NCBI RefSeq assembly: GCF_000303155.1
Contig: NC_018719.1
Span: 1,488,001-1,552,000, forward strand
Direction of reading: 5' to 3'
Length of the DNA stretch: 64,000 bases
From: Candidatus Nitrososphaera gargensis Ga9.2
GTDB lineage: Archaea; Thermoproteota; Nitrososphaeria; Nitrososphaerales; Nitrososphaeraceae
Below, one piece after another: positions 1 through 64,000 of the stretch. Position 1 is the stretch's first letter. Each line of letters opens with the position of its first letter. The notes under the pieces were generated by a model that saw only the letters and a list, made by a program, of their open reading frames with translations, made no database searches and was not told where the DNA came from. A program made the position numbers and the translations under genes.

Positions 1-87
1 AGCAACACTTCCAATTCCAATTGCGAATCCTTTGTCAAATTTATCACTTTTGGTAAAGGCGGCTTTGTGTAAAAAGTAATAACCCAT
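1..87 (-). pseudogene. Fragment of glycine-repeat protein at window edge
   Basis: Reading leftward from an ATG at 85-87 gives a stretch ending in 'DKFDKGFAIGIGS', the same repeat pattern (F-x-x-G-x-x-x-G-x-G) as the decayed gene at 176-2056. It runs off the window, so its true length and state are unknown. It is either the continuation of that decayed gene or a second copy of the family. Confidence 0.4.
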
Positions 88-175
88 AAAAACAAAGTCA
101 TGCAATTAAATAGCAATCCAAGCGTGGATTGGTGACTTTTTAAACAAAGCCAACCAAATGCAAAACTCTTAATGC

Positions 176-2056
176 TCACCTTGGAAGATAACAATCTTTT
201 GTAACTTGTGACAAATATGGAAACATAGTTCCGCATCCTTCCTCAAGACCTGTTGCAAGCAAGGAATTGCTTCTTGCTAGTTCAAATATCTTGAATGCCT
301 CTAGCTCAGATAGATATGAGATATGCGCTGCAAGGCCTGAGCCTAGACCCAATGATAGCTGCCCATTATGCCTAATATGTGAAAGTATGCCTTTTTTTAC
401 CTTATCTTCAAAGTATGAAAATGCTGATCCAAAACCTATGCCGAGACCTCTTGAGAAGCCACTGTCTCCGTCATTTATGTAAGACATAACAAGCTTCTTC
501 TGTGAATTTTCAAGATGGGGGTATACTCTACCCATACCTTCGCCAAACCCAATTGCAAATTCCACATCCTCTTCTGATATGCGCAATGCTTGTAGCTGGG
601 TGTCCTCTGATAGATACTTGTACGCCCTCCCCATTCCGATGCCAAGACCCCTCCTAAAGTTTGGATCCATTTTGAAAATATGCTTATAGGAATCATGGTC
701 CAATTCATTCTTTGAATAGGAATACAAAAAACCAAGGCCAACGCCAAGCCCGCGTGCAAAGTCATTATTTGAATTTGCAAAGGTAATTGCCCTTTGCCTT
801 AAGGTTTCGCCAATGTATTGCCACGTATACCCAAGGCCATAACACAAGCCAGCTGCAAAACCATCACTGGTGAAAGCTTAACTAATGAACCTTTCCTGTA
901 CTTCTGTGGGAAGATACTTCATCACCATGCCTATCCCTGACCCAAGACCATCATCTAGTTTAACATTGCTTTTTATGAGAAGATCGAGCTCTGATTGAAA
1001 TTGTTCTGGAAGGTAGAAAAAGATGGTCCCAAAACCTAACCCAAGCCCATAAGCGAGCTCTGCATTTGTATGTAGTAATATGAACAGGTCCTTAGGATAT
1101 GCTTCTTTGTGAAAGTGTGCAGCATATATTCCAGCTCCAAACGCAAATTGACAATCTGTAACCGCTCTATTGAGTACAAACTTACGCAGTACATCTGGAA
1201 GATTCGGATAGCTTAGCGCCAGCCCCATTCCAAAGCCGACATCAATTTAGAAGTTCCTGTCTGCCATTGATACTATTTTTTAGCGTCATCGTCTTGCAAC
1301 AATGCAAATGTAAGACCAACCCAAATCACAGACCTCGCGAGAGGTCATAACTCTTTTGCTTTCTGCATTACTTCATGCTGCAATGTAGGCTCTAGTGTTG
1401 CATACACATAACCAACTCCCATCCCCAACCTGTCTGCAAACTGGGCGTTCTTTTCTACATGACACATAACAACTGACCGCAGATCATCAGACATCTTACC
1501 GTATAGGCGACCGACACTTTGTCCAAAATACCTGGAAAACAGCATACCATGGTAGGTCTTCTTTAGAACCCTTTCCCTGTTGCTATAACCTAGCTCCATG
1601 AAGCGCTCCCCCAAGCTATCAGCCAACCCCACACCAAATTCTATATGAGTGTCCAACATGTTCAAGAATCAACATCTGCAGGGCTTCGTCAAGTAATTCG
1701 AAATTTTCTCCAACTCCGCGCCCAAATGCTCGTTCAAAGACTGCATTTTTCTTCATAAATTCGTGAATTTGATCGGGAACTATTGCTCTTCCAGTATCAT
1801 TTGGAATGAATTGTATATTCTTCCCAAGAAAAAGACCTAGAGAATGAAGTTCTCCATTGCCGTTAGGAATAATCTCGGAAAAATGATCAGTCAAGTACGA
1901 AGTGATCATCGTTGAATAGTCAGTAAGTTTAACGGCATTCTTCGCTGAATCATGCATGGCATAATTCTGGTCTAAAAGATAGCCCATGTTCCCATATTTC
2001 GAGTGGGCTCGGCAGGAGCCTACTTCCAAAAATACCCTTTTAGAGTCAGCCGACAT
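176..2056 (-). pseudogene. Decayed tandem-repeat protein (about 35-residue GLGxGxG repeats)
   Basis: Four leftward reading segments (1619-2056, 1345-1665, 878-1228, 176-847) share one repeat: a residue pair such as FA or FS, then GLGxGxG, an aromatic residue, YL, and a helix rich in Gln/Lys/Glu. They join into one protein if a frameshift near 1620-1665, a second between about 1230 and 1345, and in-frame TAA stops at 1247-1249 and 878-880 are ignored; repeat spacing continues across the stop at 878 ('FAAGLCYGLG' follows it). About 600 codons would remain. The repeats would probably form helical pairs. I do not recognise the family. Base composition is AT-richer than the core block to the right. 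A functional split set of small genes is unlikely given the stops. Confidence 0.7.
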
Positions 2057-2077
2057 CGATGTTCTACTAAATCCTGC

Positions 2078-2683
2078 TTAATAGCAATAGCGAAGAATAT
2101 AAGGAAAATCTACATCCTGTTCTAGTCCCCGAATATTTTTCATTATCTCAAATTGCCTTTCAAAGTAATCATAAACCGGCAACCATTCTTGTGCAATTAG
2201 AAGACATTTTGTCGCATCAATAGTTATATGCGATTGCCCCATCATCCTGCCTATCATTGCTTTGTAATAGTCAACTACAGTAAGAGACAGTGGCTGTTTC
2301 TGCTAGAGATTTCTTGAAATAGTATCAATATTAGGAGATATATACTTCTCAAATGTGTCTTTGTACTGTTAGACTTCCTTTCCATATGCTCTTATCAATG
2401 CCTTCATAGTTGCAAGGCCCATGTAATTTCATGTGTGTATATGTCAGGAATGCCTATTGTCAGCCCTCGATATATCTCCAAATATGTCGGTTTGAGAGAG
2501 ATATACAAATTCTGAACGGATCGGGAATTTACTATTTCTAAAGCGCCAAACGCATATCCCAAAGAAAATTCTATAATTTTTATTAGTTCCCCCTTCCTCT
2601 TCTAGCAATACCCTCTGGTCCCTAACGGTTGCTCCATCTTCGGGAATAAGGCTAGTATATTCTTGCTACCAGAGAGAATTCAT
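2078..2683 (-). pseudogene. Second decayed gene, unrecognised
   Basis: A leftward reading from ATG 2681-2683 gives about 200 protein-like codons broken by in-frame stops (TAG near 2666, TAA near 2389, TAG near 2325) and two frameshifts (a GGGGG run near 2595 and near 2415). Readable pieces include 'ELIKIIEFSLGYAFGALEIV' and 'HITIDATKCLLIAQEWLPVY', ending at a stop at 2078-2080. The first piece resembles the 'GYAFG' pattern of the repeat protein just downstream, so both may derive from one cluster. No function can be assigned. Confidence 0.5.
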
Positions 2684-2750
2684 AACTAGCATATTGTTTT
2701 ATAAATCAAAGTCAGTTATTGTTATATTGTATTATCTGCAACAAAGGAAT

Positions 2751-3062
2751 GTGATTTTGCCCGAGCATTGCTCTACCAAGGTTGATGGACAGGAGTGCCA
2801 GCTGGCACCATCGTATGTTGTGTCCGTAAAATCGAATGAAGGCGATGATGAATATATGCTTGCTGTCGTATGCGAAGAACACAAGAACGGCATAGAAGCC
2901 CGGCTGCTTGCGATGCAAAAGGAGAATAGGGTGCCGCAGGGCAAGATACATTTCCAGCCTGTCAAGGCGGTGGTCACAGACTGCGTCATGGGCATGAACG
3001 AAGATTATATCGATCTGGAACTGAAAAGAGGCATTGCGTCGGACAGAAAGCTTGTTGACTAG
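2751..3062 (+). CDS. Conserved-looking small protein with paired cysteines
   Basis: 103-aa protein. The GTG at 2751 is preferred over the upstream in-frame ATG at 2694 because a TATA-like stretch (tgttatattg, 2720-2730) lies about 25 nt before it, typical of leaderless archaeal mRNAs, and because the upstream codons read as low-complexity. It has C-x9-C near the N-terminus (EHC...QEC) and a C-E-E-H motif in the middle, which could bind zinc; the rest is a soluble alpha/beta-looking sequence. It is convergent with, and overlaps by 4 nt, the membrane-protein gene on the other strand. I do not recognise the family. Confidence 0.65.
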   Translation: MILPEHCSTKVDGQECQLAPSYVVSVKSNEGDDEYMLAVVCEEHKNGIEARLLAMQKENRVPQGKIHFQPVKAVVTDCVMGMNEDYIDLELKRGIASDRKLVD

Positions 3063-3754
3063 GATTCTTCCTTTTTCTCATCATCGTCTTTGCTGTTATT
3101 ATCATTGTCATCATCATTGTTGTTATTGTCTCCGTTCTCCAGCGCCCAAGGGAACCACCTTCCAATTATTCTGGCCCAGTCTATCTTGAGTGAATAGTAG
3201 ATGATTACCCCGACCACTGCAATGCTTGCTATAGCGCCTACGATGAGCCATGTCGGATCCGTCGTTTCTCCAAGTATCCTCTCAACAAACGGCCTCCCAA
3301 GAAAGATCGAGCTCCAAACTATCGCCTCGTTCATCAGGATCTTGCCGGCAAAAGTCGCAGTTGCAAACTTCCAAGGGTTGTATTTTGCAAGTCCAAGCGG
3401 GATGTAGACGATATCATCTGGTATAGGGGTAAGGGCTGCAATGAACGCCCCGAACCAGCCGTAGCGGCTAACCAGTTTTTGCAGGGGGCGCATCCTGTGC
3501 TTGGTCTGGTCGCTGAGGATCTTGCGGCCGTAATAACTGGCAAAAAATATTATCGTCTTTGCCGCGACGATACCTGACGCGCTGACAAGCGCGATCAGGT
3601 GCGGGTTAAAGTTGCTGTTGAACGAAGCCGTTATGAGAAGAGGAAAATATGGAATTGGAATGAACGGTATGAGGCTGGCAACAAAACTGATTATCAGGAT
3701 GCCGAGATAACCAAGTTCGGTGTCGAATGGGAAAAGGTCATCAAGAGTTACCAA
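3059..3754 (-). CDS. VTT/DedA-like (SNARE-associated) membrane protein
   Basis: 231 aa with about five or six hydrophobic segments and the layout of the VTT (DedA/YqaA/TMEM41-like) fold: an amphipathic N-terminus, 'GILIISFVASLIPFIPIPYF', then 'AALTPIPDDIVYIPLGLAKY', where the Pro-rich re-entrant loops of this family lie. Relatives act as lipid or undecaprenyl-phosphate flippases or in membrane homeostasis; the substrate here is unknown. The C-terminus is an acidic Asn/Asp-rich low-complexity tail of about 35 residues, probably cytoplasmic. The TTG start follows directly on the stop codon of proS, so the two genes are likely co-transcribed and translationally coupled. Confidence 0.8.
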   Translation of the reverse strand: MVTLDDLFPFDTELGYLGILIISFVASLIPFIPIPYFPLLITASFNSNFNPHLIALVSASGIVAAKTIIFFASYYGRKILSDQTKHRMRPLQKLVSRYGWFGAFIAALTPIPDDIVYIPLGLAKYNPWKFATATFAGKILMNEAIVWSSIFLGRPFVERILGETTDPTWLIVGAIASIAVVGVIIYYSLKIDWARIIGRWFPWALENGDNNNNDDDNDNNSKDDDEKKEES

Positions 3755-5230
3755 TTAGTATGCCCTTGCAAATATCGCTGCCTTCTTGCTGTCCTGCCCG
3801 CAGTAGATGCATTTGCCCGGCCTGTCTTTCTGATCAAATGGAAGCACCCTGATGTCAGCCCCCGTGTCTTGTTTTATCTTCTCTTCGCATTCTTCCTGCC
3901 CGCACCAGCCCACCATGACAAACCCGCCTTTGTTTTCGATTATCGACTTAAATTCGTCGTATGAAGCAGGCCGGGAAATGTTTTCCTGCAGGAACGCCCT
4001 TGCCTTTGATAGCAGGTTCTTCTGTATCTCGACCAAAAGTGAATTTGCAGTGTCTACTAGTTTTGTGCGATCGTCCTGCTTCTTGTCCTTTGTATCGCGC
4101 CTGACAAACTCAACCTGCCCCTTTTCAATGTCGCGCGGCCCGAGGTTTATGCGGAGAGGCACGCCCTTCATCTCCCACTCGTTGAACTTCCAGCCAGACG
4201 TGTATTCGTCGCGGCTGTCCATGTACGCGCGGATACCGGCGTGCTTTAATTCCAACTCTATTTCGGCGGCTTTGTCCTTGACCAGCTTGGCATCCTTGTC
4301 CTTGTGTATAGGCACTATCACGACCTGTATTGGCGCGATCTGCGGCGGCAGTACCAGCCCCTTGTCGTCGCCGTGAACCATTATGAGCGCCCCTATGAGG
4401 CGCCACGAAACGCCCCACGAGGTTTGCCATGCAAAGTGCTCTTTGGTATCCTTGCCGAGATACTTTATTTCAAAAGGCTTTGAAAAGTTCTGCGCCAAGT
4501 GGTGCGACGTCCCCATCTGGAGCGCCTTGCCGTCAGCCATCAGCCCTTCAAGGGTTGTAGTGTACTTTGCGCCGACGAACTTTTCGGTGTCGCTCTTGTA
4601 GCCGGTTATCACCGGCACCGCAAGGTAGTTCTCTATCATATCCTTGTAAATGCCAAGTATCGTCATGACCTCCTGCTCGGCCTCCTCTTCGGTGGCATGG
4701 ACAGTGTGCCCTTCCTGCCAGAGGAATTCCGACGTCCTTATGAAAGGCTTGGTAGCCTTGATCTCGGCCCGGAGTGCAGTGTTCCAAAAGTTGATCTTTA
4801 ACGGCAGGTCCCGATAACTGGTTATCCACTTTGCAAAGACAGAGTATGCAAGCGTTTCAGAGGTCGGTCTGAGCGCCAGCTTTTCCCCGATGTTGTTGTC
4901 TCCAGCCTTTGTGACCCAGAACACTTCGGGGGTAAATCCTGCAAAGTGATCCTCTTCTTTTGAGAGTAGGCTTTCGGGTATCAACACCGGCAGAAAGCCG
5001 TTCTGGTGGCCCGTCTCCTTGAACCGCCTGTCAAGTATGTCCCTTATCGATTCCCATATCGCATAGCCGTACGGGCGCAGGACAATGAACCCCTTGACAG
5101 GGGCATAGTCTGCAAGCCCGGCCTTGAGGACTACCTGAGTGTACCACTCGCTAAAATCCTCGCTCTTTTTGACCGTTATGCCTGCTGCTTCTCCTCGGGG
5201 TTGCGAACTCACGCCGCTTGACAATTGCAC
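3755..5230 (-). CDS. proS: Prolyl-tRNA synthetase, archaeal type
   Basis: 491 aa, the usual size for the archaeal/eukaryotic-type class II enzyme, which charges tRNA-Pro with proline using ATP. The N-terminal catalytic core shows 'FSEWYTQVVLKAGLADYAPVKGF', the motif-2 region 'FIRTSEFLWQEGHT' and the class II motif-3 region 'SWRLIGALIMVHGDDKGLVLP' (each read here in pieces); an anticodon-binding domain follows, and the C-terminal zinc-type domain carries four cysteines (CGQEEC and CIYC). The GTG start at 5228-5230 has a TATA-like box (ttcataaatcc on the minus strand) about 20-25 nt upstream, fitting a leaderless transcript. Intact and core. Confidence 0.97.
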   Translation of the reverse strand: MQLSSGVSSQPRGEAAGITVKKSEDFSEWYTQVVLKAGLADYAPVKGFIVLRPYGYAIWESIRDILDRRFKETGHQNGFLPVLIPESLLSKEEDHFAGFTPEVFWVTKAGDNNIGEKLALRPTSETLAYSVFAKWITSYRDLPLKINFWNTALRAEIKATKPFIRTSEFLWQEGHTVHATEEEAEQEVMTILGIYKDMIENYLAVPVITGYKSDTEKFVGAKYTTTLEGLMADGKALQMGTSHHLAQNFSKPFEIKYLGKDTKEHFAWQTSWGVSWRLIGALIMVHGDDKGLVLPPQIAPIQVVIVPIHKDKDAKLVKDKAAEIELELKHAGIRAYMDSRDEYTSGWKFNEWEMKGVPLRINLGPRDIEKGQVEFVRRDTKDKKQDDRTKLVDTANSLLVEIQKNLLSKARAFLQENISRPASYDEFKSIIENKGGFVMVGWCGQEECEEKIKQDTGADIRVLPFDQKDRPGKCIYCGQDSKKAAIFARAY

Positions 5231-5242
5231 AACGGGCAGGAT

Positions 5243-5780
5243 TTATGAAGCTTGTTGTACAACAACCAGCGGCACCTTGTAGCCTTCTCCAAAGATGGTC
5301 GTCTTTTGGCATTCTGATAACATGTCAAAATCCCTCTGGTGGTATGTGCAGAATCCCTTGACCTTCATCCTCCTGCCCAAACCCATCTCTGTTACCCTGT
5401 TTATCAAAAAGAACGCCCCCATGTCGGCGATTATGCAGATGCCGCTCTTTTTGGAGACTACTGCATGCGACAGCAGCCTACTGAAAAAATAGCTCGCAGT
5501 CCTGCCGAAAGCCAAGGTATGTCGCATACGAATCCATCAGACCAAAAAGCCGTCCCTCTCCAGAGCCTTGACATCGATGCCGGCCTGAGCACGACCCGGG
5601 TCTGGTCAACAGTTTCATAGTACGGCAGCAGGACTACCATTTCATTTTTTCGACCTGCCTCTTGGCATGCTGCGAATAGACTTTTTTAAAGGTGTTACTG
5701 TCGCGGTAGACAACCACGAAATGTTCGTCTTCGATTGATTCTAGTAGTTTGAGAATTTCCTTGACGTTTGCCGTTCCCAT
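5243..5780 (-). pseudogene. Decayed MEDS-domain (DcmR-type sensory) protein
   Basis: From ATG 5778-5780 the reading 'MGTANVKEILKLLESIEDEH' then 'FVVVYRDSNTFKKVYSQHAK' stops after 'MKW'. The protein continues in a second frame (MVVLLPYYETVDQTRVVLRP), a third ('LMDSYATYLGFRQDCELFF'), and a fourth ('SRLLSHAVVSKKSGICIIAD' to 'VKGFCTYHQRDFDMLSECQK'). This order is that of archaeal MEDS sensory proteins, which have a RecA-like fold and are common in Nitrososphaera as single-domain proteins or regulators. At least three frameshifts show that the gene is dead. The family name rests on pattern recognition. Confidence 0.65.
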
Positions 5781-5937
5781 CGTCTGCGGTCAGAAATCGC
5801 GTTGAGTGTAACAATCCTATTCTATATAATGCTCATGCTCCCATGTTTTAGAATAATGTTCGAGAGTAGAACATTATATGTTCCAGTATATCTATCCACT
5901 TTTGTTAAATATTGAAATCCGTCTTTGGCTGTCGTGC

Positions 5938-6201
5938 TAGAAACTGGGTAACAAAGATTGGATCGCATGACAGGGTAATAGAGAATTCAGAGCAGAACAT
6001 CAAACAACTGATCGGCGGCGTTAATGAGAATTACAGAACTTTTTGTTGGCCAATGTTACGTACCACCTGCAGCTAAGGGACAAAGCAGAGCAGGCAGGCG
6101 ATCTATCTAGTACAATACACCATCAAGTAATGTCAGAAATTTACCAGTCAATGCTAGAAAGGACGACGTCGTACGTTTACAGCGGCTCGCCCTTGCAATA
6201 A
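5938..6201 (+). pseudogene. Possible short gene remnant
   Basis: A rightward reading shows protein-like composition in two frames that join at a run of T near 6040: 'SHDRVIENSEQNIKQLIGG' then 'NVTYHLQLRDKAEQAGDLSS' and 'IHHQVMSEIYQSMLERT', ending at TAA 6199-6201 inside the 3' end of the convergent neighbour. No complete frame and no start were found. It may be a decayed helical protein; it could also be chance. Confidence 0.3.
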
Positions 6202-6488
6202 ACCTGCCCCGAGATCCTGCTGTGGAAGTTTTTGCAGACGTAGCACTGCAGGAACCCGACTTCCTGCTTCAAGACAGGGCAGTCAACCGACTCGAGCTTC
6301 ATGCGCTTGAGCATCTTGGGGCTGACGCCCTTTATTTTCAGTTTGCCCTTTTCATCCATCATGCCTGAGCTTTGGAGCTCGGCCTTGGCCTGATCTGTCA
6401 GCTTGATTGACTTTTCAACCTGCTTGATTGCGACAAGGTGCTTGACGCCGTCAGGGAGTGCTTCAGCCATTCCAGCAAAGTTTGGCAA
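6177..6488 (-). CDS. Small cysteine-containing protein next to nre
   Basis: 103 aa from a TTG start, or 97 aa from ATG 6468-6470, which may be the true start. The C-terminal half has C-x13-C-x2-C-x11-C ('DCPVLKQ', 'QCYVCKNF', 'VYCKGEPL'), a likely zinc or iron-sulphur site. It lies 24 nt downstream of the Nre repair gene on the same strand and is probably in its operon. In some archaeal Nre proteins a zinc motif is part of the Nre polypeptide, so a separate zinc partner here is conceivable; that is inference. Confidence 0.65.
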   Translation of the reverse strand: MPNFAGMAEALPDGVKHLVAIKQVEKSIKLTDQAKAELQSSGMMDEKGKLKIKGVSPKMLKRMKLESVDCPVLKQEVGFLQCYVCKNFHSRISGQVYCKGEPL

Positions 6489-6512
6489 TGCTAGTATATG
6501 ACCCTTTGGGAA

Positions 6513-7706
6513 TTATGCAAAATCGGTGATCCTTGTCTGGTTTTTGAAAGCACGCCAGAGCCAGCTCTTGCTTGCGATCTCTTGCCGTGACATGGACATG
6601 CCTGCGCTTGCAAAGGATATCGCCTGCTCGATGCTTTCGAACTTTTGCGGCGGCTTTTTCAGCGCTTCTCTCACGCCTTCCCTTATCTGCCACACTCCAA
6701 GCGGCATGACGTACTCTGGATGTATTTCCCGGAGCACAAGGGCCGCCGCCTTTCTGCATCGGTGCGCCAGATGCTCGGCTACTGCAAGGCGCGCCGCGAA
6801 ATATGCTCCTGCAATGGTTGGGTAGTGATCAAGCCCCCTTGCGTCCTCGTAGTCAGAGCCCATTACGATCTGGCCGCTGCTTGTGAACCAGGACTCGATC
6901 ATCTCAAAGCTCCACACTTCGTCCGGTATCAGTACTACCGAATAATAATTTGCAAGGTGCGAGTACTGCGTCACCTCAAAGAGGTCGATCGACGGGTTGG
7001 CTTCGTTTTCCTTTATCAGCCTGCTTGAAATAGTGTCGTCTGTCGCGGAAATACTCCAGCGCGTCGGCACCAGCTTGCGGTTCTTTTTCAGCCCGAGCAT
7101 CCCCACGCTGAGCACTCTGTGGATGCCGCTCGTCTCCACCCCGCGCCGGTAGAGTTCCATTATTGCGTCAGAAGCGCGAAGGTCGGTGTCATAGTGGGCT
7201 GCCTCGATCCGCTGGTCGGCAGAAAGGGACGATGCCTTGAACGTCTTCAGGGGCGCGGCCGGACCAAACGGCGCGGCTTCAGTGTTGAGCCTGACCTCCT
7301 TGTCAAGTTCAATGTCTGCAAGCGGCTTTTTTTCAAAGGTCGCTTCGCTGTCAGCTGGCCGCTCGGACATGGCAAGTTCCTGCATGTTTTCCAGATAGCG
7401 GCCAGAAGTGTCGTGCACATTCATGGTAAACACTCCCCGGACAAGCGACAGCCGGTAATTTGCTATCTCTTCGATGCTCTTGCCGGCCCACAGTTCTGTC
7501 CTGTCAAGTATTGTCGTGTCGCCATGCGTCGGCGGGATCATGGGGCCTATTCTGACCTTCGGGTAGCCGTAGCGGCCGACAAACACGGAAGGCGGACTTG
7601 AGCCGTCAATGGCATCAAGTGCAAGCTTGGCCGAGTTTGCTTTTAGAAATTGTATCCAATTCTGTTCAAGCTTTTTCTTTATGTCGGCTGGTGAGGACGA
7701 CGACAA
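6513..7706 (-). CDS. nre: Nre family DNA repair protein
   Basis: 397 aa matching the archaeal Nre family (NreA/NreB), which in halophilic archaea takes part in repair of mitomycin C damage through the sliding clamp PCNA. Family features seen: 'SVFVGRYGYPKVRIGPM' near residue 40, a central 'ALYDTDLRASDAIMELYRR'-like region, and 'WQIREGVREALKKPP' in the last quarter. The extreme C-terminus 'QTRITDFA' fits a PCNA-interacting (PIP) box, with Gln, Ile and Phe at the expected spacing. The N-terminal zinc finger of some relatives is absent. The TTG start at 7704-7706 lies about 28 nt after a TATA box (ctataaatg, 7732-7742 region), so the start is well supported. Confidence 0.88.
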   Translation of the reverse strand: MSSSSPADIKKKLEQNWIQFLKANSAKLALDAIDGSSPPSVFVGRYGYPKVRIGPMIPPTHGDTTILDRTELWAGKSIEEIANYRLSLVRGVFTMNVHDTSGRYLENMQELAMSERPADSEATFEKKPLADIELDKEVRLNTEAAPFGPAAPLKTFKASSLSADQRIEAAHYDTDLRASDAIMELYRRGVETSGIHRVLSVGMLGLKKNRKLVPTRWSISATDDTISSRLIKENEANPSIDLFEVTQYSHLANYYSVVLIPDEVWSFEMIESWFTSSGQIVMGSDYEDARGLDHYPTIAGAYFAARLAVAEHLAHRCRKAAALVLREIHPEYVMPLGVWQIREGVREALKKPPQKFESIEQAISFASAGMSMSRQEIASKSWLWRAFKNQTRITDFA

Positions 7707-7803
7707 TGATAATCACAATTGTCTGACGTAGCATTTATAGCATTATCATCTATCCTGCAGGCATAATACGCCAAAACATATCCTCAATTCATCCTATAAC
7801 CCT

Positions 7804-10722
7804 CTAGCACACGGTTCCTACTGAAACTATGATTTGGCTTGTTGCAGAATTTCCATCACTGTCTGTTGCAGTCAATGTTATTGTATGACCAATGAATTCT
7901 GGCCTACATGGCGTGGGCGGGCCGCTCAGCACCACACTTATAGTATTCCCAGTACCTAGCAAGCTATCTCTGCTTGAACGCCATTCAAGACTGGAGCCGG
8001 GAAGTTCACCGTCCTCTTCATCTATCGCTCTTCCTTCAAATGTTATTGTCTGTCCTGTAAAAAATTGCGCGCCATTCCTTGGGCTTGTGATCTCAGGTTC
8101 TGGAATTCCGACGCCAGAAACGACATTAACCACGATTGAGGTTTCGCCTGTTGCCCCATACAGGTCAGTCGCCTGAAGTGTGATCGTATGTACGCCCTCG
8201 GAGAGAGTGCGACTTGTAGTTCTGCCTGTACCTATCGGACCGTCAATGTTTGATGTCCAAGATAGGTTGGAGTCGGAGATTGATTCATCAAGATCATAAG
8301 CAAATCCTCTAAATTCGATAGACTGTCCAGTCCTAAACTCTGAATTGTTCGGAGGCCAGATGATCCTCGGAGATGGATCATGATTGATCACTTCAATGTC
8401 TATTGAGTCGCTACCAGACGCACCAAAAATATCAGTAGCTATCGCCGTTATTCTGTGCGAACCTAGGCTGAGATTTCTTTTTTGGCAATAGTAATAATCG
8501 CCAAATCTGTCAGTTGCGATGCAGAGTCGACCATCCCTGTTTGATGTAAATGTAATGCTGGCGATAGAATTGGAAAACCACCCTCCTTGTTCTGGATCTT
8601 GTGCAGTTGCTCTTCCAGAAAAGACCCCCCATGTGATAGATGCGCCATCCTCTGGCAAGATGATATTCACACTAGGAGGTCGATTTTCTCTTAAGGATGC
8701 TACAGCTCTAAACGCGTCTACATATCCTGTGAGACTTACCTTTGGATCTGTGCTGGGATTTGATGTCCTCTGTAGAATGTCGACAGCCTCATTTAAGGTC
8801 ATATCTGGTTTGGGCATCTTCATCATGGCTACTATTCCACTAACAAATGGAGCAGCGCCACTTGTACCACAGAATTGCCAGAGCTCATCGATACCGAGGT
8901 CGTCTACATCATCATCGGCTGAAACCCGTGACACAGTTGATCTGGTGCAGTCAGGTGCCCAGATGTCCACACCATTACCGTAGTTTGAAAACAATTCAGC
9001 CTGACCATTACCCATGATGGCACCCACACAAAGCACTCCTGTCACTTTACAGGGAATCATATATTTATCACCGATATCTTGTCCGAGTGGTTGCGTGTTG
9101 CCTGGTATTGATACCACTATGGCATTTCCTGCAACCGCCAGTCCCACTTCGCTTTCGACAGCATTATCATTACCAGTAAAAGTGCGGCACCACCAGTTGC
9201 ATTCGCCAAACCAACTGATATTGATAACATTTGCACCATTCAATACGGATGTCCTTATTCCATCTGCCATATGATAGAATGAGCCATCTATCCTTATCAG
9301 CATCGGGTATGCGATCTCACCAGCAGTGCCTGCTGAACCATAACCGTTTCTTGGTCGGGAGAGAGCAACGCCAAATACACCCTGCCCATGCCACCCGGCA
9401 TAATCGCCTCCAGCCCTCAGGTCATGATCTACTACATCCCCCTGCATCAGGTTGTCCCCAAGATGAAAGTAGTCTCTATTGTTATTCAGCGGCAGTCCGG
9501 TAGTCTGATCCAAGTCAAATCCTGCATCAACGATTGCCACAATTGCAGGACTCCATATACCACTTGGTGGAGGAGGCGGAATCCTCATGTACCTAAGATA
9601 GTTCCACGCGTTCACCGTGCCTACAGATAGTCCTTGCACCCCTGGTGCCCCCGGATTGTCATCCTCCGTCATCCATGTCCATCTTTCAGCATCAAGGTTG
9701 CCGCCACCATAGTCAGGATGTTCTATTACTGCACCAGGTCTTGCAAAAAAGTTAGGGCTAATGTCTTGATCTGATTCTCTAGCAATCAATGCGGCCAATC
9801 TTGCAGCGTCCTGCGAAGAGAAGACAACTTGACCTGTTAGGTTCAGTTGCTCCATGTTACTGGAGAGGTCATTTAGGCTTGAACGTTCTAGGTCTACTCT
9901 GATTAGGTACCACCCACTTGATTCCGGGACTGTAGAATCCTCAGTCCTGTTGGCTCCGGGAATCAACAGAGGCGATCCATCATCCAGTATTGTCCCATTG
10001 TACTTGGCAATAAACGCGCTCAGTTCTGCCTGATCACGCGGTCTAAATATGACCTCATTTATCACGAACTCATCCTGTGTCCCATCAGGTCCCACGACAG
10101 CTTCAACAGGGCGCGGAGGTCCACCTTTAATCCCGGGCAATTCCTTCACCGATGGCTCAATTTGTTCATCCACAGTGTACGTGAATTCTTCTTCTGCAGT
10201 GGTATCTTCGCGACCATTGATAACCAGATTGGATATGCCTATCAAGTTGTTTGCATTTGCCATGTCGACAGTTATCTTGACATATCTACCGTTTGCTTCG
10301 CCAAGATCATAACGTTGTGGAATGAACATAGTGTTTCCAGCTATCCTGCCAGTATGAACTATGTCGTAATTGATACCGTCGACAGAGATAGATATCTTAA
10401 GTTCATACTGCTGTCTGGGAGATATCCTAAGCCAAGTAATCTCAATATCGCAGATTATTTTGGATTCACCAAGGTCAGCCTGTATCCAAGCAGAAGTCCC
10501 TCTGGCTATCCATAATGATCCAAGGTTATTATCCAACACATTTTCTGCGACTTGCCTACCCACGATATTGTTGCTTGAGCTGATATCGTCTACCACAAGA
10601 TTTTCGCATTCACCATCTTGAATATCAGCACTGTCATCATTTTGCTGTGCAGATACCGAAGAAAAAAGAGAGGGAGTTGAATTCAGGTTGACAAAGCTGG
10701 GAATCAATACCAATAGTGACAC
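7804..10722 (-). CDS. Secreted subtilisin-like protease with discoidin and Ig-like domains
   Basis: 972 aa from GTG. Order: signal segment (about 1-25), F5/8C (discoidin)-like sugar-binding domain (about 45-170), a linker and propeptide-like part (about 215-330), an S8 peptidase domain (about 380-680), then about three Ig/cadherin-like beta domains (from about 690 to the end) that repeat 'GQxIxFxGxAxD'. Catalytic triad by motif: Asp399 (IVDAGFD), His445 (WHGQG) and Ser621 (GTSGAAP), with oxyanion Asn542. It should act outside the cell, perhaps on glycoprotein or in nutrient scavenging. The in-frame reading upstream of the GTG ('VKPSHKATLLGFLTV') looks like the positively charged start of a signal peptide but offers no normal start codon before a TGA at 10774, so the 5' end is uncertain. 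Confidence 0.88.
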   Translation of the reverse strand: MSLLVLIPSFVNLNSTPSLFSSVSAQQNDDSADIQDGECENLVVDDISSSNNIVGRQVAENVLDNNLGSLWIARGTSAWIQADLGESKIICDIEITWLRISPRQQYELKISISVDGINYDIVHTGRIAGNTMFIPQRYDLGEANGRYVKITVDMANANNLIGISNLVINGREDTTAEEEFTYTVDEQIEPSVKELPGIKGGPPRPVEAVVGPDGTQDEFVINEVIFRPRDQAELSAFIAKYNGTILDDGSPLLIPGANRTEDSTVPESSGWYLIRVDLERSSLNDLSSNMEQLNLTGQVVFSSQDAARLAALIARESDQDISPNFFARPGAVIEHPDYGGGNLDAERWTWMTEDDNPGAPGVQGLSVGTVNAWNYLRYMRIPPPPPSGIWSPAIVAIVDAGFDLDQTTGLPLNNNRDYFHLGDNLMQGDVVDHDLRAGGDYAGWHGQGVFGVALSRPRNGYGSAGTAGEIAYPMLIRIDGSFYHMADGIRTSVLNGANVINISWFGECNWWCRTFTGNDNAVESEVGLAVAGNAIVVSIPGNTQPLGQDIGDKYMIPCKVTGVLCVGAIMGNGQAELFSNYGNGVDIWAPDCTRSTVSRVSADDDVDDLGIDELWQFCGTSGAAPFVSGIVAMMKMPKPDMTLNEAVDILQRTSNPSTDPKVSLTGYVDAFRAVASLRENRPPSVNIILPEDGASITWGVFSGRATAQDPEQGGWFSNSIASITFTSNRDGRLCIATDRFGDYYYCQKRNLSLGSHRITAIATDIFGASGSDSIDIEVINHDPSPRIIWPPNNSEFRTGQSIEFRGFAYDLDESISDSNLSWTSNIDGPIGTGRTTSRTLSEGVHTITLQATDLYGATGETSIVVNVVSGVGIPEPEITSPRNGAQFFTGQTITFEGRAIDEEDGELPGSSLEWRSSRDSLLGTGNTISVVLSGPPTPCRPEFIGHTITLTATDSDGNSATSQIIVSVGTVC

Positions 10723-10773
10723 TGTAAGAAATCCGAGTAATGTAGCCTTGTGACTCGGCTTAACCGTGATGCA

Positions 10774-11154
10774 TCAGTAGACTCAGCCTGCCATACTCTT
10801 ATTAAGAATTGCCATGCAATCTTCAGAAAAGACGAACTATTTTAGAGCAGTCATAACCGTACTTGCCTTTGATTGCATATTGCATCGTGGATCAGGTAGC
10901 TTTATGTATTACATTTCTGTATAACTGACCTAGCAATTTTAATAAAAATTATCTCTACAGGAAACGTCCTGTAAAACTTGGCCTTTCGTATTCCGCGAAT
11001 ACTTCAGAAATCATAGGCAGCTATCGAATGCCTGCAAGGACCATTCAGTCATTCACCTATTGTAAACTATACAAGACCAAACGTTAATAGCATTAGCAGA
11101 TCACCCATGATTCGCTATTGCCTCATATGGTAGTGGAGAGAGATCATTAGGCAG
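10774..11154. other. Intergenic region with two small inverted repeats
   Basis: About 380 nt without a gene, between the divergent protease and FAD synthetase genes. It holds an inverted repeat ACAGGA/TCCTGT (10957-10972, 4-nt loop) and a second GTATTC/GAATAC (10988-11002, 3-nt loop). These could be operators or remnants. No tRNA or small RNA was recognised. Confidence 0.4.
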
Positions 11155-11781
11155 ATGGATCCCGTAGACAAGGCCATCCTTGCGGCGCTGTATGCGAGTA
11201 CGCTGGACCCTTCAATTTCAGCGTATGACAGGCTCAAGGCTAGACTGCCGCTTAGCCAGGAATTTTACAATTCCAGAGTAAGCCATCTTGCCAAGATGGG
11301 TCTTGTGGAAAAGTCCGACCCAAGCAAGCTGACGTTTATCGGGCGCGACGCGCTCAAGGTGGTGCTCGTTGGAGGAGTGTTTGACCTGATCCACCCCGGC
11401 CACATCCACACGCTCAAAGCCGCAAAGGCAGAGGGCGACGTCCTTGTAGTGGTTGTCGCAAGGCAGTCGACAGCGCAGAAGATAAAGAAGGACAGGAAGA
11501 TCTACCACGACGAAAGCCAGCGCAAGGAGCTGGTGTCCTCGCTGAACTTTGTCGACCTTGTCCTTATCGGCAGAGAGGGCACGCTTTATGACACCGTAGA
11601 ATACGTCAAGCCAAACGTCATCGCCCTTGGGTACGATCAGGCACACAGCGAAAAAGACGTGGCAGAGAACTGCAAAAAGCGCAACCTCAACGTGCACGTG
11701 ATAAGGCTGTCGACACCGATACCCGGCTCCAAGAGCTCAAAGATGAAGGAGGAGCTTGGCGACTCGATCTATGGCATCTGA
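11155..11781 (+). CDS. ribL: FAD synthetase (archaeal RibL type) with N-terminal helix-turn-helix-like region
   Basis: 208 aa. Residues from about 68 form a cytidylyltransferase-like Rossmann domain with 'GGVFDLIHPGHIHTL' (HPGH at 80-83, the nucleotide-binding HxGH motif) and 'VIALGYDQAH' near 165, typical of archaeal RibL, which adenylates FMN to FAD. About 65 residues at the N-terminus resemble a winged helix and are extra relative to a minimal RibL. Its 3' end overlaps by 13 nt the convergent riboflavin kinase gene, so the last two steps of flavin cofactor synthesis sit head-to-tail on opposite strands. Glycerol-3-phosphate cytidylyltransferase is the main alternative, but the context favours RibL. 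Confidence 0.85.
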   Translation: MDPVDKAILAALYASTLDPSISAYDRLKARLPLSQEFYNSRVSHLAKMGLVEKSDPSKLTFIGRDALKVVLVGGVFDLIHPGHIHTLKAAKAEGDVLVVVVARQSTAQKIKKDRKIYHDESQRKELVSSLNFVDLVLIGREGTLYDTVEYVKPNVIALGYDQAHSEKDVAENCKKRNLNVHVIRLSTPIPGSKSSKMKEELGDSIYGI

Positions 11782-12476
11782 TGATGACCGCCGCCGAGCA
11801 TGACCCGCACTTTTATCCTGTCGCCGTTTTTGATGCCAGTCGCCTGCTTGATCGATTCCGACGCTATCACTTCCAGCATGCTGTCGTCATAGTGCGTGCG
11901 CTCTAGCACCAGCACTGCGGCGTTTTCCACCGCGCCATCATTTATAGATGCTCTGTAGCACTTTACCCAGCCATAGGTACGTGTGCCATCGCTAAAGCCG
12001 TCGATGAATATCGACGGGTGCTTGCCAAGCTCGCGCCGGGCGTTCATGAAGATCTGATCTGTGAGCCGGACGTTGAGAGTGCCAGGATACGGCTCGTAGC
12101 CAAGTTTTTCCTTGAACTGCCTCTTGTAGCCTTCAAGCGACATGTAATAGGCGCCCTCGCCCATCCCAGATACAACGTTGCCCTCAAAATCGATGACGGC
12201 CGGCGTGGATTCAAGCGCGGTCCTCATGGAGAAAAAGAGGCTCTGTATTTCAGAGTAGCCCTTGTCCGTGACCCTGACTGCAAACTTTTGGCCCTTTTTT
12301 GCGCGCTCGATGTAGCCGGAATTTTCCAGATCAAGCAGGTGCTTTGACGCGGCCTGCTGCGACCTGCCGATGTTCTTGCCAAGCTCTGTAGTCGTGACTT
12401 CCACAAAATTGTGGCGGGCTCCCTTTGACAGGAGTTCCACTAGGGTCAGTATGTGCTGGAGCTTGATCTCAGGCAT
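11769..12476 (-). CDS. ribK: CTP-dependent riboflavin kinase with N-terminal winged helix
   Basis: 235 aa. An N-terminal winged helix (about 1-95; 'ELGKNIGRSQQAASKHLLDLE') is followed by the archaeal RibK domain (about 100-230): 'GMGEGAYYMSLEGYKRQF' and 'GYEPYPGTLNVRL', with 'SDGTRTYGWVKCYRASI' downstream. The family phosphorylates riboflavin to FMN using CTP. Thaumarchaeal and euryarchaeal members often carry this DNA-binding domain, suggesting autoregulation by flavins. It overlaps the convergent FAD synthetase, and its start lies 5 nt downstream of the dnaG stop on the same strand, so dnaG-ribK are probably one transcript. Confidence 0.93.
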   Translation of the reverse strand: MPEIKLQHILTLVELLSKGARHNFVEVTTTELGKNIGRSQQAASKHLLDLENSGYIERAKKGQKFAVRVTDKGYSEIQSLFFSMRTALESTPAVIDFEGNVVSGMGEGAYYMSLEGYKRQFKEKLGYEPYPGTLNVRLTDQIFMNARRELGKHPSIFIDGFSDGTRTYGWVKCYRASINDGAVENAAVLVLERTHYDDSMLEVIASESIKQATGIKNGDRIKVRVMLGGGHHQMP

Positions 12477-12481
12477 TATCG

Positions 12482-13771
12482 CTAGTTGCTTATCCCAATG
12501 TCGCCAAAGGTCCGAATGCGGATGTCTCCCGGCTTTTTCAGGTCAGTCGTCCTGTGGCCTACGACGTATTCGATGCCGGCCTTGTCGGCTGCATCTACAA
12601 GCCTCTGGGTGACGATGCCGTCGATCACCAGCAGCTTGCCACCCTCGGCGCTGTCAAGTCTCTTGATGACCTCGGACACTGGCACCTTGAGCAGCTTGTT
12701 CATAGAGCCGTCAAGTACTACCGCTTCGAGCGTCTCGTTTATCTGTGGATATACATCACGGATGGCAGTAAGTATCTCAGGGCTGTCTTCGGCAATCACT
12801 TCCTTGGACGGCTGCGCTGGCACTGCCACGGGCTCATGCTGCTGCGATGGTGGCGGTGCGCGGTACTCATCGCGTGGCTCCCGTTCCCTGTCCCTGCGCG
12901 AGTGCCTCCTGTCGCGGTCGCGATCGTGGTGTGCATGTGCCGGCTGAGGTTGTTGCTGCTGTGGCGCCTCTGGGACAAGCGCATCCTTCAAGATCTCGGC
13001 GATCTCGATTGGTGTGCATTCTTCCACTTCCCTTCCAGGCGGGGCCCTGAGCACCTTGTCTATCTTGACAAGGCCATGGAGTTCCTTCAGGATAAGGTCG
13101 CCTGCCCTGTCTCCGTCCAAGAACGCCACGACGCGCTTGCCTTCCGTGAGCTTTGTCACAGTTTCGTCAATGCGCGCGCCTTCGATTGCAATGGCGTTGT
13201 CAAACCCTGCGCGGAGCAGGTTAATGACGTCCGCCCTGCCTTCTACCAATATTATCCAGTCAGAATCGAAAACCCCGGTTCCGCATGCAAGTTGCGCCTT
13301 GCCAAAGCTTGTAAGCTTGCCCGGCTTGCTTGCGTCGTATACGTCCTTGAGCATTTCCTCGCCCTCGCTTATCGTGCGGGTCGCCCAGTCCTGCACTATC
13401 TTTTTGGCGCGGTCAACGATAACCTTCTTCTTGATGGCCCTTATGTCGTCGATCCCTACCAAATTGAACTTGGCCTGAAATGGCCCTACCTTGTCGATGC
13501 TCTCTATGGCCGCGGCGATCAGCGCAGCGGTAGAGATGTCGGTGCTCATTGGTATCAGGGCGTCTCCCTTTGCCATGTTGCCTTTGGTGTCGACGTTCAC
13601 CTCGATTCTTCCCACCTTGGATACTTTTTGCAGCTCGTTGAGGTTCATCTCGGGTCCGAGGAGACCTTCGGTCTGTCCAAAAATAGCACCGATAATGTCG
13701 GCCTTCTCAACCAAACCATCAACTTCAAATTTTAACTTAACATGATATTTCACGATACCTGTGCTAGGCAA
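12482..13771 (-). CDS. dnaG: Archaeal DnaG primase-like protein
   Basis: 429 aa, normal for archaeal DnaG. The central Toprim domain has the glutamate motif 'ILVEGRADVINLLRAGF' and the acidic 'VAFLDGDRAGDLIL' (DxD). The N-terminal part ('VDGLVEKADIIGAIFGQTEG') and the C-terminal region after a Pro/Gln/His/Arg-rich low-complexity linker (about 265-325) are also family features. Archaeal DnaG associates with the exosome and can prime DNA in vitro. The start is TTG 13769-13771; a TATA-like ttatattc lies some 55 nt upstream, so a short 5' leader is expected. Intact and core. Confidence 0.95.
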   Translation of the reverse strand: MPSTGIVKYHVKLKFEVDGLVEKADIIGAIFGQTEGLLGPEMNLNELQKVSKVGRIEVNVDTKGNMAKGDALIPMSTDISTAALIAAAIESIDKVGPFQAKFNLVGIDDIRAIKKKVIVDRAKKIVQDWATRTISEGEEMLKDVYDASKPGKLTSFGKAQLACGTGVFDSDWIILVEGRADVINLLRAGFDNAIAIEGARIDETVTKLTEGKRVVAFLDGDRAGDLILKELHGLVKIDKVLRAPPGREVEECTPIEIAEILKDALVPEAPQQQQPQPAHAHHDRDRDRRHSRRDREREPRDEYRAPPPSQQHEPVAVPAQPSKEVIAEDSPEILTAIRDVYPQINETLEAVVLDGSMNKLLKVPVSEVIKRLDSAEGGKLLVIDGIVTQRLVDAADKAGIEYVVGHRTTDLKKPGDIRIRTFGDIGISN

Positions 13772-13784
13772 TTTCTTTCATAAC

Positions 13785-13850
13785 CTCGTAGTTTGTTGGT
13801 ATGTGAAACATTTTTCTTTGCTTGAATATAAGTGCTTTGTGAACTACGAG
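13785..13850. repeat. 9-bp perfect inverted repeat upstream of dnaG
   Basis: CTCGTAGTT at 13785-13793 and its complement AACTACGAG at 13842-13850, 48 nt apart. The repeat lies between the dnaG start and the stop of the Toprim gene, and encloses a TATA-like box. It may be a regulatory hairpin or operator; no more can be said. Confidence 0.4.
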
Positions 13851-13859
13851 AGGAAGGGC

Positions 13860-14315
13860 TCAGGTGTAAAAGTACAGGTCTTTGCGGCTTCCTGTTATGC
13901 CGGATAGGCGCGGTGCATAGATCACCAAGTCCTCGACGTGCCTCACCTTGCCGTTTGTAATCTTTGCCAGCGCTCTCTTGTATGACAGGCTCACGTTCTG
14001 CCTGCGGGACTGCAGCTGCGACACCAGCCGGCTTGTGAGATACTTTCCGGTCCTGTCCATGTCAAGGAGCAAGATTATCTTCTTCTTTTTGCTTGCACTG
14101 TCGTGGCTATCGAGAAAGTCTGCGACGCCCTTAAAGTGATGGAAGACTGCGGGGCTACCGGTGAACCCGACCTTTGAAAGCGCCTCTGCATCACGCTTGC
14201 CCTCAACCACGATGACAGAGCCCTTCTCAGATTCTTCGTTGAGCATGCCGATAAAACTGCGCAGCCGTTCGACCGTCTCGTCATCATTGGCGTTGTTGTG
14301 GTATTGATAGCCCAT
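13860..14315 (-). CDS. Small stand-alone Toprim-domain protein
   Basis: 151 aa. A Toprim fold is indicated by 'SVIVVEGKRDAEALSKVGF' (catalytic Glu) near residue 35 and 'IILLLDMDRTGKYLTSRL' (DxD) near 85. The small single-domain layout resembles archaeal RNase-M5-like/primase-related Toprim proteins of unknown role. It is on the same strand as dnaG and ribK, about 90 nt upstream of dnaG, so a nucleic-acid role is likely by context. An ATG start at 14313-14315 is used. Confidence 0.85.
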   Translation of the reverse strand: MGYQYHNNANDDETVERLRSFIGMLNEESEKGSVIVVEGKRDAEALSKVGFTGSPAVFHHFKGVADFLDSHDSASKKKKIILLLDMDRTGKYLTSRLVSQLQSRRQNVSLSYKRALAKITNGKVRHVEDLVIYAPRLSGITGSRKDLYFYT

Positions 14316-14338
14316 CGGCCAGCTGATATCTAGCGCTT

Positions 14339-15091
14339 GTGAGATTTAACATTTTTCCCTCACATGGCATAAATATGCTGTATGACAATACCGGGTTGTT
14401 GTTGCAGCGCAAGACAATACTGTCCGTGCAGAACATTGTATGTGAGACCCTCGGCACACTTGAGCAGATGTTCAGAGATGACGGCTTTGAAATTGTAAAG
14501 ATCAATGCGCAGAGCGATCACGTCCCTGCAAGTTCTCAAGGCTACGACGCCATAGTGATCCTCGGAGGCCCGATGGCAGTCTATGATAACCTACCATACC
14601 TCCAGCGCCAGCAAGATCTCATCAAGGACGCGATAAAGAACAACACGCCGGTCCTAGGCATCTGCCTCGGATCGCAGCTAATCGCGCAGGCCGCCGGCGG
14701 CAGGGTCTACAAGGGCAAAAAGAAGGAGATAGGGTGGCAGGATGTGTACGTGACTCCGGCCAGCAGCAACGACATTTTCAGGGGTGTCACAGACAAAACG
14801 ATCAGAGTCTTCCAGTGGCATGGCGATACGTACGACCTGCCGGCCAATGCAAAGATGCTTGCGTACTCTGACCTTTACCCGCAGGCGTTCAGGATCGGCT
14901 CTGCAGTAGGCATCCAGTTCCATCTTGAAGTCGACAGGCAGCTGATAGAATCATGGATTAGAGAATACAGCACAGAAATAAGCGCAGAAAGGATAGAGCC
15001 AGAAAGCATACTGCCGGCCCCCGGCAACTTGGAGCAGCTGGCTGCGCGGTGCAGACTGGTGTACAACAACTTTTCCAAGGTGCTAAAGTAG
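14339..15091 (+). CDS. Class I glutamine amidotransferase
   Basis: A GATase1 domain with the full triad: Cys109 (GICLGSQLIAQ), His195 and Glu197 (IQFHLEVD), numbered from the longest start; it should release ammonia from glutamine. The closest style is the stand-alone GMP-synthase-like group rather than a subunit of a known synthase, so the acceptor is unknown. The start is doubtful: a TATA-like box (cataaatatg, 14368-14377) suggests a leaderless start at one of the three TTG codons 14396-14404, giving about 230 aa beginning near 'QRKTILSVQN'. Divergent from the Toprim gene. Confidence 0.82.
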   Translation: MRFNIFPSHGINMLYDNTGLLLQRKTILSVQNIVCETLGTLEQMFRDDGFEIVKINAQSDHVPASSQGYDAIVILGGPMAVYDNLPYLQRQQDLIKDAIKNNTPVLGICLGSQLIAQAAGGRVYKGKKKEIGWQDVYVTPASSNDIFRGVTDKTIRVFQWHGDTYDLPANAKMLAYSDLYPQAFRIGSAVGIQFHLEVDRQLIESWIREYSTEISAERIEPESILPAPGNLEQLAARCRLVYNNFSKVLK

Positions 15092-15193
15092 CGCGCTCCA
15101 AGAATGGTACAAGAATCAGTTCCTTTATACCGGAGATGTTACGGATCAAGCTTGAGGTAACTATATAGGAAGCTGAACGGGCTTTTTCTCAAT

Positions 15194-17329
15194 ATGACCA
15201 ACGAGAAGGTCCAAAAGATCTTTAATGATGTTTATTCGACAAAAGAGAAAGTAATCACAGAAGAGCTCGCTAAACAGGTTTTGACGGAGTATGGAGTGAA
15301 GGTCCCCAAGTACGCGCTTGTCAAGAGCGCGGACGAGGCAGGCAGGCAGGCGCAGGCGGTGGGCTTTCCGCTCGTCGCAAAGATAGTGTCGCCCGAGATC
15401 CTGCACAAGACAGATGTCAAGGGAGTCAAGGTCGGACTCCAGAACGAGGCCGCAGTCAAGGAGACGTTCAATGATATGTATGGCAGGCTGAGCAAGCAGT
15501 ACAACAGCGTCAAGGGCGTCCTGCTTGAAAAGATGGCCGCTCCCGGCGGAATCGAGCTTATCGTGGGCTTACAGAATGACCCGCAGTTTGGCCCCGTAAT
15601 CATGGCAGGAATCGGCGGCATCTACACCGAGGTGTTCAAGGACGTTTCGTTTAGAGTCCTCCCGATAACAAAGGAGGACGCAATCAGCATGATAGAAGAT
15701 CTGAAGGGCAACAAGATCCTGAAAGGCTTCCGCGGCATGCCAGCGGTCAACATGGACATGCTTGCAACCGCGCTTGTCAACATTGGCAAGTTTGGAACCG
15801 AGATGGCTCCATACTATGAAAGCATCGACTTTAACCCAGTCATATTCTATGAAAACGACTATGTCGTGGTCGATGCAAAGATCCTGCTGCGTGAAAAGCC
15901 GGATCTGGAAGTAATTTCAAAGGCGCAGCCCGATTCGGAATACATGGACCTGTTCTTTAATGCCAAGTCGATCGCCCTTATCGGCGCGTCGCCTGAAGCC
16001 GGCAAGGTGGGCAACTCTGTCCTTGAGAGCATGGTCAAGCACGACTACAAGGGCAAGGTGTACCCAGTCAATGCAAAGGGCTATCCGGAGATCATGGGCA
16101 TTAAGGCGTACAAGAGCCTTGACGAGATTCCAGACAAGATTGACCTTGTTGTAGTCACGGTCGACCTAAAGTTCGTGCCTGACCTGCTCAAGTCGGCGGC
16201 AAAGAAGGGCATACACAACTTTGTCATAATTTCCGGCGGTGGCAAAGAGCTTGGAGGTGAGCGCGCCGCCATCGAAGCGCAGATAAAAGAGCTGTCAAGG
16301 CAGCTTCGCATCAGGATCATTGGTCCCAACTGCATCGGCATGTTCAACGGTGAGAACCGCCTTGACTGCGCGTTCCAAGGACATGCGAGAATGATCCGGC
16401 CTAAGCAGGGCAACGTGGCGTTTCTGTCGCAGAGCGGCACAGTAGGAATAGCGTTCATGGAGAGCTCGGACGCGTTTGGCATGAGCAAGATGATATCGTA
16501 CGGCAACAGGTCTGACGTCGACGAGGCCGATATGATCTGGTACCTGTCAGAAGACCCGCAAACAAAGGTCGTTGGCCTTTACGTCGAGGGCCTTGGCGAC
16601 GGCCGCAAATTCATGAATACTGCAAAGAAGGTGATCAAAGAGCGTGGCAAGCCTATCGTTGTATTCAAGAATGGCAGGACTGCAAGAGGCGCCAAGCAGG
16701 CCGCGTCGCACACGGGGTCGCTTGGCGGCTCGTACGGAGTAGTCAAGGGCGCGCTTGATCAGGCAGGCATCATCTCTGTCGACAACTATGAAGAGCTGAC
16801 AGCGGCGCTCAAAGCTCTTGCGTGGCAGCCAGTTCCAAATGGCGGCAGGGTGGCGATGGTCACAAACGGCGCAGGTCCAATCATCAACGCTATAGACCAC
16901 TTTGAGAGGCTAGGCCTTTCGGTGGCAGAGCTGACCGAGCAGAGCAGGAAGGCACTCAAAGACCACTACCCGCCGACGTACGTCATCCAGAGCGGCAACC
17001 CAGCAGACATCACCGGCTCTGCAAACGCTGACGACTACAGGTTTGCAATACAGACGTTCATGGACGACCCCAATGTGGACATCGTCATGCCGTGGTTTGT
17101 CTTCCAAGACGACCCGCTAGAGGAAACCATTGTTGACGTGCTGGCGTCGTTCCAGAAGCAAAAGAAAAAGCCGATACTGATTGGCGCGATGGGAGGCCCG
17201 TTCACTAAAAAGATATCGCAGCGCATCGAGGACGCAAACGTGCCTGTCTACCACTCTGTGATAGAATGGGTCACGGCCGCCGGCGCGATGGCAAAGTGGG
17301 CAAGGGTAAGCGGCAAGGCAAAGCAGTAG
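15194..17329 (+). CDS. ADP-forming acyl-CoA synthetase (3HP/4HB-cycle type)
   Basis: 711 aa fusing an ATP-grasp beta domain (about 15-235; '[20 protein letters not shown]') to the alpha part with CoA-binding Rossmann domain (about 255-380; '[17 protein letters not shown]') and ligase domains. His506 in 'SHTGSLGG' is the phosphohistidine expected for acetyl-CoA/succinyl-CoA synthetase relatives. Thaumarchaea use two such enzymes, for 3-hydroxypropionate and 4-hydroxybutyrate activation in CO2 fixation; the sequence alone does not tell me which one this is, or whether it is a paralogue acting on another acid. Intact, with its own upstream region. Confidence 0.88.
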
Positions 17330-17467
17330 TAGTAGCCTCTTCTCCCTTCTTCTTTTTCATTGAATGAAATCAACCAACATATACATACTTGAGCGCACAA
17401 CATATGCACAGGAATTCTTTGCTTAGTAAGCTGTCTTAAATACCTCTTTCCACCAATATATCCCGTC

Positions 17468-18025
17468 ATGACTTCAGGACAGTACTTCAACAAGGGCGTC
17501 AAAGCGCTCGATTCTCCCCATGTAGGGCACGTCGTGAGGGAAACCGATGACAAGATCGTGGTGTTTGGTGGTGGCGATGACAGGTACGACATACCCAAGT
17601 CAGAGATCAAATTTACCAGCGGCAACGTCCTGATCGACCTGCCGATGTATGAAATAGCAAAGAGATACAAAGTTAGCAGAGAAGAGCCTTTGCCCACGGG
17701 AAAGGCAACAAAGGACCCTTGGACACGGCCAGAGAATGTAGACCTGGCGACATATGAAAGAGAATACCCAAAATCATTGTTCAACAAAGGCGTCAGAACA
17801 AACAATGAAGACCATGTCGGGCATGTCGTAAAGGAAACTAAAGACAAGATCGTAGTATTTGGTCACTATGACTACAGGTTCGATATTCCCAAGTCCGAGA
17901 TAATAGCTGTTGGAAGAAACGTCATTGTGAAACCAGATTTTCCAGAGATACTGAAGTACAGAGTAGATAGAAATGCGCCATTGCCAACAGGCGAGCCAAT
18001 AGACAAATTGGCTGAAGAGCAGTGA
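17468..18025 (+). CDS. Duplicated PRC-barrel-like small protein
   Basis: 185 aa made of two copies of one unit (about 5-75 and 105-172): 'FNKGV', then a variable part, 'HVGHVV.ET.DKIVVFG', an Asp-Arg-x-Asp, 'IPKSEI', and a closing 'PLPTG'. The pattern is like PRC-barrel or DUF2171-like beta barrels that bind partner proteins or RNA. The ATG at 17468 lies about 27 nt after a TATA box (ttaaatacc), so the start is firm. No signal peptide. Function unknown. Confidence 0.75.
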   Translation: MTSGQYFNKGVKALDSPHVGHVVRETDDKIVVFGGGDDRYDIPKSEIKFTSGNVLIDLPMYEIAKRYKVSREEPLPTGKATKDPWTRPENVDLATYEREYPKSLFNKGVRTNNEDHVGHVVKETKDKIVVFGHYDYRFDIPKSEIIAVGRNVIVKPDFPEILKYRVDRNAPLPTGEPIDKLAEEQ

Positions 18026-18091
18026 GCTATCCTATCCTGTCTCTCTCTTTTTTATATCTTTAAATTAGCATTTGCAGCCACTCGTGTACTG

Positions 18092-18688
18092 TTGCAGAAT
18101 CCGTCAGTCGAGACGCGCCGGGCTTTTGGCTTTCTCTTTGTATGCGTGTCGATAGTGGTAGGAGCTGCCTCTGTCATGAGCGAGTTTGCGTACATCAACA
18201 GCCTTCCGCTCTATTACTATGCCATCATATGGCTTGGCAGCTTTGGCGCAGTGTTCGGGGCTGGCGCTGCAAAGTTCCGCAAAGCCGCGCCTGCAATCCG
18301 CAGCAGGATGAGGACAAGCGTCAAGTGGCCATCTGGCGCAAAAGCACTCAATGGCATTTGTTGGGCAGGGCCGTTTGCTGCAATAGCTGCCTTTCCGTCG
18401 TTCTACCAGTACCTCATCCTGCTGGGCATAGGGCTTGGCAACCTATCGACCTACCTCTTGATTAAAAAGTATGGCAATGCGGACAACCGCGAGCAGCTGA
18501 TAGTCGCAGTGATTTCACTTGCCGCGATACCAGCCGCGGTCGTTATCGATAGCTCGCTGTTTGCGATGCATCAGGACATTGCAGTGATGCTGTCAAGGAT
18601 CTTGATCGCAATCGCGTACGCGGCTGGCGGCGCGTTTGCCTTGCTTGGAGGAGGAAGAAAGGCCGGCTCCAGTGATTTGACCGGATAA
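18092..18688 (+). CDS. Multi-pass membrane protein, unknown
   Basis: 198 aa with about six hydrophobic segments: 'AFGFLFVCVSIVVGAASVM', 'YYYAIIWLGSFGAVFGAG', 'ICWAGPFAAIAAF', 'YLILLGIGLGNLSTYLLI', 'LIVAVISLAAIPAAVVI' and 'ILIAIAYAAGGAFALLGG'. The TTG start at 18092 follows a TATA-like ctttaaatt by about 28 nt. I do not recognise a family; there are no charged motifs suggesting a transporter class. Confidence 0.65.
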   Translation: MQNPSVETRRAFGFLFVCVSIVVGAASVMSEFAYINSLPLYYYAIIWLGSFGAVFGAGAAKFRKAAPAIRSRMRTSVKWPSGAKALNGICWAGPFAAIAAFPSFYQYLILLGIGLGNLSTYLLIKKYGNADNREQLIVAVISLAAIPAAVVIDSSLFAMHQDIAVMLSRILIAIAYAAGGAFALLGGGRKAGSSDLTG

Positions 18689-18911
18689 CAATAATAGTCC
18701 CCCTCTCCCCGTAGTCCTGCTTTCTTAATATTGTCGTAGCTTGAAGGCTTGGCTCCATGAAGAAAAAAGAAGCGGGTTGGAGCCCAGGCAGCATATCATA
18801 TTTACATCTGCCTTTGAGTTGCTTGCATGTAGTAGCTCGCAGCAAAAAAATCATGAGCCTGCCAGACGCAGCCCTGCTGATGACGACTACAATCATTATT
18901 CTCCACCTAAC

Positions 18912-20194
18912 ATGAATTTTGAAACAAACCATCATCATCGTCCTCCTGCCATAACCGACCTGTCCTTTTCCTTTGCCCTAAAACCGGACCAAGTCAAAGC
19001 AGTGGAGACATGGATATCTAATCAGTGTAGAGGGTCAGTCATTTATGGAAGCGGGATAGGCAAGACAGAAATCGCGTTTGAATGTGCAAGAAGATTGGCA
19101 GTCCTTGACCGAGCAAATAGACGGCGCTTCAATGTCCTTCTCTTGGTCCCAAGAAAAGTCCTAGTTCAGCAAAATTACGACAGGCTGGTCAGGTACAAAG
19201 TATCGCCAGAAAGACTAGGCAGGTATTTTGGGGAAGAAAAACAGATCAATGAAATAACAATTGCTACCTACCACAGCGCCCTTGCCAATCCAGGAATCGT
19301 GAGAAGAGCAGACAGGGTGATTTTTGACGAGGTCCATCTTGCAAGAGGAGCCTTTGGCAGGATAATATTTGATTCCATCATCAGCGAGAACCATGGGAAG
19401 GCTCTGCTTGGGTTGACTGCAACAATAGATAAAAATGATCCAAGAAATGTAGCAATAATTGGTCTTCTTCCGCCTGTCAGAAAATACCTCATCAAGATGC
19501 GGTTCTTGACAAAAGACTGGCAAGGCCAATCATACTTCCCATCAATGTATCGTTAACATACAAAGAGCAGGCTCTCTATGACGGATACAGCACAAAGATA
19601 CGAAATATTTCGAGGCGCTTCAAAAGATATGATGCCAGAGATATGATGGTATTGATGAAGGAGGAGAACGGTTTTCCACGGTGGCAGACAAGAGCTTGGT
19701 TTCTAAACGTCAAAAAAAGAAAGCGGCTGCTTGCGTCAGCAGAGAACAAGCTGGCTGCTGCCGTGAATATCATTGCTCAATATCGCGGCGAAAAAAGTCA
19801 CGATATTCAGCGAGACTCTGGAATCAGTTAGAAAGCTCAGGCAGTTGCTAAGAGCCAGCGGAATATGTTCTGCTCTCATTGACAGCATACTCCGGGGTAC
19901 AAGAGACAAAAAATTCTATCAGAGTGGGGCAAGAAATTCTGCGCGCATCTGTCCGTTCATACCTTGGAGATTAGTTATGATGTGCCTGAAGCAATGATAG
20001 AGATAATTCTTGCAACAACATGGAACATGAACCAGATAGTCCAGAGGATCGGCAGGGTGCTGCGAAAAGCAGACGGCAAAGACTCTGCATTAGTATATCT
20101 GGTTTATGTGTCAGACACAAAAGATGACGGCATCTTGGCATTGGTAAGAAGGGCGGTGGAAACCAGTGGCGACGCTGAAGATAATAAAATTTGA
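18912..20194 (+). pseudogene. Broken superfamily 2 helicase (XPB-like)
   Basis: From ATG 18912 the first frame gives a helicase N-half: Walker A 'YGSGIGKTEIA', 'VLLLVPRKVLVQQNY', motif II 'VIFDEVHLARG' and motif III 'LGLTATI', ending at 19556. The C-half continues in another frame ('LARPIILPINVSLTYKEQAL'), shifts near 19795 ('KVTIFSETLESVRKLRQLL') and again near 19970 ('QIVQRIGRVLRKADGKDSAL'), ending at 20194. Three frameshifts mean that no helicase is made. It resembles the intact helicase at 37474-39150 in layout. It lies directly upstream of an integrase, so it is probably part of an old integrated element. Confidence 0.8.
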
Positions 20195-20247
20195 AAAAAA
20201 CCTTCAAGGATTTCGACGGCAAAGCTGGATGGAGGATCGAACTAAAA

Positions 20248-20299
20248 AAGGCGGGCCCGGTGGTTTTCGGCACCAAAAGGTCTCGGGCCCACCCGCCTT
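20248..20299. other. Strong GC-rich hairpin before the integrase
   Basis: AAGGCGGGCCCG at 20248-20259 pairs with the CGGG (20284-20287) and CCCGCCTT (20292-20299) blocks, a 12-bp stem with a 4-nt bulge and 24-nt loop. It sits between the stop of the broken helicase and the probable integrase start, so it may be a terminator, a translational control hairpin or part of a recombination site. Confidence 0.45.
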
Positions 20300-20324
20300 A
20301 AATGTCAAAAAGGCGGCATATTGT

Positions 20325-21740
20325 GTGGGTCGGGCAGAGAAAGGCGACAGCATAGATGGCAAGACAGGGAGGAAAAAGAAAGGCAGAGGCAAGTACAGAA
20401 AGCTCCTCCAGCACGAGGACGTGAGAAGATGGTACGACAACCTGTGCAGGGGCTCGAAGGTGACGGCGGACGTGTACCTGCGCCGGCTCGGCCTCATAAG
20501 CGAGACCACGGGCATAACTCTGCAGGAGATTGTAAAAAAGGCTGCGCAGGACGAGAGATGGGCGTACAACTTTCTCCTTGACTTTGTAACGCGCATGGAA
20601 GGCCAGAATCATGCCGGCAGCTACATTGCATCCGGCGTCAAGGCTGTGAAGTCATGGCTCTCTCACAACGGGATTGAACTGAAGAGAAAGATAAAGATCA
20701 GAGGCGTAGGGGATGCCCCGACCCTGAAAGACAAAGGCACGCTAGCGCAGGACAGGCTGAGGACGCTCTTTCTGAACTCGCCTCCGGAGGCCAGGTGCGT
20801 GGAATCGCTCATAGCGCAGTCGGGATTGCGTCCCGAAGTCATCGGAAACTATGACGGCTCAGATGGTCTGAGGGTGGGCGATATCTTGGAGATTAAGGTT
20901 AGGAATGGAGATGGGAATGGCAATAGCAACACCATAGCCTTTGACAGGATACCGTGCATGCTGGTCGTAAGGAAGGAGCTCAGCAAGGCAGGGCACCAGT
21001 ACTTTACCTTCATGACGTCTGAGACATGTGAATACCTCAGGGAATACCTCTACCGGAGGATAAAATCAGGCGAGGTGCTGGTGCCGGACTCACCCCTGAT
21101 AGTCCCTGAAAAGTCCAGAAGGCCGTTTTTAACTGCCGCAAGTGTCGGCAAAATTGCCCGGACATACATGAGAAAGGTGGGGATAAACCTGAGGCCATAC
21201 GACCTGAGGCACACCTTTGCGACCCAGCTCATGCTTGCCGAGAGCAGAGGAATGATTCTGAGAGACTACAGGACGTTCTTTATGGGGCATAAAGGCGACA
21301 TAGAAAACAGATACACAACCAACAAGCACAGCCTGCCTGAGACCGTGATTGATGATATGCGCAAAGCCTTTGCCCGGTCCGCGAGTTTCCTCCAGAGTAA
21401 TTCTAGCCTGAATTCAGATGGGGTGCTGAACCTTAGGGACGAGTCATACAAAAGGATGCTCTTGCTTGCCGGCTACACCGAAGAAGAGATCGATAAAGAA
21501 AACATTCTGCGGCTGAGCGATGAAGAGATAGCAAAGAGGGCAAGGGAGAAACTGTTGCAGTCGGTCAGCAACGCAGCTGCTGTCCAGAACAACGAACAAA
21601 AGGTAATTCCGCTTGACGAATTGCCAGATTACCTGTCAAAAGGGTGGAAGTGCGACCATATAATAGAGTCGAGACAGCAGGTAATAGTCAGCTGCGCCGG
21701 CCATACTCAGACAGACCATCAGCTGACGATATCTGGATAA
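20325..21740 (+). CDS. Tyrosine recombinase / integrase
   Basis: About 471 aa from GTG 20325 (an open frame extends to 20166 but crosses the hairpin and the end of the helicase remnant). An N-terminal SAM-like core-binding domain ('RRWYDNLCRGSKVTADVYL') leads into a catalytic domain with Arg169 (SGLRPEV), Arg295-His296 (YDLRHTFATQL; the usual first His of HxLRH is Tyr), His322 (MGHKG) and the nucleophile Tyr330 (ENRYTT). Such enzymes integrate plasmids or viruses, commonly at tRNA 3' ends. A C-terminal extension of about 140 residues is unusual. The frame is intact. It marks the region as an integrated element and lies 1.7 kb from a tRNA-3'-end-like sequence (23432-23450). Confidence 0.92.
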   Translation: MGRAEKGDSIDGKTGRKKKGRGKYRKLLQHEDVRRWYDNLCRGSKVTADVYLRRLGLISETTGITLQEIVKKAAQDERWAYNFLLDFVTRMEGQNHAGSYIASGVKAVKSWLSHNGIELKRKIKIRGVGDAPTLKDKGTLAQDRLRTLFLNSPPEARCVESLIAQSGLRPEVIGNYDGSDGLRVGDILEIKVRNGDGNGNSNTIAFDRIPCMLVVRKELSKAGHQYFTFMTSETCEYLREYLYRRIKSGEVLVPDSPLIVPEKSRRPFLTAASVGKIARTYMRKVGINLRPYDLRHTFATQLMLAESRGMILRDYRTFFMGHKGDIENRYTTNKHSLPETVIDDMRKAFARSASFLQSNSSLNSDGVLNLRDESYKRMLLLAGYTEEEIDKENILRLSDEEIAKRAREKLLQSVSNAAAVQNNEQKVIPLDELPDYLSKGWKCDHIIESRQQVIVSCAGHTQTDHQLTISG

Positions 21741-21903
21741 GCTTGAGCCATGTCAGGAACTTTGTCGCATACTCCTCACATGGCATCTCATCTTTTTCTG
21801 CAACTATCACTTGGTAGAGAGGAGTTTTGTGACTATACTTAGTCCTGATAAACTCCTTGAACGCTCTCAGATCGATGATAGCAGCGGTATGATCATCCTC
21901 CAT
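21688..21903 (-). CDS. Small hypothetical protein convergent with the integrase
   Basis: 71 aa from ATG 21901-21903, overlapping the integrase 3' end by 53 nt on the opposite strand. Composition is protein-like, with a helical C-half ('EEYATKFLTWLKLIQISSAD'). A TATA-like cttttattc lies upstream (about 21938-21946). No family recognised. Confidence 0.5.
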   Translation of the reverse strand: MEDDHTAAIIDLRAFKEFIRTKYSHKTPLYQVIVAEKDEMPCEEYATKFLTWLKLIQISSADGLSEYGRRS

Positions 21904-22066
21904 TGGGCATTAATCAAAAAATCATCTTAATGTGCGAATAAAAGATGATAAATTTTACATTGGTAATTCTGCGCAGATTTGCCATATTTTCCTTCGCAAC
22001 ATCACTAACGACCCGCCGAAGACTTATCAGTGTAAAAATAATTACGATACCACTACCCACTCCTCT

Positions 22067-23120
22067 GTGAAAATCATGCTAGAATACTCAGACAAGAAGG
22101 CAATTGCTTTGGTATTGGCTGGTGTTGCCGCCGACCTTTTCCCACTAGTTATCGACCTATATCGCTTCCTATTAGAAGGTCTTCATTGGCATCAAGAAAC
22201 CACACAGTTAATTGTTGTGTTGACAATCTCGGCATTAACTGGCATTATTGGAGTTCTCGTGCTTTATGGCGCCGGAGTACTATCTCCTTTTTGGAAGAAG
22301 TCCGCCCTACGAAGAAGATGGCTAGGAAGACACGTCACAATCGGAATTCTTACCGATATGGGATGAGTCGAAAACTATAAGGAAATAGCCGCAGGGACAG
22401 CTCTCACACCCGGCCAGTGGGAAGAAGGTCTGTTGGTGGCGGCTAAGGAACTCGGCATTAAGGCAAGAATAAGGTATATCAATGCCGAAACTCAGTTCGA
22501 CTCAGTCGTAGCTGTTCTAAACCCATATGGTGAAGTGTATCCGGAAGTTGACGTTAAAGAAAATATTAGCATTCAAAAAATATTCTCATACGTCAAAAAC
22601 GGAGGATTATTCATTAACGTGGCAGATGTGCCACTGTATTACGCATATAATTCGATGCTAAGACGCTTTGTGGACACAACAGAGCCCGTAGTTACTAGTG
22701 CACAGGAACAACACGGAGCCTTTGAGGTAGGTTTTACGAGATTCTTTCAGCTGAACATTATTGCGAGAGAATTAAGATTATCACTAGTAGGTTTTTCAAG
22801 TGGACTACAATGTAACATAAATCACGTTATTGGTTCTACAGGTATGGTAGGTTTGCACAAGGGTCAGATCACTTCTCGTCGATCGGTTATTATTGAATCA
22901 AATATTGAAACTTGCGTCGAGCCGCTGCCCGTCACCTACCAAGGACAAAAGAAGATGACTCCCATTCTACGCAAAATACGGAGATGGCGATTTTTTGCTC
23001 TCACTTGCTTGGCTCGATGATGAACTGAATTACGAAGACAACAAACTTGCTCTGAAGGCCGCTCTCTGTAAACTCACGCTAAAGAGAATCAAATTCAAAA
23101 GAGATTTACTCAAGTCATAA
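22067..23120 (+). pseudogene. Interrupted membrane-anchored protein (one TGA, one frameshift)
   Basis: From GTG 22067 or ATG 22076: two transmembrane segments ('AIALVLAGVAADLFPLVIDL' and 'LIVVLTISALTGIIGVLVLY'), then an in-frame TGA at 22364-22366 straight after 'GILTDMG'. The same frame continues with 'VENYKEIAAGTALTPGQWEE' and a soluble domain containing 'VKNGGLFINVADVPLYYAYN'. A frameshift near 22975 moves to a frame that reads 'GDFLLSLAWLDDELNYEDNK' and ends at TAA 23118-23120. Without these two lesions it would be about 350 aa. I do not recognise the soluble domain. Membrane-plus-sensor layouts like this occur in defence genes, but nothing here proves that. Confidence 0.65.
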
Positions 23121-23466
23121 TAGAAGTTTCTACTACGTTAGCCACCTTACAGTAGGGCTCATAACCTTCGGTTATCCAGAACCCATTATACCGAATCACC
23201 GCTCTTTACTCTCATTATATACACCATTTTTCCGGAATTGTTATTACCCGTTTATATGAATGGTCTGTCCTTGAACTGACTTTTGACCTTGGATTTTCAT
23301 ACTTCGGTTTTGTCATGTACTACAAAATTATTTACGTAATGCAAGCTTGTATGTCATATTGCTCAAAAATGACCAAGACAACCATTTCAAACCCAATCCG
23401 TTGGAGTGGTGAGTCCGCATACGCGCAGACCTCAAATCCCGACCAGTCCACGTTCATTTGAAATAT
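23121..23466. other. Noncoding junction between integrase region and Argonaute operon
   Basis: 346 nt with no supported gene. It begins with a small hairpin ATAACC-TTC-GGTTAT (23161-23175) that may end the transcript of the interrupted gene, is AT-rich in the middle, and contains the tRNA-like fragment listed separately. Confidence 0.5.
23432..23450 (+). other. Sequence resembling a tRNA 3' end (candidate att site)
   Basis: TCAAATCCCGACCAGTCCA has the order expected of a tRNA 3' terminus: the end of the T-loop, a CCCGA T-stem strand, a CCAGTCC acceptor strand and discriminator A. The preceding bases do not provide the matching 5' T-stem or a 5' acceptor GGACTGG, so this is not a whole tRNA gene. 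A 19-nt tRNA-end copy is what a tyrosine integrase leaves at one side of an insertion. No second copy was seen in the window. Confidence 0.4.
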
Positions 23467-23784
23467 TTATAACTTATTCGTTATATTATGGCTTGTTTGC
23501 GTGTAAAAATCAGCTTTGTTCATGTAAGAATTAAACATGGCAAAAAGTGGGACTAATTCCTGCTTAGAATGCTCGCCAGTTAGCCATGGATAGGTGCTAA
23601 TCTCGTTCCTGACTTCTTCTAATTGCTCCAGCATAGCTTTGTGTGAATCTATGAAGCTATAACGATAAAACTGCCATGCTAGCCTAGTTACCAATTTGGG
23701 ATTATCCTGTAAAACTTGGTCCGTACTACCCTTTGAAAAAAGCTCTTTCTCGTATGTCTTTGGAATTTGCGAATAGCTCTTCAT
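23467..23784 (-). CDS. Small hypothetical protein downstream of the Argonaute operon
   Basis: 105 aa, soluble, with helical stretches ('DSHKAMLEQLEEVRNEIS'). It follows the 447-aa gene by 85 nt on the same strand and could be the last gene of the operon. No family was recognised and no catalytic motif is evident. Confidence 0.5.
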   Translation of the reverse strand: MKSYSQIPKTYEKELFSKGSTDQVLQDNPKLVTRLAWQFYRYSFIDSHKAMLEQLEEVRNEISTYPWLTGEHSKQELVPLFAMFNSYMNKADFYTQTSHNITNKL

Positions 23785-23869
23785 CTTATATTGCGCGTTG
23801 TCTTAGAATACGTCTTCATACCTCTTACTTGTACCTCAGGGTTAAGAACAATGAGATAACAATTTAGGT

Positions 23870-25213
23870 CTAGGAAACAGGATTCGTTTCCTTTATCATT
23901 CTGATAATTTCAAAACAGCCTCGCCATCCCAATAAAATGAAGTAAGCTTCTTCCAGCAAGTTGGTACTATATGCCTCATGCTTCTTCAAAGCCCAAACTC
24001 TCAGGATATGTCGCAAGCCTGTCTGGTACTTCAGATCTGTCCATGGCAGTGACGATTTCTCCTTCCAATCCTTGATTACGCTATCGTGTAGTTCGAGTCC
24101 CGATAGTGCTTTGAAGGGAATTTTCCGCTGGGTAAGATACGTTCTACATAGGGATTCCATTGCTTCCCCAAGCAAGTCCAGACAGGCATCGGGATCTTCG
24201 GCCAGCTTCGTTTCAGCGTCAAGGATTTTCTTTTCTGCAGATTGCAAAAGTACAGACGCGTCTCCTAGGAGGCTGACAGTTTTCTTTGTTTCGTTTATTT
24301 TCTGTTTTACTGCATCTACCCTCAAATCAGCCAAAATAACTGTATGGTCCAATTTGTTGAGTATTCCTGGCTCTTTGTTATACGAAGAAACGAGATCCAG
24401 ACTGACACTTATCTGAATCTTAGAGAGTACCATCGGACCTTCTTCTCTGCCATATATCGATTCGATCTCCTCCAGTTCTTCTTTCTCTATTAACGACCAT
24501 CTCAATCCCTCTATCACCTCTCTGACATATCCACGCACTCGTGTCAATGCATTTTTCTCAAATAGCTCCTTGTATTGCCAAACTAGCCATGCATAGTAAA
24601 TAGAATCGTTGTAAGGGATGCTCTTTTCATTGATGTGCCCTAATGTGATATGTAGTAAGTTTTTCAAAAGCTGAACGTCTTGCGTGGCATCTAACAATAT
24701 CGCTGAAAAGACAAGGTTTTTTGGATCGTTCATTACTTCCGGAGAATTTACTGCTTTTAGGATAGATGCGAGTACCTTTTGATAGCTTGTAATACCTTCC
24801 TTGATGTCGTAAAGTGAAAATAAGATTATGCATGAATGAGTAAACTCGTCGAAGTATCTGTCTCTTGAACAATACCGGTCTAGCAAAGAATCAATTAGCT
24901 TAACGTCTACAACTACTTTCAAGCAATCTAACTGCTTCAGTGAATAATAGCATAGTATTGCCGAAGTGACGTCCTTATCCTGAAATCTGCTTAACTTATG
25001 TTGGCCTAGTACCGTGTGTACATAGCTGTTTGCCCAATCTATTAGATTCTCTGTTATGCTCGTCTTGATCTTGTTTCTACTGATGAAGAATAGGTAAATA
25101 GCGTTGCCAAGAGGGTCTTTTTCGACTTGACCTACATCGTACAGGTCGCGTTCCAGGATACCGATATATTCTCTCTCAAGGTCGCTTGTATTAATTGAAA
25201 TCATAGGAACCAT
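23870..25213 (-). CDS. 447-aa protein coupled to Argonaute; candidate effector
   Basis: Its start overlaps the Argonaute stop by 13 nt, so the two are translationally coupled. The sequence is mainly helical: a repeat-like N-terminal 250 residues, a segment likely to form a coiled coil (about 300-345; 'LLQSAEKKILDAETKLAED'), and a C-terminal domain (about 340-445) whose 'LLGEAMESLCRTYLTQRKI' and 'RVWALKKHEA' (Arg405-x6-His412) resemble HEPN/Abi-C-type abortive-infection RNases. The polar residue that often follows the Arg in HEPN RNases is missing, so the match is tentative. No transmembrane helix was seen, unlike the membrane effector of the Sulfolobus SiAgo system. Inference: a toxic effector released or activated by the Argonaute pair. 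Confidence 0.7.
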   Translation of the reverse strand: MVPMISINTSDLEREYIGILERDLYDVGQVEKDPLGNAIYLFFISRNKIKTSITENLIDWANSYVHTVLGQHKLSRFQDKDVTSAILCYYSLKQLDCLKVVVDVKLIDSLLDRYCSRDRYFDEFTHSCIILFSLYDIKEGITSYQKVLASILKAVNSPEVMNDPKNLVFSAILLDATQDVQLLKNLLHITLGHINEKSIPYNDSIYYAWLVWQYKELFEKNALTRVRGYVREVIEGLRWSLIEKEELEEIESIYGREEGPMVLSKIQISVSLDLVSSYNKEPGILNKLDHTVILADLRVDAVKQKINETKKTVSLLGDASVLLQSAEKKILDAETKLAEDPDACLDLLGEAMESLCRTYLTQRKIPFKALSGLELHDSVIKDWKEKSSLPWTDLKYQTGLRHILRVWALKKHEAYSTNLLEEAYFILLGWRGCFEIIRMIKETNPVS

Positions 25214-26520
25214 GGCCTCTGATTAAGAATAGAGTTTATCGCCGGCCCATTAATCGACCGCCACTGACTGTATGTTAGAGCTGCTGTTAGATAGGCGACT
25301 TCATTAGCAAAATGTATCGTTACCGGTTCACGGACGAAGGCCATAGAAGTGGCCCAATCCAGTTTCGTTAGACCTACCACCTGATTGACGACCTCCTCCA
25401 TTGTAATAAACTCAGATAGAGGCTGGTACAAAGATATGTGTAGTATTTTGGGGGTTCCTATCCTTCTGCCTCCCGCAGCCGATTGTCCTGTGGTTGACAA
25501 CAAGGCATCATTTCTATCAAGATATGCAAAGTACCCTCTTGGGAAGCTTCCATCGTCCGTAGACATATCGTATAACCTAAAGGGATGACTTTCGTCAATT
25601 GTCACGAATGCGACATTAAAATCAGAAAGATTTGCTCTTAAAGATGCGATTATGGCTTCCCTGTCCTCTTTGCCAAAGCGTTTACTATTGTGAAGCACTA
25701 TTTTCTTTGGTTCGTATTTCTTCATTGCCCTGAATTTCGCTGCGGCCCTACCTACAAGTTCTCCAAGTTTGGTCGAAATCTCTTTCTTTTCCTTGGGGTT
25801 ATACGGTTCCGCATTGCTTTCGAATGTCATCCATTTTCCATTGTTGTCAAATACGTTAACATGTCCTACGTACCTCTTCATCTGGCTAGGTCCCTCATCA
25901 GGCGGGAGAATATTGGATTTAGAAATTCCTAGAATCATGTCTGTGTTTTGCATTGGACTATGCAATACCCAAGGAATTGCTCCTGCTTTACTGAAAATAC
26001 CTGATGCCAAATTAAGATAGGACCATTTAAGATTGGCAAATGTAGCTTCCGTTACCATCTGCGTGACAAAGCCTGCAGATGCAAGCGTTCCTTTGACCTT
26101 ATAGTACGGACTATCAAGTATGTATTGGCCGGTTTTTGGAATGTTCACAAGAACTAAATCCAAATTTGAAGGATTAGAGGCTGCAACGAATTCATTGGCA
26201 ATCTTAGAATATGCATCGCCGGTTGGCTTGTCAATCACTCTTTCGTCCACTAATTCCAATTCACATCTGAAGAAACTCTTCATGCCGCCTGGAAGAATGG
26301 AAATACTGCCACTTTGCAGATCACTCACTATGCTCTTTGTCTGAATTAACTTGTCTTTTGGTGCGATTATGGCTAGCTTTATTCTCGACTTGCTTTTTTC
26401 ATACGGACCAAATTTCCTTAGTCCCCAATAGACCTGATGATGTATTGCAGAAGAATCGAATTTGTCAAATAACAAATTCGGTTCATGATCTACTGCGTCG
26501 CCTTCCAAGTAATCGACCAT
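25201..26520 (-). CDS. Short prokaryotic Argonaute (MID-PIWI), catalytically dead
   Basis: 439 aa, the size of short pAgos that lack N and PAZ domains. MID (about 45-185) shows 'SPYYKVKGTLASAGFVTQ' and a later Lys, fitting the Y-K-Q-K pocket for a guide 5' phosphate. PIWI (about 190-439) has 'MILGISKS', 'RYVGHVNVFDNNGKW', 'KKIVLHNSKRF', 'GYFAYLDRNDALLSTTGQ' and 'PVTIHFANEVAYLTAAL'. The acidic tetrad is lost: Ser200 stands where GxD is expected, Asn278-Ser279 where HRD is expected, and the last position is Asn-like. It should therefore bind guide and target without cutting. The ATG overlaps the upstream gene's stop by one base (TAATG). Lower GC than the flanks suggests transfer. Confidence 0.9.
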   Translation of the reverse strand: MVDYLEGDAVDHEPNLLFDKFDSSAIHHQVYWGLRKFGPYEKSKSRIKLAIIAPKDKLIQTKSIVSDLQSGSISILPGGMKSFFRCELELVDERVIDKPTGDAYSKIANEFVAASNPSNLDLVLVNIPKTGQYILDSPYYKVKGTLASAGFVTQMVTEATFANLKWSYLNLASGIFSKAGAIPWVLHSPMQNTDMILGISKSNILPPDEGPSQMKRYVGHVNVFDNNGKWMTFESNAEPYNPKEKKEISTKLGELVGRAAAKFRAMKKYEPKKIVLHNSKRFGKEDREAIIASLRANLSDFNVAFVTIDESHPFRLYDMSTDDGSFPRGYFAYLDRNDALLSTTGQSAAGGRRIGTPKILHISLYQPLSEFITMEEVVNQVVGLTKLDWATSMAFVREPVTIHFANEVAYLTAALTYSQWRSINGPAINSILNQRPWFL

Positions 26521-27326
26521 TATACCTGCACCACAAGCGGATCTTTCGCTAGGTTCACAGTGAAATCACCGAAGATTAAAGGAAAGATTTTCCTCAGCTT
26601 ATCTACCGTCAAGAGCGTTTGAGAGAATCGATCACGTGATGCCGTTTTGCTGTCAAGCAAACTTTTTTGCCGCTGCAGTGTGATGAAGTCTACATTTCTT
26701 CCCGCGTAGGATAAGATGTTGTGGATTACTTCTGGGCGGGGTTCAATTGATATTGAATTAGGCTCTACGTCTTCGGGGCCCGGCTTGTCGAATTTCTGAA
26801 TTCTTATCTTACCGCCTTGAAAATTCTGTTCCTTTATGTAGCCTATAGTTTTGCTGGAACTCAGCTCTGATACTTTTACGCCTGTTAGAATCGCAATGGG
26901 GACCCCAAGTGAAAGGATATGGCCTACTGATGCCTTGGAGCGGATAACAAGATGAGGATCACAGATCATATAGATCCTATTACTACTTCCTAGGATTCTG
27001 AATCGAAAGCCATTGAAAACTTGAACTATATCCGAGAAAGCATTATTGCGGATTTCATCCTCTCTGCTTTGAAATGCAGTCTCGAAATCAACCGTGTATC
27101 CGCTTGCAATTAACTTTTGAGTAAATGCCTTCCGTACCAAACTTGTTACTACATCCGGATGAACGTGCTCAACTTTTGCAGGTGTCTTGACATGAGTATA
27201 ATACTTGCCGCGATGGAAATGAGTGTTCTCATCTGCTACATAGCTCTCATAGATGCTTCCACCTTGAACATCAAGCTTGAATATGTTGGTAAATCGTTTA
27301 TAAAGCGAGAATACCTCTATTTCCAA
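26520..27326 (-). CDS. N-L1-L2 (APAZ-like) partner of the short Argonaute
   Basis: 268 aa, first gene of the operon. Its strand-rich sequence, with 'FNGFRFRILGSSNRIYMIC' leading into 'DPHLVIRSK', 'SLGVPIAILTGVKVSELSSS' and a C-terminal 'IFGDFTVNLAKDPLVVQV', resembles the N-terminal lobe (N, linker 1, linker 2) of long Argonautes rather than an enzyme. Archaeoglobus AfAgo has a separately encoded N-L1-L2 partner, and short pAgos generally pair with APAZ proteins. A one-base overlap with the MID-PIWI gene implies a 1:1 complex. The start is TTG 27324-27326. The domain call is by pattern and operon position; it carries no TIR, SIR2 or nuclease domain. Confidence 0.7.
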   Translation of the reverse strand: MEIEVFSLYKRFTNIFKLDVQGGSIYESYVADENTHFHRGKYYTHVKTPAKVEHVHPDVVTSLVRKAFTQKLIASGYTVDFETAFQSREDEIRNNAFSDIVQVFNGFRFRILGSSNRIYMICDPHLVIRSKASVGHILSLGVPIAILTGVKVSELSSSKTIGYIKEQNFQGGKIRIQKFDKPGPEDVEPNSISIEPRPEVIHNILSYAGRNVDFITLQRQKSLLDSKTASRDRFSQTLLTVDKLRKIFPLIFGDFTVNLAKDPLVVQV

Positions 27327-27406
27327 CTACCATCCCTCTTGTAATATGAAGTATTAATCCATTCTCATTAGTGTTGGTTGTCGAGTATCTATGATAGTCG
27401 ATAAAG

Positions 27407-28138
27407 TCATTGGTACCGCAGCATCGTCGTTAATAGCAGGTCTCCAAACAACATAGCAGCCAGGAATCCTGCAAGCAGAAATACCAAGAATGGCAGATTT
27501 TGGGAAAGCCACACAGGACCATTGGCAGGAATTCTTGAATGACATCCATCTTTGCTGAACGCCTCATCATTGTTCAAGCGGAAGGAGAACTTTTTCTTCT
27601 CATCCGCCGCGCACTCGATCGCAGAGTGGTGACATTTTTGCCCGATTGAAGGGGCACCCACAAAGCATGCCAGCACCTTTCTCCACACAGGCTCATCAAA
27701 ACCTTCAAAAATCCGCCCTCCCCTTGTCACCCTTACAAGATTGCTCAGCGCATTGTACAGAGGCACTGCCATAGCAAAAAGTACAGCGTTTGTCAACACC
27801 ATAATTCCTGTTATTGGATGAACATAGAAAGTGGATGGGGAATAGTAAACTGGCATAATCGCAGATATAGCCATTAGCGCTTTAGCGTCTGCGCCTCCAA
27901 AGAAGCTATACCTGTACAGAGCAACTGCAATCGCAGCAGTCAAAGATACAGAGACCAGAATCATCTGCACGTCGGCCGTTGCTCCAGACACGTATTCCCA
28001 TGGATAGAGAACTAACCCTGCGGCACCAAAAACCATCCATAATCTGTCGTTGACTTCTCTTGTTTTTAGATCATAGTAAGCGCCGATAGAAAGCATTGCA
28101 AGGCACAGGATTTCTCTTACGAAGAGAATGGATAGCAA
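27407..28138 (-). CDS. Type IV prepilin/prearchaellin peptidase (A24-like)
   Basis: 243 aa with about six hydrophobic segments and both membrane aspartates of the family: Asp23 in 'YYDLKTREVND' and Asp84 in 'FFGGADAKALMA' (the GxxD motif, here GGAD). It would process class III signal peptides of pilins or archaellins. A Cys/His-containing soluble loop of about 60 residues (about 145-210) before the last membrane segment is longer than usual. It stands apart from any visible pilin or archaellum gene. It follows the Argonaute operon's promoter side on the same strand. Confidence 0.85.
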   Translation of the reverse strand: MLSILFVREILCLAMLSIGAYYDLKTREVNDRLWMVFGAAGLVLYPWEYVSGATADVQMILVSVSLTAAIAVALYRYSFFGGADAKALMAISAIMPVYYSPSTFYVHPITGIMVLTNAVLFAMAVPLYNALSNLVRVTRGGRIFEGFDEPVWRKVLACFVGAPSIGQKCHHSAIECAADEKKKFSFRLNNDEAFSKDGCHSRIPANGPVWLSQNLPFLVFLLAGFLAAMLFGDLLLTTMLRYQ

Positions 28139-28206
28139 CGACTATTTTCATTTACAAAGGTAAAAAGACAGAAAGGCATATGGTGCGATACTGCTAGCCA
28201 TGCAAA

Positions 28207-28344
28207 TCAGATATCTAGATGCGTCAACTCTTGCCAGCAATCTAGACAGAAATCGCCATTAACCTGGAATATCTCTGCGCATCTGTCTTTACAGCGAATG
28301 CACCGATTGTTGTTGATAGAAGATGAACAGCTAATTTCAGACAA
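28207..28344 (-). CDS. 45-aa zinc-ribbon-like protein
   Basis: Leftward frame from TTG 28342-28344 to TGA 28207-28209. The protein has 'RCIRCKDRCAEIF' followed by 'GDFCLDCWQELTHLDI', two CxxC pairs that look like a compact zinc ribbon. Small proteins of this kind are common in thaumarchaea, usually of unknown function. A rightward reading over the same bases happens to begin like a response regulator but does not continue as one. Confidence 0.55.
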   Translation of the reverse strand: MSEISCSSSINNNRCIRCKDRCAEIFQVNGDFCLDCWQELTHLDI

Positions 28345-28606
28345 TCTGCATTCATTAGTTTACACCAAATTTAAGATGGAAAAAATTCTCGCCATATACA
28401 TGCAGTACCCGTTCGTTCAAAATTGCTTCTATCTGTCAACTGTTAGATTGTGTTCTTGTGCTTCTTCCACTACAAGATCTCCGATGGATTCTGATTTGCA
28501 TGAGTGAACATCAAACCAGGGAATGCCGAAGACCAAAACGTAGCTCAACCACTTTGAACCAAAGAGTGCTAGGCACCTTATCAACTTTCAATATGCGTAC
28601 GGGCAG

Positions 28607-29005
28607 ATGAGCGCTGGTTTATGCTCACAACTGAGCAGAATGATTAAAGAAGAAAAAGTTCTTGCAGAGCAGATCAAGGATATGCAAAAACAGGTTGAGT
28701 GGCTATCTGCTCAATACGCCGGCTCGATTCAGATCAGATTCATCAGGTGCGGGAGTCCAAACTGCTACTGCGCAAAGGCAAAGAAAGGACATGGGCCATA
28801 CTACTACCTCGAAAGAAGGGTTTCTGCCAGCAAGGTCGAAATGATATACCTGGGCAAGCAAAAGACAGACGTAAACCACTACAAAAACTACCATTACAGG
28901 GTAAGCAATTTGAAAAAGAGGTTAAGAGCAATGAAGAGAAGACATCAGCAGCTGCTTGGAGCAATTATGAGCATTACGCAGCTTGTAAAGACAGATTTAG
29001 AATGA
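28607..29005 (+). CDS. DUF6788-like small protein
   Basis: 132 aa with a helical N-terminus, a central 'FIRCGSPNCYCAKAKKGHGP' followed by 'YYYLERR', and a basic coiled C-terminus ('YHYRVSNLKKRLRAMKRRHQ'). The Cys-rich core plus GHGPYYY signature is that of a small family found beside transposases and integrases in archaea and bacteria. It may bind nucleic acid. The name is from memory of the motif. Confidence 0.65.
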   Translation: MSAGLCSQLSRMIKEEKVLAEQIKDMQKQVEWLSAQYAGSIQIRFIRCGSPNCYCAKAKKGHGPYYYLERRVSASKVEMIYLGKQKTDVNHYKNYHYRVSNLKKRLRAMKRRHQQLLGAIMSITQLVKTDLE

Positions 29006-29291
29006 TATGAAACGATTGCTTGAACCATGATGAGAACCTTACTTACAGGCTTGCGCAAAGAGCAGAAAATGTATGATAAGGTAAAAGAGAATTGGACATG
29101 AAAATGGAGAATGCGGGGAAAACGGATGATGTGGGCTGCACTATGAGGATACGATTACATTATGAAAATTAGAGATTGTCGAAAAGAAGGATGCACTAGG
29201 TTCGATCGAGAGAAATGGACAGAAAGGCAAGAATGCCGCAAGATGATGACTTCAGACGGCCATCGGATGACAAAGTCAGATAAAATGAGTC

Positions 29292-29304
29292 GGAGCTAGG
29301 CTCC
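29292..29304 (-). terminator. Short hairpin after the TRAM gene
   Basis: GGAGC-TAG-GCTCC, read on the minus strand just beyond the TRAM stop and followed by a T-rich stretch (CATTTTA). It fits a simple terminator. Confidence 0.4.
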
Positions 29305-29317
29305 TTGATTGTATAGC

Positions 29318-29562
29318 CTAGACTTTTTCTGCCGTGGCGAACCTTGGGCCTACGCTGACTATCTTGACCTTGGTCTTTTCGCCCACCTTGGCGCCTTTGA
29401 CGAATATCACAAAGCCTTGGACCCTTGCGATACCGTCTCCCTTTCGACTGATTTCTGTCACCTCGACATGTACTCCTTGCCCTCTTCAACTGGTTTTGGG
29501 CCACCGAAGTCGCGCCTTTCAAAGCCGCCCCCGCTGCCGCCTCTTCTTTCTCCGTAACTCAT
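29318..29562 (-). pseudogene. TRAM-domain protein with a single-base frameshift
   Basis: ATG 29560-29562 begins a Gly/Arg-rich N-terminus ('SYGERRGGSGGGFERRDFGG') and reads 'PKPVEEGKEYMSR' then stop. One base further, the other frame gives an intact TRAM domain: 'VEVTEISRKGDGIARVQG', 'FVIFVKGAKVGEKTKVKI' and 'VSVGPRFATAEKV', ending at TAG 29318-29320. Inserting one base in GAGTACATGTCGAGG (to give EYDVEV) restores an 80-residue protein. Stand-alone TRAM proteins are abundant RNA-binding proteins or cold-shock-like chaperones in archaea. Either a recent mutation in one of several copies or a sequence error. Confidence 0.8.
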
Positions 29563-29934
29563 TGTAACCACGGAAGCGGCTTCTTCTATAAATACTCGAT
29601 AATATCGAGTCGTCGTACGAAAATAAAACAGTCGGCAAGGAAAACCAAGACCTGTCCGAGCTACCGGTGTAAAATGTGATTTATGACGGCATTGCTACTG
29701 TATCAGAATCTGTAGTAGCTGTTGACTATCCCGACCGTAGGGACAAACTATGTCCCTAGGTTTCGGCCGGTCCCATGTATCCTGTTGAGGATTTGGGCAG
29801 GACAGGCCAACCCAGCATGTGTGATGCTGAGCAGGCGCTCTTGGTAGGAGCACCATCGTCAGGGGATTTTGCCCTGGAAGACGTTGGACCGAAAAAAAGT
29901 CCAGAATCGGGGTTTTCGACCGAATCGAACAGGA
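29563..29934. other. Noncoding stretch with a nested hairpin
   Basis: 372 nt with no supported gene. Positions 29738-29758 form TAGGGAC/GTCCCTA around a 7-nt loop, and flanking GACCG (29733-29737) can pair with CGGTC (29768-29772), making a long imperfect stem. It lies just past the 3' end of the leftward operon that ends at 29935, so a transcript end structure is the simplest reading. Confidence 0.5.
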
Positions 29935-30153
29935 TTACCCGGAACCTTCCAAAACCTTTCGTACGTAGTGTCTGTATTTCATGTTCAGGTATGGGATTGC
30001 TTTTTTCGCAGTCTCCGTATTTTCAAGAACCGTTTCTTTGACCAGCTTTTTCTCACCGTTTCTCATGGCGTCGTTTAGTATGCGGGTTAGTTTTCGTACC
30101 GACGTTATTTTGGGAAGTCGCACTGTATTCTTGCAGATGTTATCGTTTGACAT
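29935..30153 (-). CDS. Small basic protein, last gene of the plasmid-like operon
   Basis: 72 aa from ATG 30151-30153 ('MSNDNICKNTVRLPKI'), chosen because GGTGG precedes it; an in-frame start at 30180 would add nine residues. It is basic, with helices ('KLTRILNDAMRNGEKKLV'), compatible with DNA binding. It overlaps the preceding gene by 14 nt. Unrecognised. Confidence 0.5.
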   Translation of the reverse strand: MSNDNICKNTVRLPKITSVRKLTRILNDAMRNGEKKLVKETVLENTETAKKAIPYLNMKYRHYVRKVLEGSG

Positions 30154-30514
30154 CTCCACCGCCACCCGCCGATGCCGCACTTGAATTTGCAGTCTGCTTG
30201 TTGCTTGTAATGCGATATCTCCTTACAGACCCTTGCTTTGTCAGGTACAATATGCAGTCCCTGATCTGAGCTTTGCCGTTTTTCAGTGCTGTTTTGAGGT
30301 TGTCTGGCACCTGTGACGGAAACAGGTACTCGTACTGGCCGTGTTTGCTCTTCTGCCATGGAAGTTTGTCGATGTCAAGTCCGTCAGGAGTTGGTATCTG
30401 CTGTCCTGCACTCTTGTTCAATTTCGCAGAATATTCGTCTATTGCTGCGTCTATCATGGCATGCAGTCTGGCCCTTACTTCGTCGATCAATTCTTTTTCC
30501 AATTTTTCTGCCAC
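30140..30514 (-). CDS. Hypothetical protein of the plasmid-like operon
   Basis: 124 aa from GTG 30512-30514, 5 nt after the stop of the upstream gene. The N-terminal half is helical and acidic ('LIDEVRARLHAMIDAAIDEY'), the C-terminal half is basic ('GSVRRYRITSNKQ') with a low-complexity Ala/Gly/Ser tail. Unrecognised. Confidence 0.55.
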   Translation of the reverse strand: MAEKLEKELIDEVRARLHAMIDAAIDEYSAKLNKSAGQQIPTPDGLDIDKLPWQKSKHGQYEYLFPSQVPDNLKTALKNGKAQIRDCILYLTKQGSVRRYRITSNKQTANSSAASAGGGGDVKR

Positions 30515-30518
30515 CTTG

Positions 30519-31256
30519 CTATTCTATCATCGTCTTATCCGGAAAGAAGTTAAGGCGAGGCCAAAACGGCATTCCCTCCTGTGACTGTTCTTCAAGCGCG
30601 GCCAGCATTCGAGACGGCATCTGCCTTCTGAATACTTCATCTTCCAGGTTTGGGTTCAGCAGGAACATCGTCTTTGCCAGTATTGTCAGCGCTGTTTCAT
30701 CAAGTGATACCCTTCCAATTGGAGTCTCGACGCATGTTTCAGACAGGCTCCCCTTGACGACTATGCAGATTCTCCTGTATCCGTGCTCGTCTTTTACGTA
30801 TGCGTTTCCGTGCCTGTCCACCTTGAAGTTGTCTTCGATGTAGATTGCCTCGTCGTCAGTACTTTTCTCTTCAAAGCGGAGCCTCTGTCTGTATCCCGCC
30901 AGCATGAACTTTAGCAGGTCGATGCAGTTCCTGTCCGCATATTCCTGCAAGAACAGCCTTTCGTATGCTGACGTGGACCCGCATCCGTAGTGCTGCAGAA
31001 TTGCTTCGGCTACTGCATCCCGTTTTCTTATCTGCATCTGTGCAGTCTTGTAGGAGCAGTTGAATATGCCGTCGTCGTACGTCTCCTGTACTTGCATTTC
31101 CTCACTGAATCTGTAGGCTATTCTGTTTCCGTTGAAATGCCTGTACTTTACTTCGGTGTATGGCGTTAGTGGCACCGTTTGCACCTTGCCTTGGAGGATA
31201 AGGACAAACATGTCCTTTCGCTCCTCGAGGATGACGCAAACTGTGTCGGCGGTCAA
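30519..31256 (-). CDS. Hypothetical protein coupled to the GHKL ATPase
   Basis: 245 aa from TTG 31254-31256, overlapping the ATPase stop (TTGA), so the two are co-translated. The sequence is beta-rich at the N-terminus ('MFVLILQGKVQTVPLTPY') and helical later, with a family-like 'CVETPIGRVSLDETALTILA' near residue 190. No motif was recognised. Tight coupling suggests that it is a partner of the ATPase. Confidence 0.6.
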   Translation of the reverse strand: MTADTVCVILEERKDMFVLILQGKVQTVPLTPYTEVKYRHFNGNRIAYRFSEEMQVQETYDDGIFNCSYKTAQMQIRKRDAVAEAILQHYGCGSTSAYERLFLQEYADRNCIDLLKFMLAGYRQRLRFEEKSTDDEAIYIEDNFKVDRHGNAYVKDEHGYRRICIVVKGSLSETCVETPIGRVSLDETALTILAKTMFLLNPNLEDEVFRRQMPSRMLAALEEQSQEGMPFWPRLNFFPDKTMIE

Positions 31257-33577
31257 CTATGGCCCACCTCCTTTGAAATCAGGTATTCCCTCATCTCTCT
31301 GACTTCAGCAGCTTCTTTTGAATACCTGACAGCGTTGAGGAATATGTTCAGCATTTTCCCGTCTTTGACTGCTTTTGCTGCATGGGCTACGCTGTACAAT
31401 ATTTCTGAATCGCCAATTTTGGGATAACTTGGGTCTGCAATGAATTCGCTCCTTCTGTAGTTGTGACCCTCTACATGTGCCAGAGCTTCTGATCCGTCCA
31501 CATCTGCGGTGTACTCGATTCTATGAAACTCGCAGAAGGCCATCAATTCAAAGAGAAGGTCGTCGTCTCCTGCAATTGACAGGTGCTCTTCCGAATGCAT
31601 GTGCCTTGTTATTGAAGGATCGCTGTACAGGACAAGTTTCATTTTCTTCTTGCTAGAGTGTGTGATGGTATCTGTTACCCTCATCTTGCCGTCGCTTGTC
31701 TGCACCATTTTCCTCCCTATGCTGTCGACAAACGATTTCAGGGTTGTTCCTGTGCCACTGCTCTCGAGTTCTCTGTCATCCTTGACGATTTTGTATCTTG
31801 TCTTCACCATAGACAGAAGACGCAGGTACGTTCTCATCGAGCCTTCAGGAACCCTTATGGTATCCCTGCCTATGTCTTCCCTTGCAGTTCTGGTCGTGTG
31901 CCTTTTCACAGTCCTGAATCTCCCCCAGCTGTACCATCCTGCGCCAGCTTCGTGCACCGGCAGGTCTTCGGGAACTATCCTTTCCCTTCTTTTCATCTTC
32001 AGGTTGTTTTCACGGATAAATTCCTCGCCGAACTTTACATCGAATCTTCTGAACAGTTGGAAGGGATCCACTACTACTGTTGAAGAAGAGGATTGTTCTC
32101 GCTCTTTTTTGCCGCTGCTCAGTTTGAAAACTATGGCATCCGGCACCTTTGACCGTATCAGGGCGATCTTGTTTTCGTTGAGGCTGTCGAGATAGAACAG
32201 GTTCTGCGACTGTGCTAGCAGATCTCTGATCTTTGTCCTGTTAGGATATTCAGGTGTCTTTACAGATATCTCGACAAACTTGGCAAGGTCTACGGTGTAC
32301 TCGGAGAGGTATTCTCCAAGTCCCATCCCTTCCAGAACTCTGTAGATTGGCTTGTACTGAGATTCTACGTACTCCTGCACGGATTTCAGGTTCAGGAATT
32401 GCAGTTTTTCTTTCAGGCTGCTCTTTACCTTGTCCTCTATCGCGTTGATTGCATTATCGCTGAGCCTCTCCCTGTCTGCAGTCGGCGGATATTTCCTTTC
32501 GTCCTTTATGTTCAAGACCCAGTGGGAGAAGGGCAGCTGTATCCCATCTGCCTCTATGGGTGTGCCGAGGAGGTACGTTTCGCCAGAGCTGTTGTCAGGA
32601 ATTTCAGCGACGAGATCGTTGTCATATCCCTTTCTTATGGCGATGATGCCATAGAGGTAAAAGTCGGTGTCTTCTTTCGCTTCGACGAACACCATCTTTA
32701 CAAGCGGTCTCCAGGTTTCTGCTGTCTGTACCTTGTTTTCGAGGTACTCGGCAAACGTTATCGTTCCGAGCCTGTACCTTCCTGCCTTGGTATGGACCTT
32801 CTCTATACGGTATGATGGCAATCCGTCTGTAGAGATGTCTTCTTCCAGATTCAGGTAGGTGTCAACGCCTGAAAACATGCATACCTTCATCATGTACTTG
32901 ACCAGATTAACGATGCTTATGCCATGACGCAGGGTCAGGGTTATTCTGGTACCGTATTCATTCAGGTCTGTTGGCGGGGGAAGCACGTTGTAGCCAATCC
33001 CGTTCTTTCCCATGACTGCGTACTTTTCGCCAGTTTCCCTGCTGTACGTCTCAAGCACCATTATGTCCGACAGCGTGACATAACTTGCGCGGCCGCAGCC
33101 AAACTGGCCGACTTCCTTCGAGTCAAAATTATCGCTTCTGCCAAGGACAGTGTACACAGTCAGAAATTTCTCCTGAGACATCCCCATGCTGTCTATCCCG
33201 TGGATCACTAGTTTCCTCTCCGATGGGACGAGGGTTACCTCTATCCTTGGACTTGCGTCATCGTTGTAGTAGTGGTTCCTTGCTATCCTGCATGCCCTGG
33301 CTTCGTTGTTGTACAGCTCTCTAAATCCGGACTCTGCACTGGCATATAGGTCGTGGGAGATGCGCTGGATTACAACATCCTCCTCCAGTTTTACAGGTAT
33401 GAGCCCGTCGCTTGAGGCCTGCAGTAACTTCTCTGCGTACGAAAGCTCCGCCCTGTCAAGTGGCAACGGGTCCTCCTTTAGAAGTGTAGGCTTGTAGATC
33501 CTGACTGCCTCTGTGGCAGTAGCTTTGATCTTGTTTTCGTTTTCGTTAGTACAGTTATTCGTTATAGACAATTTCAA
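31253..33577 (-). CDS. GHKL (Hsp90/MORC/topoisomerase VI B-like) ATPase
   Basis: 774 aa. The N-terminal 200 residues carry Bergerat-fold motifs: N-box 'FRELYNNEARACRIA' (Glu87...Asn91), G1 'GIDSMGM' (Asp129) and G2 'VGQFGCGRASYVTL' (157-165). About 570 further residues, partly basic, are unrecognised; there is no histidine-kinase phosphoacceptor domain or MutL-type endonuclease motif. Relatives include Hsp90, MORC, MutL and topoisomerase VI B, which clamp on ATP binding. In a plasmid- or virus-like operon a role in DNA handling or defence is plausible. The TTG at 33575-33577 is only 2 nt from GGAGG; the TTG at 33569-33571 has better spacing, giving 772 aa. Confidence 0.82.
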   Translation of the reverse strand: MKLSITNNCTNENENKIKATATEAVRIYKPTLLKEDPLPLDRAELSYAEKLLQASSDGLIPVKLEEDVVIQRISHDLYASAESGFRELYNNEARACRIARNHYYNDDASPRIEVTLVPSERKLVIHGIDSMGMSQEKFLTVYTVLGRSDNFDSKEVGQFGCGRASYVTLSDIMVLETYSRETGEKYAVMGKNGIGYNVLPPPTDLNEYGTRITLTLRHGISIVNLVKYMMKVCMFSGVDTYLNLEEDISTDGLPSYRIEKVHTKAGRYRLGTITFAEYLENKVQTAETWRPLVKMVFVEAKEDTDFYLYGIIAIRKGYDNDLVAEIPDNSSGETYLLGTPIEADGIQLPFSHWVLNIKDERKYPPTADRERLSDNAINAIEDKVKSSLKEKLQFLNLKSVQEYVESQYKPIYRVLEGMGLGEYLSEYTVDLAKFVEISVKTPEYPNRTKIRDLLAQSQNLFYLDSLNENKIALIRSKVPDAIVFKLSSGKKEREQSSSSTVVVDPFQLFRRFDVKFGEEFIRENNLKMKRRERIVPEDLPVHEAGAGWYSWGRFRTVKRHTTRTAREDIGRDTIRVPEGSMRTYLRLLSMVKTRYKIVKDDRELESSGTGTTLKSFVDSIGRKMVQTSDGKMRVTDTITHSSKKKMKLVLYSDPSITRHMHSEEHLSIAGDDDLLFELMAFCEFHRIEYTADVDGSEALAHVEGHNYRRSEFIADPSYPKIGDSEILYSVAHAAKAVKDGKMLNIFLNAVRYSKEAAEVREMREYLISKEVGHS

Positions 33578-33583
33578 TCCCTC

Positions 33584-33678
33584 CTTTGGATTTCTTTCTT
33601 GCAGCTGCCTCCACTCTGCCGTCTAGGGAAAGGACCAGGACTTGGACGTCCTTCTTAGAGAGTGGCTTGAAAAAATGT
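33584..33678 (-). promoter_or_regulatory. Structured leader A before the GHKL ATPase gene
   Basis: On the minus strand: CCACTCT ... AGGACGTCCAAG ... TCCTGGTCCT ... GGCAGAGTGGAGG, shortly before the SD (AGGAGG) and start. CCACTCT pairs with AGAGTGG, and inside it AGGAC pairs with GTCCT. The same blocks in the same order precede the gene at 34513, so this is a repeated element. Confidence 0.6.
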
Positions 33679-33746
33679 AGATGAGGTTGATGCTGCGGAT
33701 GGCCATCGGTTCGATTATTTTGTGGCCCCTTCTGCTCTGGTTGTTA

Positions 33747-33995
33747 CTACTGTCGGTCGCCGTCTGACTCTTGCTGATCTTTCTTGTAGTTCTTTACCCA
33801 TTGCTCCAGCGTATACTTCCACTGGTAGGTCTGGTCCGCTAGGTAAAGCCCAGTGTCGACTATCCTGACATACTTGACGTATCTGGACGTTGCCGCTTTG
33901 AAATCTGCGTCTCCGGATATCTTTATGGCAAAATGCTCACCATGCTCGTCGGTCCAGAGCTCTAGTAGCCTTCCTGTCCCTGCAGCCAACGGCAT
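33747..33995 (-). CDS. Small hypothetical protein
   Basis: 82 aa starting at the last base of the upstream stop codon. A mixed alpha/beta sequence ('RYVKYVRIVDTGLYLADQTY') with a charged tail. It ends just before leader A. Unrecognised. Confidence 0.55.
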   Translation of the reverse strand: MPLAAGTGRLLELWTDEHGEHFAIKISGDADFKAATSRYVKYVRIVDTGLYLADQTYQWKYTLEQWVKNYKKDQQESDGDRQ

Positions 33996-34513
33996 TATTC
34001 AGCCTCTTGATTGTCAGACATCCGACCGTCTGCATTCTTGACATCGTCGTTGTCTGCGTCATCGCTAGTGCATTTTTCGTGGACGATTCTTTCGTTTTCG
34101 ATGTACCTTGTCTGGTACTCTGTTACAAGTTCGTTGCACAGCGGGCATACGTCGTTACCGCTGTTGCCGGCGCAGTCCTCCACCTTTACCATCTCTATGT
34201 GTGAAATTGACCAGACGTCCCTCTGATGCACCTTCCAAAAGAGACTGCCAAGTTCCGCCTTGATGGCAGGCGGGTCTATGTAGCCCCATTCCTTTTCCAG
34301 ACCGATGACCAAACCAAAACACTCGTCTGGGTTGTCCCTGTCAGGCGTCCTCTCAGTTACGAACCAGTACCAGCCTGTGAAACTTTCGTAGACTTCTATC
34401 ACCGGTACCAGTTTGCCGTTGATCGACCTGATCGCAGGTATCTCTTTCAGTTTCTTCTTTTCCTTGTTCTTTCCGTCGTCGTTGTTGAATACAGTCTTGT
34501 TGTTGCTCGTCAT
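33995..34513 (-). CDS. Hypothetical protein with a four-cysteine zinc site
   Basis: 172 aa from ATG 34511-34513, with GGAGG 9 nt upstream, a clear Shine-Dalgarno. Middle: 'YWFVTERTPDRDNPDECFG' and 'LVIGLEKEWGYID'. C-terminal third: 'CPLCNELVTEYQTRYIENE' followed by 'RIVHEKC', a zinc-finger-like C-x2-C...H-x2-C. Acidic tail. Unrecognised; encoded in the plasmid-like operon. Confidence 0.6.
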   Translation of the reverse strand: MTSNNKTVFNNDDGKNKEKKKLKEIPAIRSINGKLVPVIEVYESFTGWYWFVTERTPDRDNPDECFGLVIGLEKEWGYIDPPAIKAELGSLFWKVHQRDVWSISHIEMVKVEDCAGNSGNDVCPLCNELVTEYQTRYIENERIVHEKCTSDDADNDDVKNADGRMSDNQEAE

Positions 34514-34539
34514 TTTAGATTCCCTCCTCTATTGTTGCT

Positions 34540-34632
34540 CTCACCTCCACTCTGCCCACCACTATCGATAGTAGGCAGGGACCAGGAAAACGTCGATTTG
34601 GACGTCCCATTCAAAGAGTGGTTTTAAAAAAA
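34540..34632 (-). promoter_or_regulatory. Structured leader B, second copy
   Basis: On the minus strand: CCACTCT ... GGGACGTCCAAA ... TCCTGGTCCC ... an ACTATCGATAGT palindrome ... GGGCAGAGTGGAGG. The closing stem CCACTCT/AGAGTGG equals that of leader A; the inner stem is GGGAC/GTCCC here against AGGAC/GTCCT in A, a compensatory change. It precedes the SD and start of the gene at 34513. Confidence 0.6.
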
Positions 34633-34673
34633 TAATGTGGGGTGTTACCGGACAGAAGTAGCACCATTGCGGA

Positions 34674-34982
34674 TTAGCCGCCGACTACTGCCGGCAGTCC
34701 TACGAACCTGCCAGTGCTGTCTCGTACTATCTTCGCTGTTTCTGGCACCATTCTATTTACCTGCATGAAATGGATTTCTCCATCCATCTCTACAGCGATG
34801 GCGGCCATCTTTGCTGCCCGATGCTTTTCAGAATCGTTCAGCTTTGACAGCAAAGGAATGGTAGTTCGGGGCACTTGTGCGGAACTTTTCTCGATTGGCA
34901 GCCTTTCCTTATTGACTCCTCTTTTTGCCTCTTCTACCACCGCCAACAGAACGTTCTTTGATTCCTTGTGTGTGCTGTGCAT
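34674..34982 (-). CDS. Small hypothetical protein
   Basis: 102 aa from ATG 34980-34982; GGGAGGTG lies 7-10 nt upstream, which decides this start over an in-frame start at 35078. Soluble, with 'KLNDSEKHRAAKMAAIAVEM' and a beta-rich end ('GEIHFMQVNRMVPETAK'). Unrecognised. Confidence 0.6.
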   Translation of the reverse strand: MHSTHKESKNVLLAVVEEAKRGVNKERLPIEKSSAQVPRTTIPLLSKLNDSEKHRAAKMAAIAVEMDGEIHFMQVNRMVPETAKIVRDSTGRFVGLPAVVGG

Positions 34983-35063
34983 TTTAAACACCTCCCAGTG
35001 TTTTTGTCTTGATGCCCGGTAAGTTGCGCTTTGCAGAACAGAAATACCTGCTGCATCAATGTA

Positions 35064-35130
35064 CCTCCAGCCCACCATCCAGTTGATGGTTCTAGCCAGG
35101 ATTTTGACGCATGTTTTAAAGGCTGGCTGG
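35064..35130 (-). promoter_or_regulatory. Possible third structured leader
   Basis: Minus strand: CCAGCCAGCC (35121-35130) can pair with GGGCTGGAGG (35064-35073), enclosing a small hairpin CCATC-AACTG-GATGG. The layout, a closing stem followed by AGG before a gene, recalls leaders A and B, but the loop sequences are not clearly homologous. Confidence 0.3.
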
Positions 35131-35163
35131 GGACGGTTCGCGCCCTAGATTGTTACAAAAATC

Positions 35164-35613
35164 CTAGAGGCTTGCCGGGGTACTGATGTCTGGCTGTTGT
35201 TGCACAGGCTGTTGTTGTTCTTCTCCTCTGTACGTCATCCTTACAGTTACCTTGTTGTTTTTTCTGACAAGGACCTTTACCCTGTAGCTGCCGGGTGGAA
35301 TCTTGCTGCAGAATTCCTGCAGGTGTGCAGTCAGCGCACCTCCATTCACCTGCACCGCAGCACTGGTCAGATATCTCTGCATTTCGCGTGGAATGACCTT
35401 TTGTTGCTGCTGCATTGAGTTTCGTACGGTACTTTTCTCCTTGTTTTTATTCGGGATTGCTTCTTTTTTCTGCGCTCTGTAAACCTCCTTCCTTGTTTCT
35501 CGGATAAGCTGTTCCATGGTCATTCCGTTTCCGGTTCTCGTTGTTGTTTGTCTTCGATTTCTTTGATTTACTCCAGACTTTTCCTCCCTACGGTCGATGT
35601 TGCTGCCGGTCAT
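35164..35613 (-). CDS. Hypothetical protein with Gln-rich segments
   Basis: 149 aa from ATG 35611-35613, overlapping the upstream stop by 4 nt, with GGAGGTGA about 10 nt before it. Basic, low-complexity N-terminus; a middle 'RYLTSAAVQVNGGALTAHLQ' and a beta-like 'GSYRVKVLVRKNNKVTVRM'; Gln-rich tail. Possibly nucleic-acid-binding. Unrecognised. Confidence 0.55.
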   Translation of the reverse strand: MTGSNIDRREEKSGVNQRNRRQTTTRTGNGMTMEQLIRETRKEVYRAQKKEAIPNKNKEKSTVRNSMQQQQKVIPREMQRYLTSAAVQVNGGALTAHLQEFCSKIPPGSYRVKVLVRKNNKVTVRMTYRGEEQQQPVQQQPDISTPASL

Positions 35614-35924
35614 AGCACGAAGTCACCTCCAGCCGCTGCCAGGCCGCTTATCTCTTCTGCAATTGCCTGTGCCTGCCTGCCATGTTCGGCTACTGTCTTT
35701 GTGACTATTTCCTGGTACCGGAGCAGGATACTGTCCAGCGTTACCAGATAGTCTATCTGTTCTTTGGAGTTCCTGTACTTCCTTACTGCCGTGTTTACAG
35801 CAAAGTTCGTTTCTGTCGTTGCTGCATCAATCCACATTTTGCACAGGATTTCGTCGTAACCTCCGTTTCCGTTCCTTTTGCCGTCGTCACCGTCGTCATC
35901 GTAGTTCATATTTTTCACAGCCAT
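35610..35924 (-). CDS. First gene of the plasmid-like leftward operon
   Basis: 104 aa from ATG 35922-35924, preceded by AAGGAGGTGATAAG, a near-perfect Shine-Dalgarno (GGAGGTGA). Acidic Asp/Asn/Gly-rich N-terminus, helical remainder ('QIDYLVTLDSILLRYQEIV'). Unrecognised. Its promoter region is the noncoding block to the right. Confidence 0.55.
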   Translation of the reverse strand: MAVKNMNYDDDGDDGKRNGNGGYDEILCKMWIDAATTETNFAVNTAVRKYRNSKEQIDYLVTLDSILLRYQEIVTKTVAEHGRQAQAIAEEISGLAAAGGDFVL

Positions 35925-36716
35925 CTTATCACCTCCTTGTTGTGTCAGGGCCGTGTTTGCAAGCTAGCCCGCCAACTCCCACGCTCCAGGATAGTCCTCA
36001 CTACATGCCTCTTCGAATTGCAACGCAACAACAAAAGAAATCTGGGACTGAATTCCAGACTGTTATGGTAGCGTAGATGCGGTCGTCTCTCTTGAAACGC
36101 TAGAGTTAGTTTTGCCTAACTCGCTTTGGTTCCACACCATCCCGCCGAGTCGGCCTTTTCTGGGTATTGATGGTTTGAACCTGTTGACTCGGTCACTGAA
36201 AAGGTCGTCTCTTGCTGAACTGTTTTTCAGTGCTTGCCGTTGCTATAGGCGCTGTCCTTTTCCGATTCTGCCGTTGGTTTTGGCACCACTGGTGCCATTT
36301 TCACTGCAGCATAGCGCCTTGGTGCCAATTATGCCGGCCGGATGTCCTCAAATTTGGCACCACTGGTGCCATTTTTACCAGGTACTGGTGCCACTTCAAT
36401 CGATTTTTGGCACCACTGGTGCCACTCTTTCGTGCAGAACTGCACAGTTGAAGGCTCTTGCGGAGAATTTACATTAGGAAAAATTTGTGGCCATCCGTGC
36501 CACGCCGGTGGTGCACGCACATATGTGCATGCCGTTTTGAAACGTGCGGTTCGTCCGGTAGGTTTTTTGTTGTAGTTGATAACTACCAGTCCAGTACGCC
36601 GTGGATATAAAAGGCGGAAAAAATTAACTGTTCCGCGGCGCAAAAGAAGATGACCTGCTGAAGAAATCGGCAGCAAGGTAAAATACTCCTGCTTACCACC
36701 ATTTTATGTCCGTGCC
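35925..36716. other. Noncoding control region of the element
   Basis: About 790 nt between divergent genes, with no credible gene; short open frames here are repeats of the palindrome translated. It contains hairpin GAGTTAG/CTAACTC (36103-36122), inverted repeat CACTGAAAA/TTTTCAGTG (36194-36232), the iteron set at 36281-36424, and a 12-bp perfect palindrome GCACATATGTGC (36518-36529). Such density of palindromes is typical of a replication origin, partition site or master operator. Confidence 0.6.
36281..36424. repeat. Palindromic iterons TGGCACCACTGGTGCCA
   Basis: Three identical 17-bp copies at 36281-36297, 36355-36371 and 36408-36424, each an 8-bp inverted repeat around one central base, plus half sites TGGTGCCA at 36320-36327 and 36386-36393 (the latter with a degenerate left arm). 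All lie within 144 nt. They look like binding sites of a dimeric protein such as a replication initiator or repressor. Confidence 0.8.
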
Positions 36717-37427
36717 ATGGTCGTGCGATGCGCAACAATGACGTCAGGTAAATGCACCTACTGTTCCCAGTCTTTCGCGGGTCCTTCAATGGGGCACCAC
36801 CTTGAATCGTGCAAAGAAAGAGAGATGAGCCTTATGTCCAGAATCACAGGCGCCGCCAGCAAAGGCAGTGACAAAGCAGAAAGCAGAGTCTTTCTAATCA
36901 AAGCTTGGTCAAGGTACATGCCAGAGTACTGGCTATTTGTAGATGCGAACACCCGGTGCAGGCTGACCGACATCGATTCATTTCTCAGGCGCACGTGGCT
37001 TGAATGCTGCGGGCACCTGAGCCACTTCATAATAGACGACGAGGAGTACGAATCTTACCCTGACCCTGATTTTGGGAGTGACCAGGACATGCGGGTTGCG
37101 CTGGACACGATTCTTGCGCCGGGTATGACGTTTGATTACGAGTACGACTACGGCAGCACCACCGAGCTTGTACTCAAGGTTGTTGCGGTCAGGCCAGGAA
37201 AATTGAAGAGGGGCCCGGTGGTGCTTGCTGCAAGGAACGACCCCATATCTTTTGAATGTACGTCCTGCAAGAAAGCTGCAGCTACCGATGTCTGTGCGGT
37301 GTGCTTCTGGGAAGGCCCAGAGGCCATGTTCTGCGCAAGTTGCCTCAAACGCCACAAATGTGGAGAAGACATGGCCCTGCCGATCGTCAATTCTCCCAGG
37401 ACAGGAGTCTGTGGATACACAGGGTAA
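36717..37427 (+). CDS. pRiA4b ORF-3-like protein flanked by zinc motifs
   Basis: 236 aa (229 from the second ATG at 36738). N-terminal finger 'CTYCSQSFAGPSMGHHLESC'; central domain (about 55-165) with 'LTDIDSFLRRTWLECCGHLS' and 'MTFDYEYDYGSTTELVLKVV', the pattern of the plasmid pRiA4b ORF-3 family; C-terminal 'CTSCKKAAATDVCAVC' and 'MFCASCLKRHKC' zinc ribbons. The family is linked to plasmids and transposons; function unknown. It is read rightward from the iteron region, divergent from the leftward operon, so it might encode the iteron-binding protein. Confidence 0.78.
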   Translation: MVVRCATMTSGKCTYCSQSFAGPSMGHHLESCKEREMSLMSRITGAASKGSDKAESRVFLIKAWSRYMPEYWLFVDANTRCRLTDIDSFLRRTWLECCGHLSHFIIDDEEYESYPDPDFGSDQDMRVALDTILAPGMTFDYEYDYGSTTELVLKVVAVRPGKLKRGPVVLAARNDPISFECTSCKKAAATDVCAVCFWEGPEAMFCASCLKRHKCGEDMALPIVNSPRTGVCGYTG

Positions 37428-37473
37428 AAGAGCAACAGCTCCAAATGGAGTTGAACTGAAGGAAGACTGTGCC

Positions 37474-39150
37474 CTATCCTTGCTGTTCTGTAACCACGCT
37501 GACCCTGAAGTTTCTGGAGTAAAGCCCGTACAGCCTCTTCCCGTACTTTGCCAGTTCTTCCGGCGACATGAGCAAGTGGTATTCGGCTCCTTCAAGCACA
37601 GAGTGCATCAGCCTCCCAACCCTCTGCAGCTGCTGCCTCCTGGAGCCGCCAAGGAAGTCTATCTCTATGATGTTCTTTATGTCCGGCAGGTCTATGCCTT
37701 CGTCAAAAATCCTGCTGGCGATAAACCGTGGGTGCTTTCTGACCAGCTCAGACCTTTCTTTCAGCGAATGCCTGCCGTGTATGTATGGAAGGCCGGTTAT
37801 CCTTGAAGTGTCTTCTCCAATCGCAATGGTGTCGCAGAACACCATTGTAGGACCTTTCAGCTTTTCTTCGAGCAGCGATTTGAGCAGCATCAACTTTGTT
37901 GAAGTGACATGAAGGTAGACTTCAGGGCGTTTTACCCATCCTTCTTTGAATAGCCGCTCCCAGTCGCTGCCGTACGGAGCGCCGCCCAAAACGTAAATGA
38001 GCTCGCTGCGGCCATCTTCCCGGTGCGGACTCCCTGACAGGCTGAGCCGGTACCTGGCGTCCAGGAACGCCAGGCGGGAATATGTTTCGGCAGGGAAGTG
38101 GTGCGACTCGTCAAAGATGAGCAACTCGTATTTTTCTTTTGTAAGGTGCGCCAGCGCGCTGTCGTATGTTGCGATGGTTATGTCCTTGTGCTTTTCCTTC
38201 TTTGCGCCATAAAACAGGCCTACCGACGGCCTCGAGCCACTGTCAGGGAAGTGCTCCATGATGTACTTCTGCCACACAGAGATCAGCGAGAGGGAAGGGA
38301 CGACCACAAGCGTCCTTCCGGATATGCACGCAGCCACATAGACGCCAAAGAACGACTTGCCTCCACCAAAAGGGTAGACAAGGGTCATGGCGCCATTTTT
38401 CAGAAAGAAATCAAAAGCTTCCTGCTGGTAGGGCCGCAGCTGGATGTCTGTCTGCCACTTCCACCTCTGTTCTACTGGCTTTGAAGTCCATGGAATGACG
38501 CCGTCCTCGACAAGCCTAGAAGCAAGGTTGAACCGGGATGCCCTGGACGGTTTTATGCGGATTCCAATGCCTTCCTCCCTTCTGAGCAGAGAGTCACGGT
38601 ACCTGATCCACGCATCATCAAGCTCGTCCTCGCTTCCAACCAGATAGTCGCCCTGGATCTTCAGGGTCAAGAACCTAGGTTTCAGATCGAGCTCTTCCCT
38701 TAACTCCTCAGGTACGAGGCCTGCCCAGGTCGCATAGTGGTCAACCTTGTAGATGTTGTAAGTCTCTGTCTGGGTTTCAAGCCAGCCAGCCTTGTAGTCG
38801 ATCCACTTTGGAACCACCAGCAGGTAGGTGTTTCCTTCTGCCTGCGGGATCAGGGCATATGGCTTTTTCATAAAGTCTGCCACGGTGCTGTCCCGGGTGA
38901 GGACGGAGGTATCCCTATCGATGCTGTACTCTTCGCAGGGCCCTTTGGCAAGGCCTACGTAGACCCGGTTATAGACAAAGTGCGGCCTGTCGGCCCTAGC
39001 CTTTACCTCTGCCACGTTACGTTGCTTTACCACTGTCTGGCCTTCGTGCCTGATGATGGTACTACTACTGGCAACGGCATCTTCTGCTGCATTGGTGGCG
39101 CCGGAAGGCGGGGCTGTTGTACCAGCTTTTTCTTCTTGTGCGTTGGTCAA
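37474..39150 (-). CDS. XPB-like superfamily 2 helicase
   Basis: 558 aa. A 230-residue N-terminal region precedes the helicase core: 'LRPYQQEAFDFF', Walker A 'FGGGKSF' (261-266), 'TLVVVPSLSLISVWQ', motif II 'LLIFDESHHF' (DESH 347-350), motif III-like 'LSLSGSPHREDGR', and C-lobe 'ASRIFDEGIDLPDIK' and 'QQLQRVGRLMH'. The SxSPHREDGR form is characteristic of XPB/Rad25-type translocases. The start is TTG 39148-39150, overlapped by a GTTGGTCAAC repeat. It resembles the broken helicase at 18912-20194. Likely role: DNA repair or element maintenance. Confidence 0.87.
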   Translation of the reverse strand: MTNAQEEKAGTTAPPSGATNAAEDAVASSSTIIRHEGQTVVKQRNVAEVKARADRPHFVYNRVYVGLAKGPCEEYSIDRDTSVLTRDSTVADFMKKPYALIPQAEGNTYLLVVPKWIDYKAGWLETQTETYNIYKVDHYATWAGLVPEELREELDLKPRFLTLKIQGDYLVGSEDELDDAWIRYRDSLLRREEGIGIRIKPSRASRFNLASRLVEDGVIPWTSKPVEQRWKWQTDIQLRPYQQEAFDFFLKNGAMTLVYPFGGGKSFFGVYVAACISGRTLVVVPSLSLISVWQKYIMEHFPDSGSRPSVGLFYGAKKEKHKDITIATYDSALAHLTKEKYELLIFDESHHFPAETYSRLAFLDARYRLSLSGSPHREDGRSELIYVLGGAPYGSDWERLFKEGWVKRPEVYLHVTSTKLMLLKSLLEEKLKGPTMVFCDTIAIGEDTSRITGLPYIHGRHSLKERSELVRKHPRFIASRIFDEGIDLPDIKNIIEIDFLGGSRRQQLQRVGRLMHSVLEGAEYHLLMSPEELAKYGKRLYGLYSRNFRVSVVTEQQG

Positions 39151-39172
39151 CTCTACCTGTTAGTTGGTCAAC
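39142..39172. repeat. Two GTTGGTCAAC boxes at the helicase start
   Basis: GTTGGTCAAC at 39142-39151 and 39163-39172, each itself a GTTG/CAAC inverted repeat, 21 bp apart (two helical turns). The first overlaps the TTG start of the XPB-like gene. Probable repressor operator. Confidence 0.4.
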
Positions 39173-39231
39173 GCATGCTTCTTAACCTATCCGAGCTGCG
39201 GCTCCCTGCGAGCTTCCATCATCATCCACTT

Positions 39232-41454
39232 TCAGACTATCTGCTTTACCTTCAGGCCCAGTACCCCTTCCTGCCGGTACAGCTCACCTACCACGTCAAA
39301 GGTCGCGCCCTTCTTCAAAAGTTCTCTGGGACCGCTGTAATCGTAATGGTTGAGCCTTGCACGCCACTTTTTGTTTATCATGACCACTGCCCGGCCCTGC
39401 ATCACCTTTTCAACGCGGATGGAATAGATGTCACCTTTTGCTGCAGCCAGGTTGTCTGCCAGCACCACCGTGTCCTCGTTACGCCACGCCAGCCTCCTGA
39501 GCTTCTCAAGCTTCTTCAGTGCCTCGTTGAGCACAGGGTAGTCCAGCGAAAGGTGCTCGCGCAGAAGCTCCACGTCTGCTCCCTTGACTCCTGCCTTTGC
39601 AAGCTCGGTATGTATGCGCCTTGCGGCCCTTTCCACCTCGCGCTGGAATGCGCCGGTGAGCATCTCTTCTTCGGCCGATATCGCCTTCTTCCTGAGCTGC
39701 TGGATGCGGCTTTTGACCTCTGCGTCAAGTACCGCGGCATCGACCGGGCCGCCACCCTTCTTTTTCCCTATCTCCTCTGCCACCTCCTTCCGCAGCCGCT
39801 CTTCCGCCCTTGCCCTCCACCCTTCGAGCGCGGCGAGCTCTTCTGCAGTCACAGGGTTTGGCTCAAGGAAAGCCCTCTTTACTGGCGCCAGTACCGCGTT
39901 TATGGACGAAAGGGACTCTTTCATCCTCTCCACACGCCTCTTGCTGGCATAGAGGTGGCGCGTGTCTATGGTGTCGTTTGCGGCAAGTATCACCACAGAG
40001 CCGGCTGCTTTTCTGCCGGTCCTGCCCCTCCTCTGGATGTACCTTATCTCGCTTGGTACGGGTTCGTAGAATACCACAAGGTCCACTTCAGGGATGTCCA
40101 GGCCCTCCTCTGCTATGGACGTGGCCACAAGCACGTCAAATTCGCCTTCCCTGAAAGACTGGAGCACTGCTGCCTGCTCGTCCTGGTTCATGCCCTCGTC
40201 CCCCTGCCGCTTGGCCTGTCCGACGAACCTTGATGCTTTGATGCCTGTAGAAGAGAGCACGTCGTCTACTATGTGCCTTGCAGTGTCGCGGTACTGGGTG
40301 AATACCAGCACCCGGCCCTTTTGTTGTTGTTTGTTAGAACTGTCGGAGGAGCCGCAACAATACTCCTTTACAAGCTCGACTATGCGCCGGGCCTTCGGAT
40401 GCTCTACAGGAGCCTTTTCAACCAGCGCCCTCACCTCCATTATTTTGGGGTCTTTGAGCAGCGCGGCATGTGCCCTGCCACCTTCTTCCTCTATCCTTTC
40501 AAAGAATGCCCTGAGCGAATGGGCGCCCTGGCTCTCTATCAGCTCAAGGCAGTACAGAGTGAGCGCGGCAGACTGGTTCATTATGGCGACATAAATGGGT
40601 CCGCGCTGCTCCTCCATGGTAAGCTCGAGCCTGTACCTGAGCGCCTCGCCAGCCTCTATCAGGTCGCGCTTGAATATCCACCGGGTGTCCTTCTTTTTGC
40701 CCAAAAGCCCGCGCTGGACAAGCCACTTCAGCCTCTCGTCAAGCATCGACCTGAGAACGGATGCAATGTACCTGTACTCTTCAGGCAGGTCGAACCATTC
40801 CCACTTGACGTCAATAGGGTTGACGTACGGCTTGACATCGCCGTCCTCTTCGCTCCTGTACTCGACGTGCTCTATGTACAGGTTGTTGCACACTTCCTGT
40901 ATCCTTTCCTTCTTGGCTCCCGGGCTTGCGGTCATGGCAAGTATTACAGGGTGCATCGACTGGCCGACGTATTCCCTTGCTATGGCAGTATAGGCGTAGT
41001 CCTTTACCGCCCTGTGTGCCTCGTCAAAGACCAGCAGGATAAAGTCTTTCAGGTGCAGCCTGCCTTCTTCGAGATCGTTTCTCACCACTTCTGGAGTGGC
41101 AAAGACGAGCCTGACATCCCTTTTGTCCCACACCGCCCTCCTTGCTTCAGGTACCGTCTTGCCAGTCACCATTGCCACCTGCTCTTCCATGATTTTCAGC
41201 ACCGCGGAGAAGGACTTCAGGTGTTGTGATACGAGCGGCCGCGTTGGAGCCATCATCAGCACCCTCTTGTCGCGGTATTTGTAGAGCATGTCTGCACACA
41301 CAAGGGCTGCTATCATCGTCTTGCCAAGCGCAGTCGGTAGGATGACCAGGGTATTCTTGTGACTTGCAGCGTCTGCTATGTTCTTCTGGTATAACCTGTG
41401 GTCGATGGTGCCCTCCCATACGAGCGGATGTTCCGCAAAAGACGCTTGGGTCAA
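39232..41454 (-). CDS. Hef/FANCM-like helicase without nuclease domain
   Basis: 740 aa. Walker A 'PTALGKT' (40-46), 'MMAPTRPLVSQHLKSF', 'FDEAHRAVKDYAY' (DEAH 144-147), 'LAMTASPGAKKERI', then a helical insert typical of Hef, and the C-lobe 'FTQYRDTARHIVD', 'VATSIAEEGLDIPEVDLV' and 'YIQRRGRTGR'. The C-terminal 200 residues contain no ERCC4 nuclease motif (ERKxxxD), so this is the helicase part alone plus an unknown domain. Hef acts at stalled forks. The start is TTG 41452-41454; a TATA-like ttttatatt lies about 50 nt upstream. Confidence 0.88.
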   Translation of the reverse strand: MTQASFAEHPLVWEGTIDHRLYQKNIADAASHKNTLVILPTALGKTMIAALVCADMLYKYRDKRVLMMAPTRPLVSQHLKSFSAVLKIMEEQVAMVTGKTVPEARRAVWDKRDVRLVFATPEVVRNDLEEGRLHLKDFILLVFDEAHRAVKDYAYTAIAREYVGQSMHPVILAMTASPGAKKERIQEVCNNLYIEHVEYRSEEDGDVKPYVNPIDVKWEWFDLPEEYRYIASVLRSMLDERLKWLVQRGLLGKKKDTRWIFKRDLIEAGEALRYRLELTMEEQRGPIYVAIMNQSAALTLYCLELIESQGAHSLRAFFERIEEEGGRAHAALLKDPKIMEVRALVEKAPVEHPKARRIVELVKEYCCGSSDSSNKQQQKGRVLVFTQYRDTARHIVDDVLSSTGIKASRFVGQAKRQGDEGMNQDEQAAVLQSFREGEFDVLVATSIAEEGLDIPEVDLVVFYEPVPSEIRYIQRRGRTGRKAAGSVVILAANDTIDTRHLYASKRRVERMKESLSSINAVLAPVKRAFLEPNPVTAEELAALEGWRARAEERLRKEVAEEIGKKKGGGPVDAAVLDAEVKSRIQQLRKKAISAEEEMLTGAFQREVERAARRIHTELAKAGVKGADVELLREHLSLDYPVLNEALKKLEKLRRLAWRNEDTVVLADNLAAAKGDIYSIRVEKVMQGRAVVMINKKWRARLNHYDYSGPRELLKKGATFDVVGELYRQEGVLGLKVKQIV

Positions 41455-41512
41455 CTGCTATTCACAGTAGCTGTCCTGAATAACAGTTGCCGGAGCGAAA
41501 TATAAAAGCAGT

Positions 41513-41839
41513 TCAGATCTCGAACACGTCTTCGCCCGCCTTCACTGCAGGCTTCCTCTCGGGGTTGACTTCGTCGATGCTGTGCGCCAGCTGCTCAAGC
41601 TTGGGGTTGATCAGGAGCTTGGTTATCTCTTCAAGCTCCGGCGCCGACCTGATGACTATGCCCCTCTTTTTTGTTGCAGCGCCGGAGGCGTCTACGGGGT
41701 TGACTTCTATGGCAAGGGAGGGAGCCCTTCCCTTGAACTGGGGCAGCTTGATGAGGAACACCCCCGGTACGCTTGTGGCCTTCCTCTCCCAGTCCTTGCC
41801 GTTCTTCAAGAATTGTGCGAGCCTTTCGTCCGGTGCCAT
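41513..41839 (-). CDS. Conserved-looking small protein
   Basis: 108 aa from ATG 41837-41839, about 35 nt after a TATA-like tttataag. Soluble: 'RLAQFLKNGKDWERKATSVP', then 'LAIEVNPVDASGAATKKRG' and 'LEEITKLLINPKLEQLAHSI'. It looks like a chromosomal thaumarchaeal protein; family not recognised. Confidence 0.65.
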   Translation of the reverse strand: MAPDERLAQFLKNGKDWERKATSVPGVFLIKLPQFKGRAPSLAIEVNPVDASGAATKKRGIVIRSAPELEEITKLLINPKLEQLAHSIDEVNPERKPAVKAGEDVFEI

Positions 41840-41962
41840 TATGGTTAGCAGTCATACTGTCAGGGCTTCCACTTATAAAAACATCGGCTACCAGTCTAGG
41901 GCTGGCCGGCCTTTGCGCTGTGTCCAGATAAGCTTATTTTTGAACCGACGTTACATAGGCTC

Positions 41963-42786
41963 GTGAAAGAGCCGGTTGAATCTCTGGTCCAGAGGCTTGC
42001 CGTGCGCGGCCCTGAAACAGACATGGAAACTGTCAGGTCCATCGTTGCAAGGAAGTAAGAAACCATGCCGCACCTGGTATGGATGGTGACGGAGGAAAAG
42101 TACTGGGATACAGAGTCGGGGTTATTCTCTGTCTGGGCCCCTATCTGCGCGATGCACGTCCTGTCAAAGATTGGCGGGAAAGAAGCTGCTTCTGCTGTCT
42201 ACAGTGCGATGAGAATCCATTATGACGATACTGGAGACTGGATTACCGAAGACATGCCATATGTGCTGGCAGCTTTTGGTATCGAAGGCTCTGACACACT
42301 CGCGTCGATGGTAGCAGATGCCCGACTTGACGAGTATGTAAGGGACCGTGCCGCCAGAGCACTTGTCATAATATCCGGGGTCTACCCGGAAATCAAGTCA
42401 AGGTCTGTAGAGGTGCTGAAGAAGGCGATAACGGACGAAGGCGACGAAAGTGCAAGGAGCATACTGGCAGATACTCTGGCAGAGTTCAAGGATAGTGACA
42501 CACTCCCGTTCTTGGAAGACCTGTTCAAGAGCTGATAGATACAGCCTACATCGATTACGAGACGGTACTGGACATCTACGCCGGCAAGTTTGACCACCTA
42601 CAACACCACATCCCGCGAGACCCTCTTGACATATTCAACCCAGGACCCGGCAACTTTTATAGGAAGAACACCCCTTCGCCTAAATCGAAGGGCCACAATT
42701 CAGGGAAGACAAAAGTTGGAAGGAATGACCCGTGCCCATGCGGCAGCGGCAGGAAGTTCAAGAAGTGCTGCCTGAAAATGGTATGA
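41963..42786 (+). pseudogene. Broken HEAT-like protein with C-terminal SEC-C zinc motif
   Basis: GTG 41963 (TATA-like cttattttt about 25 nt upstream) starts 'VKEPVESLVQRLAVRGPETD', stopped by TAA in frame just before 42059. The same frame resumes as 'HLVWMVTEEKYWDTESGLFS' and a helical-repeat region to a TGA near 42535. The last part is one frame over: '[20 protein letters not shown]' to the SEC-C motif '[17 protein letters not shown]', ending at TGA 42784-42786. The stop and the frameshift make a full-length product impossible without recoding. SEC-C motifs bind zinc and partner proteins. Confidence 0.72.
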
Positions 42787-42823
42787 CTGGCTTTAGAAAA
42801 AATTGCAGCATGGATGGTTGTTT

Positions 42824-42922
42824 TCAGTGCTTGCAGCATTCACAATGGTTCGCTATGCACATCTCTGCCTGTTCATCCATGCATTCCTGGCAGCTGCACC
42901 TGTCTTCTGAGAGTACGTCCAT
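42824..42922 (-). CDS. 32-aa cysteine-rich peptide
   Basis: ATG 42920-42922 to TGA 42824-42826. The peptide has eight cysteines and two histidines in 32 residues: 'DRCSCQEC', then 'MCIANHCECCKH'. A TATA-like ccttattaag at 42941-42950 lies about 24 nt before the ATG, the leaderless spacing seen for other genes here, which is the main support. Likely a metal-binding (zinc, copper or mercury) peptide. Confidence 0.6.
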   Translation of the reverse strand: MDVLSEDRCSCQECMDEQAEMCIANHCECCKH

Positions 42923-42983
42923 AGAGTGGAGCTATGGCCGTACTTAATAAGGGCGCCGGTAACTTTTGAGCGAAGTCTAACCC

Positions 42984-45683
42984 TCAAGCAGGACGGTTTA
43001 GCCACCGTTGCTTTCCTTTTCGGATCTCCTCAAGAAGCGCCATTCCCCTCTCCGTTATTGTGTAGCCTGGCACCCTTTCCATCGCGGATATCAATCCCAG
43101 CTCTTTCAGTTTCAGCGATTTTCGCATAAACGTCCTCCTTGGCATGTCCAGTTTCGGCAAGATATCAGAAGACTTCAGACCTGGGTTCTCCTTTACCGCC
43201 AGAAGGATCTTGACCAAGGACTCGTCGTCAGCAAGTTCCTGATACAGCATATCCATGACCGTTGTTGAGGGTTCTCCTCTCTCCACATCTTCACCCCATA
43301 TTATCTGCTCTTCATTTTCGCCAGAGACATCTGTATTGCTTGCATCATCATCATCTTCTGGATCGCGCTCTTTCATATTCGCCCCTTCGACTTCGGGTCT
43401 TGAAATAGCAGTAGACGTCATTTCCACCCGGCTGTGCTTTTCTGCAGTCATCTCCACATCATCTCTTACGTTCTCCTTTTCTTGTCCTTTTGAAACGAAT
43501 GATTCTGCATCCGCTATCACTTGTTTCAGTAATGCGGGTTCCCTGATTGCGGTTAATGCGTGGACCACTTTTTCTACATTTGAATGAGTTGCAGCCCTGC
43601 TTACAAGCAAGACCGGCACATAAGCAGAAATGCTGCGTTCTTTCAATGCCTGCAGTATCCTCTTTTTCCTCTCTTCGCTGTCTGTTACAAAGACTGTCCT
43701 TATCCCGCTGGCGGCGTTTCGGAGATAGTTCTCGATTACCCTGTCTGGATGTCGTTCGGGGTACACCTCGAACTCCACAGCCCAGGCCGGCGGGCTTTCC
43801 CATTCGTCGGAGTCGTATTTTGAACCGTTGTCTGCCAGTTTTGGTGAGAATGCATAGATGTCCGAATGCCCTTCGCTGAGATGTCCATTGTCTGCAATGC
43901 AGTACCATCCCATCCTCCAGAACGCATGGAGGAAGAGGTCAATCCAGTTGAGATGTACGTCCCCGCCTGCTCTGGCGCCTTTCGGTATTTCGTAAAAAGG
44001 CTTCAACCCTGACTCTGTCAGCGTAAATGTGAACCTCTTTTCGTCTGATTGACTGTCTGCAGCAGTTATCTGGGTTGTCTGCACCAGCCCTTCTCTGACC
44101 ATCTCGTGTAATACTGCCTTTACCTTCTGGAACCCTGCATTGTAGGGTTTGTGGTGATGTGGCGATGATACGGCCTGCTCAAAGAGAGCTTTTGTAGTCA
44201 TTCCATTTCGGTCAAAAAAGAGCCTTGTCTGGATAAACCACTTTAGGGGCGTGGTGAAGAATGGCGGCCTCGGAAAGGAAGCGTTTTTCGGAGCGATAAC
44301 AATAGTCTCACTGCTGTCAGCTTTGTCTTCCAGATCCGAGCTTACCTCCTGCCCGTATATACACAGGCTTTCTACCATGCACTCCTCGCTTCTCATGATC
44401 AATTCCGAGTCACTGATCTGTTTGTAATGCGTTGAGAGTGAGAATGGTTTTAGTGGCATCCCCTTCATCTTGGTGCTTACCATGAACTCGTACCTAGGAA
44501 GGAGCATTATCGTCTGTGTATCATAAGGTGCAAAGAAAGGCGCTATCTCTTTTGCAGTGTCAGGCCCTACAGAGAACGTTATGATTGTAGAGCAGTTTCC
44601 AAACACGGCTTTCTTTATCTCTTCGGTAAATCCGGAGGGGTACTGGCTAACCAGCGTGAGGTAGAGACGGTACTTTGCTACCTCACGGAGGATGTCTATC
44701 ACTGCATCTGTGACAAAGGTGTGGGCTTCATCTACGTACAGGTAACATGCTCTCCTTTTCTCCTTCACTCTCTCGTCTGCCCTGCTTATTGCAGTCTGGA
44801 ATATCTTGTCAAGTAGCAGGCTGCCGATAAACGCAGACATGTCGCCCAGTCTTGCCTTTGATAGATTGACCAAGACGAATTTGCCGCTGTCAATGGCGTC
44901 TCTCAGGTCAAGAGTCTTGACTACAGCACCATCTTTCCTCTTGGTCTTGAACATCTCTTTTACAAGAGGGTCGACAAGGATGGTGTTGAGCCTTGTCAGG
45001 ATAGGTTCCAGAGACTCTGGCCTTATCCTGCCAAAGTCATTGACAAAAAAGTTGACCACGTCTTTGTTTGAGCAGTTTCTCATCAGTCGTTCTCTGTATT
45101 CAACATTGTTTACCACGTAATAGCAGTCTGTTATGTCGGTGGAACCTTTCTCTTGGTCTATCAGAAGCAGGATGGTGTTTCTCATTATCCTCTCAAGCAG
45201 AGGCCCCCACATCCCGCCCGAGAGCTTCTTTACCGCATCAATGAAACCCTGTGCAACTTTCAGGCGGGACAGGCTGTTCGAGTATTCCAGAAAGTCAATC
45301 TTGACTACCTTGCCATGGGTATGTATTGTCATAGGGTCTATCAGTATCGTGTTCTTTCTCTTTTCGTCAGGTATCAACGCCAGTATCTTGTTAACAGAAT
45401 CGCCAGACGGGTCTATGTAGACGAATGGCTCGTCTTCCTGTACATGCTCAAGTATCAGCGTTTCTATAAGAGTGGTCTTGCCGTACTGCGTCCTTCCTAT
45501 TATGAGCGTATGTCCCCTGTCGCTCTTGTACAGGCCTTTCTTCTCTCCGGTGTTGCTGTCGACGCCCAGCAGGTATACAGGTTCTGTGTTGGGTTCTACG
45601 TATTTGGAAATGTCAAACTCTTCTTGATTGTTTCCTTCCTTCCCTCCGTCCGGCTTCTTTCTGATGCGTTCGAATAATCCCAT
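42984..45683 (-). CDS. VirD4/TraG-like or HerA-like conjugation ATPase with extra C-terminal domain
   Basis: 899 aa. Walker A 'GRTQYGKT' (63-70) after 'GLYKSDRGHTLII', Walker B 'ACYLYVDEAHTF' near 320, then 'LYLTLVSQYPSGF', as in type IV coupling proteins. The next part (about 480-590) looks like a winged helix. Residues about 590-740 ('GHSDIYAFSPKL', 'AWAVEFEVYPERHPDRVIEN', 'GIRTVFVTDSEE') resemble a restriction-endonuclease-like or substrate-recognition domain. The end is a second winged helix ('LGLISAMERVPGYTITERGM'). No N-terminal transmembrane anchor. It would bring DNA to the secretion channel. Clustered with the 329-aa gene and membrane proteins upstream. Confidence 0.82.
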   Translation of the reverse strand: MGLFERIRKKPDGGKEGNNQEEFDISKYVEPNTEPVYLLGVDSNTGEKKGLYKSDRGHTLIIGRTQYGKTTLIETLILEHVQEDEPFVYIDPSGDSVNKILALIPDEKRKNTILIDPMTIHTHGKVVKIDFLEYSNSLSRLKVAQGFIDAVKKLSGGMWGPLLERIMRNTILLLIDQEKGSTDITDCYYVVNNVEYRERLMRNCSNKDVVNFFVNDFGRIRPESLEPILTRLNTILVDPLVKEMFKTKRKDGAVVKTLDLRDAIDSGKFVLVNLSKARLGDMSAFIGSLLLDKIFQTAISRADERVKEKRRACYLYVDEAHTFVTDAVIDILREVAKYRLYLTLVSQYPSGFTEEIKKAVFGNCSTIITFSVGPDTAKEIAPFFAPYDTQTIMLLPRYEFMVSTKMKGMPLKPFSLSTHYKQISDSELIMRSEECMVESLCIYGQEVSSDLEDKADSSETIVIAPKNASFPRPPFFTTPLKWFIQTRLFFDRNGMTTKALFEQAVSSPHHHKPYNAGFQKVKAVLHEMVREGLVQTTQITAADSQSDEKRFTFTLTESGLKPFYEIPKGARAGGDVHLNWIDLFLHAFWRMGWYCIADNGHLSEGHSDIYAFSPKLADNGSKYDSDEWESPPAWAVEFEVYPERHPDRVIENYLRNAASGIRTVFVTDSEERKKRILQALKERSISAYVPVLLVSRAATHSNVEKVVHALTAIREPALLKQVIADAESFVSKGQEKENVRDDVEMTAEKHSRVEMTSTAISRPEVEGANMKERDPEDDDDASNTDVSGENEEQIIWGEDVERGEPSTTVMDMLYQELADDESLVKILLAVKENPGLKSSDILPKLDMPRRTFMRKSLKLKELGLISAMERVPGYTITERGMALLEEIRKGKQRWLNRPA

Positions 45684-45694
45684 CTGTCATCATG

Positions 45695-46684
45695 TTATTT
45701 GGATGGCATGGAGGAATCTGCCCCCGGCCTTGACACCCCCTGCTCAAAGTGTGCTGACTGTTGTGGTGACGGATGGACTGATATCATAGACAATATCTCT
45801 TCCATGCTGAGGACTGCGAGCCTATATTCATGGAATGAGAAAAGAAGGGATGCTCTAGATCGTGATAGCGCTGGTGGCGCAGCTCCCGGAAGAGGCCCTT
45901 CCTTTTGATCGACCTTCTTTACCCTTGCAGAGAACCCGTTATGCCAATTTGGAAATTGCTTCGCTATATTTTCCACATGGCCACTGCTCTCACCGAATAC
46001 AGTTATCTTTGTGAGAAAAAATGCGTGCGATCTGGCCTTGGTTTTCATGGCATCAAGCAGGTTCTTTTCAAAAAGTGATAGCTCCTTGTCTTGTTTGGCC
46101 GGACCCATGGATGCGCCTTTCTTGGTCGAGCCAAAACGTGCAGCTTCACTTGCAAATCCTGTGCCAATGCTGGCCAGTTGGGAGAGTATGTCAGAGGATG
46201 GCAATTTCTTTTCAAACTTTTCAAGGTAGCTCCATATTCTCGCAGCTGCATGAGTGTCTGCTTTGAAAACTATCTCCAGCATAGACGGCACGCCATACAA
46301 TGATTCAGCTATGTTTCCTGCTGCAGAAGAAAATGGGTTGATTGAATTATTCTCTCCTTTGGAAGAATGGTCTATCAGGGGAAGGGGATACGGTCTTCTG
46401 AGTTTTAATTCTGCAAAATAGCCATAATGTCTTGGTCGAGGCGAGCCTGTGAGGATCTGTACTGGCATTTTTGACAGGCTGTTTACAACCTGTCTTTTGT
46501 CGTGGTCATCAATGTCTATGAAGTACCTGACCGACAGCTTGTCTGGATAGGTTTGAGATTTGTCGCATTGCAGCAGTATCTTACAACTCCTCCCACTCGA
46601 ATGCAAATTCTGCAATAGTTCTACGTAGCCATCACTTGGATATTTTTGTGAGCTGCTTATTTGAAACGGTCTGACCTCGATCAT
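45695..46684 (-). CDS. Conjugation-cluster protein, unknown
   Basis: 329 aa from ATG 46682-46684, chosen because a TATA-like cttatatta lies about 45 nt upstream and the longer reading to 46768 would cover that promoter. No catalytic motif is recognised. Sequence pieces include 'SYLEKFEKKLPSSDILSQLA' and 'SRASLLFSFHEYRLAVLSME'. It ends 11 nt before the VirD4-like gene, so it is probably the coupling protein's partner, as N-terminal non-ATPase proteins accompany archaeal conjugation ATPases. Confidence 0.6.
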   Translation of the reverse strand: MIEVRPFQISSSQKYPSDGYVELLQNLHSSGRSCKILLQCDKSQTYPDKLSVRYFIDIDDHDKRQVVNSLSKMPVQILTGSPRPRHYGYFAELKLRRPYPLPLIDHSSKGENNSINPFSSAAGNIAESLYGVPSMLEIVFKADTHAAARIWSYLEKFEKKLPSSDILSQLASIGTGFASEAARFGSTKKGASMGPAKQDKELSLFEKNLLDAMKTKARSHAFFLTKITVFGESSGHVENIAKQFPNWHNGFSARVKKVDQKEGPLPGAAPPALSRSRASLLFSFHEYRLAVLSMEEILSMISVHPSPQQSAHFEQGVSRPGADSSMPSK

Positions 46685-46779
46685 AATCGCAAACCCGCCT
46701 GCCCAGCATCCCAACGCCCAAAATAATATAAGCAGAAAGCCTACCCAATTGCAAAAGCAACAGAGCATGCAATTTGGTT

Positions 46780-47664
46780 CTAACCCAGTAAGTCTATTTC
46801 TTGTGCAGCGCTACCGTCTTTATTTCTGAATCCTCTCATCACGATATCCCAGGGCGTTATTATTGAGTCAGGATGATGGGGATGTTCAGCGGCATTTACC
46901 AACAAGCATGGCGTGCTTATGTCAGACATCAATTCTCCGGCCTTTCTGGCAGGCATGTCCGGTTCGACCTGTTTTGGTACAAGCATTTCAAGCTCTGCAA
47001 CTTTGATCTCGTAAAGGCCCGTCAGGCCTTTTTCAGACATCATCTGCCTTCCGTCGTGGCTCAGAAGGAACTCGAGTATCTTCCTGTCATTGATGATTTG
47101 CATGTTGTTGGCACCGCTGCCCTTTTCAGCCCTTATCACCATGTTTCGGACGTTGTTCTGAACCATGGCCGCAAGTGCATTCCCAACGCTTGCATCATTT
47201 TCAAGCGCTACGATGGGGGACGAAATCTCCTTGACAGGCCTGTCCAATCCAGAGGTGCCTGCTGAAATAACATGCCTTTACATGTCGCGAATGGTAAGGG
47301 AAGCTGCAATCTTGTAGTTGATTGTCACCGGCACGAATGCAAACCTTGTTTCATCAAAGATGTCAAGCGCATAGCCTAGGTTGGATCCTGCATCAACTCC
47401 GTATACCGACCTGTCCACCATATCGGTTACTTTTGCATACTGCCATTCTCTGGATTCCAAGATGTGCTTGATAATGCTCTTGCCGCCTATCCTTCCTACC
47501 GGACTGGTTCCGTCAAGAACCACAAGCCCGTCGACATAGATCTGCGGCCCTATGGCAAGAAAGGTCCCAGCCTTGAGGAGCGAATCATGGGGTTCAACGG
47601 ACAGGACTGGCCTCCTGAAGATATGTGGAACCGCCTCCCTTATCGGCTTCTGTTCTATTGCCAA
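46780..47664 (-). pseudogene. Four-CBS-domain protein split by an in-frame stop
   Basis: First half (from 47664) reads two CBS motifs: 'EAVPHIFRRPVLSVEPHDSL' and 'VTDMVDRSVYGVDAGSNLGY', ending with 'LTIRDM' then TAA 47278-47280. The same frame continues 'RHVISAGTSGLDRPVKEISS' and two more CBS motifs to 46780. CBS repeats bind adenosine nucleotides. A single change (for example TTA to TAA) explains the break; two separate CBS-pair proteins from an internal start (TTG near 47247) cannot be excluded. Confidence 0.65.
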
Positions 47665-47730
47665 TCGTAGAATAACTTGGTCTAACAGTCAGATAAACTG
47701 TAGGCATCTTATGTACCGCATTGCAATCAT

Positions 47731-48258
47731 TCATCGCGTCCCGCTATTTATGCCGCTACGATTCTTTTCTTCACGTTCCATATTCAGGTTCACAAAGGCG
47801 TCAATCATGTGTATCACTCCAAACAGGCAGAGGGCCGCAGGCAGGTAAGATAACAATGAAACTGGCGAATTCAAAACGGCTACAACACCATTTGAGTAGT
47901 GTTCAGTAAACGCGTAATATACATGATACAGTAGCACAACAAGAACCATGGCGGTAGGAATTTCTATAATGGCCAGCTGTACCGCCAAACCCTTCGCAAA
48001 GCCAAACCTCCTTACAAGCCCTGAAAATACTGCATTGGTCTCGTTGACTGAAAAGTTCACCCTGTCCGCAGCATAGAACCTGTAGGTAGTCCACACATCG
48101 AGTGAAAGTCCGGATGCCCATATTGACAGATAAAGGAAGCTTGTGAATGAGAAAAGGACGCCTGAACTGGAACTATCATAAATAAAGAATACGATGGGCG
48201 CGCCCAGAGAGATGAGGAAGAACGTTCTGAATACACGAAGAGCTGCCTGCCTGTTCAA
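47731..48258 (-). CDS. Membrane protein of the conjugation cluster
   Basis: 175 aa with about four transmembrane segments ('FFLISLGAPIVFFIYDSSSS', 'LFSFTSFLYLSIWASGLSL', 'VQLAIIEIPTAMVLVVLLYH', 'LLSYLPAALCLFGVIHMIDA'). It lies 16 nt downstream of another membrane-protein gene. Possibly a channel component; no family recognised. Confidence 0.6.
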   Translation of the reverse strand: MNRQAALRVFRTFFLISLGAPIVFFIYDSSSSGVLFSFTSFLYLSIWASGLSLDVWTTYRFYAADRVNFSVNETNAVFSGLVRRFGFAKGLAVQLAIIEIPTAMVLVVLLYHVYYAFTEHYSNGVVAVLNSPVSLLSYLPAALCLFGVIHMIDAFVNLNMEREEKNRSGINSGTR

Positions 48259-48274
48259 TCTGCCAGAACCTGAT

Positions 48275-48676
48275 CTACTTTCGTCTTTCGCCTGTCAGGA
48301 TGTGTCTATTTCGGGTAAGTTCTATGGCTCCCCACGTTATCCCTCCAATTATCACTGCGACTCCTATGTACTGGATCATAGTCAGGAGGTTTCCTACCAT
48401 CGATACCAGCTGGGGTGGCAGATTGGCAGGAGGATTTCTATAGTCGATGCCTGTCAGCCATGTGGCCAAGTAGGGTGCGAGGTACATTACAACACCTCCC
48501 AATATTCCTCCAACTATGATCCTCTGCCCCTTTGCCTGTTCCTGCTCGGAGCCTCCCCTGACAAATGTGAGTCTATGACTCAGGGCTAGAGATGCGACAA
48601 GGGAGATCACTATCCACATGACAAGGGTCGAAACCGAGGATAGATTCGAAGTTATTACTGCTCCATCAATGAACAA
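48275..48676 (-). CDS. Small membrane protein of the conjugation cluster
   Basis: 133 aa with three hydrophobic helices ('TLVMWIVISLVASLALSH', 'IIVGGILGGVVMYLAPYLAT', 'MIQYIGVAVIIGGITWGAIE'). Size and layout recall VirB2/TrbC-like or similar small channel proteins. First gene of a leftward set; a TATA-like ttaaatacg lies upstream. Function inferred from neighbours. Confidence 0.6.
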   Translation of the reverse strand: MFIDGAVITSNLSSVSTLVMWIVISLVASLALSHRLTFVRGGSEQEQAKGQRIIVGGILGGVVMYLAPYLATWLTGIDYRNPPANLPPQLVSMVGNLLTMIQYIGVAVIIGGITWGAIELTRNRHILTGERRK

Positions 48677-48825
48677 TCACATTTCACCAAAAAAACACAC
48701 TGCATGCGTATTTAACAACGCGAAAGGTGAGGACTGTCCGCTTTTTGCAGCGAGAACTATCTTATACTATCACACTGATTGTTTGCACAACGCTCCTTGC
48801 CCTCCTCATTTAAAAATAGAAGCGG

Positions 48826-50232
48826 TCACTCCGCGCAGCATGATAGCTTGCTCACATCTTGCTTGAACGAAGTGGCTACCAGCTTTATCGCCTCGTTCAT
48901 GGTCGGGAACACGTGCACGGTGTCGATAATGTCGTCGACTGTGAGTTTGTACTTCACTGCTAGGACTGCCTCGTGAATCATGTCCGCGGCTATGCTTGAT
49001 AGGATGTGAACACCTACAATGCGGTTTTTCTTCTTCGGGTCAACGACCATTTTTATCAGCCCCTTGGTGTCGTTCACGGTCAGGGCCTTTGGGACTTTGT
49101 CCATGTCAAGGGTTCTGCAGGAACAGTAGCCGTACCTTTGCATCATCTGCTTTTCAGTCATCCCGACTGATGCTACCTGAGGGGAAGTAAATATGGCAGA
49201 AGGAACCGACAGCAAATCTATTTTCTTGTGGCTTCCGGTAAGAGCATTCTCCGCTGCAGTGGCGCCTTCCTTGGCAGCCAAAGTTTCAAGCATCGGCTCT
49301 CCCACCACGTCGCCGCCAGCCCATATGTGAGGAGCAGACGTGCGCATCTCCGAATTGACGACTATTGCGCCGTCCTGCCTGACTTTAACGCCCACGTTTT
49401 CAAGATGCAGGTCAGCAGTGTTGGGCTTCCTTCCAGTTGCCATCAAAAGCTGATCTGCTTCAAAAACCCTGTCTTTATCGTCCACAGATGCTCTAATGAA
49501 TTTGCCGCCATTCTTCTGCCATGCCTCTTTGACGTTAACTCCTGTCACTATCTCAATACATTCTTCAGCAAGATAACGGTGCAAAGCTGCCGAGACCTCT
49601 GGCTCGTGTTCAGGGATTATCCTGTCGCTCCTCTGAAGAAGAGTGACCTTGGTTCCAAACCTGGAGTACATCTGGGCAAACTCCAGACCCAGAGCCCTTC
49701 CTCCCACAACTATCATTGATGACGGTTTTTCTTTGAGTGAAAGCGCCTCTATGTTTGTGAGGTAGTCGATGTCCTCTATGCCTTTGAATTTTGGCACGAA
49801 AGCTGAAGAGCCGGTCGCTATGATGAATTTCTTTCCAGAGAGGACCTTACCATCCACCTTAACCTGGTTCTTGGAAACAAAAGCCGCGCTTCCCTCAATG
49901 AGCTGGACATACTGTAAGGATTCCAGAACGTCATTGTACTTTTGCTTTCGGAGATTGCCTACAAGTTTGTCTTTATCATGAATAATTCGGGTAAAGTCAA
50001 AATCGGCGTCGCAAGGCTTTATCGCGGGGTGAGCAGGTTTCCTTGCAGATTGTAGGTGTTCACCTGCCGCGAGAAGATTCTTGCTTGGAACGCAGCCCAC
50101 GTTGACGCATGTTCCACCCAGCCTGCCACGCTCAATCATGGCGGTCTTGACGCCATACGCGTTGGCCTTGATGGCGGCGCTGAATGCTGCGGCACCTCCA
50201 CCAATGATTATCAGGTCATATTTGTTTTCCAT
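48826..50232 (-). CDS. merA: Mercuric reductase
   Basis: 468 aa from ATG 50230-50232; in-frame codons upstream look untranslated. FAD-binding 'LIIIGGGAAAFSAAIKANAY', redox pair Cys42/Cys47 in 'GGTCVNVGCVPSK', the NAD(P)H site 'SMIVVGGRALGLEFAQMYSR', and a C-terminal 'LSCCAE', the cysteine pair that distinguishes MerA from dihydrolipoamide dehydrogenase. It reduces Hg(II) to Hg(0) in the cytoplasm. No N-terminal HMA domain and no merB or merR nearby; the Cys-rich peptide, small membrane protein and HxlR regulator just upstream may replace MerP/T/R roles, which is inference. Confidence 0.92.
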   Translation of the reverse strand: MENKYDLIIIGGGAAAFSAAIKANAYGVKTAMIERGRLGGTCVNVGCVPSKNLLAAGEHLQSARKPAHPAIKPCDADFDFTRIIHDKDKLVGNLRKQKYNDVLESLQYVQLIEGSAAFVSKNQVKVDGKVLSGKKFIIATGSSAFVPKFKGIEDIDYLTNIEALSLKEKPSSMIVVGGRALGLEFAQMYSRFGTKVTLLQRSDRIIPEHEPEVSAALHRYLAEECIEIVTGVNVKEAWQKNGGKFIRASVDDKDRVFEADQLLMATGRKPNTADLHLENVGVKVRQDGAIVVNSEMRTSAPHIWAGGDVVGEPMLETLAAKEGATAAENALTGSHKKIDLLSVPSAIFTSPQVASVGMTEKQMMQRYGYCSCRTLDMDKVPKALTVNDTKGLIKMVVDPKKKNRIVGVHILSSIAADMIHEAVLAVKYKLTVDDIIDTVHVFPTMNEAIKLVATSFKQDVSKLSCCAE

Positions 50233-50310
50233 GGTTTTCTCTCTCTTGCTCTTCTTCATGTAATTTCTCTTGGAACTAAAAAATGATAGAGGTCTGAAAA
50301 AACACACCGA

Positions 50311-50421
50311 TCATTCCACCTTGGGCTTTTTGCGTGTCTGCTTGATTTCCTCCAGTATCTCGTCCGCCCTCTTTTCAGACTCTTTCTCGTTCATTCCGCT
50401 TCCGCAACAACAGTCACACAT
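50311..50421 (-). CDS. 36-aa cysteine-rich peptide before merA
   Basis: ATG 50419-50421 to TGA 50311-50313, about 78 nt before the merA start. It begins 'MCDCCCGSGMNEKES' (four Cys in six residues) and continues as a charged helix. A TATA-like cttaaatcc lies about 27 nt upstream, so the peptide gene probably starts the merA transcript. Likely binds Hg(II) or another soft metal and may hand it to MerA. Confidence 0.65.
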   Translation of the reverse strand: MCDCCCGSGMNEKESEKRADEILEEIKQTRKKPKVE

Positions 50422-50463
50422 TGCATCAATACTATAGAATAGATAGGATTTAAGCTATCACGT

Positions 50464-50742
50464 TTATATCAACATAGTGACTATCTTTGTGCATAGTTGT
50501 TGCGGAAGCTTCAGTGGCCGCAGGTTGCTTCTTTTTTTCTTGCTCAATCTCAACGCGTCGCAGCACATCCGGCCAAGATGAGATTCCTTACTATCGTTCT
50601 TTTTATTCAACGCGCGAAACATCTTGATGTCAATCAGCAGCCCGCCCCCAGCTCCTGCGGCTGCAGTCACAAAAGGCACCCAGAGTATCCCGGTCGCAGC
50701 TCCTGCAATAAATCCGCCGAACAGCCCTGCGCAGCAGAACAT
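50464..50742 (-). CDS. Small membrane protein with cysteines (MerT-like position)
   Basis: 92 aa from ATG 50740-50742. 'FCCAGLFGGFIAGAATGILW' opens with a Cys-Cys pair inside the first of two hydrophobic segments, as in mercury transporters of the MerT type, followed by a basic tail with another Cys-Cys ('MCCDALRLSKKKR'). Family not recognised. It lies between the HxlR gene and the merA peptide on the same strand. Confidence 0.55.
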   Translation of the reverse strand: MFCCAGLFGGFIAGAATGILWVPFVTAAAGAGGGLLIDIKMFRALNKKNDSKESHLGRMCCDALRLSKKKRSNLRPLKLPQQLCTKIVTMLI

Positions 50743-50814
50743 GGACCTAGCTGCGTTGACAAGTTATTTAAGCTGCTAAGTTTCGGAAAGGAAAGCCGCT
50801 ATGCTCCAGCATAG

Positions 50815-51201
50815 CTAGATGCCCTCTATCTTCTTGCCCCTTTCTATCAGTGTACACGAGCAGTGCGCAACCACCGTCCCTTTTTTCGTCAGAGCCCATC
50901 GCAGGATAGGTATTATTGCCTCCCTCAGCTCCTTACCGTCCTCTGTCAAAGTGTAATCGACCCTCGGAGGTATCTCGTTGAACGCCTCCCTCTTGACGAG
51001 GTTGTACTTTGCCAGCTCCTTGAGTGTATCGGCAAGCGTCTTGGGGCTAATCCCTTCTATCTCCTTCATCAGGTCGTTGTACCGTATGCGCCTGTGGTTT
51101 CCTATCTCGTTTATTATCAAAAGCGCCCACTTTTTGCTGATGATGTCGATCACGCCCTCCAAAGGACAGAGGCATACCACGCCTTCACTATGCTTTGCCA
51201 T
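50815..51201 (-). CDS. HxlR-family regulator with cysteine motifs
   Basis: 128 aa from ATG 51199-51201 (a GTG two codons upstream lies inside an inverted repeat). HxlR winged helix: 'CPLEGVIDIISKKWALLII', 'KTLADTLKELAKYNLVKRE', 'PPRVDYTLTEDGKELR'. Extra cysteines at both ends (CLCP; HCSCTL) suggest metal or thiol sensing. It precedes the mer-type genes on the same strand and is divergent from the membrane-protein gene at 51266. A paralogue lies at 60378. Confidence 0.88.
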   Translation of the reverse strand: MAKHSEGVVCLCPLEGVIDIISKKWALLIINEIGNHRRIRYNDLMKEIEGISPKTLADTLKELAKYNLVKREAFNEIPPRVDYTLTEDGKELREAIIPILRWALTKKGTVVAHCSCTLIERGKKIEGI

Positions 51202-51205
51202 AGCC

Positions 51206-51230
51206 ACTATCTTTCTATAAACTTGATAGT
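51206..51230. promoter_or_regulatory. Inverted repeat, probable HxlR operator
   Basis: ACTATC at 51206-51211 and GATAGT at 51225-51230, 13 nt apart, between the divergent starts of the HxlR gene and the membrane-protein gene at 51266, with a TATA-like agtataaat alongside. Confidence 0.45.
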
Positions 51231-51265
51231 ATAAATGCTATGCAATTTACAGTAATTAATGAGGC

Positions 51266-51823
51266 ATGCAGTGCGTCAATCGTCATTCAAGGTTCTGGCC
51301 GATTCTCGATGTGCTTTCTGAGAGAAGATATGCAGCGATTCTAATCGTGTCGGGGCTGGCTTACGGCATTCTGTATATGGTGGTGGTTGGCGTAGTGTCG
51401 TACGTGCCAGGTCTGCATTCGGTCACGGGCCCATACCCGATCATCCGTTTTACGTCACTGGGCATATCGGCCATCATTGCTGGCAACGTGTTTTTCTTCA
51501 TATTCTACGGAGCCATCGCGTTCCTTGCTGCGTCGTCGTTTTTGGTAGGGCTCAACATCTCCCTCATGTTTTACGCAAGAAGGATGACAAGAGCATGCAG
51601 GATGAACAGGTTTTCCAAGTCAAAAGGATTGCTCGGTCTTCTTCCGGCGTTCTTTACAAGCTTCTCCTGCTGCGGCACCGGGCCGCTCACGCTTGCCATA
51701 GGTTCGGCAGCATTTTCATCCCTCTCGCTGTACAGCCAGTACATGGCTCCTATGACCATAGCAGTGTTGGTTGCAGGTACATACATGATGTCAAGCAAGG
51801 TAAGCAAGACGGAGGGATGCTAG
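51266..51823 (+). CDS. Membrane protein with FSCCGTGP motif
   Basis: 185 aa with about five transmembrane segments; 'FTSFSCCGTGPLTLAIGSAA' places a cysteine pair next to a Gly/Pro turn at the start of a membrane helix. Four other small membrane proteins in the next 9 kb have a cysteine pair at the matching place (CPAC, CCGS, CAGC, CPAC), so they form one loose family. Adjacent redoxin genes suggest thiol-disulphide or metal transfer across the membrane. Function not known. Confidence 0.65.
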   Translation: MQCVNRHSRFWPILDVLSERRYAAILIVSGLAYGILYMVVVGVVSYVPGLHSVTGPYPIIRFTSLGISAIIAGNVFFFIFYGAIAFLAASSFLVGLNISLMFYARRMTRACRMNRFSKSKGLLGLLPAFFTSFSCCGTGPLTLAIGSAAFSSLSLYSQYMAPMTIAVLVAGTYMMSSKVSKTEGC

Positions 51824-52390
51824 ACGGCTGGCGCAAACAAATATGCAATTATTGGCAGCATAATCGCCGCAGCTGTAATAGCCACTGTCGCAGCTTCGCT
51901 GAATTTTTCAGGTCAGCGGGGAACCGGCCCCAACCTCACTACTGCTACCTCAGAAACGTCTCCACAAGGCTTGCAGGTCGGAAATTCAGCTCCTGATTTC
52001 ACCTTGGTAGATCCTGTCAAGGGAACGGTCACCAAACGGACGTTTACAGGAAAGCCGTTGTTCATTTTCTTTACGACGACGTGGTGTACGCCCTGCCAGA
52101 TAGGCGCGCAGAACCTTGCCAAGTACGACGACGAGACAGGAGGAAGCGCCTTCGATGTGCTTATAGTCTTTGTTGACCCGCGGGAGGGCGACCAGCAGTA
52201 CGTCGACTGGAAGGGCAAGTATGGTAGGGATGACTGGTACGTGGCAGAGGGAGTCGGCATGGCCACAGCGTACAAGGTGCGCTACCTTGACACCAAGTAC
52301 GTGTTGGACAAGGACGGCAAAATCACATGGGTCGACCTCAATCCACTCGAGTATTCAAAGGTCAAGCAAGTGCTTGCCCGTCTCGTGTGA
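51817..52390 (+). pseudogene. TlpA-like redoxin, frameshifted after the start
   Basis: ATG 51817 overlaps the upstream stop and begins 'MLDGWRKQ', but the membrane anchor and domain that should follow ('YAIIGSIIAAAVIATVAASL') are one frame off; removing one A in AAACAAA near 51855 joins them. The TlpA/AhpC-like domain is intact: 'SAPDFTLVDPVKGTVTKRT', 'TTTWCTPCQIG' (active CxxC) and 'YVLDKDGKITWVDLN'. Without repair, translation could only start at TTG 51971, giving a soluble 139-aa redoxin. Mutation or sequence error; the domain itself shows no decay. Confidence 0.7.
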
Positions 52391-52396
52391 CATAAC

Positions 52397-52906
52397 ATGG
52401 CCTACATAAGACTCGTAGCAGCCACAAAGGACAAGCCAGCCGTTGCAGCGTTAGCAGCTGCAGGCATTTTCTTGCTCATGCCTGTCTTGCAGCTGGTAAA
52501 TACGCCACTTGCATTTGAGATATGGTTCCTCGATCTTTACCAAAAGCCGCCAAGCTCTATAGCATACTTGGCCTTCTCCGTCCTGTTTGGCATGTTCATT
52601 TCATTATATCTGTATGCGAAGAACAAGTGCTTTGACTGCAGACCGGAGAAGGCTAGGGCGGGGTTTGCCGGCTCTGTTGTCGGGTTCATGGTAGGTGTGT
52701 GTCCTGCATGCTTTTCGTTTATAGGAGTACTCTTGCCCCTTGGACCAACTCTGTTTCTCACGTCCTACTCCCCGGTATTCACCGGAATCTCGATAGCTAT
52801 GGTCCTGTTCTCGATATACAAGCTTGGCGGGCTCAAAAGGCAGGTAGCGCAGGGCACGTTCTGGAGCAACCCTGGCGGGAGATTTGATCTTCCATCTGAT
52901 TCCTAG
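52397..52906 (+). CDS. Membrane protein with CPACFS motif
   Basis: 169 aa, 6 nt after the redoxin gene. About four transmembrane segments, with 'VGVCPACFSFIGVLLPLGPT' at the start of the third: a thioredoxin-style CxxC at a membrane boundary, the same position as in its paralogues. Likely works with the redoxin. Convergent overlap of 4 nt with the DUF3179 gene. Confidence 0.65.
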   Translation: MAYIRLVAATKDKPAVAALAAAGIFLLMPVLQLVNTPLAFEIWFLDLYQKPPSSIAYLAFSVLFGMFISLYLYAKNKCFDCRPEKARAGFAGSVVGFMVGVCPACFSFIGVLLPLGPTLFLTSYSPVFTGISIAMVLFSIYKLGGLKRQVAQGTFWSNPGGRFDLPSDS

Positions 52907-54036
52907 TATAACTCAGTCCCGGGATGAAATGCCGCCCACGCGAACCAGAATCCTTGATCAAGCGGCAGCCGTTGTAATCTCTTGCCTGTCATCTCTCCAT
53001 CCGTCGCAACACCATCAAAACCCCATACGCTTCCAGTCTGCCTGTCAGTCATGACGCCGTCTTTGTATTCAAATTCAAGAACCTGGTCGTCTACTGTCCT
53101 CTCAAATACCCTTGTCATGAACTGATAGTGTGACGCTATCAGAACAGGCCTGCCGGCAAGGTCGTCGTTTATCACATGTTCTTCTTCTATCTTCGACAGC
53201 TGGTAAGCGCGGTACACGCCGTCGTGCTCAAGCCCGATGACTATCTCCTTGGGACCGAGCCTGCTGTCGTGGTTTGAAATGGGGAAGTATATTGACGGGC
53301 TCGTGTAATAATCGCCGTAGGGATCCGCACCGTAGGGTCTCCCAAATCCTGTATCCGCAGATAGCACTTTGGCGTCAGGATACAGTCCCTTCCATTCTCT
53401 CCAGTACGCTAAATCGAACGGGATTCTTTCGAGCTTTGTACCTGCATACTTGCCCACAATTCCCTCACCAAGCGCTTGGCTCCATAGTGATTCGCTTGCC
53501 CTGTCATACATCACAAGATTGTTGTTGTATAGTTTGCCGGACGTCCCGAACTCCAGTGTCTGACCATCTACCATACGGTTGAAAACCTGATTTGTAAAGC
53601 ACAGCGGACAGTAAGTTACAGCGACGGGAACACCGCCGACCTTGTCATTTACAATCTCGTGCCAGACTAGAATCTGTAGCGGGTACGCCCTGATGTCGCC
53701 GTTGATGTCAAGACCAAGAACAATGTCAGAATCTTGCAGGAATTTGCCAGCTTCTGGTACTGACACGAACCTGGGCTTGTCGATAGACGGAATCCCATCC
53801 CTGGGTGGACCGCCACTGACTATCTGATCAAGTGGAACAATGGATCGTGGTTTTGTGGTGTCTTTTCCGCTCAGAGGATTGACGTTTGCCCTGTCCTGAT
53901 AGTCAGAACCTTGGTTTAGTACATTTTTCCCCGTCATTACACCCACAAGGATGGCGACAACCACGGCGGCAGATACTGTTGCCATGATGGTAACGACAAC
54001 CTTCTTTTTGCTCATTCCTGCCGTTCTACCGGCCAT
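52903..54036 (-). CDS. DUF3179-family exported protein
   Basis: 377 aa. N-terminal membrane anchor (about 12-34, 'TIMATVSAAVVVAILVGV'), then a DUF3179 domain: 'DIVLGLDINGDIRAYPLQIL', 'WHEIVND', 'VAVTYCPLCFTNQVFNR', 'GKLYNNNLVMYDR', 'LWSQALGEGIVG', and later 'FRVFERTVDDQ'-like and 'GSVWGFDGVATDG' parts. The CPLC pair is typical. Function of the family is unknown; its presence beside redoxins suggests a thiol or metal role. The start overlaps the preceding gene by 11 nt. Confidence 0.85.
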   Translation of the reverse strand: MAGRTAGMSKKKVVVTIMATVSAAVVVAILVGVMTGKNVLNQGSDYQDRANVNPLSGKDTTKPRSIVPLDQIVSGGPPRDGIPSIDKPRFVSVPEAGKFLQDSDIVLGLDINGDIRAYPLQILVWHEIVNDKVGGVPVAVTYCPLCFTNQVFNRMVDGQTLEFGTSGKLYNNNLVMYDRASESLWSQALGEGIVGKYAGTKLERIPFDLAYWREWKGLYPDAKVLSADTGFGRPYGADPYGDYYTSPSIYFPISNHDSRLGPKEIVIGLEHDGVYRAYQLSKIEEEHVINDDLAGRPVLIASHYQFMTRVFERTVDDQVLEFEYKDGVMTDRQTGSVWGFDGVATDGEMTGKRLQRLPLDQGFWFAWAAFHPGTELY

Positions 54037-54583
54037 GGTTTGAACCTCTGTCTTTGCCCTGTGCTAGATATTTTCGCAATCTTAACTCCCTGTTGAGTTT
54101 GAATGCAGATAGGCCTGCAAAACCAAGCACAATCGAGAGACCTATGTACGAAAGTGGTGTAGAGTACTGGATCAGGACAACCGATAAGGTGCTTCCAAAA
54201 ATAGATGGAAGAAATGAAAGTATGAAAAGCCAACTTCCACAGCAGCCAAGCGGTACAAGAGAAAAAAATGAAAGAAATGAGCTGAATGCAGTGCTGCCCG
54301 AACCGGCGCCGACGATATGCTTTCTCTTATTTAGTTGGCAGCCCATCCTTTTGCCATAGCTGGAGATGAACGACTGTGTCCCTGTCCCTGCCGCCGTGCC
54401 AAAGATGATAGGCGAGTTTATTGCAAAAGCAGTATTGACTGCAGCAAGCGGAGGAAGACTAGGGGTTGTCACAACCACTATGAGAAGATAGGCCGCTATC
54501 GTGATCCCGCTTACAGCAAGACCTCTTGATAGTGACCTTTTGGCATTGTAACTCAAATGCATCATACTGGGCGATTCGGTCAC
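54026..54583 (-). CDS. Membrane protein with CCGS motif
   Basis: 185 aa with about five transmembrane segments, including 'VPLGCCGSWLFILSFLPSIF', the cysteine-pair motif shared with the protein at 51266 (CCGT). First gene of a two-gene operon with the DUF3179 protein. Function unknown. Confidence 0.65.
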   Translation of the reverse strand: MTESPSMMHLSYNAKRSLSRGLAVSGITIAAYLLIVVVTTPSLPPLAAVNTAFAINSPIIFGTAAGTGTQSFISSYGKRMGCQLNKRKHIVGAGSGSTAFSSFLSFFSLVPLGCCGSWLFILSFLPSIFGSTLSVVLIQYSTPLSYIGLSIVLGFAGLSAFKLNRELRLRKYLAQGKDRGSNHGR

Positions 54584-54710
54584 GACTATGTAAAGGGATT
54601 TTAATTATTTAATTTGATATTTGAACAGTTCAAGATCGGCTTTGGCAGATAAAGTTGCGCCAGGGAGGTCAAATTTCCGTTGTTAATTTGGAGTGATCGG
54701 ACAATCACCA

Positions 54711-55394
54711 TCATGGTTGAGCACTCCTGATGGAGTCGCTTATCACCAGTAATTTGCCCAGTGTCGTAAGCTTGGCCAATATTCTGCCCCTGTCTCCCTT
54801 TTCAACCTCTAGCAGTCCTAAATCTACCAGGCCCTTCGATTCCCTCGAACCCATGACATGGTAGCTTAGCAGCGGCTTTCCATACCCGGATGCCTGTTCC
54901 AGCTGCTCAAGACTCTCTATAGAACCGCCCTGGTCGTTTATGGATCTCAGAATCTTGAGCTTGGCATCAGATATTACTTCATGATAGCTCAGCTTGAGGA
55001 CAGGCAAGAGCATCGGCATCCCCGCTTCATCCATGCCAAAAGCCTTGATGCCGTTGACAAACGCTGCAGAAAGGGCTGCACAACCCATCAACTTGTCACC
55101 GCAACTGACATTCATCAATACCTGCTGAAATTCCCTGCCTTCGCGACCGAGGATTTCGCTCACCCTCTCCATGGTGTCCCTGACGACGTTTTCTCTTGCA
55201 ACAACGTTGACAGTCACGCGTATGCCCAGAACATTTGCGAACTTTTTCGCAAATTCTTCAGCCTTTTGCTTATCTGTGCTATAGCATAACAGTGCCAATT
55301 TGTGTATCGGAAAGTTTCGGATGCCTGACGCTATTCCTTCCTGACCATCGTTACCAAACGTTGCTATTTGCAAGGTCGGGGTGGTCTGAGCCAT
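54711..55394 (-). CDS. CARF-like sensor with winged helix (Csa3/HFX_2341-like regulator)
   Basis: 227 aa. The N-terminal Rossmann-like part ('LALLCYSTDKQKAEEFAKKF', 'VLMNVSCGDKLMGCAALSA') resembles CARF domains that bind cyclic oligonucleotides or similar ligands; the C-terminal part ('LKILRSINDQGGSIESLEQL', 'LLEVEKGDRGRILAKLTTLG') is a winged helix. Csa3 and related archaeal regulators share this layout, but no CRISPR array or cas gene is present. It is divergent from the cupredoxin gene and may control it. Confidence 0.72.
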   Translation of the reverse strand: MAQTTPTLQIATFGNDGQEGIASGIRNFPIHKLALLCYSTDKQKAEEFAKKFANVLGIRVTVNVVARENVVRDTMERVSEILGREGREFQQVLMNVSCGDKLMGCAALSAAFVNGIKAFGMDEAGMPMLLPVLKLSYHEVISDAKLKILRSINDQGGSIESLEQLEQASGYGKPLLSYHVMGSRESKGLVDLGLLEVEKGDRGRILAKLTTLGKLLVISDSIRSAQP

Positions 55395-55467
55395 GTATCC
55401 GATGACTCCAATAACGGTAATAAGGTTGATGTCAAACTGTTAAAGATCTCCTCAAACTCCTAAAACT

Positions 55468-55481
55468 GGGGACGCCTCCCC
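55468..55481. promoter_or_regulatory. Small inverted repeat between divergent genes
   Basis: GGGGA-CGCC-TCCCC in the 110-nt space between the CARF-like regulator and the cupredoxin gene, flanked by repeats of aactgttaa (55435-55443 region and 55490-55498). Possible operator of the regulator. Confidence 0.35.
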
Positions 55482-55539
55482 TTACCTTTAACTGTTAAGG
55501 GTGTTCCTGAATGATTCTAGGCAATGCATACATAATTTC

Positions 55540-56880
55540 ATGTCGCAGCCGTTTCCAATGAATTCCACAGGCATACTTGGCAGCAAATTGCTGCTGGCTG
55601 TTGTGGCGTCCGGGGCGCTACTGACTGGGACCTTGTTTGGGATAACACAAACAGGTGTTATCTCACCGGAGATCCAGCAGGCAGCAGCCCAGGGCACACC
55701 TGCAGCAACACCTGTAAACGAACCGCAGAAAGTGGACCTTGACGGTGTTACTGTTTCTTTTGAACTAACGCCAAAGGAGGTACACGCTGTAGATCTGGTG
55801 AACATGAACATCAAGATAACCGACACCGCTTCTGGTGCGCCATTGTCACACGTCGACTGGGCAATCATAGTAAAGGACCCAAGCGGCAGAGAAGTCTACA
55901 AGACATCCACTTCGCATTCTCACATGGGAATAGAGAGCTTCAGCTATGCATTCATGCACCCTGGCAAGAACACGGTGCAAGTACAGGTGGCGTCACTTGG
56001 ACCCAAGATGATGGGCATGGACGTGCCAAAAGAAGCGCAGACCCGCGTCTTCAAGTCGGGTGACCCGATGAAGAGCCCCGAGGTTGACCAGACCTTCTTC
56101 TTTGGTACGCGGTCGCATGACTTTGTCGTAAACGTTGGGAGCCCCGGCGGCGTCAAGACGATATCCACCGACATGGGTAAGAAGGTAGAGCTCAGCCTGT
56201 CAACAAACCCTGAGACAGTGATAGCAGGGCAGCCTACAACCCTGATACTGGATGTCAAAGACGCGACAACCGGCAAGCACATCATGCATCCCGACGCCCT
56301 CATGACAGTGAGGCAAGGCAGCTTCATCCTGACAAAATCTGCACCTGCAGGGAGCCCGATGATGCCCATGAACGGTGCCTACCATGGCCACACTGGCCAG
56401 ATGGCATTGACCGTGGTGTTCCCTACAACCGGGTTCTACATCATTGATATAGATACAAACTCACTCCCGGTGTCAGATGTGCAGTATGGTCATGCAGGCG
56501 CCAGATTCAAAGTGCTCGTAACGGAAGAAGATGCAGGTTCAGCTGGGAGCTCAAAGGCTGCATCTGCAACAACAGCTACTACCACCGCGCCAAACCAAGT
56601 AGCGATACTTGGACAGGCAGCGCCATATTTTGGACCTCAGAGCCTGACCGTCAAGGCCGGCACTACCGTGACTTTCACAAATAGCGACTTTGTCGTCCAT
56701 ACAGCTACAGGAACCGACGCGGCCCCTGGTAATGTAGCGCCTGCACCAAACGACACTTTCGACACAGGGATACTCGGTCACGGAGAATCAAAGCAGATAA
56801 AGTTTGACAAGGCTGGAACGTATAACTACTTCTGCATGATCCACCCGCAGATGCGGGGAACAGTTACTGTAACAGGCTGA
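55540..56880 (+). CDS. Exported blue-copper (cupredoxin) protein with N-terminal beta domains
   Basis: 446 aa from ATG 55540-55542. Signal anchor ('LLLAVVASGALLTGTLFGI'), two beta domains rich in His/Met (about 40-330; 'TSTSHSHMGIESFSYAFMHP'), a Ser/Ala/Thr linker, and a plastocyanin-like domain (about 355-446): 'LTVKAGTTVTFTNSDFVVHT' and 'GTYNYFCMIHPQMRGTVTV', giving the type 1 copper ligands His, Cys, His, Met. Thaumarchaea use many such proteins for electron transfer outside the membrane; His/Met-rich parts may bind copper or other metals. Divergent from the CARF-like gene. Confidence 0.88.
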   Translation: MSQPFPMNSTGILGSKLLLAVVASGALLTGTLFGITQTGVISPEIQQAAAQGTPAATPVNEPQKVDLDGVTVSFELTPKEVHAVDLVNMNIKITDTASGAPLSHVDWAIIVKDPSGREVYKTSTSHSHMGIESFSYAFMHPGKNTVQVQVASLGPKMMGMDVPKEAQTRVFKSGDPMKSPEVDQTFFFGTRSHDFVVNVGSPGGVKTISTDMGKKVELSLSTNPETVIAGQPTTLILDVKDATTGKHIMHPDALMTVRQGSFILTKSAPAGSPMMPMNGAYHGHTGQMALTVVFPTTGFYIIDIDTNSLPVSDVQYGHAGARFKVLVTEEDAGSAGSSKAASATTATTTAPNQVAILGQAAPYFGPQSLTVKAGTTVTFTNSDFVVHTATGTDAAPGNVAPAPNDTFDTGILGHGESKQIKFDKAGTYNYFCMIHPQMRGTVTVTG

Positions 56881-57225
56881 CCAAAGCCAAAGCCACCCTC
56901 CCTCCCACCTTTTTTTGACTCTGATTTCAATAACAATAATCTGTAATTCCAAGACGATTGAGCCTGTCCGACTCGCCAGAACCCATGTATTATTGGAGAC
57001 ACAAAAACCCAAAAATATGAACCGGAATTTTTTCTTACACCATTTCTTGAACGCCCAAGGGTTATCTACAATTTGAGGGATGCTACAACAATTCAAAATC
57101 TTTTTGTTAGATCCTGATATTATCATTATCATCTTGCCTGCAAAGTCGCTTAAATTATTCAAGATATTCTTTATTTGTTGCAGGTATTGCTTTAAAGGAA
57201 GTAATCTGAAAACTACCACGCGGAT
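56881..57225. other. Intergenic, nothing recognised
   Basis: 345 AT-rich nt between the cupredoxin and DsbA-like genes. An open frame on the minus strand overlaps the cupredoxin 3' end and has no supporting start signal or protein-like pattern. No RNA gene was seen. Confidence 0.5.
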
Positions 57226-57969
57226 TTGAGCTACAGGAGATCGCAAAATACTGCCACTAAAAAGGTGATTATTGCTGCAGCTGGCGGCGTGGCTGCTCTG
57301 GCCATGTTGACAGTTGTTTTTATGTATTCAAATTCCTCCGAAAGCAAGCAAACCACAGGTTATAGCGAAGTGCAGGGATTATCCATCGCAACTTCAACTG
57401 ATAAATCTGCACTTTCAACTTCAAACATCAAGGGGGAAGGAAGCCCTCTATTAGGCAACCCTTCGGCACCAATCACCCTGGTAGAATTTGGCGATTTTCA
57501 ATGCCCTAATTGTGGACGGTTTGCCAGGGTAACAGAACCGCAGATCAAGGAAGCCTATATAGACACAGGAAAGATAAACATGGTATTCCGACACTTTCCG
57601 GTCATAGGCCCGGACTCAGTTACAGCGGCCATGGCATCACAATGTGCAAATGAACAGGGCAAGTTCTGGGAGTTCCACGACGCCCTGTATAACAATCAGG
57701 GAGCAGAGAACAGCGGTTGGGCAAATGCGAATAACATGAAAGCCTTTGCATCAAAGATAGGTTTGGATAGGGAGAAATTTGATTCCTGTCTTGATGGTGG
57801 GAAATACAAAGGGTTTGTCGAGAGTGACTTTAACTTTGCCCGGGACTATGGTTTGCGCGGAACGCCTTCCTTCCTGATAATCAATGGCGACGGCTCCAAT
57901 CCTGAAGTACTTACAGGAGCGTACCCATTTGCTACATTCAAGGCAACAATAGACAAGAGGGTGGGGTAA
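57226..57969 (+). CDS. DsbA-like thioredoxin-fold oxidoreductase, membrane anchored
   Basis: 247 aa from TTG 57226. N-terminal membrane anchor ('VIIAAAGGVAALAMLTVVFM'), linker, then a DsbA/thioredoxin_4 domain: 'VEFGDFQCPNCGRFARVTEP' (active CPNC), 'VFRHFPVI', and 'GLRGTPSFLIING' with the cis-proline. It should form or shuffle disulphides in exported proteins. It is 17 nt upstream of a cysteine-pair membrane protein, which may recycle it in the way DsbB or VKOR does elsewhere. Confidence 0.9.
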   Translation: MSYRRSQNTATKKVIIAAAGGVAALAMLTVVFMYSNSSESKQTTGYSEVQGLSIATSTDKSALSTSNIKGEGSPLLGNPSAPITLVEFGDFQCPNCGRFARVTEPQIKEAYIDTGKINMVFRHFPVIGPDSVTAAMASQCANEQGKFWEFHDALYNNQGAENSGWANANNMKAFASKIGLDREKFDSCLDGGKYKGFVESDFNFARDYGLRGTPSFLIINGDGSNPEVLTGAYPFATFKATIDKRVG

Positions 57970-57986
57970 AGGTCAGGTCGTCGGAA

Positions 57987-58490
57987 ATGTCAGTTGTCGT
58001 GCTAGCCCGCTCTTTTAGAATGGTATTTTCAAACAAGGCATATGTAGCCCTGGCTGCCGCGATAGCAGGGTCATTCTGGATCGTTCTTGCCACATTTGAT
58101 CAATTGCTATTCTTCTCACCTGTGGTGGTATTCTATTTGCCATCAGATGCAACAATTAACTTTACTCTTTCCAACATTATGGCGGGAACCGCTGGCATAG
58201 TTGTAAGTATGAATGTGTATGTGCTCAGACATTCAAGGCTGAAACTTGGAACATCTTTGTTTTCGGGCTCAACAGCAGGTGTGGTATCAAGTGCATGTGC
58301 AGGCTGCTCGTCTTTTGGGTTCCTTCTTGTAACGACGTTTGGAGGGGCAGGTGCAGCTGCTTCAACATTCCTGTCAGTGCATCAAATACCTCTTCGCCTC
58401 ATCTCAATTGGATTGTTGTTGTGGTCTTACTATTCTGTACATAACAGGCTCACAAAAAGCTGCATCATGACTGACGGTCACAATAGATAA
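57987..58490 (+). CDS. Membrane protein with CAGC motif
   Basis: 167 aa with about four transmembrane segments; 'VVSSACAGCSSFGFLLVTTF' carries a CxxC at the membrane boundary, as in its paralogues nearby. Coupled to the DsbA-like gene. Candidate thiol-redox partner. Confidence 0.65.
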   Translation: MSVVVLARSFRMVFSNKAYVALAAAIAGSFWIVLATFDQLLFFSPVVVFYLPSDATINFTLSNIMAGTAGIVVSMNVYVLRHSRLKLGTSLFSGSTAGVVSSACAGCSSFGFLLVTTFGGAGAAASTFLSVHQIPLRLISIGLLLWSYYSVHNRLTKSCIMTDGHNR

Positions 58491-58568
58491 CATATATTGC
58501 AGGTGAAAAATTATGGAATCCCAAAATCGTTGAACAATAATGGCATATTTCCAAGGACAAAAATAAAG

Positions 58569-58772
58569 TTACATGTGGTGTTTTTGCCCATGCTCCTTTA
58601 ACTCGACTTCGCTGTGAAAAGTCACGCCGCATGCCTTGCAGGCGAAATGCTCGTGGTCAGAGTGGTCGTGCGTCTCACCCATGTGCATCTTGCCGTGCTC
58701 CATAAGTTCCTCTTCAGACTTGAATTTGGCTCCACACGCTTTGCATTCGACCTTTTTTCCAAATAATTCCAT
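58569..58772 (-). CDS. Small protein with two C2H2 zinc fingers
   Basis: 67 aa from ATG 58770-58772 (an open frame to 58796 adds eight residues). Two near-identical fingers: 'CKACGAKFKSEEELMEHGKM' then H, and 'CKACGVTFHSEVELKEHGQK' then HH, joined by a His/Asp/Glu-rich linker ('ETHDHSDHEHF'). Small C2H2 proteins occur in thaumarchaea, probably as DNA- or metal-binding regulators; the His-rich linker could also bind metal. Confidence 0.8.
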   Translation of the reverse strand: MELFGKKVECKACGAKFKSEEELMEHGKMHMGETHDHSDHEHFACKACGVTFHSEVELKEHGQKHHM

Positions 58773-58796
58773 GTTTGGTGTTTGACCGGCAACCAA

Positions 58797-59132
58797 TAAA
58801 ACAATATCCTCAAATGCTCAAAGAAAAAGTTGAATGGTTGAAATGCCAGCTAGGAATTAGCCAATAGCGTCGGCGGCCCTTGCGATGACTCCAGATAGTG
58901 CAGAATGGATGTATGGATAGATCCACTAACAATTCCAAGAAATATATTGTTACAGGAGGCGGGATCGCAGCTGTACTTACAGAACCGTTACGATGGGTTT
59001 TACGCGAATCGCAGGAGATCGAACTAGATGTTATATGCTCCTGCAAGGTCCATTTTACTCAGGATTCATCTCTGGTCACTGTTTGACAGCCACCCCTACC
59101 GCTTTTCCGATTGCGAGGGAAAAAGATGCGAG
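58797..59132. other. Intergenic, possible small gene remnant
   Basis: 336 nt. A rightward reading near 58917-59020 contains 'NNSKKYIVTGGGIAAVL', like the anchor of the DsbA-like protein ('KKVIIAAAGGVAAL'), but it does not continue into a domain. Perhaps the remnant of a duplicated gene; otherwise nothing seen. Confidence 0.3.
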
Positions 59133-59804
59133 TTACCTCCGGCCCCCTTGCCACTTGACTATAGGCATATTGACCACTACTCCGGGGTTTGATACGGTCA
59201 TCTCACCTTTGGCCTCTGCATCCTTTACCTCTTCAACAGAGTGGAGTTCCCTTGCAGCTGATGGGTCATTCCAGCTAACGAGCTTAACTGTCCGAAGAGG
59301 AGTATAATCCCTGTCTGTGGGCACTGAGCTGAACACGTCCGGCTGGAATCCGAATGGCCCGTTTCCTGCAACGCCGTTTGTAAATACATACACCTCACCA
59401 AGAGACGACAGAGGGACATCTTTGAGGCTTGGGACAAAGATTACGGGGGAGCCCATCATCATAGTTAGCATCGAGGCGACGCTCTGATCGGACGCTTCAG
59501 TGTGTATGAACAAGATCTCTTGCCCGCTGTAGAATCCCATGACGGGTGGCACGGTGACAGAGGCGGCGGAATTCATTGACTGCATGCTCCGGCCCCGGTC
59601 CAGTCCGTTCTCTAAGGCCGCGTTCTTTTCATTTGCAAGCTGTAATTCTGACTCCAGCGCAGTTATCCTCGAGTTTTGCTCTTGGACTTGTTTTTCAAGA
59701 CCCGGGGCAACGCTTGCTAAAATCGCAAGGCCAGCTCCTACACCTATTGCTATGCCTATTGCAATTCCAATAGATGCGACGATCGCATTTGAGGCCAAGG
59801 TCAA
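59133..59804 (-). CDS. Exported protein with coiled coil and DUF7482-like domain
   Basis: 223 aa. N-terminal membrane anchor ('IVASIGIAIGIAIGVGAGLA'), a coiled coil (about 35-70; 'QVQEQNSRITALESELQLAN'), then a beta domain 'VMGFYSGQEILFIHTEASDQ', 'LTMMMGSPVIFVPSLKDVP' and 'VVNMPIVKW'. The domain resembles a family seen in thaumarchaeal exported proteins, sometimes beside cupredoxins. It overlaps the preceding gene by 4 nt. Function unknown. Confidence 0.65.
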   Translation of the reverse strand: MTLASNAIVASIGIAIGIAIGVGAGLAILASVAPGLEKQVQEQNSRITALESELQLANEKNAALENGLDRGRSMQSMNSAASVTVPPVMGFYSGQEILFIHTEASDQSVASMLTMMMGSPVIFVPSLKDVPLSSLGEVYVFTNGVAGNGPFGFQPDVFSSVPTDRDYTPLRTVKLVSWNDPSAARELHSVEEVKDAEAKGEMTVSNPGVVVNMPIVKWQGGRR

Positions 59805-60334
59805 TCACCGGCTACCTTATCGCCCACGCCACAGACATTTTGATGCGGCGGCATTTTTGCCATCCAATAAGTTGAAAGCGTCAGGGCCGCAACTGATATC
59901 ATCTTGAATTCCAGACCCTGTAGCGGAAACAATGTGAGGCCTCCTGCGGTTCCAAGGACTGCTAGCAGAGGTGTGGTGCAGGCTGGACATCCTGGCGCAA
60001 AGGCCATCAACGTGCTGCCAAACGCTGCTGAAGAACCGCTCCGCCTTATGGCAATCAATTTTGCATTTTTTATCCTGAATATTGCAAGAGATATGTTGAT
60101 TCCTGCCAATGCAGCAGCGGCAAAGGTTAATGCTATCGACGTCGTAACATACAGTGGCCCCAGCATCTCCAACGCACTGGAGACAGGAACCGCGGATACT
60201 GTCAGGTAATAGTACAGCAGCCCCAGTCCGGCGGCGACAACAGCAGACAGCAACGCGTAGAACGGTCGCCTCAGAACAGCTGACAATAATTGAGGTTTGT
60301 TGGTCTTGTCAACCATTACACCATTAGTATCCAA
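59801..60334 (-). CDS. Membrane protein with CPAC motif
   Basis: 177 aa from TTG 60332-60334 (ATG 60314-60316 possible). About four transmembrane segments; 'LMAFAPGCPACTTPLLAVLG' has a CxxC at a membrane boundary, the fifth such protein in the island. Divergent from the second HxlR gene, which probably controls it. Confidence 0.65.
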   Translation of the reverse strand: MDTNGVMVDKTNKPQLLSAVLRRPFYALLSAVVAAGLGLLYYYLTVSAVPVSSALEMLGPLYVTTSIALTFAAAALAGINISLAIFRIKNAKLIAIRRSGSSAAFGSTLMAFAPGCPACTTPLLAVLGTAGGLTLFPLQGLEFKMISVAALTLSTYWMAKMPPHQNVCGVGDKVAGD

Positions 60335-60355
60335 AAGAAACTATTTAAAACATGG

Positions 60356-60373
60356 AGTATATCCGGAGATACT
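60356..60373. promoter_or_regulatory. Inverted repeat, probable operator of the second HxlR
   Basis: AGTAT at 60356-60360 and ATACT at 60369-60373, between the TATA-like ctatttaaaa (60341-60350) and the start of the HxlR gene at 60378. Placement matches the inverted repeat beside the first HxlR gene. Confidence 0.4.
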
Positions 60374-60377
60374 AGAT

Positions 60378-60767
60378 ATGCCCAAGGAAAGCAATGGAGC
60401 AGCATTGTTTTGCCCACTGCAAGGAGTCATTGACATAGTAAGCAAAAAGTGGGCTCTTTTGATAATAAACGAGATAGGCAACCACAAACGAATCAGGTTT
60501 AGTGAACTAAAGAGCGAATTGAGAGGGATAACGTCAAAGACGCTCACCAACACGCTGGACGACCTGCGGGAAAATGAGTTGGTTGTTCGGCAAGCATTTA
60601 ACGAGACTCCTCCAAGAGTAGAGTATGGCCTTACCAAGGACGGCATTGATTTACATCGTGCAATCATCCCGTTGCTGCAATGGGCATCTTCAAGAAAGGG
60701 GGCCGTGGTCAAGGAATGTTCTTGTAAAGCACTGAAGAGTTTGCAACAATCAAGAAAAGTATTGTAA
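60378..60767 (+). CDS. Second HxlR-family regulator with cysteine motifs
   Basis: 129 aa from ATG 60378, about 35 nt after a TATA-like box. Close paralogue of the protein at 50815: 'SKKWALLIINEIGNHKRIRF', 'KTLTNTLDDLRENELVVRQA', 'PPRVEYGLTKDG'. It keeps Cys in 'LFCPLQG' and a C-terminal 'ECSCKAL'. Likely a thiol- or metal-responsive repressor of the divergent membrane-protein operon. Confidence 0.88.
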   Translation: MPKESNGAALFCPLQGVIDIVSKKWALLIINEIGNHKRIRFSELKSELRGITSKTLTNTLDDLRENELVVRQAFNETPPRVEYGLTKDGIDLHRAIIPLLQWASSRKGAVVKECSCKALKSLQQSRKVL

Positions 60768-60884
60768 ACATAATGCAGCCACCGTGATGACTTCTGCAGT
60801 CTTCCGTAGACGACTGTCACTGTAGAACCAAGTTCCTCCGAAGCTCATTGACGGCCTATTATTTTGACAAAACCTGACGAAGGC

Positions 60885-62774
60885 TCACACTTGGTCAGAG
60901 GGTTTTGTCGTAAATATCTGCTCTTCCTCCTCAGAAGCTACGAACTTGATTGGCACGTGCACGTTCTGCGCTATCAGAAATCCGTTTCCCGACTCCAGCT
61001 CCACAAGATGCTCCCTTTCTCGTTCAGACAGGCCAAAGGCCCTTGCAACTACATCGGCAGACAACTCGTCTTGCCTGAGCAGGATCTTGGTCGCGCTGTT
61101 TTCAATTATCGATCTTCCAAGTCCCGGCTTTTCGTCAGACTCTCCCAGGACATCAGCTGCCCTCTGTGTGTTGATTATGAAGCAGACATTTCTCTTTCTT
61201 CCAAGCCTTGCAGTCCTCTCCAGAAATCTGGCTGCCGCAGGAATCGCCAGATACAGCCATGCTTCATCCACAACGACTACCTTCTGCACTGCTCTTGGCA
61301 GATGTGATTCGTCGTTTATCATGTTCCATACCTTTCCGAAGAGCAGCAAGGAAAGTAGGTTCTTTTCGATGCTGCTCTCAATGTCTTTCATGGAAAATAC
61401 CATCCGGTTTGTGAATTCTACCGGCTTGCCTCTAAAGACGTGAGCCAATGTGCCATCACCAACAAGATCTTTCAGGTAGCCCCGCATTTCCTCGGGAGAG
61501 TTGTTGTAGAGTGCCTCTATGTTGTCTGCCTTATTTGCGATGGTTCGAAGCGTCGCATGGTAGTCTTGCGGCAGGCTGGTTATGGATGCGATTATCTCTG
61601 AAGCGTCTATCGGGGAATAGATTTTCAGCGGGTCTAGACCCATATCCGAATGCGGATCAAATTCAACAACATTAGCTTCCAGTACTTTTCCAACTTTCAT
61701 GTATTCGTTTTCTGGGTCAAAGACAAAGAGGGCAGCATCTGGATTTCTCTGCAGCATCCTACTCACAATTATCTTCGTTGAAAACGACTTGCCGCTGCCG
61801 CTTGTGCCAAGAGTCGATATGTTGTAGTTGTCGTGCATAAACACGTCGTAAATGACTGGAGCACCAGTGAGCTTGTTTGCCCCTATGAATACGCCATCTG
61901 GCAGTTCGACTATGTCGGCGGATACGAATGGAAAGAGTGTTGCAGCAGTAGTTGTATCTACAACAAGCCTCTTTCCCAGGTTCCCTGCAAGCAAATGCCC
62001 TTGAACAAACCTTGGGCTGTCAATGTAGAGCAGCCTGGCCTGTAGCGTATTTTTTAGCAGTTTCACATTCCTGTTCAGGTCCTTCCTATCTTTTCCGCCA
62101 ACAACGAAATTCACCATTATCTTAAACAATCTTGTCTGGCCGTTTGTTAGAAGCTCCAGAGTCTGATGTGCCATCGTATACCTCTGGACAAGTTCGTAGG
62201 GTGATGTCCTGCGTTTTTGCTGGTCTGCAAGGATCATTCCGCTGAGGAACTTTGCATATTTGTTCATCTTTGCTGTAGCCTGCTCCTGCATTATTGGGAC
62301 AATTACTATCGATACCTCATCGGCGATCCCATAAGTCTCGCTAACAAAGCCTTCAACAAGAGTGCTCGACAGCTTGTACAGGGTAAATGTCCTGACCATC
62401 TTTCCTTCAGGGAGTATCATCCTGTCACTCATCTTTCTGATGATTGTTGTATACGATGGAATTTCCGAAATTCTGTTGTATAGCAGGCCAAAACTTGACA
62501 GCCTGTCGTCGATGTTTTCCTCACTTTCAACAAAATACCGGTAGAACTGCATATCATAGAAATCGTCGCCGATAGGAATTCCCTTGCTGCTCCTCTTGGC
62601 TACAAGTCGGATTCCGCTATTCAGTGAATTGAGAAACTGTCTGAACCTCTCGATAAGTTCCTGCTGCTTTGAATTTGGCAGCATCACAAAGTTCAGCGGC
62701 TGTACTTCATAGATGTATTTGAGACGGTCTTTACTCGATAATTCAGCCAGAAAGCCTGCTGCAGGGATGTTCAA
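60885..62774 (-). CDS. VirB4/TraC-like conjugation ATPase
   Basis: 629 aa. The N-terminal half interacts with the channel in this family; the RecA-like C-half has Walker A 'GTSGSGKS' (323-330), Walker B 'VVVDEAWLYL' (Asp503-Glu504) and the family block 'RLGRKRNVCFIINTQRAADV' followed by 'ATKILLRQDE'. It energises a type IV secretion channel. Its start overlaps the PrgI-like gene by 4 nt. Together with the VirD4-like ATPase at 42984 it marks an integrative conjugative element. Confidence 0.93.
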   Translation of the reverse strand: MNIPAAGFLAELSSKDRLKYIYEVQPLNFVMLPNSKQQELIERFRQFLNSLNSGIRLVAKRSSKGIPIGDDFYDMQFYRYFVESEENIDDRLSSFGLLYNRISEIPSYTTIIRKMSDRMILPEGKMVRTFTLYKLSSTLVEGFVSETYGIADEVSIVIVPIMQEQATAKMNKYAKFLSGMILADQQKRRTSPYELVQRYTMAHQTLELLTNGQTRLFKIMVNFVVGGKDRKDLNRNVKLLKNTLQARLLYIDSPRFVQGHLLAGNLGKRLVVDTTTAATLFPFVSADIVELPDGVFIGANKLTGAPVIYDVFMHDNYNISTLGTSGSGKSFSTKIIVSRMLQRNPDAALFVFDPENEYMKVGKVLEANVVEFDPHSDMGLDPLKIYSPIDASEIIASITSLPQDYHATLRTIANKADNIEALYNNSPEEMRGYLKDLVGDGTLAHVFRGKPVEFTNRMVFSMKDIESSIEKNLLSLLLFGKVWNMINDESHLPRAVQKVVVVDEAWLYLAIPAAARFLERTARLGRKRNVCFIINTQRAADVLGESDEKPGLGRSIIENSATKILLRQDELSADVVARAFGLSEREREHLVELESGNGFLIAQNVHVPIKFVASEEEEQIFTTKPSDQV

Positions 62775-63469
62775 TTCCGCGCCCCCTGTGCAGTCTTGGT
62801 CGCCGAATGCGGTCGTTCTGCCTGCTGTCGCATATGCACGTCGACGGTTACGTTCTTTACAATTGCGGCATAACCATCAGGTTTTACTTCGATTGTGTTA
62901 ATGCCTAGTTTTGGTACAAGAGGAATGGTCAGAAATCCCTCCTCGTCTGTCAGCCTTCTTCCTATACTCTTGCCCTCAACCAGTATCTCGCACCCCCTGT
63001 TGGGCAGTGGACTACCTGTTTGTGGGTCCCTGACAAGAACCACCAGCTTCTGCATCTGAGCATCATGGACATCGTCGCCGGCATCCAGCATAGAAATGTC
63101 AATGGTTTCTGAACCTCCATGCACTGAATTGACAGGCAGCGTCAAAATAGGAATCTTGTTCTTTTTAGTTCGTCCAGTACCTCCTGCACCGGTTTTCGGA
63201 GCAAATAGCGCAAACACCATGGATTGCTCGGGCGTCAGTGTCTTTATTCTCTGAAATGCAAATGCGAGACCAAGTATTACAAGAAGGCTTGTTACGGCAA
63301 CCTTTAGCATGTCATCACCTACGCTGTTAAAGGCCGCCCATGCAGAGATGCCAAACACAAAGACTATGGCAACCTGCCTTACAGTCAATTTGCCGATGGG
63401 CGTGTCAAAGAACTTTTCATGAAGGAAGCCTATCTCTTCAAACCATAGCGACCTTATTACTTCAGGCAT
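62771..63469 (-). CDS. PrgI/VirB3-like membrane protein with Ig-like extension
   Basis: 232 aa. N-terminal PrgI-like part with two membrane helices ('VRQVAIVFVFGISAWAAF', 'VAVTSLLVILGLAFAFQRIK') directly upstream of VirB4, the usual gene order. The C-terminal part (about 135-220; 'LVVLVRDPQTGSPLPNRGCE', 'LTDEEGFLTIPLVPKLGINT') is a carboxypeptidase-regulatory-like beta domain not normally fused to PrgI, perhaps exposed on the surface. Confidence 0.8.
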   Translation of the reverse strand: MPEVIRSLWFEEIGFLHEKFFDTPIGKLTVRQVAIVFVFGISAWAAFNSVGDDMLKVAVTSLLVILGLAFAFQRIKTLTPEQSMVFALFAPKTGAGGTGRTKKNKIPILTLPVNSVHGGSETIDISMLDAGDDVHDAQMQKLVVLVRDPQTGSPLPNRGCEILVEGKSIGRRLTDEEGFLTIPLVPKLGINTIEVKPDGYAAIVKNVTVDVHMRQQAERPHSATKTAQGARN

Positions 63470-63516
63470 GTATACAGCAGCATAAACTGCGAGGACTTAA
63501 AACGCAGAAATCCGTA

Positions 63517-63954
63517 TCAGACATGCAACGTGATAGGAGATAATCCCAACACAGAGAATATCTCTTTCATCTCTTGTAACGACTCATCAATTGACATATC
63601 AATCCTATAGAGATGTGAGTTGCAGTTACAGTCGCTTGAGCCAAAAGCCGGAACCCTATTGGAGAATGTCTTAGATGCAATCGCTTTGCTGACTTTACAT
63701 TCGACTCTCTTACTCGTCTCTCCCATTATCGCATATTCTATAGAGGCGTAAGGAGAGCTTGTCAGATAGTCTATATGCCAATGCATGTTCTCCTTCCTTT
63801 TTGACAGGTGTCTGGATATCCTTGGCTCAAGGCCATTGAGGGCTGAACCGACATAGGCGTAGACGCCTTTCTCAAAGCGCAGTCTACCGAGGGAACCGGT
63901 TCTTGCGGTAACAGGCCTGCCAATATGCATCAGGAGGACGTAGACACCGTTCAT
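63517..63954 (-). CDS. DUF123 GIY-YIG-like protein
   Basis: 145 aa from ATG 63952-63954. 'GVYVLLMHIGRPVTARTGSL' and 'FEKGVYAYVGSALNGLEPRI' fit the GIY-YIG fold as found in DUF123, 'NMHWHIDYL' and 'AFGSSDCNCNSHLYRI' are further family marks (WHIDYL, FGSSDC). Members occur alone or fused to endonuclease III in archaea and are presumed nucleases. Seems intact; close to the window end. Confidence 0.9.
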   Translation of the reverse strand: MNGVYVLLMHIGRPVTARTGSLGRLRFEKGVYAYVGSALNGLEPRISRHLSKRKENMHWHIDYLTSSPYASIEYAIMGETSKRVECKVSKAIASKTFSNRVPAFGSSDCNCNSHLYRIDMSIDESLQEMKEIFSVLGLSPITLHV

Positions 63955-64000
63955 CTAGGTTAGTATCGACCTGTCGAGGATGTGGAAAAAGTTTTTCGTC

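Follow-up and report, generated by a model that had tools for sequence, protein, structure and literature searches.

A covarying three-helix junction RNA repeated before genes of a conjugation-type operon in Nitrososphaerales

We propose that a small RNA element, repeated in untranslated leaders and between cistrons of a single conjugation-type (DNA-transfer) operon of Nitrososphaerales and first seen in an ammonia-oxidising archaeon, forms a new structured RNA family, which acts in cis and coordinates the downstream genes (probability of this reading about 0.5). On the comparative evidence the structured RNA family itself is real, and compensatory changes have kept it in four families of the order, since relatives in other archaeal families alter letters yet maintain the fold. 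By sequence comparison we show its structure, covariation, strand preference, co-occurrence with the operon and absence from Rfam; judged from the position of the copies, the RNA probably helps to control the genes that follow them.

The window, i.e. the whole stretch of DNA analysed, comprises 64,000 nucleotides (C1:1488001-1552000 of genome G000, a single contig of 2.83 Mb). The second Nitrososphaera genome, G042, has 2.53 Mb. Copies of the element are given the prefix g in G000 and v in G042. The following elements and ribosome-binding sites lie in the window:

33608..33669, minus strand: RNA element copy A (model R1 80.5 bits, E=1.4e-17; model R3 76.1 bits; orthologue L007:10333-10394)
34544..34625, minus strand: RNA element copy B (R1 94.1 bits; orthologue L007:9381-9457)
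35064..35130, minus strand: RNA element copy C (R1 36.8 bits, E=1.1e-6, outside the training set; orthologue L007:8883-8949)
33579..33584, minus strand: Shine-Dalgarno sequence GGAGGG of the gene after copy A
34522..34527, minus strand: Shine-Dalgarno sequence GGAGGG of the gene after copy B

Copy A precedes a 774-aa HSP90-like/rIIA-like gene and copy B a 172-aa gene, while copy C stands before a gene of about 100 residues that ends at 34674 and is the next one upstream in the operon. The original prediction had described ordered sequence blocks common to leaders A and B, all of which were recovered on the minus strand; it counted these two copies in the element, both of them genuine, and overlooked the third, copy C. 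The Smith-Waterman score of A against B is 209, compared to a mean of 81 and a maximum of 126 in 2000 dinucleotide shuffles. A blastn search of the G000 genome with copy B gave no further convincing copy.

Covariance models extended the family. R1, built on the stems P1 and P2 of the four A and B sequences from G000 and G042, recovered the untrained copy C (E value listed above) together with its G042 orthologue (E=3.2e-6), in the same operon and on the same strand. R2 was built from six sequences and run over 400 genomes of the class, where four copies new to the model turned up, spread over three further families of the order: two in G400 (1.9e-12 and 7.6e-11), one in G246 (1.7e-10) and one in G360 (1.8e-5). 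R3, built from ten sequences, returned the identical ten copies and none in addition from 400 genomes of the order, and exactly three copies when run unfiltered on 26-64 kb of the window. Thus, the several hundred genomes searched contain 10 copies in 5 genomes, including the further covarying copies upstream of element genes that had been named in advance as support. Nine of the ten precede genes of this one operon in gene-sense orientation, and a copy before the C-type gene is maintained in four genomes. G400 carries its second copy ahead of the operon section with the rIIA-like gene. Weaker R2 matches in G005, G234 and G075 (E 0.003-0.055) fall inside or antisense to ordinary coding genes, and R3 matches in G252 (0.009) and G225 (0.038) fit poorly; none of these were counted.

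The tenth copy lies outside the operon. In G360 a 124-bp match, starting at P1 and 92.7% identical to a G400 copy, is flanked by a 409-aa gene and an opposite-strand P-type ATPase gene, an unrelated context; its contig of 3.8 kb holds no gene of the cluster. This solo RNA copy plus about 60 nt (L032 945-1068) is preceded by a tRNA-T-arm-like sequence, GGGTTCGAGTCC; ARAGORN called no tRNA in the region. A long conserved stretch 3' of the element was observed in G400, G246 and partly in G360 (L030 5904-6125 and 8613-8830, L031 8845-9090). It contains GGTAAGGCTTC...CTTTGAGCC and GGCGATGA, and perhaps represents a second RNA domain missing from A and B. Folding of the approximately 65 nt 3' of C-type copies hints at more structure, with an unconvincing consensus fold. 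In the window, two more hairpins, UUGAUGC/GCAUCAA and AACAC/GUGUU around the Shine-Dalgarno sequence of the C-type gene, are predicted 3' of copy C (34965-35063).

The element has a length of approximately 62-82 nt and folds into a three-helix junction. Helix P1 (CCACUCU/AGAGUGG) closes it, P2 carries a conserved loop of 12 nt, GUCNAAGUCCUG, and P3 lies flush with P1. The helices of the three window copies are as follows:

33659..33665, minus strand: P1 5' strand of copy A, CCACUCU
33611..33617, minus strand: P1 3' strand of copy A, AGAGUGG
33631..33652, minus strand: P2 hairpin of copy A, AGGAC - loop GUCCAAGUCCUG - GUCCU
34615..34621, minus strand: P1 5' strand of copy B, CCACUCU, with the Shine-Dalgarno region as predicted alternative partner
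34547..34553, minus strand: P1 3' strand of copy B, AGAGUGG
34578..34608, minus strand: P2 hairpin of copy B, GGGAC ... GUCCC
34554..34576, minus strand: P3 hairpin of copy B, GCCUACUAU-CGAUA-GUGGUGGGC (orthologue GCCUAU-CGAUA-GUGGGC, each arm 3 nt shorter)
35120..35126, minus strand: P1 5' strand of copy C, CCAGCCU, partner GGGCUGG
35067..35073, minus strand: P1 3' strand of copy C, GGGCUGG (GGGUUGG in the sister genome)
35074..35090, minus strand: P3 hairpin of copy C, ACCAUC-AACUG-GAUGGU

The closing stem of A and B had been predicted to end next to the ribosome-binding region; the stem stands, and the adjacency holds in A and B only, with about 75-250 nt between element and start codon in C, G400 and G246. 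Correctly identified as well was the inner stem, AGGAC/GUCCU in A and GGGAC/GUCCC in B. This compensatory change in two copies alone would have been weak evidence, and it is the homologues that carry the case. The extra hairpin of copy B had been read as the DNA palindrome ACTATCGATAGT; it is instead an RNA helix in another register, i.e. the P3 listed above. Since copy C also has a P3, at the same position flush with P1 and with a 5-nt loop of the same size as in vB, in different letters, the fold is that of a three-helix junction.

In trimmed elements the pairing probability of P1 is at least 0.96 in all four A and B copies. Compared to A and B, P1 of copy C has two pairs altered on both sides plus a U-A to U-G change, and one of its pairs is G-C in G000 and G-U in the G042 orthologue. 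Homologues that keep the sequence and break the stems had been named as the outcome speaking against an RNA structure; the opposite is seen, as the sequence changes and the stems are kept. Exceptions are P2 in copy C, whose pairs are only partly kept, and P3 in copy A, which is absent (P1 and P2 are kept). Folding energies (z of -2.5 for gB, -1.9 for gC and -0.7 for gA) are modest, weak for copy A, and by themselves do not settle the structure.

In the alignment of all ten copies (A7), which is fitted to the covariance model and whose pair counts are hence biased towards it, 93.5% of the cells are paired versus 79.4% after shuffling, double compensatory changes affect 9 of 18 pairs, double-change cells number 32 versus 12 in the shuffles, and the covariation score was reached by 0 of 500 shuffles. 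Sliding the partners by 1-3 columns lowers the pairing in A7 to 34-53%. In a MAFFT alignment of six copies (A6) 92.3% of the cells are paired and the score was again reached in 0 of 500 shuffles; kinship among the sequences inflates such shuffle tests, and the weight therefore rests on the untrained matches and on the changes themselves. On the gene-sense strand G-U occurs in 11 cells and A-C in 1, which indicates that the fold is carried by this strand, as a single strand. The original view is thus supported in part: a structured leader RNA on the gene strand is well backed by covariation over ten copies, by the new, untrained ones and by the lack of an Rfam match, and the regulatory or protein-binding role proposed with it is a candidate one.

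Between G000 and G042, substitutions amount to 1/58 positions (1.7%) in A, 0/72 (0%) in B and 4.8% in C, compared to 5-12% in flanking intergenic DNA and 5-12% in neighbouring coding DNA. The sole substitution in A lies in the P2 loop. Of the three in C, two fall into the P3 loop and one converts G-C to G-U in P1. The B orthologues differ by a symmetric 3+3 nt indel in P3 and a 1-nt loop insertion; the P3 deletion (CTGCCTACTATCGATAGTGGTGGGCAG to CTGCCTATCGATAGTGGGCAG) takes 3 nt off each arm and retains the stem and the 5-nt loop. At the level of these orthologue comparisons the element is shown to be under purifying selection. Its most conserved unpaired parts are the P2 loop and the strand, approximately CUUUNAA, that joins P1 and P2; such conservation does not extend to the P3 loop. 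This pattern suggests that the P2 side may be recognised by some factor, with P1 and P3 as a scaffold.

The element was assumed to be undescribed, and a search of Rfam 15 (4227 families), covering 30-40 kb of the window as well as L030-L032 with cut-offs of E=5 and E=1, matched nothing on the elements. It was not found in viral contigs with three DNA patterns and one close-homologue search; one viral contig (IMG/VR) encodes a 32%-identical rIIA-like protein without the RNA element. Plasmids gave no DNA match to the element, and their protein matches were HtpG/Hsp90 only. A pattern match in an Actinomycetes MAG was due to chance in GC-rich repeated sequence. In the papers searched on N. viennensis we found no transcription-start map or catalogue of non-coding RNAs.

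The genes after the copies and further genes of the cluster are:

31253..33577, minus strand: gene after copy A, 774 aa, HSP90-like/rIIA-like ATPase
33995..34513, minus strand: gene after copy B, 172 aa, no family, present only in G000 and G042 among 300 genomes of the class
34674..34982, minus strand: gene after copy C (C-type), with its ATG near 34982; the ORF list has it as 134 aa, from an ATG farther upstream
60885-62774: VirB4/TraG-type ATPase (PF19044/PF12846)
42984-45683: VirD4-like ATPase (weak PF10412)
27407-28138: A24 prepilin peptidase (PF01478)

The 774-aa protein weakly resembles phage rIIA (E=0.017) and HtpG ATPase domains (E=0.059). Homologues occur in 8 of 380 genomes of the order, four of them close and four diverged; all four genomes with a close homologue carry the RNA and none of the four with a diverged one does. 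In these diverged operons (G411, G363, G221 and G155) no element was detected even with filters off. The ATPase family corresponds to no Pfam family and is spread over several taxonomic families of the order; wherever its context was seen, this was a conjugation-type cluster. Among 70 genomes of the window's own taxonomic family the 774-aa gene had no match besides G042. The G042 counterparts are 88% (774-aa gene) and 91% (172-aa gene) identical, the two loci are syntenic with about 86% DNA identity, and both leaders are present in G042. G400 and G246 contain the same operon with a VirD4-like ATPase, a short C-type gene, a homologue of a 245-aa gene and an rIIA-like gene 56% identical to that of the window, and their C-type homologues, which share a C-terminal motif, come after an element copy. 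None of the downstream genes matched a ribosomal-protein family above cut-off.

The host locus is a VirB4/VirD4 conjugation-type gene cluster. A phage-type integrase is encoded at 20166-21740, and the synteny with G042 stops at 27390. Its VirB4/TraG-type ATPase, VirD4-type ATPase and A24 prepilin peptidase are shared with thaumarchaeal integrative-conjugative elements, all of which are said to contain a TFIIB gene (PMC6563490). In contrast, neither the 64-kb window nor the surroundings of the G042 and G246 loci contained a TFIIB gene, the nearest one in G000 being about 58 kb outside the window, and the locus is therefore not firmly classed with these elements (PMC6563490).

Further features were observed upstream in the same region. 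The palindrome GGCACCASTGGTGCC occurs three times upstream of the operon (window 36279-36431; L007 7610-7760) and its copies read GGTACCASTGGTACC in the sister genome, a concerted change that suggests co-evolution with a DNA-binding protein. A non-coding leader of about 355 nt before a 104-aa gene (35925-36281) has 4.2% substitutions between G000 and G042 and includes blocks of 60 bases identical in both genomes; it may be a further structured RNA or a control region, and no similarity to the G400 and G246 leaders was found. Two helicase genes (558 and 740 aa) lie at 36620-43014, a stretch missing from the syntenic G042 locus.

How the RNA might influence the genes following it can be outlined as a model. 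The element would act in cis as a recognition platform, with the conserved P2 loop and P1/P2 joining strand binding a factor, most likely a protein and perhaps one encoded by the element itself. Binding of this factor could then coordinate the expression of the genes after each copy. For copy B a local consequence can be formulated. Its element ends 16-19 nt before the Shine-Dalgarno sequence, and in the full leader the 5' strand of P1 is predicted, in gB and vB, to be able to pair with the Shine-Dalgarno region AGAGGAGG instead. In the free ensemble the probability of an unpaired Shine-Dalgarno sequence is 0.19 for gB and 0.36 for vB. Forcing P1 raises it to 0.75 in either case and costs the ensemble 1.8 (gB) and 0.9 (vB) kcal/mol; the two B orthologues are too alike for a covariation test of this switch. 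In copy B only, a factor stabilising P1 would free the ribosome-binding site and thus constitute an ON switch. No such exchange is predicted for A, whose Shine-Dalgarno sequence is open with or without P1, or for C, which is unaffected by P1. As the elements of C, G400 and G246 are far from the start codon, translational switching is not the general mechanism, and in these cases the RNA may act on elongation, processing or stability of the transcript. The distance between element and start varies among the copies, and the general role is thus best stated as that of a cis-acting recognition platform with context-dependent local consequences.

Several other explanations were considered. The untranslated regions of the operon might house, in these copies, genes or precursors of a stand-alone small RNA that acts in trans or belongs to a ribonucleoprotein. 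The G360 unit, which starts at P1 in unrelated surroundings, and the spacing to the following start codon, which ranges from about 30 to 250 nt, fit this idea. We nevertheless regard it as unlikely, given the same-strand operon genes behind nine of ten copies and the C-type position kept in four genomes; furthermore, a small-RNA gene would not usually be present several times per genome in diverged form, and conservation outside P1-P3 is not common to A and B. The solo copy also hints that the RNA may spread separately from the operon, as a mobile module bound via the P2 loop that serves archaeal conjugative elements as a repeated signal for elongation or RNA-protein assembly, the counterpart in archaea of control by put/EAR-type RNAs; this is a long shot, with somewhat poorer prospects than a stand-alone RNA. 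A shade less credible again is elongation control, e.g. by an archaeal analogue of put/EAR-type RNAs that carries RNA polymerase through the terminators of a long operon in a mobile element. T6-7 tracts are terminator-like in archaea, and copies A, B and G400a are located immediately 3' of such tracts; the element is repeated along one operon, and in G400 and G246 C-type copies occur in long leaders before an operon section. However, the T-tract precedes the RNA, whereas an antitermination RNA should precede its terminator, and no antitermination factor was found.

Readings at the DNA or coding level fare worse. The conserved blocks could comprise a TATA box (TTTTTTTAAAA just upstream in B) and palindromic operators (GGACGTCC, a perfect palindrome, and CCACTCT/AGAGTGG) of an element repressor, and the spacing from the T-tract to GGACGTCCAA is indeed fixed in A and B. 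Yet C, G400b and G246 keep P1-P3 without T-tract and palindrome, the P1 half-sites vary between copies within one genome and stay complementary, and P3 contains G-U pairs in a register different from that of the DNA palindrome, in line with the excess of G-U over A-C; such operators are very unlikely. We give even less chance to a single-stranded DNA structure, for instance a hairpin for transfer initiation or integration of a conjugative element. The VirB4/VirD4-type cluster and the solo copy in G360 would suit it, and single-strand folding alone does not separate RNA from DNA, but two or three copies within one operon, always gene sense and mostly just before coding starts, speak against it, and nothing puts copies at an element end. 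Finally, a short coding region (FKPLSKKDVQVLVLSLDGRVEAAAR in copy A) has next to no probability: in copy A both Nitrososphaera genomes keep the frame open, the single substitution is synonymous and indels restore the frame, whereas the matching frames of G400a, G246 and gB contain stops, a 1-nt indel disrupts the B frame between orthologues, and changes track pairing rather than codon position. The coding reading was rejected on account of these stops and the indel in B.

A cis-acting leader RNA, our preferred reading, has practical implications. To our knowledge, few cis-acting structured RNAs have been described in archaea, and we know of none for conjugation-type elements of thaumarchaea. 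A junction RNA repeated before several genes of an operon offers a handle on gene coordination in such elements, its covariance model is a marker for locating related operons, and the RNA is directly testable in N. viennensis-type cultures and in vitro.

As a new family, the RNA belongs to a known kind, the structured leader elements. With three-way-junction riboswitches it shares a junction closed by P1, two hairpins and unpaired stretches that are conserved; for copy B, folding predicts a possible exchange between P1 and the Shine-Dalgarno sequence. It differs from these riboswitches in having no Rfam match, in preceding genes of a mobile-element operon without a shared metabolite, and in that the P3 loop is variable and P3 is absent in A. 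The put fold is unlike the three-helix junction of the element. The put and EAR-LoaP processive antitermination RNAs (for LoaP, PMC12691694) are likewise structured RNAs in leaders and between genes of long operons, mobile elements included, but the element has its T-tracts before and not after the RNA, and no factor was found. Autoregulatory protein-binding mRNA leaders, such as the ribosomal-protein leaders of bacteria and archaea (PMC7247131), differ in that the genes downstream of our element do not encode ribosomal proteins and that it is repeated before several genes of one operon. Like these leaders (PMC7247131), it is a small structured element of the 5' untranslated region that presents conserved loop nucleotides on a covarying scaffold and, in copies A and B, adjoins the ribosome-binding site.
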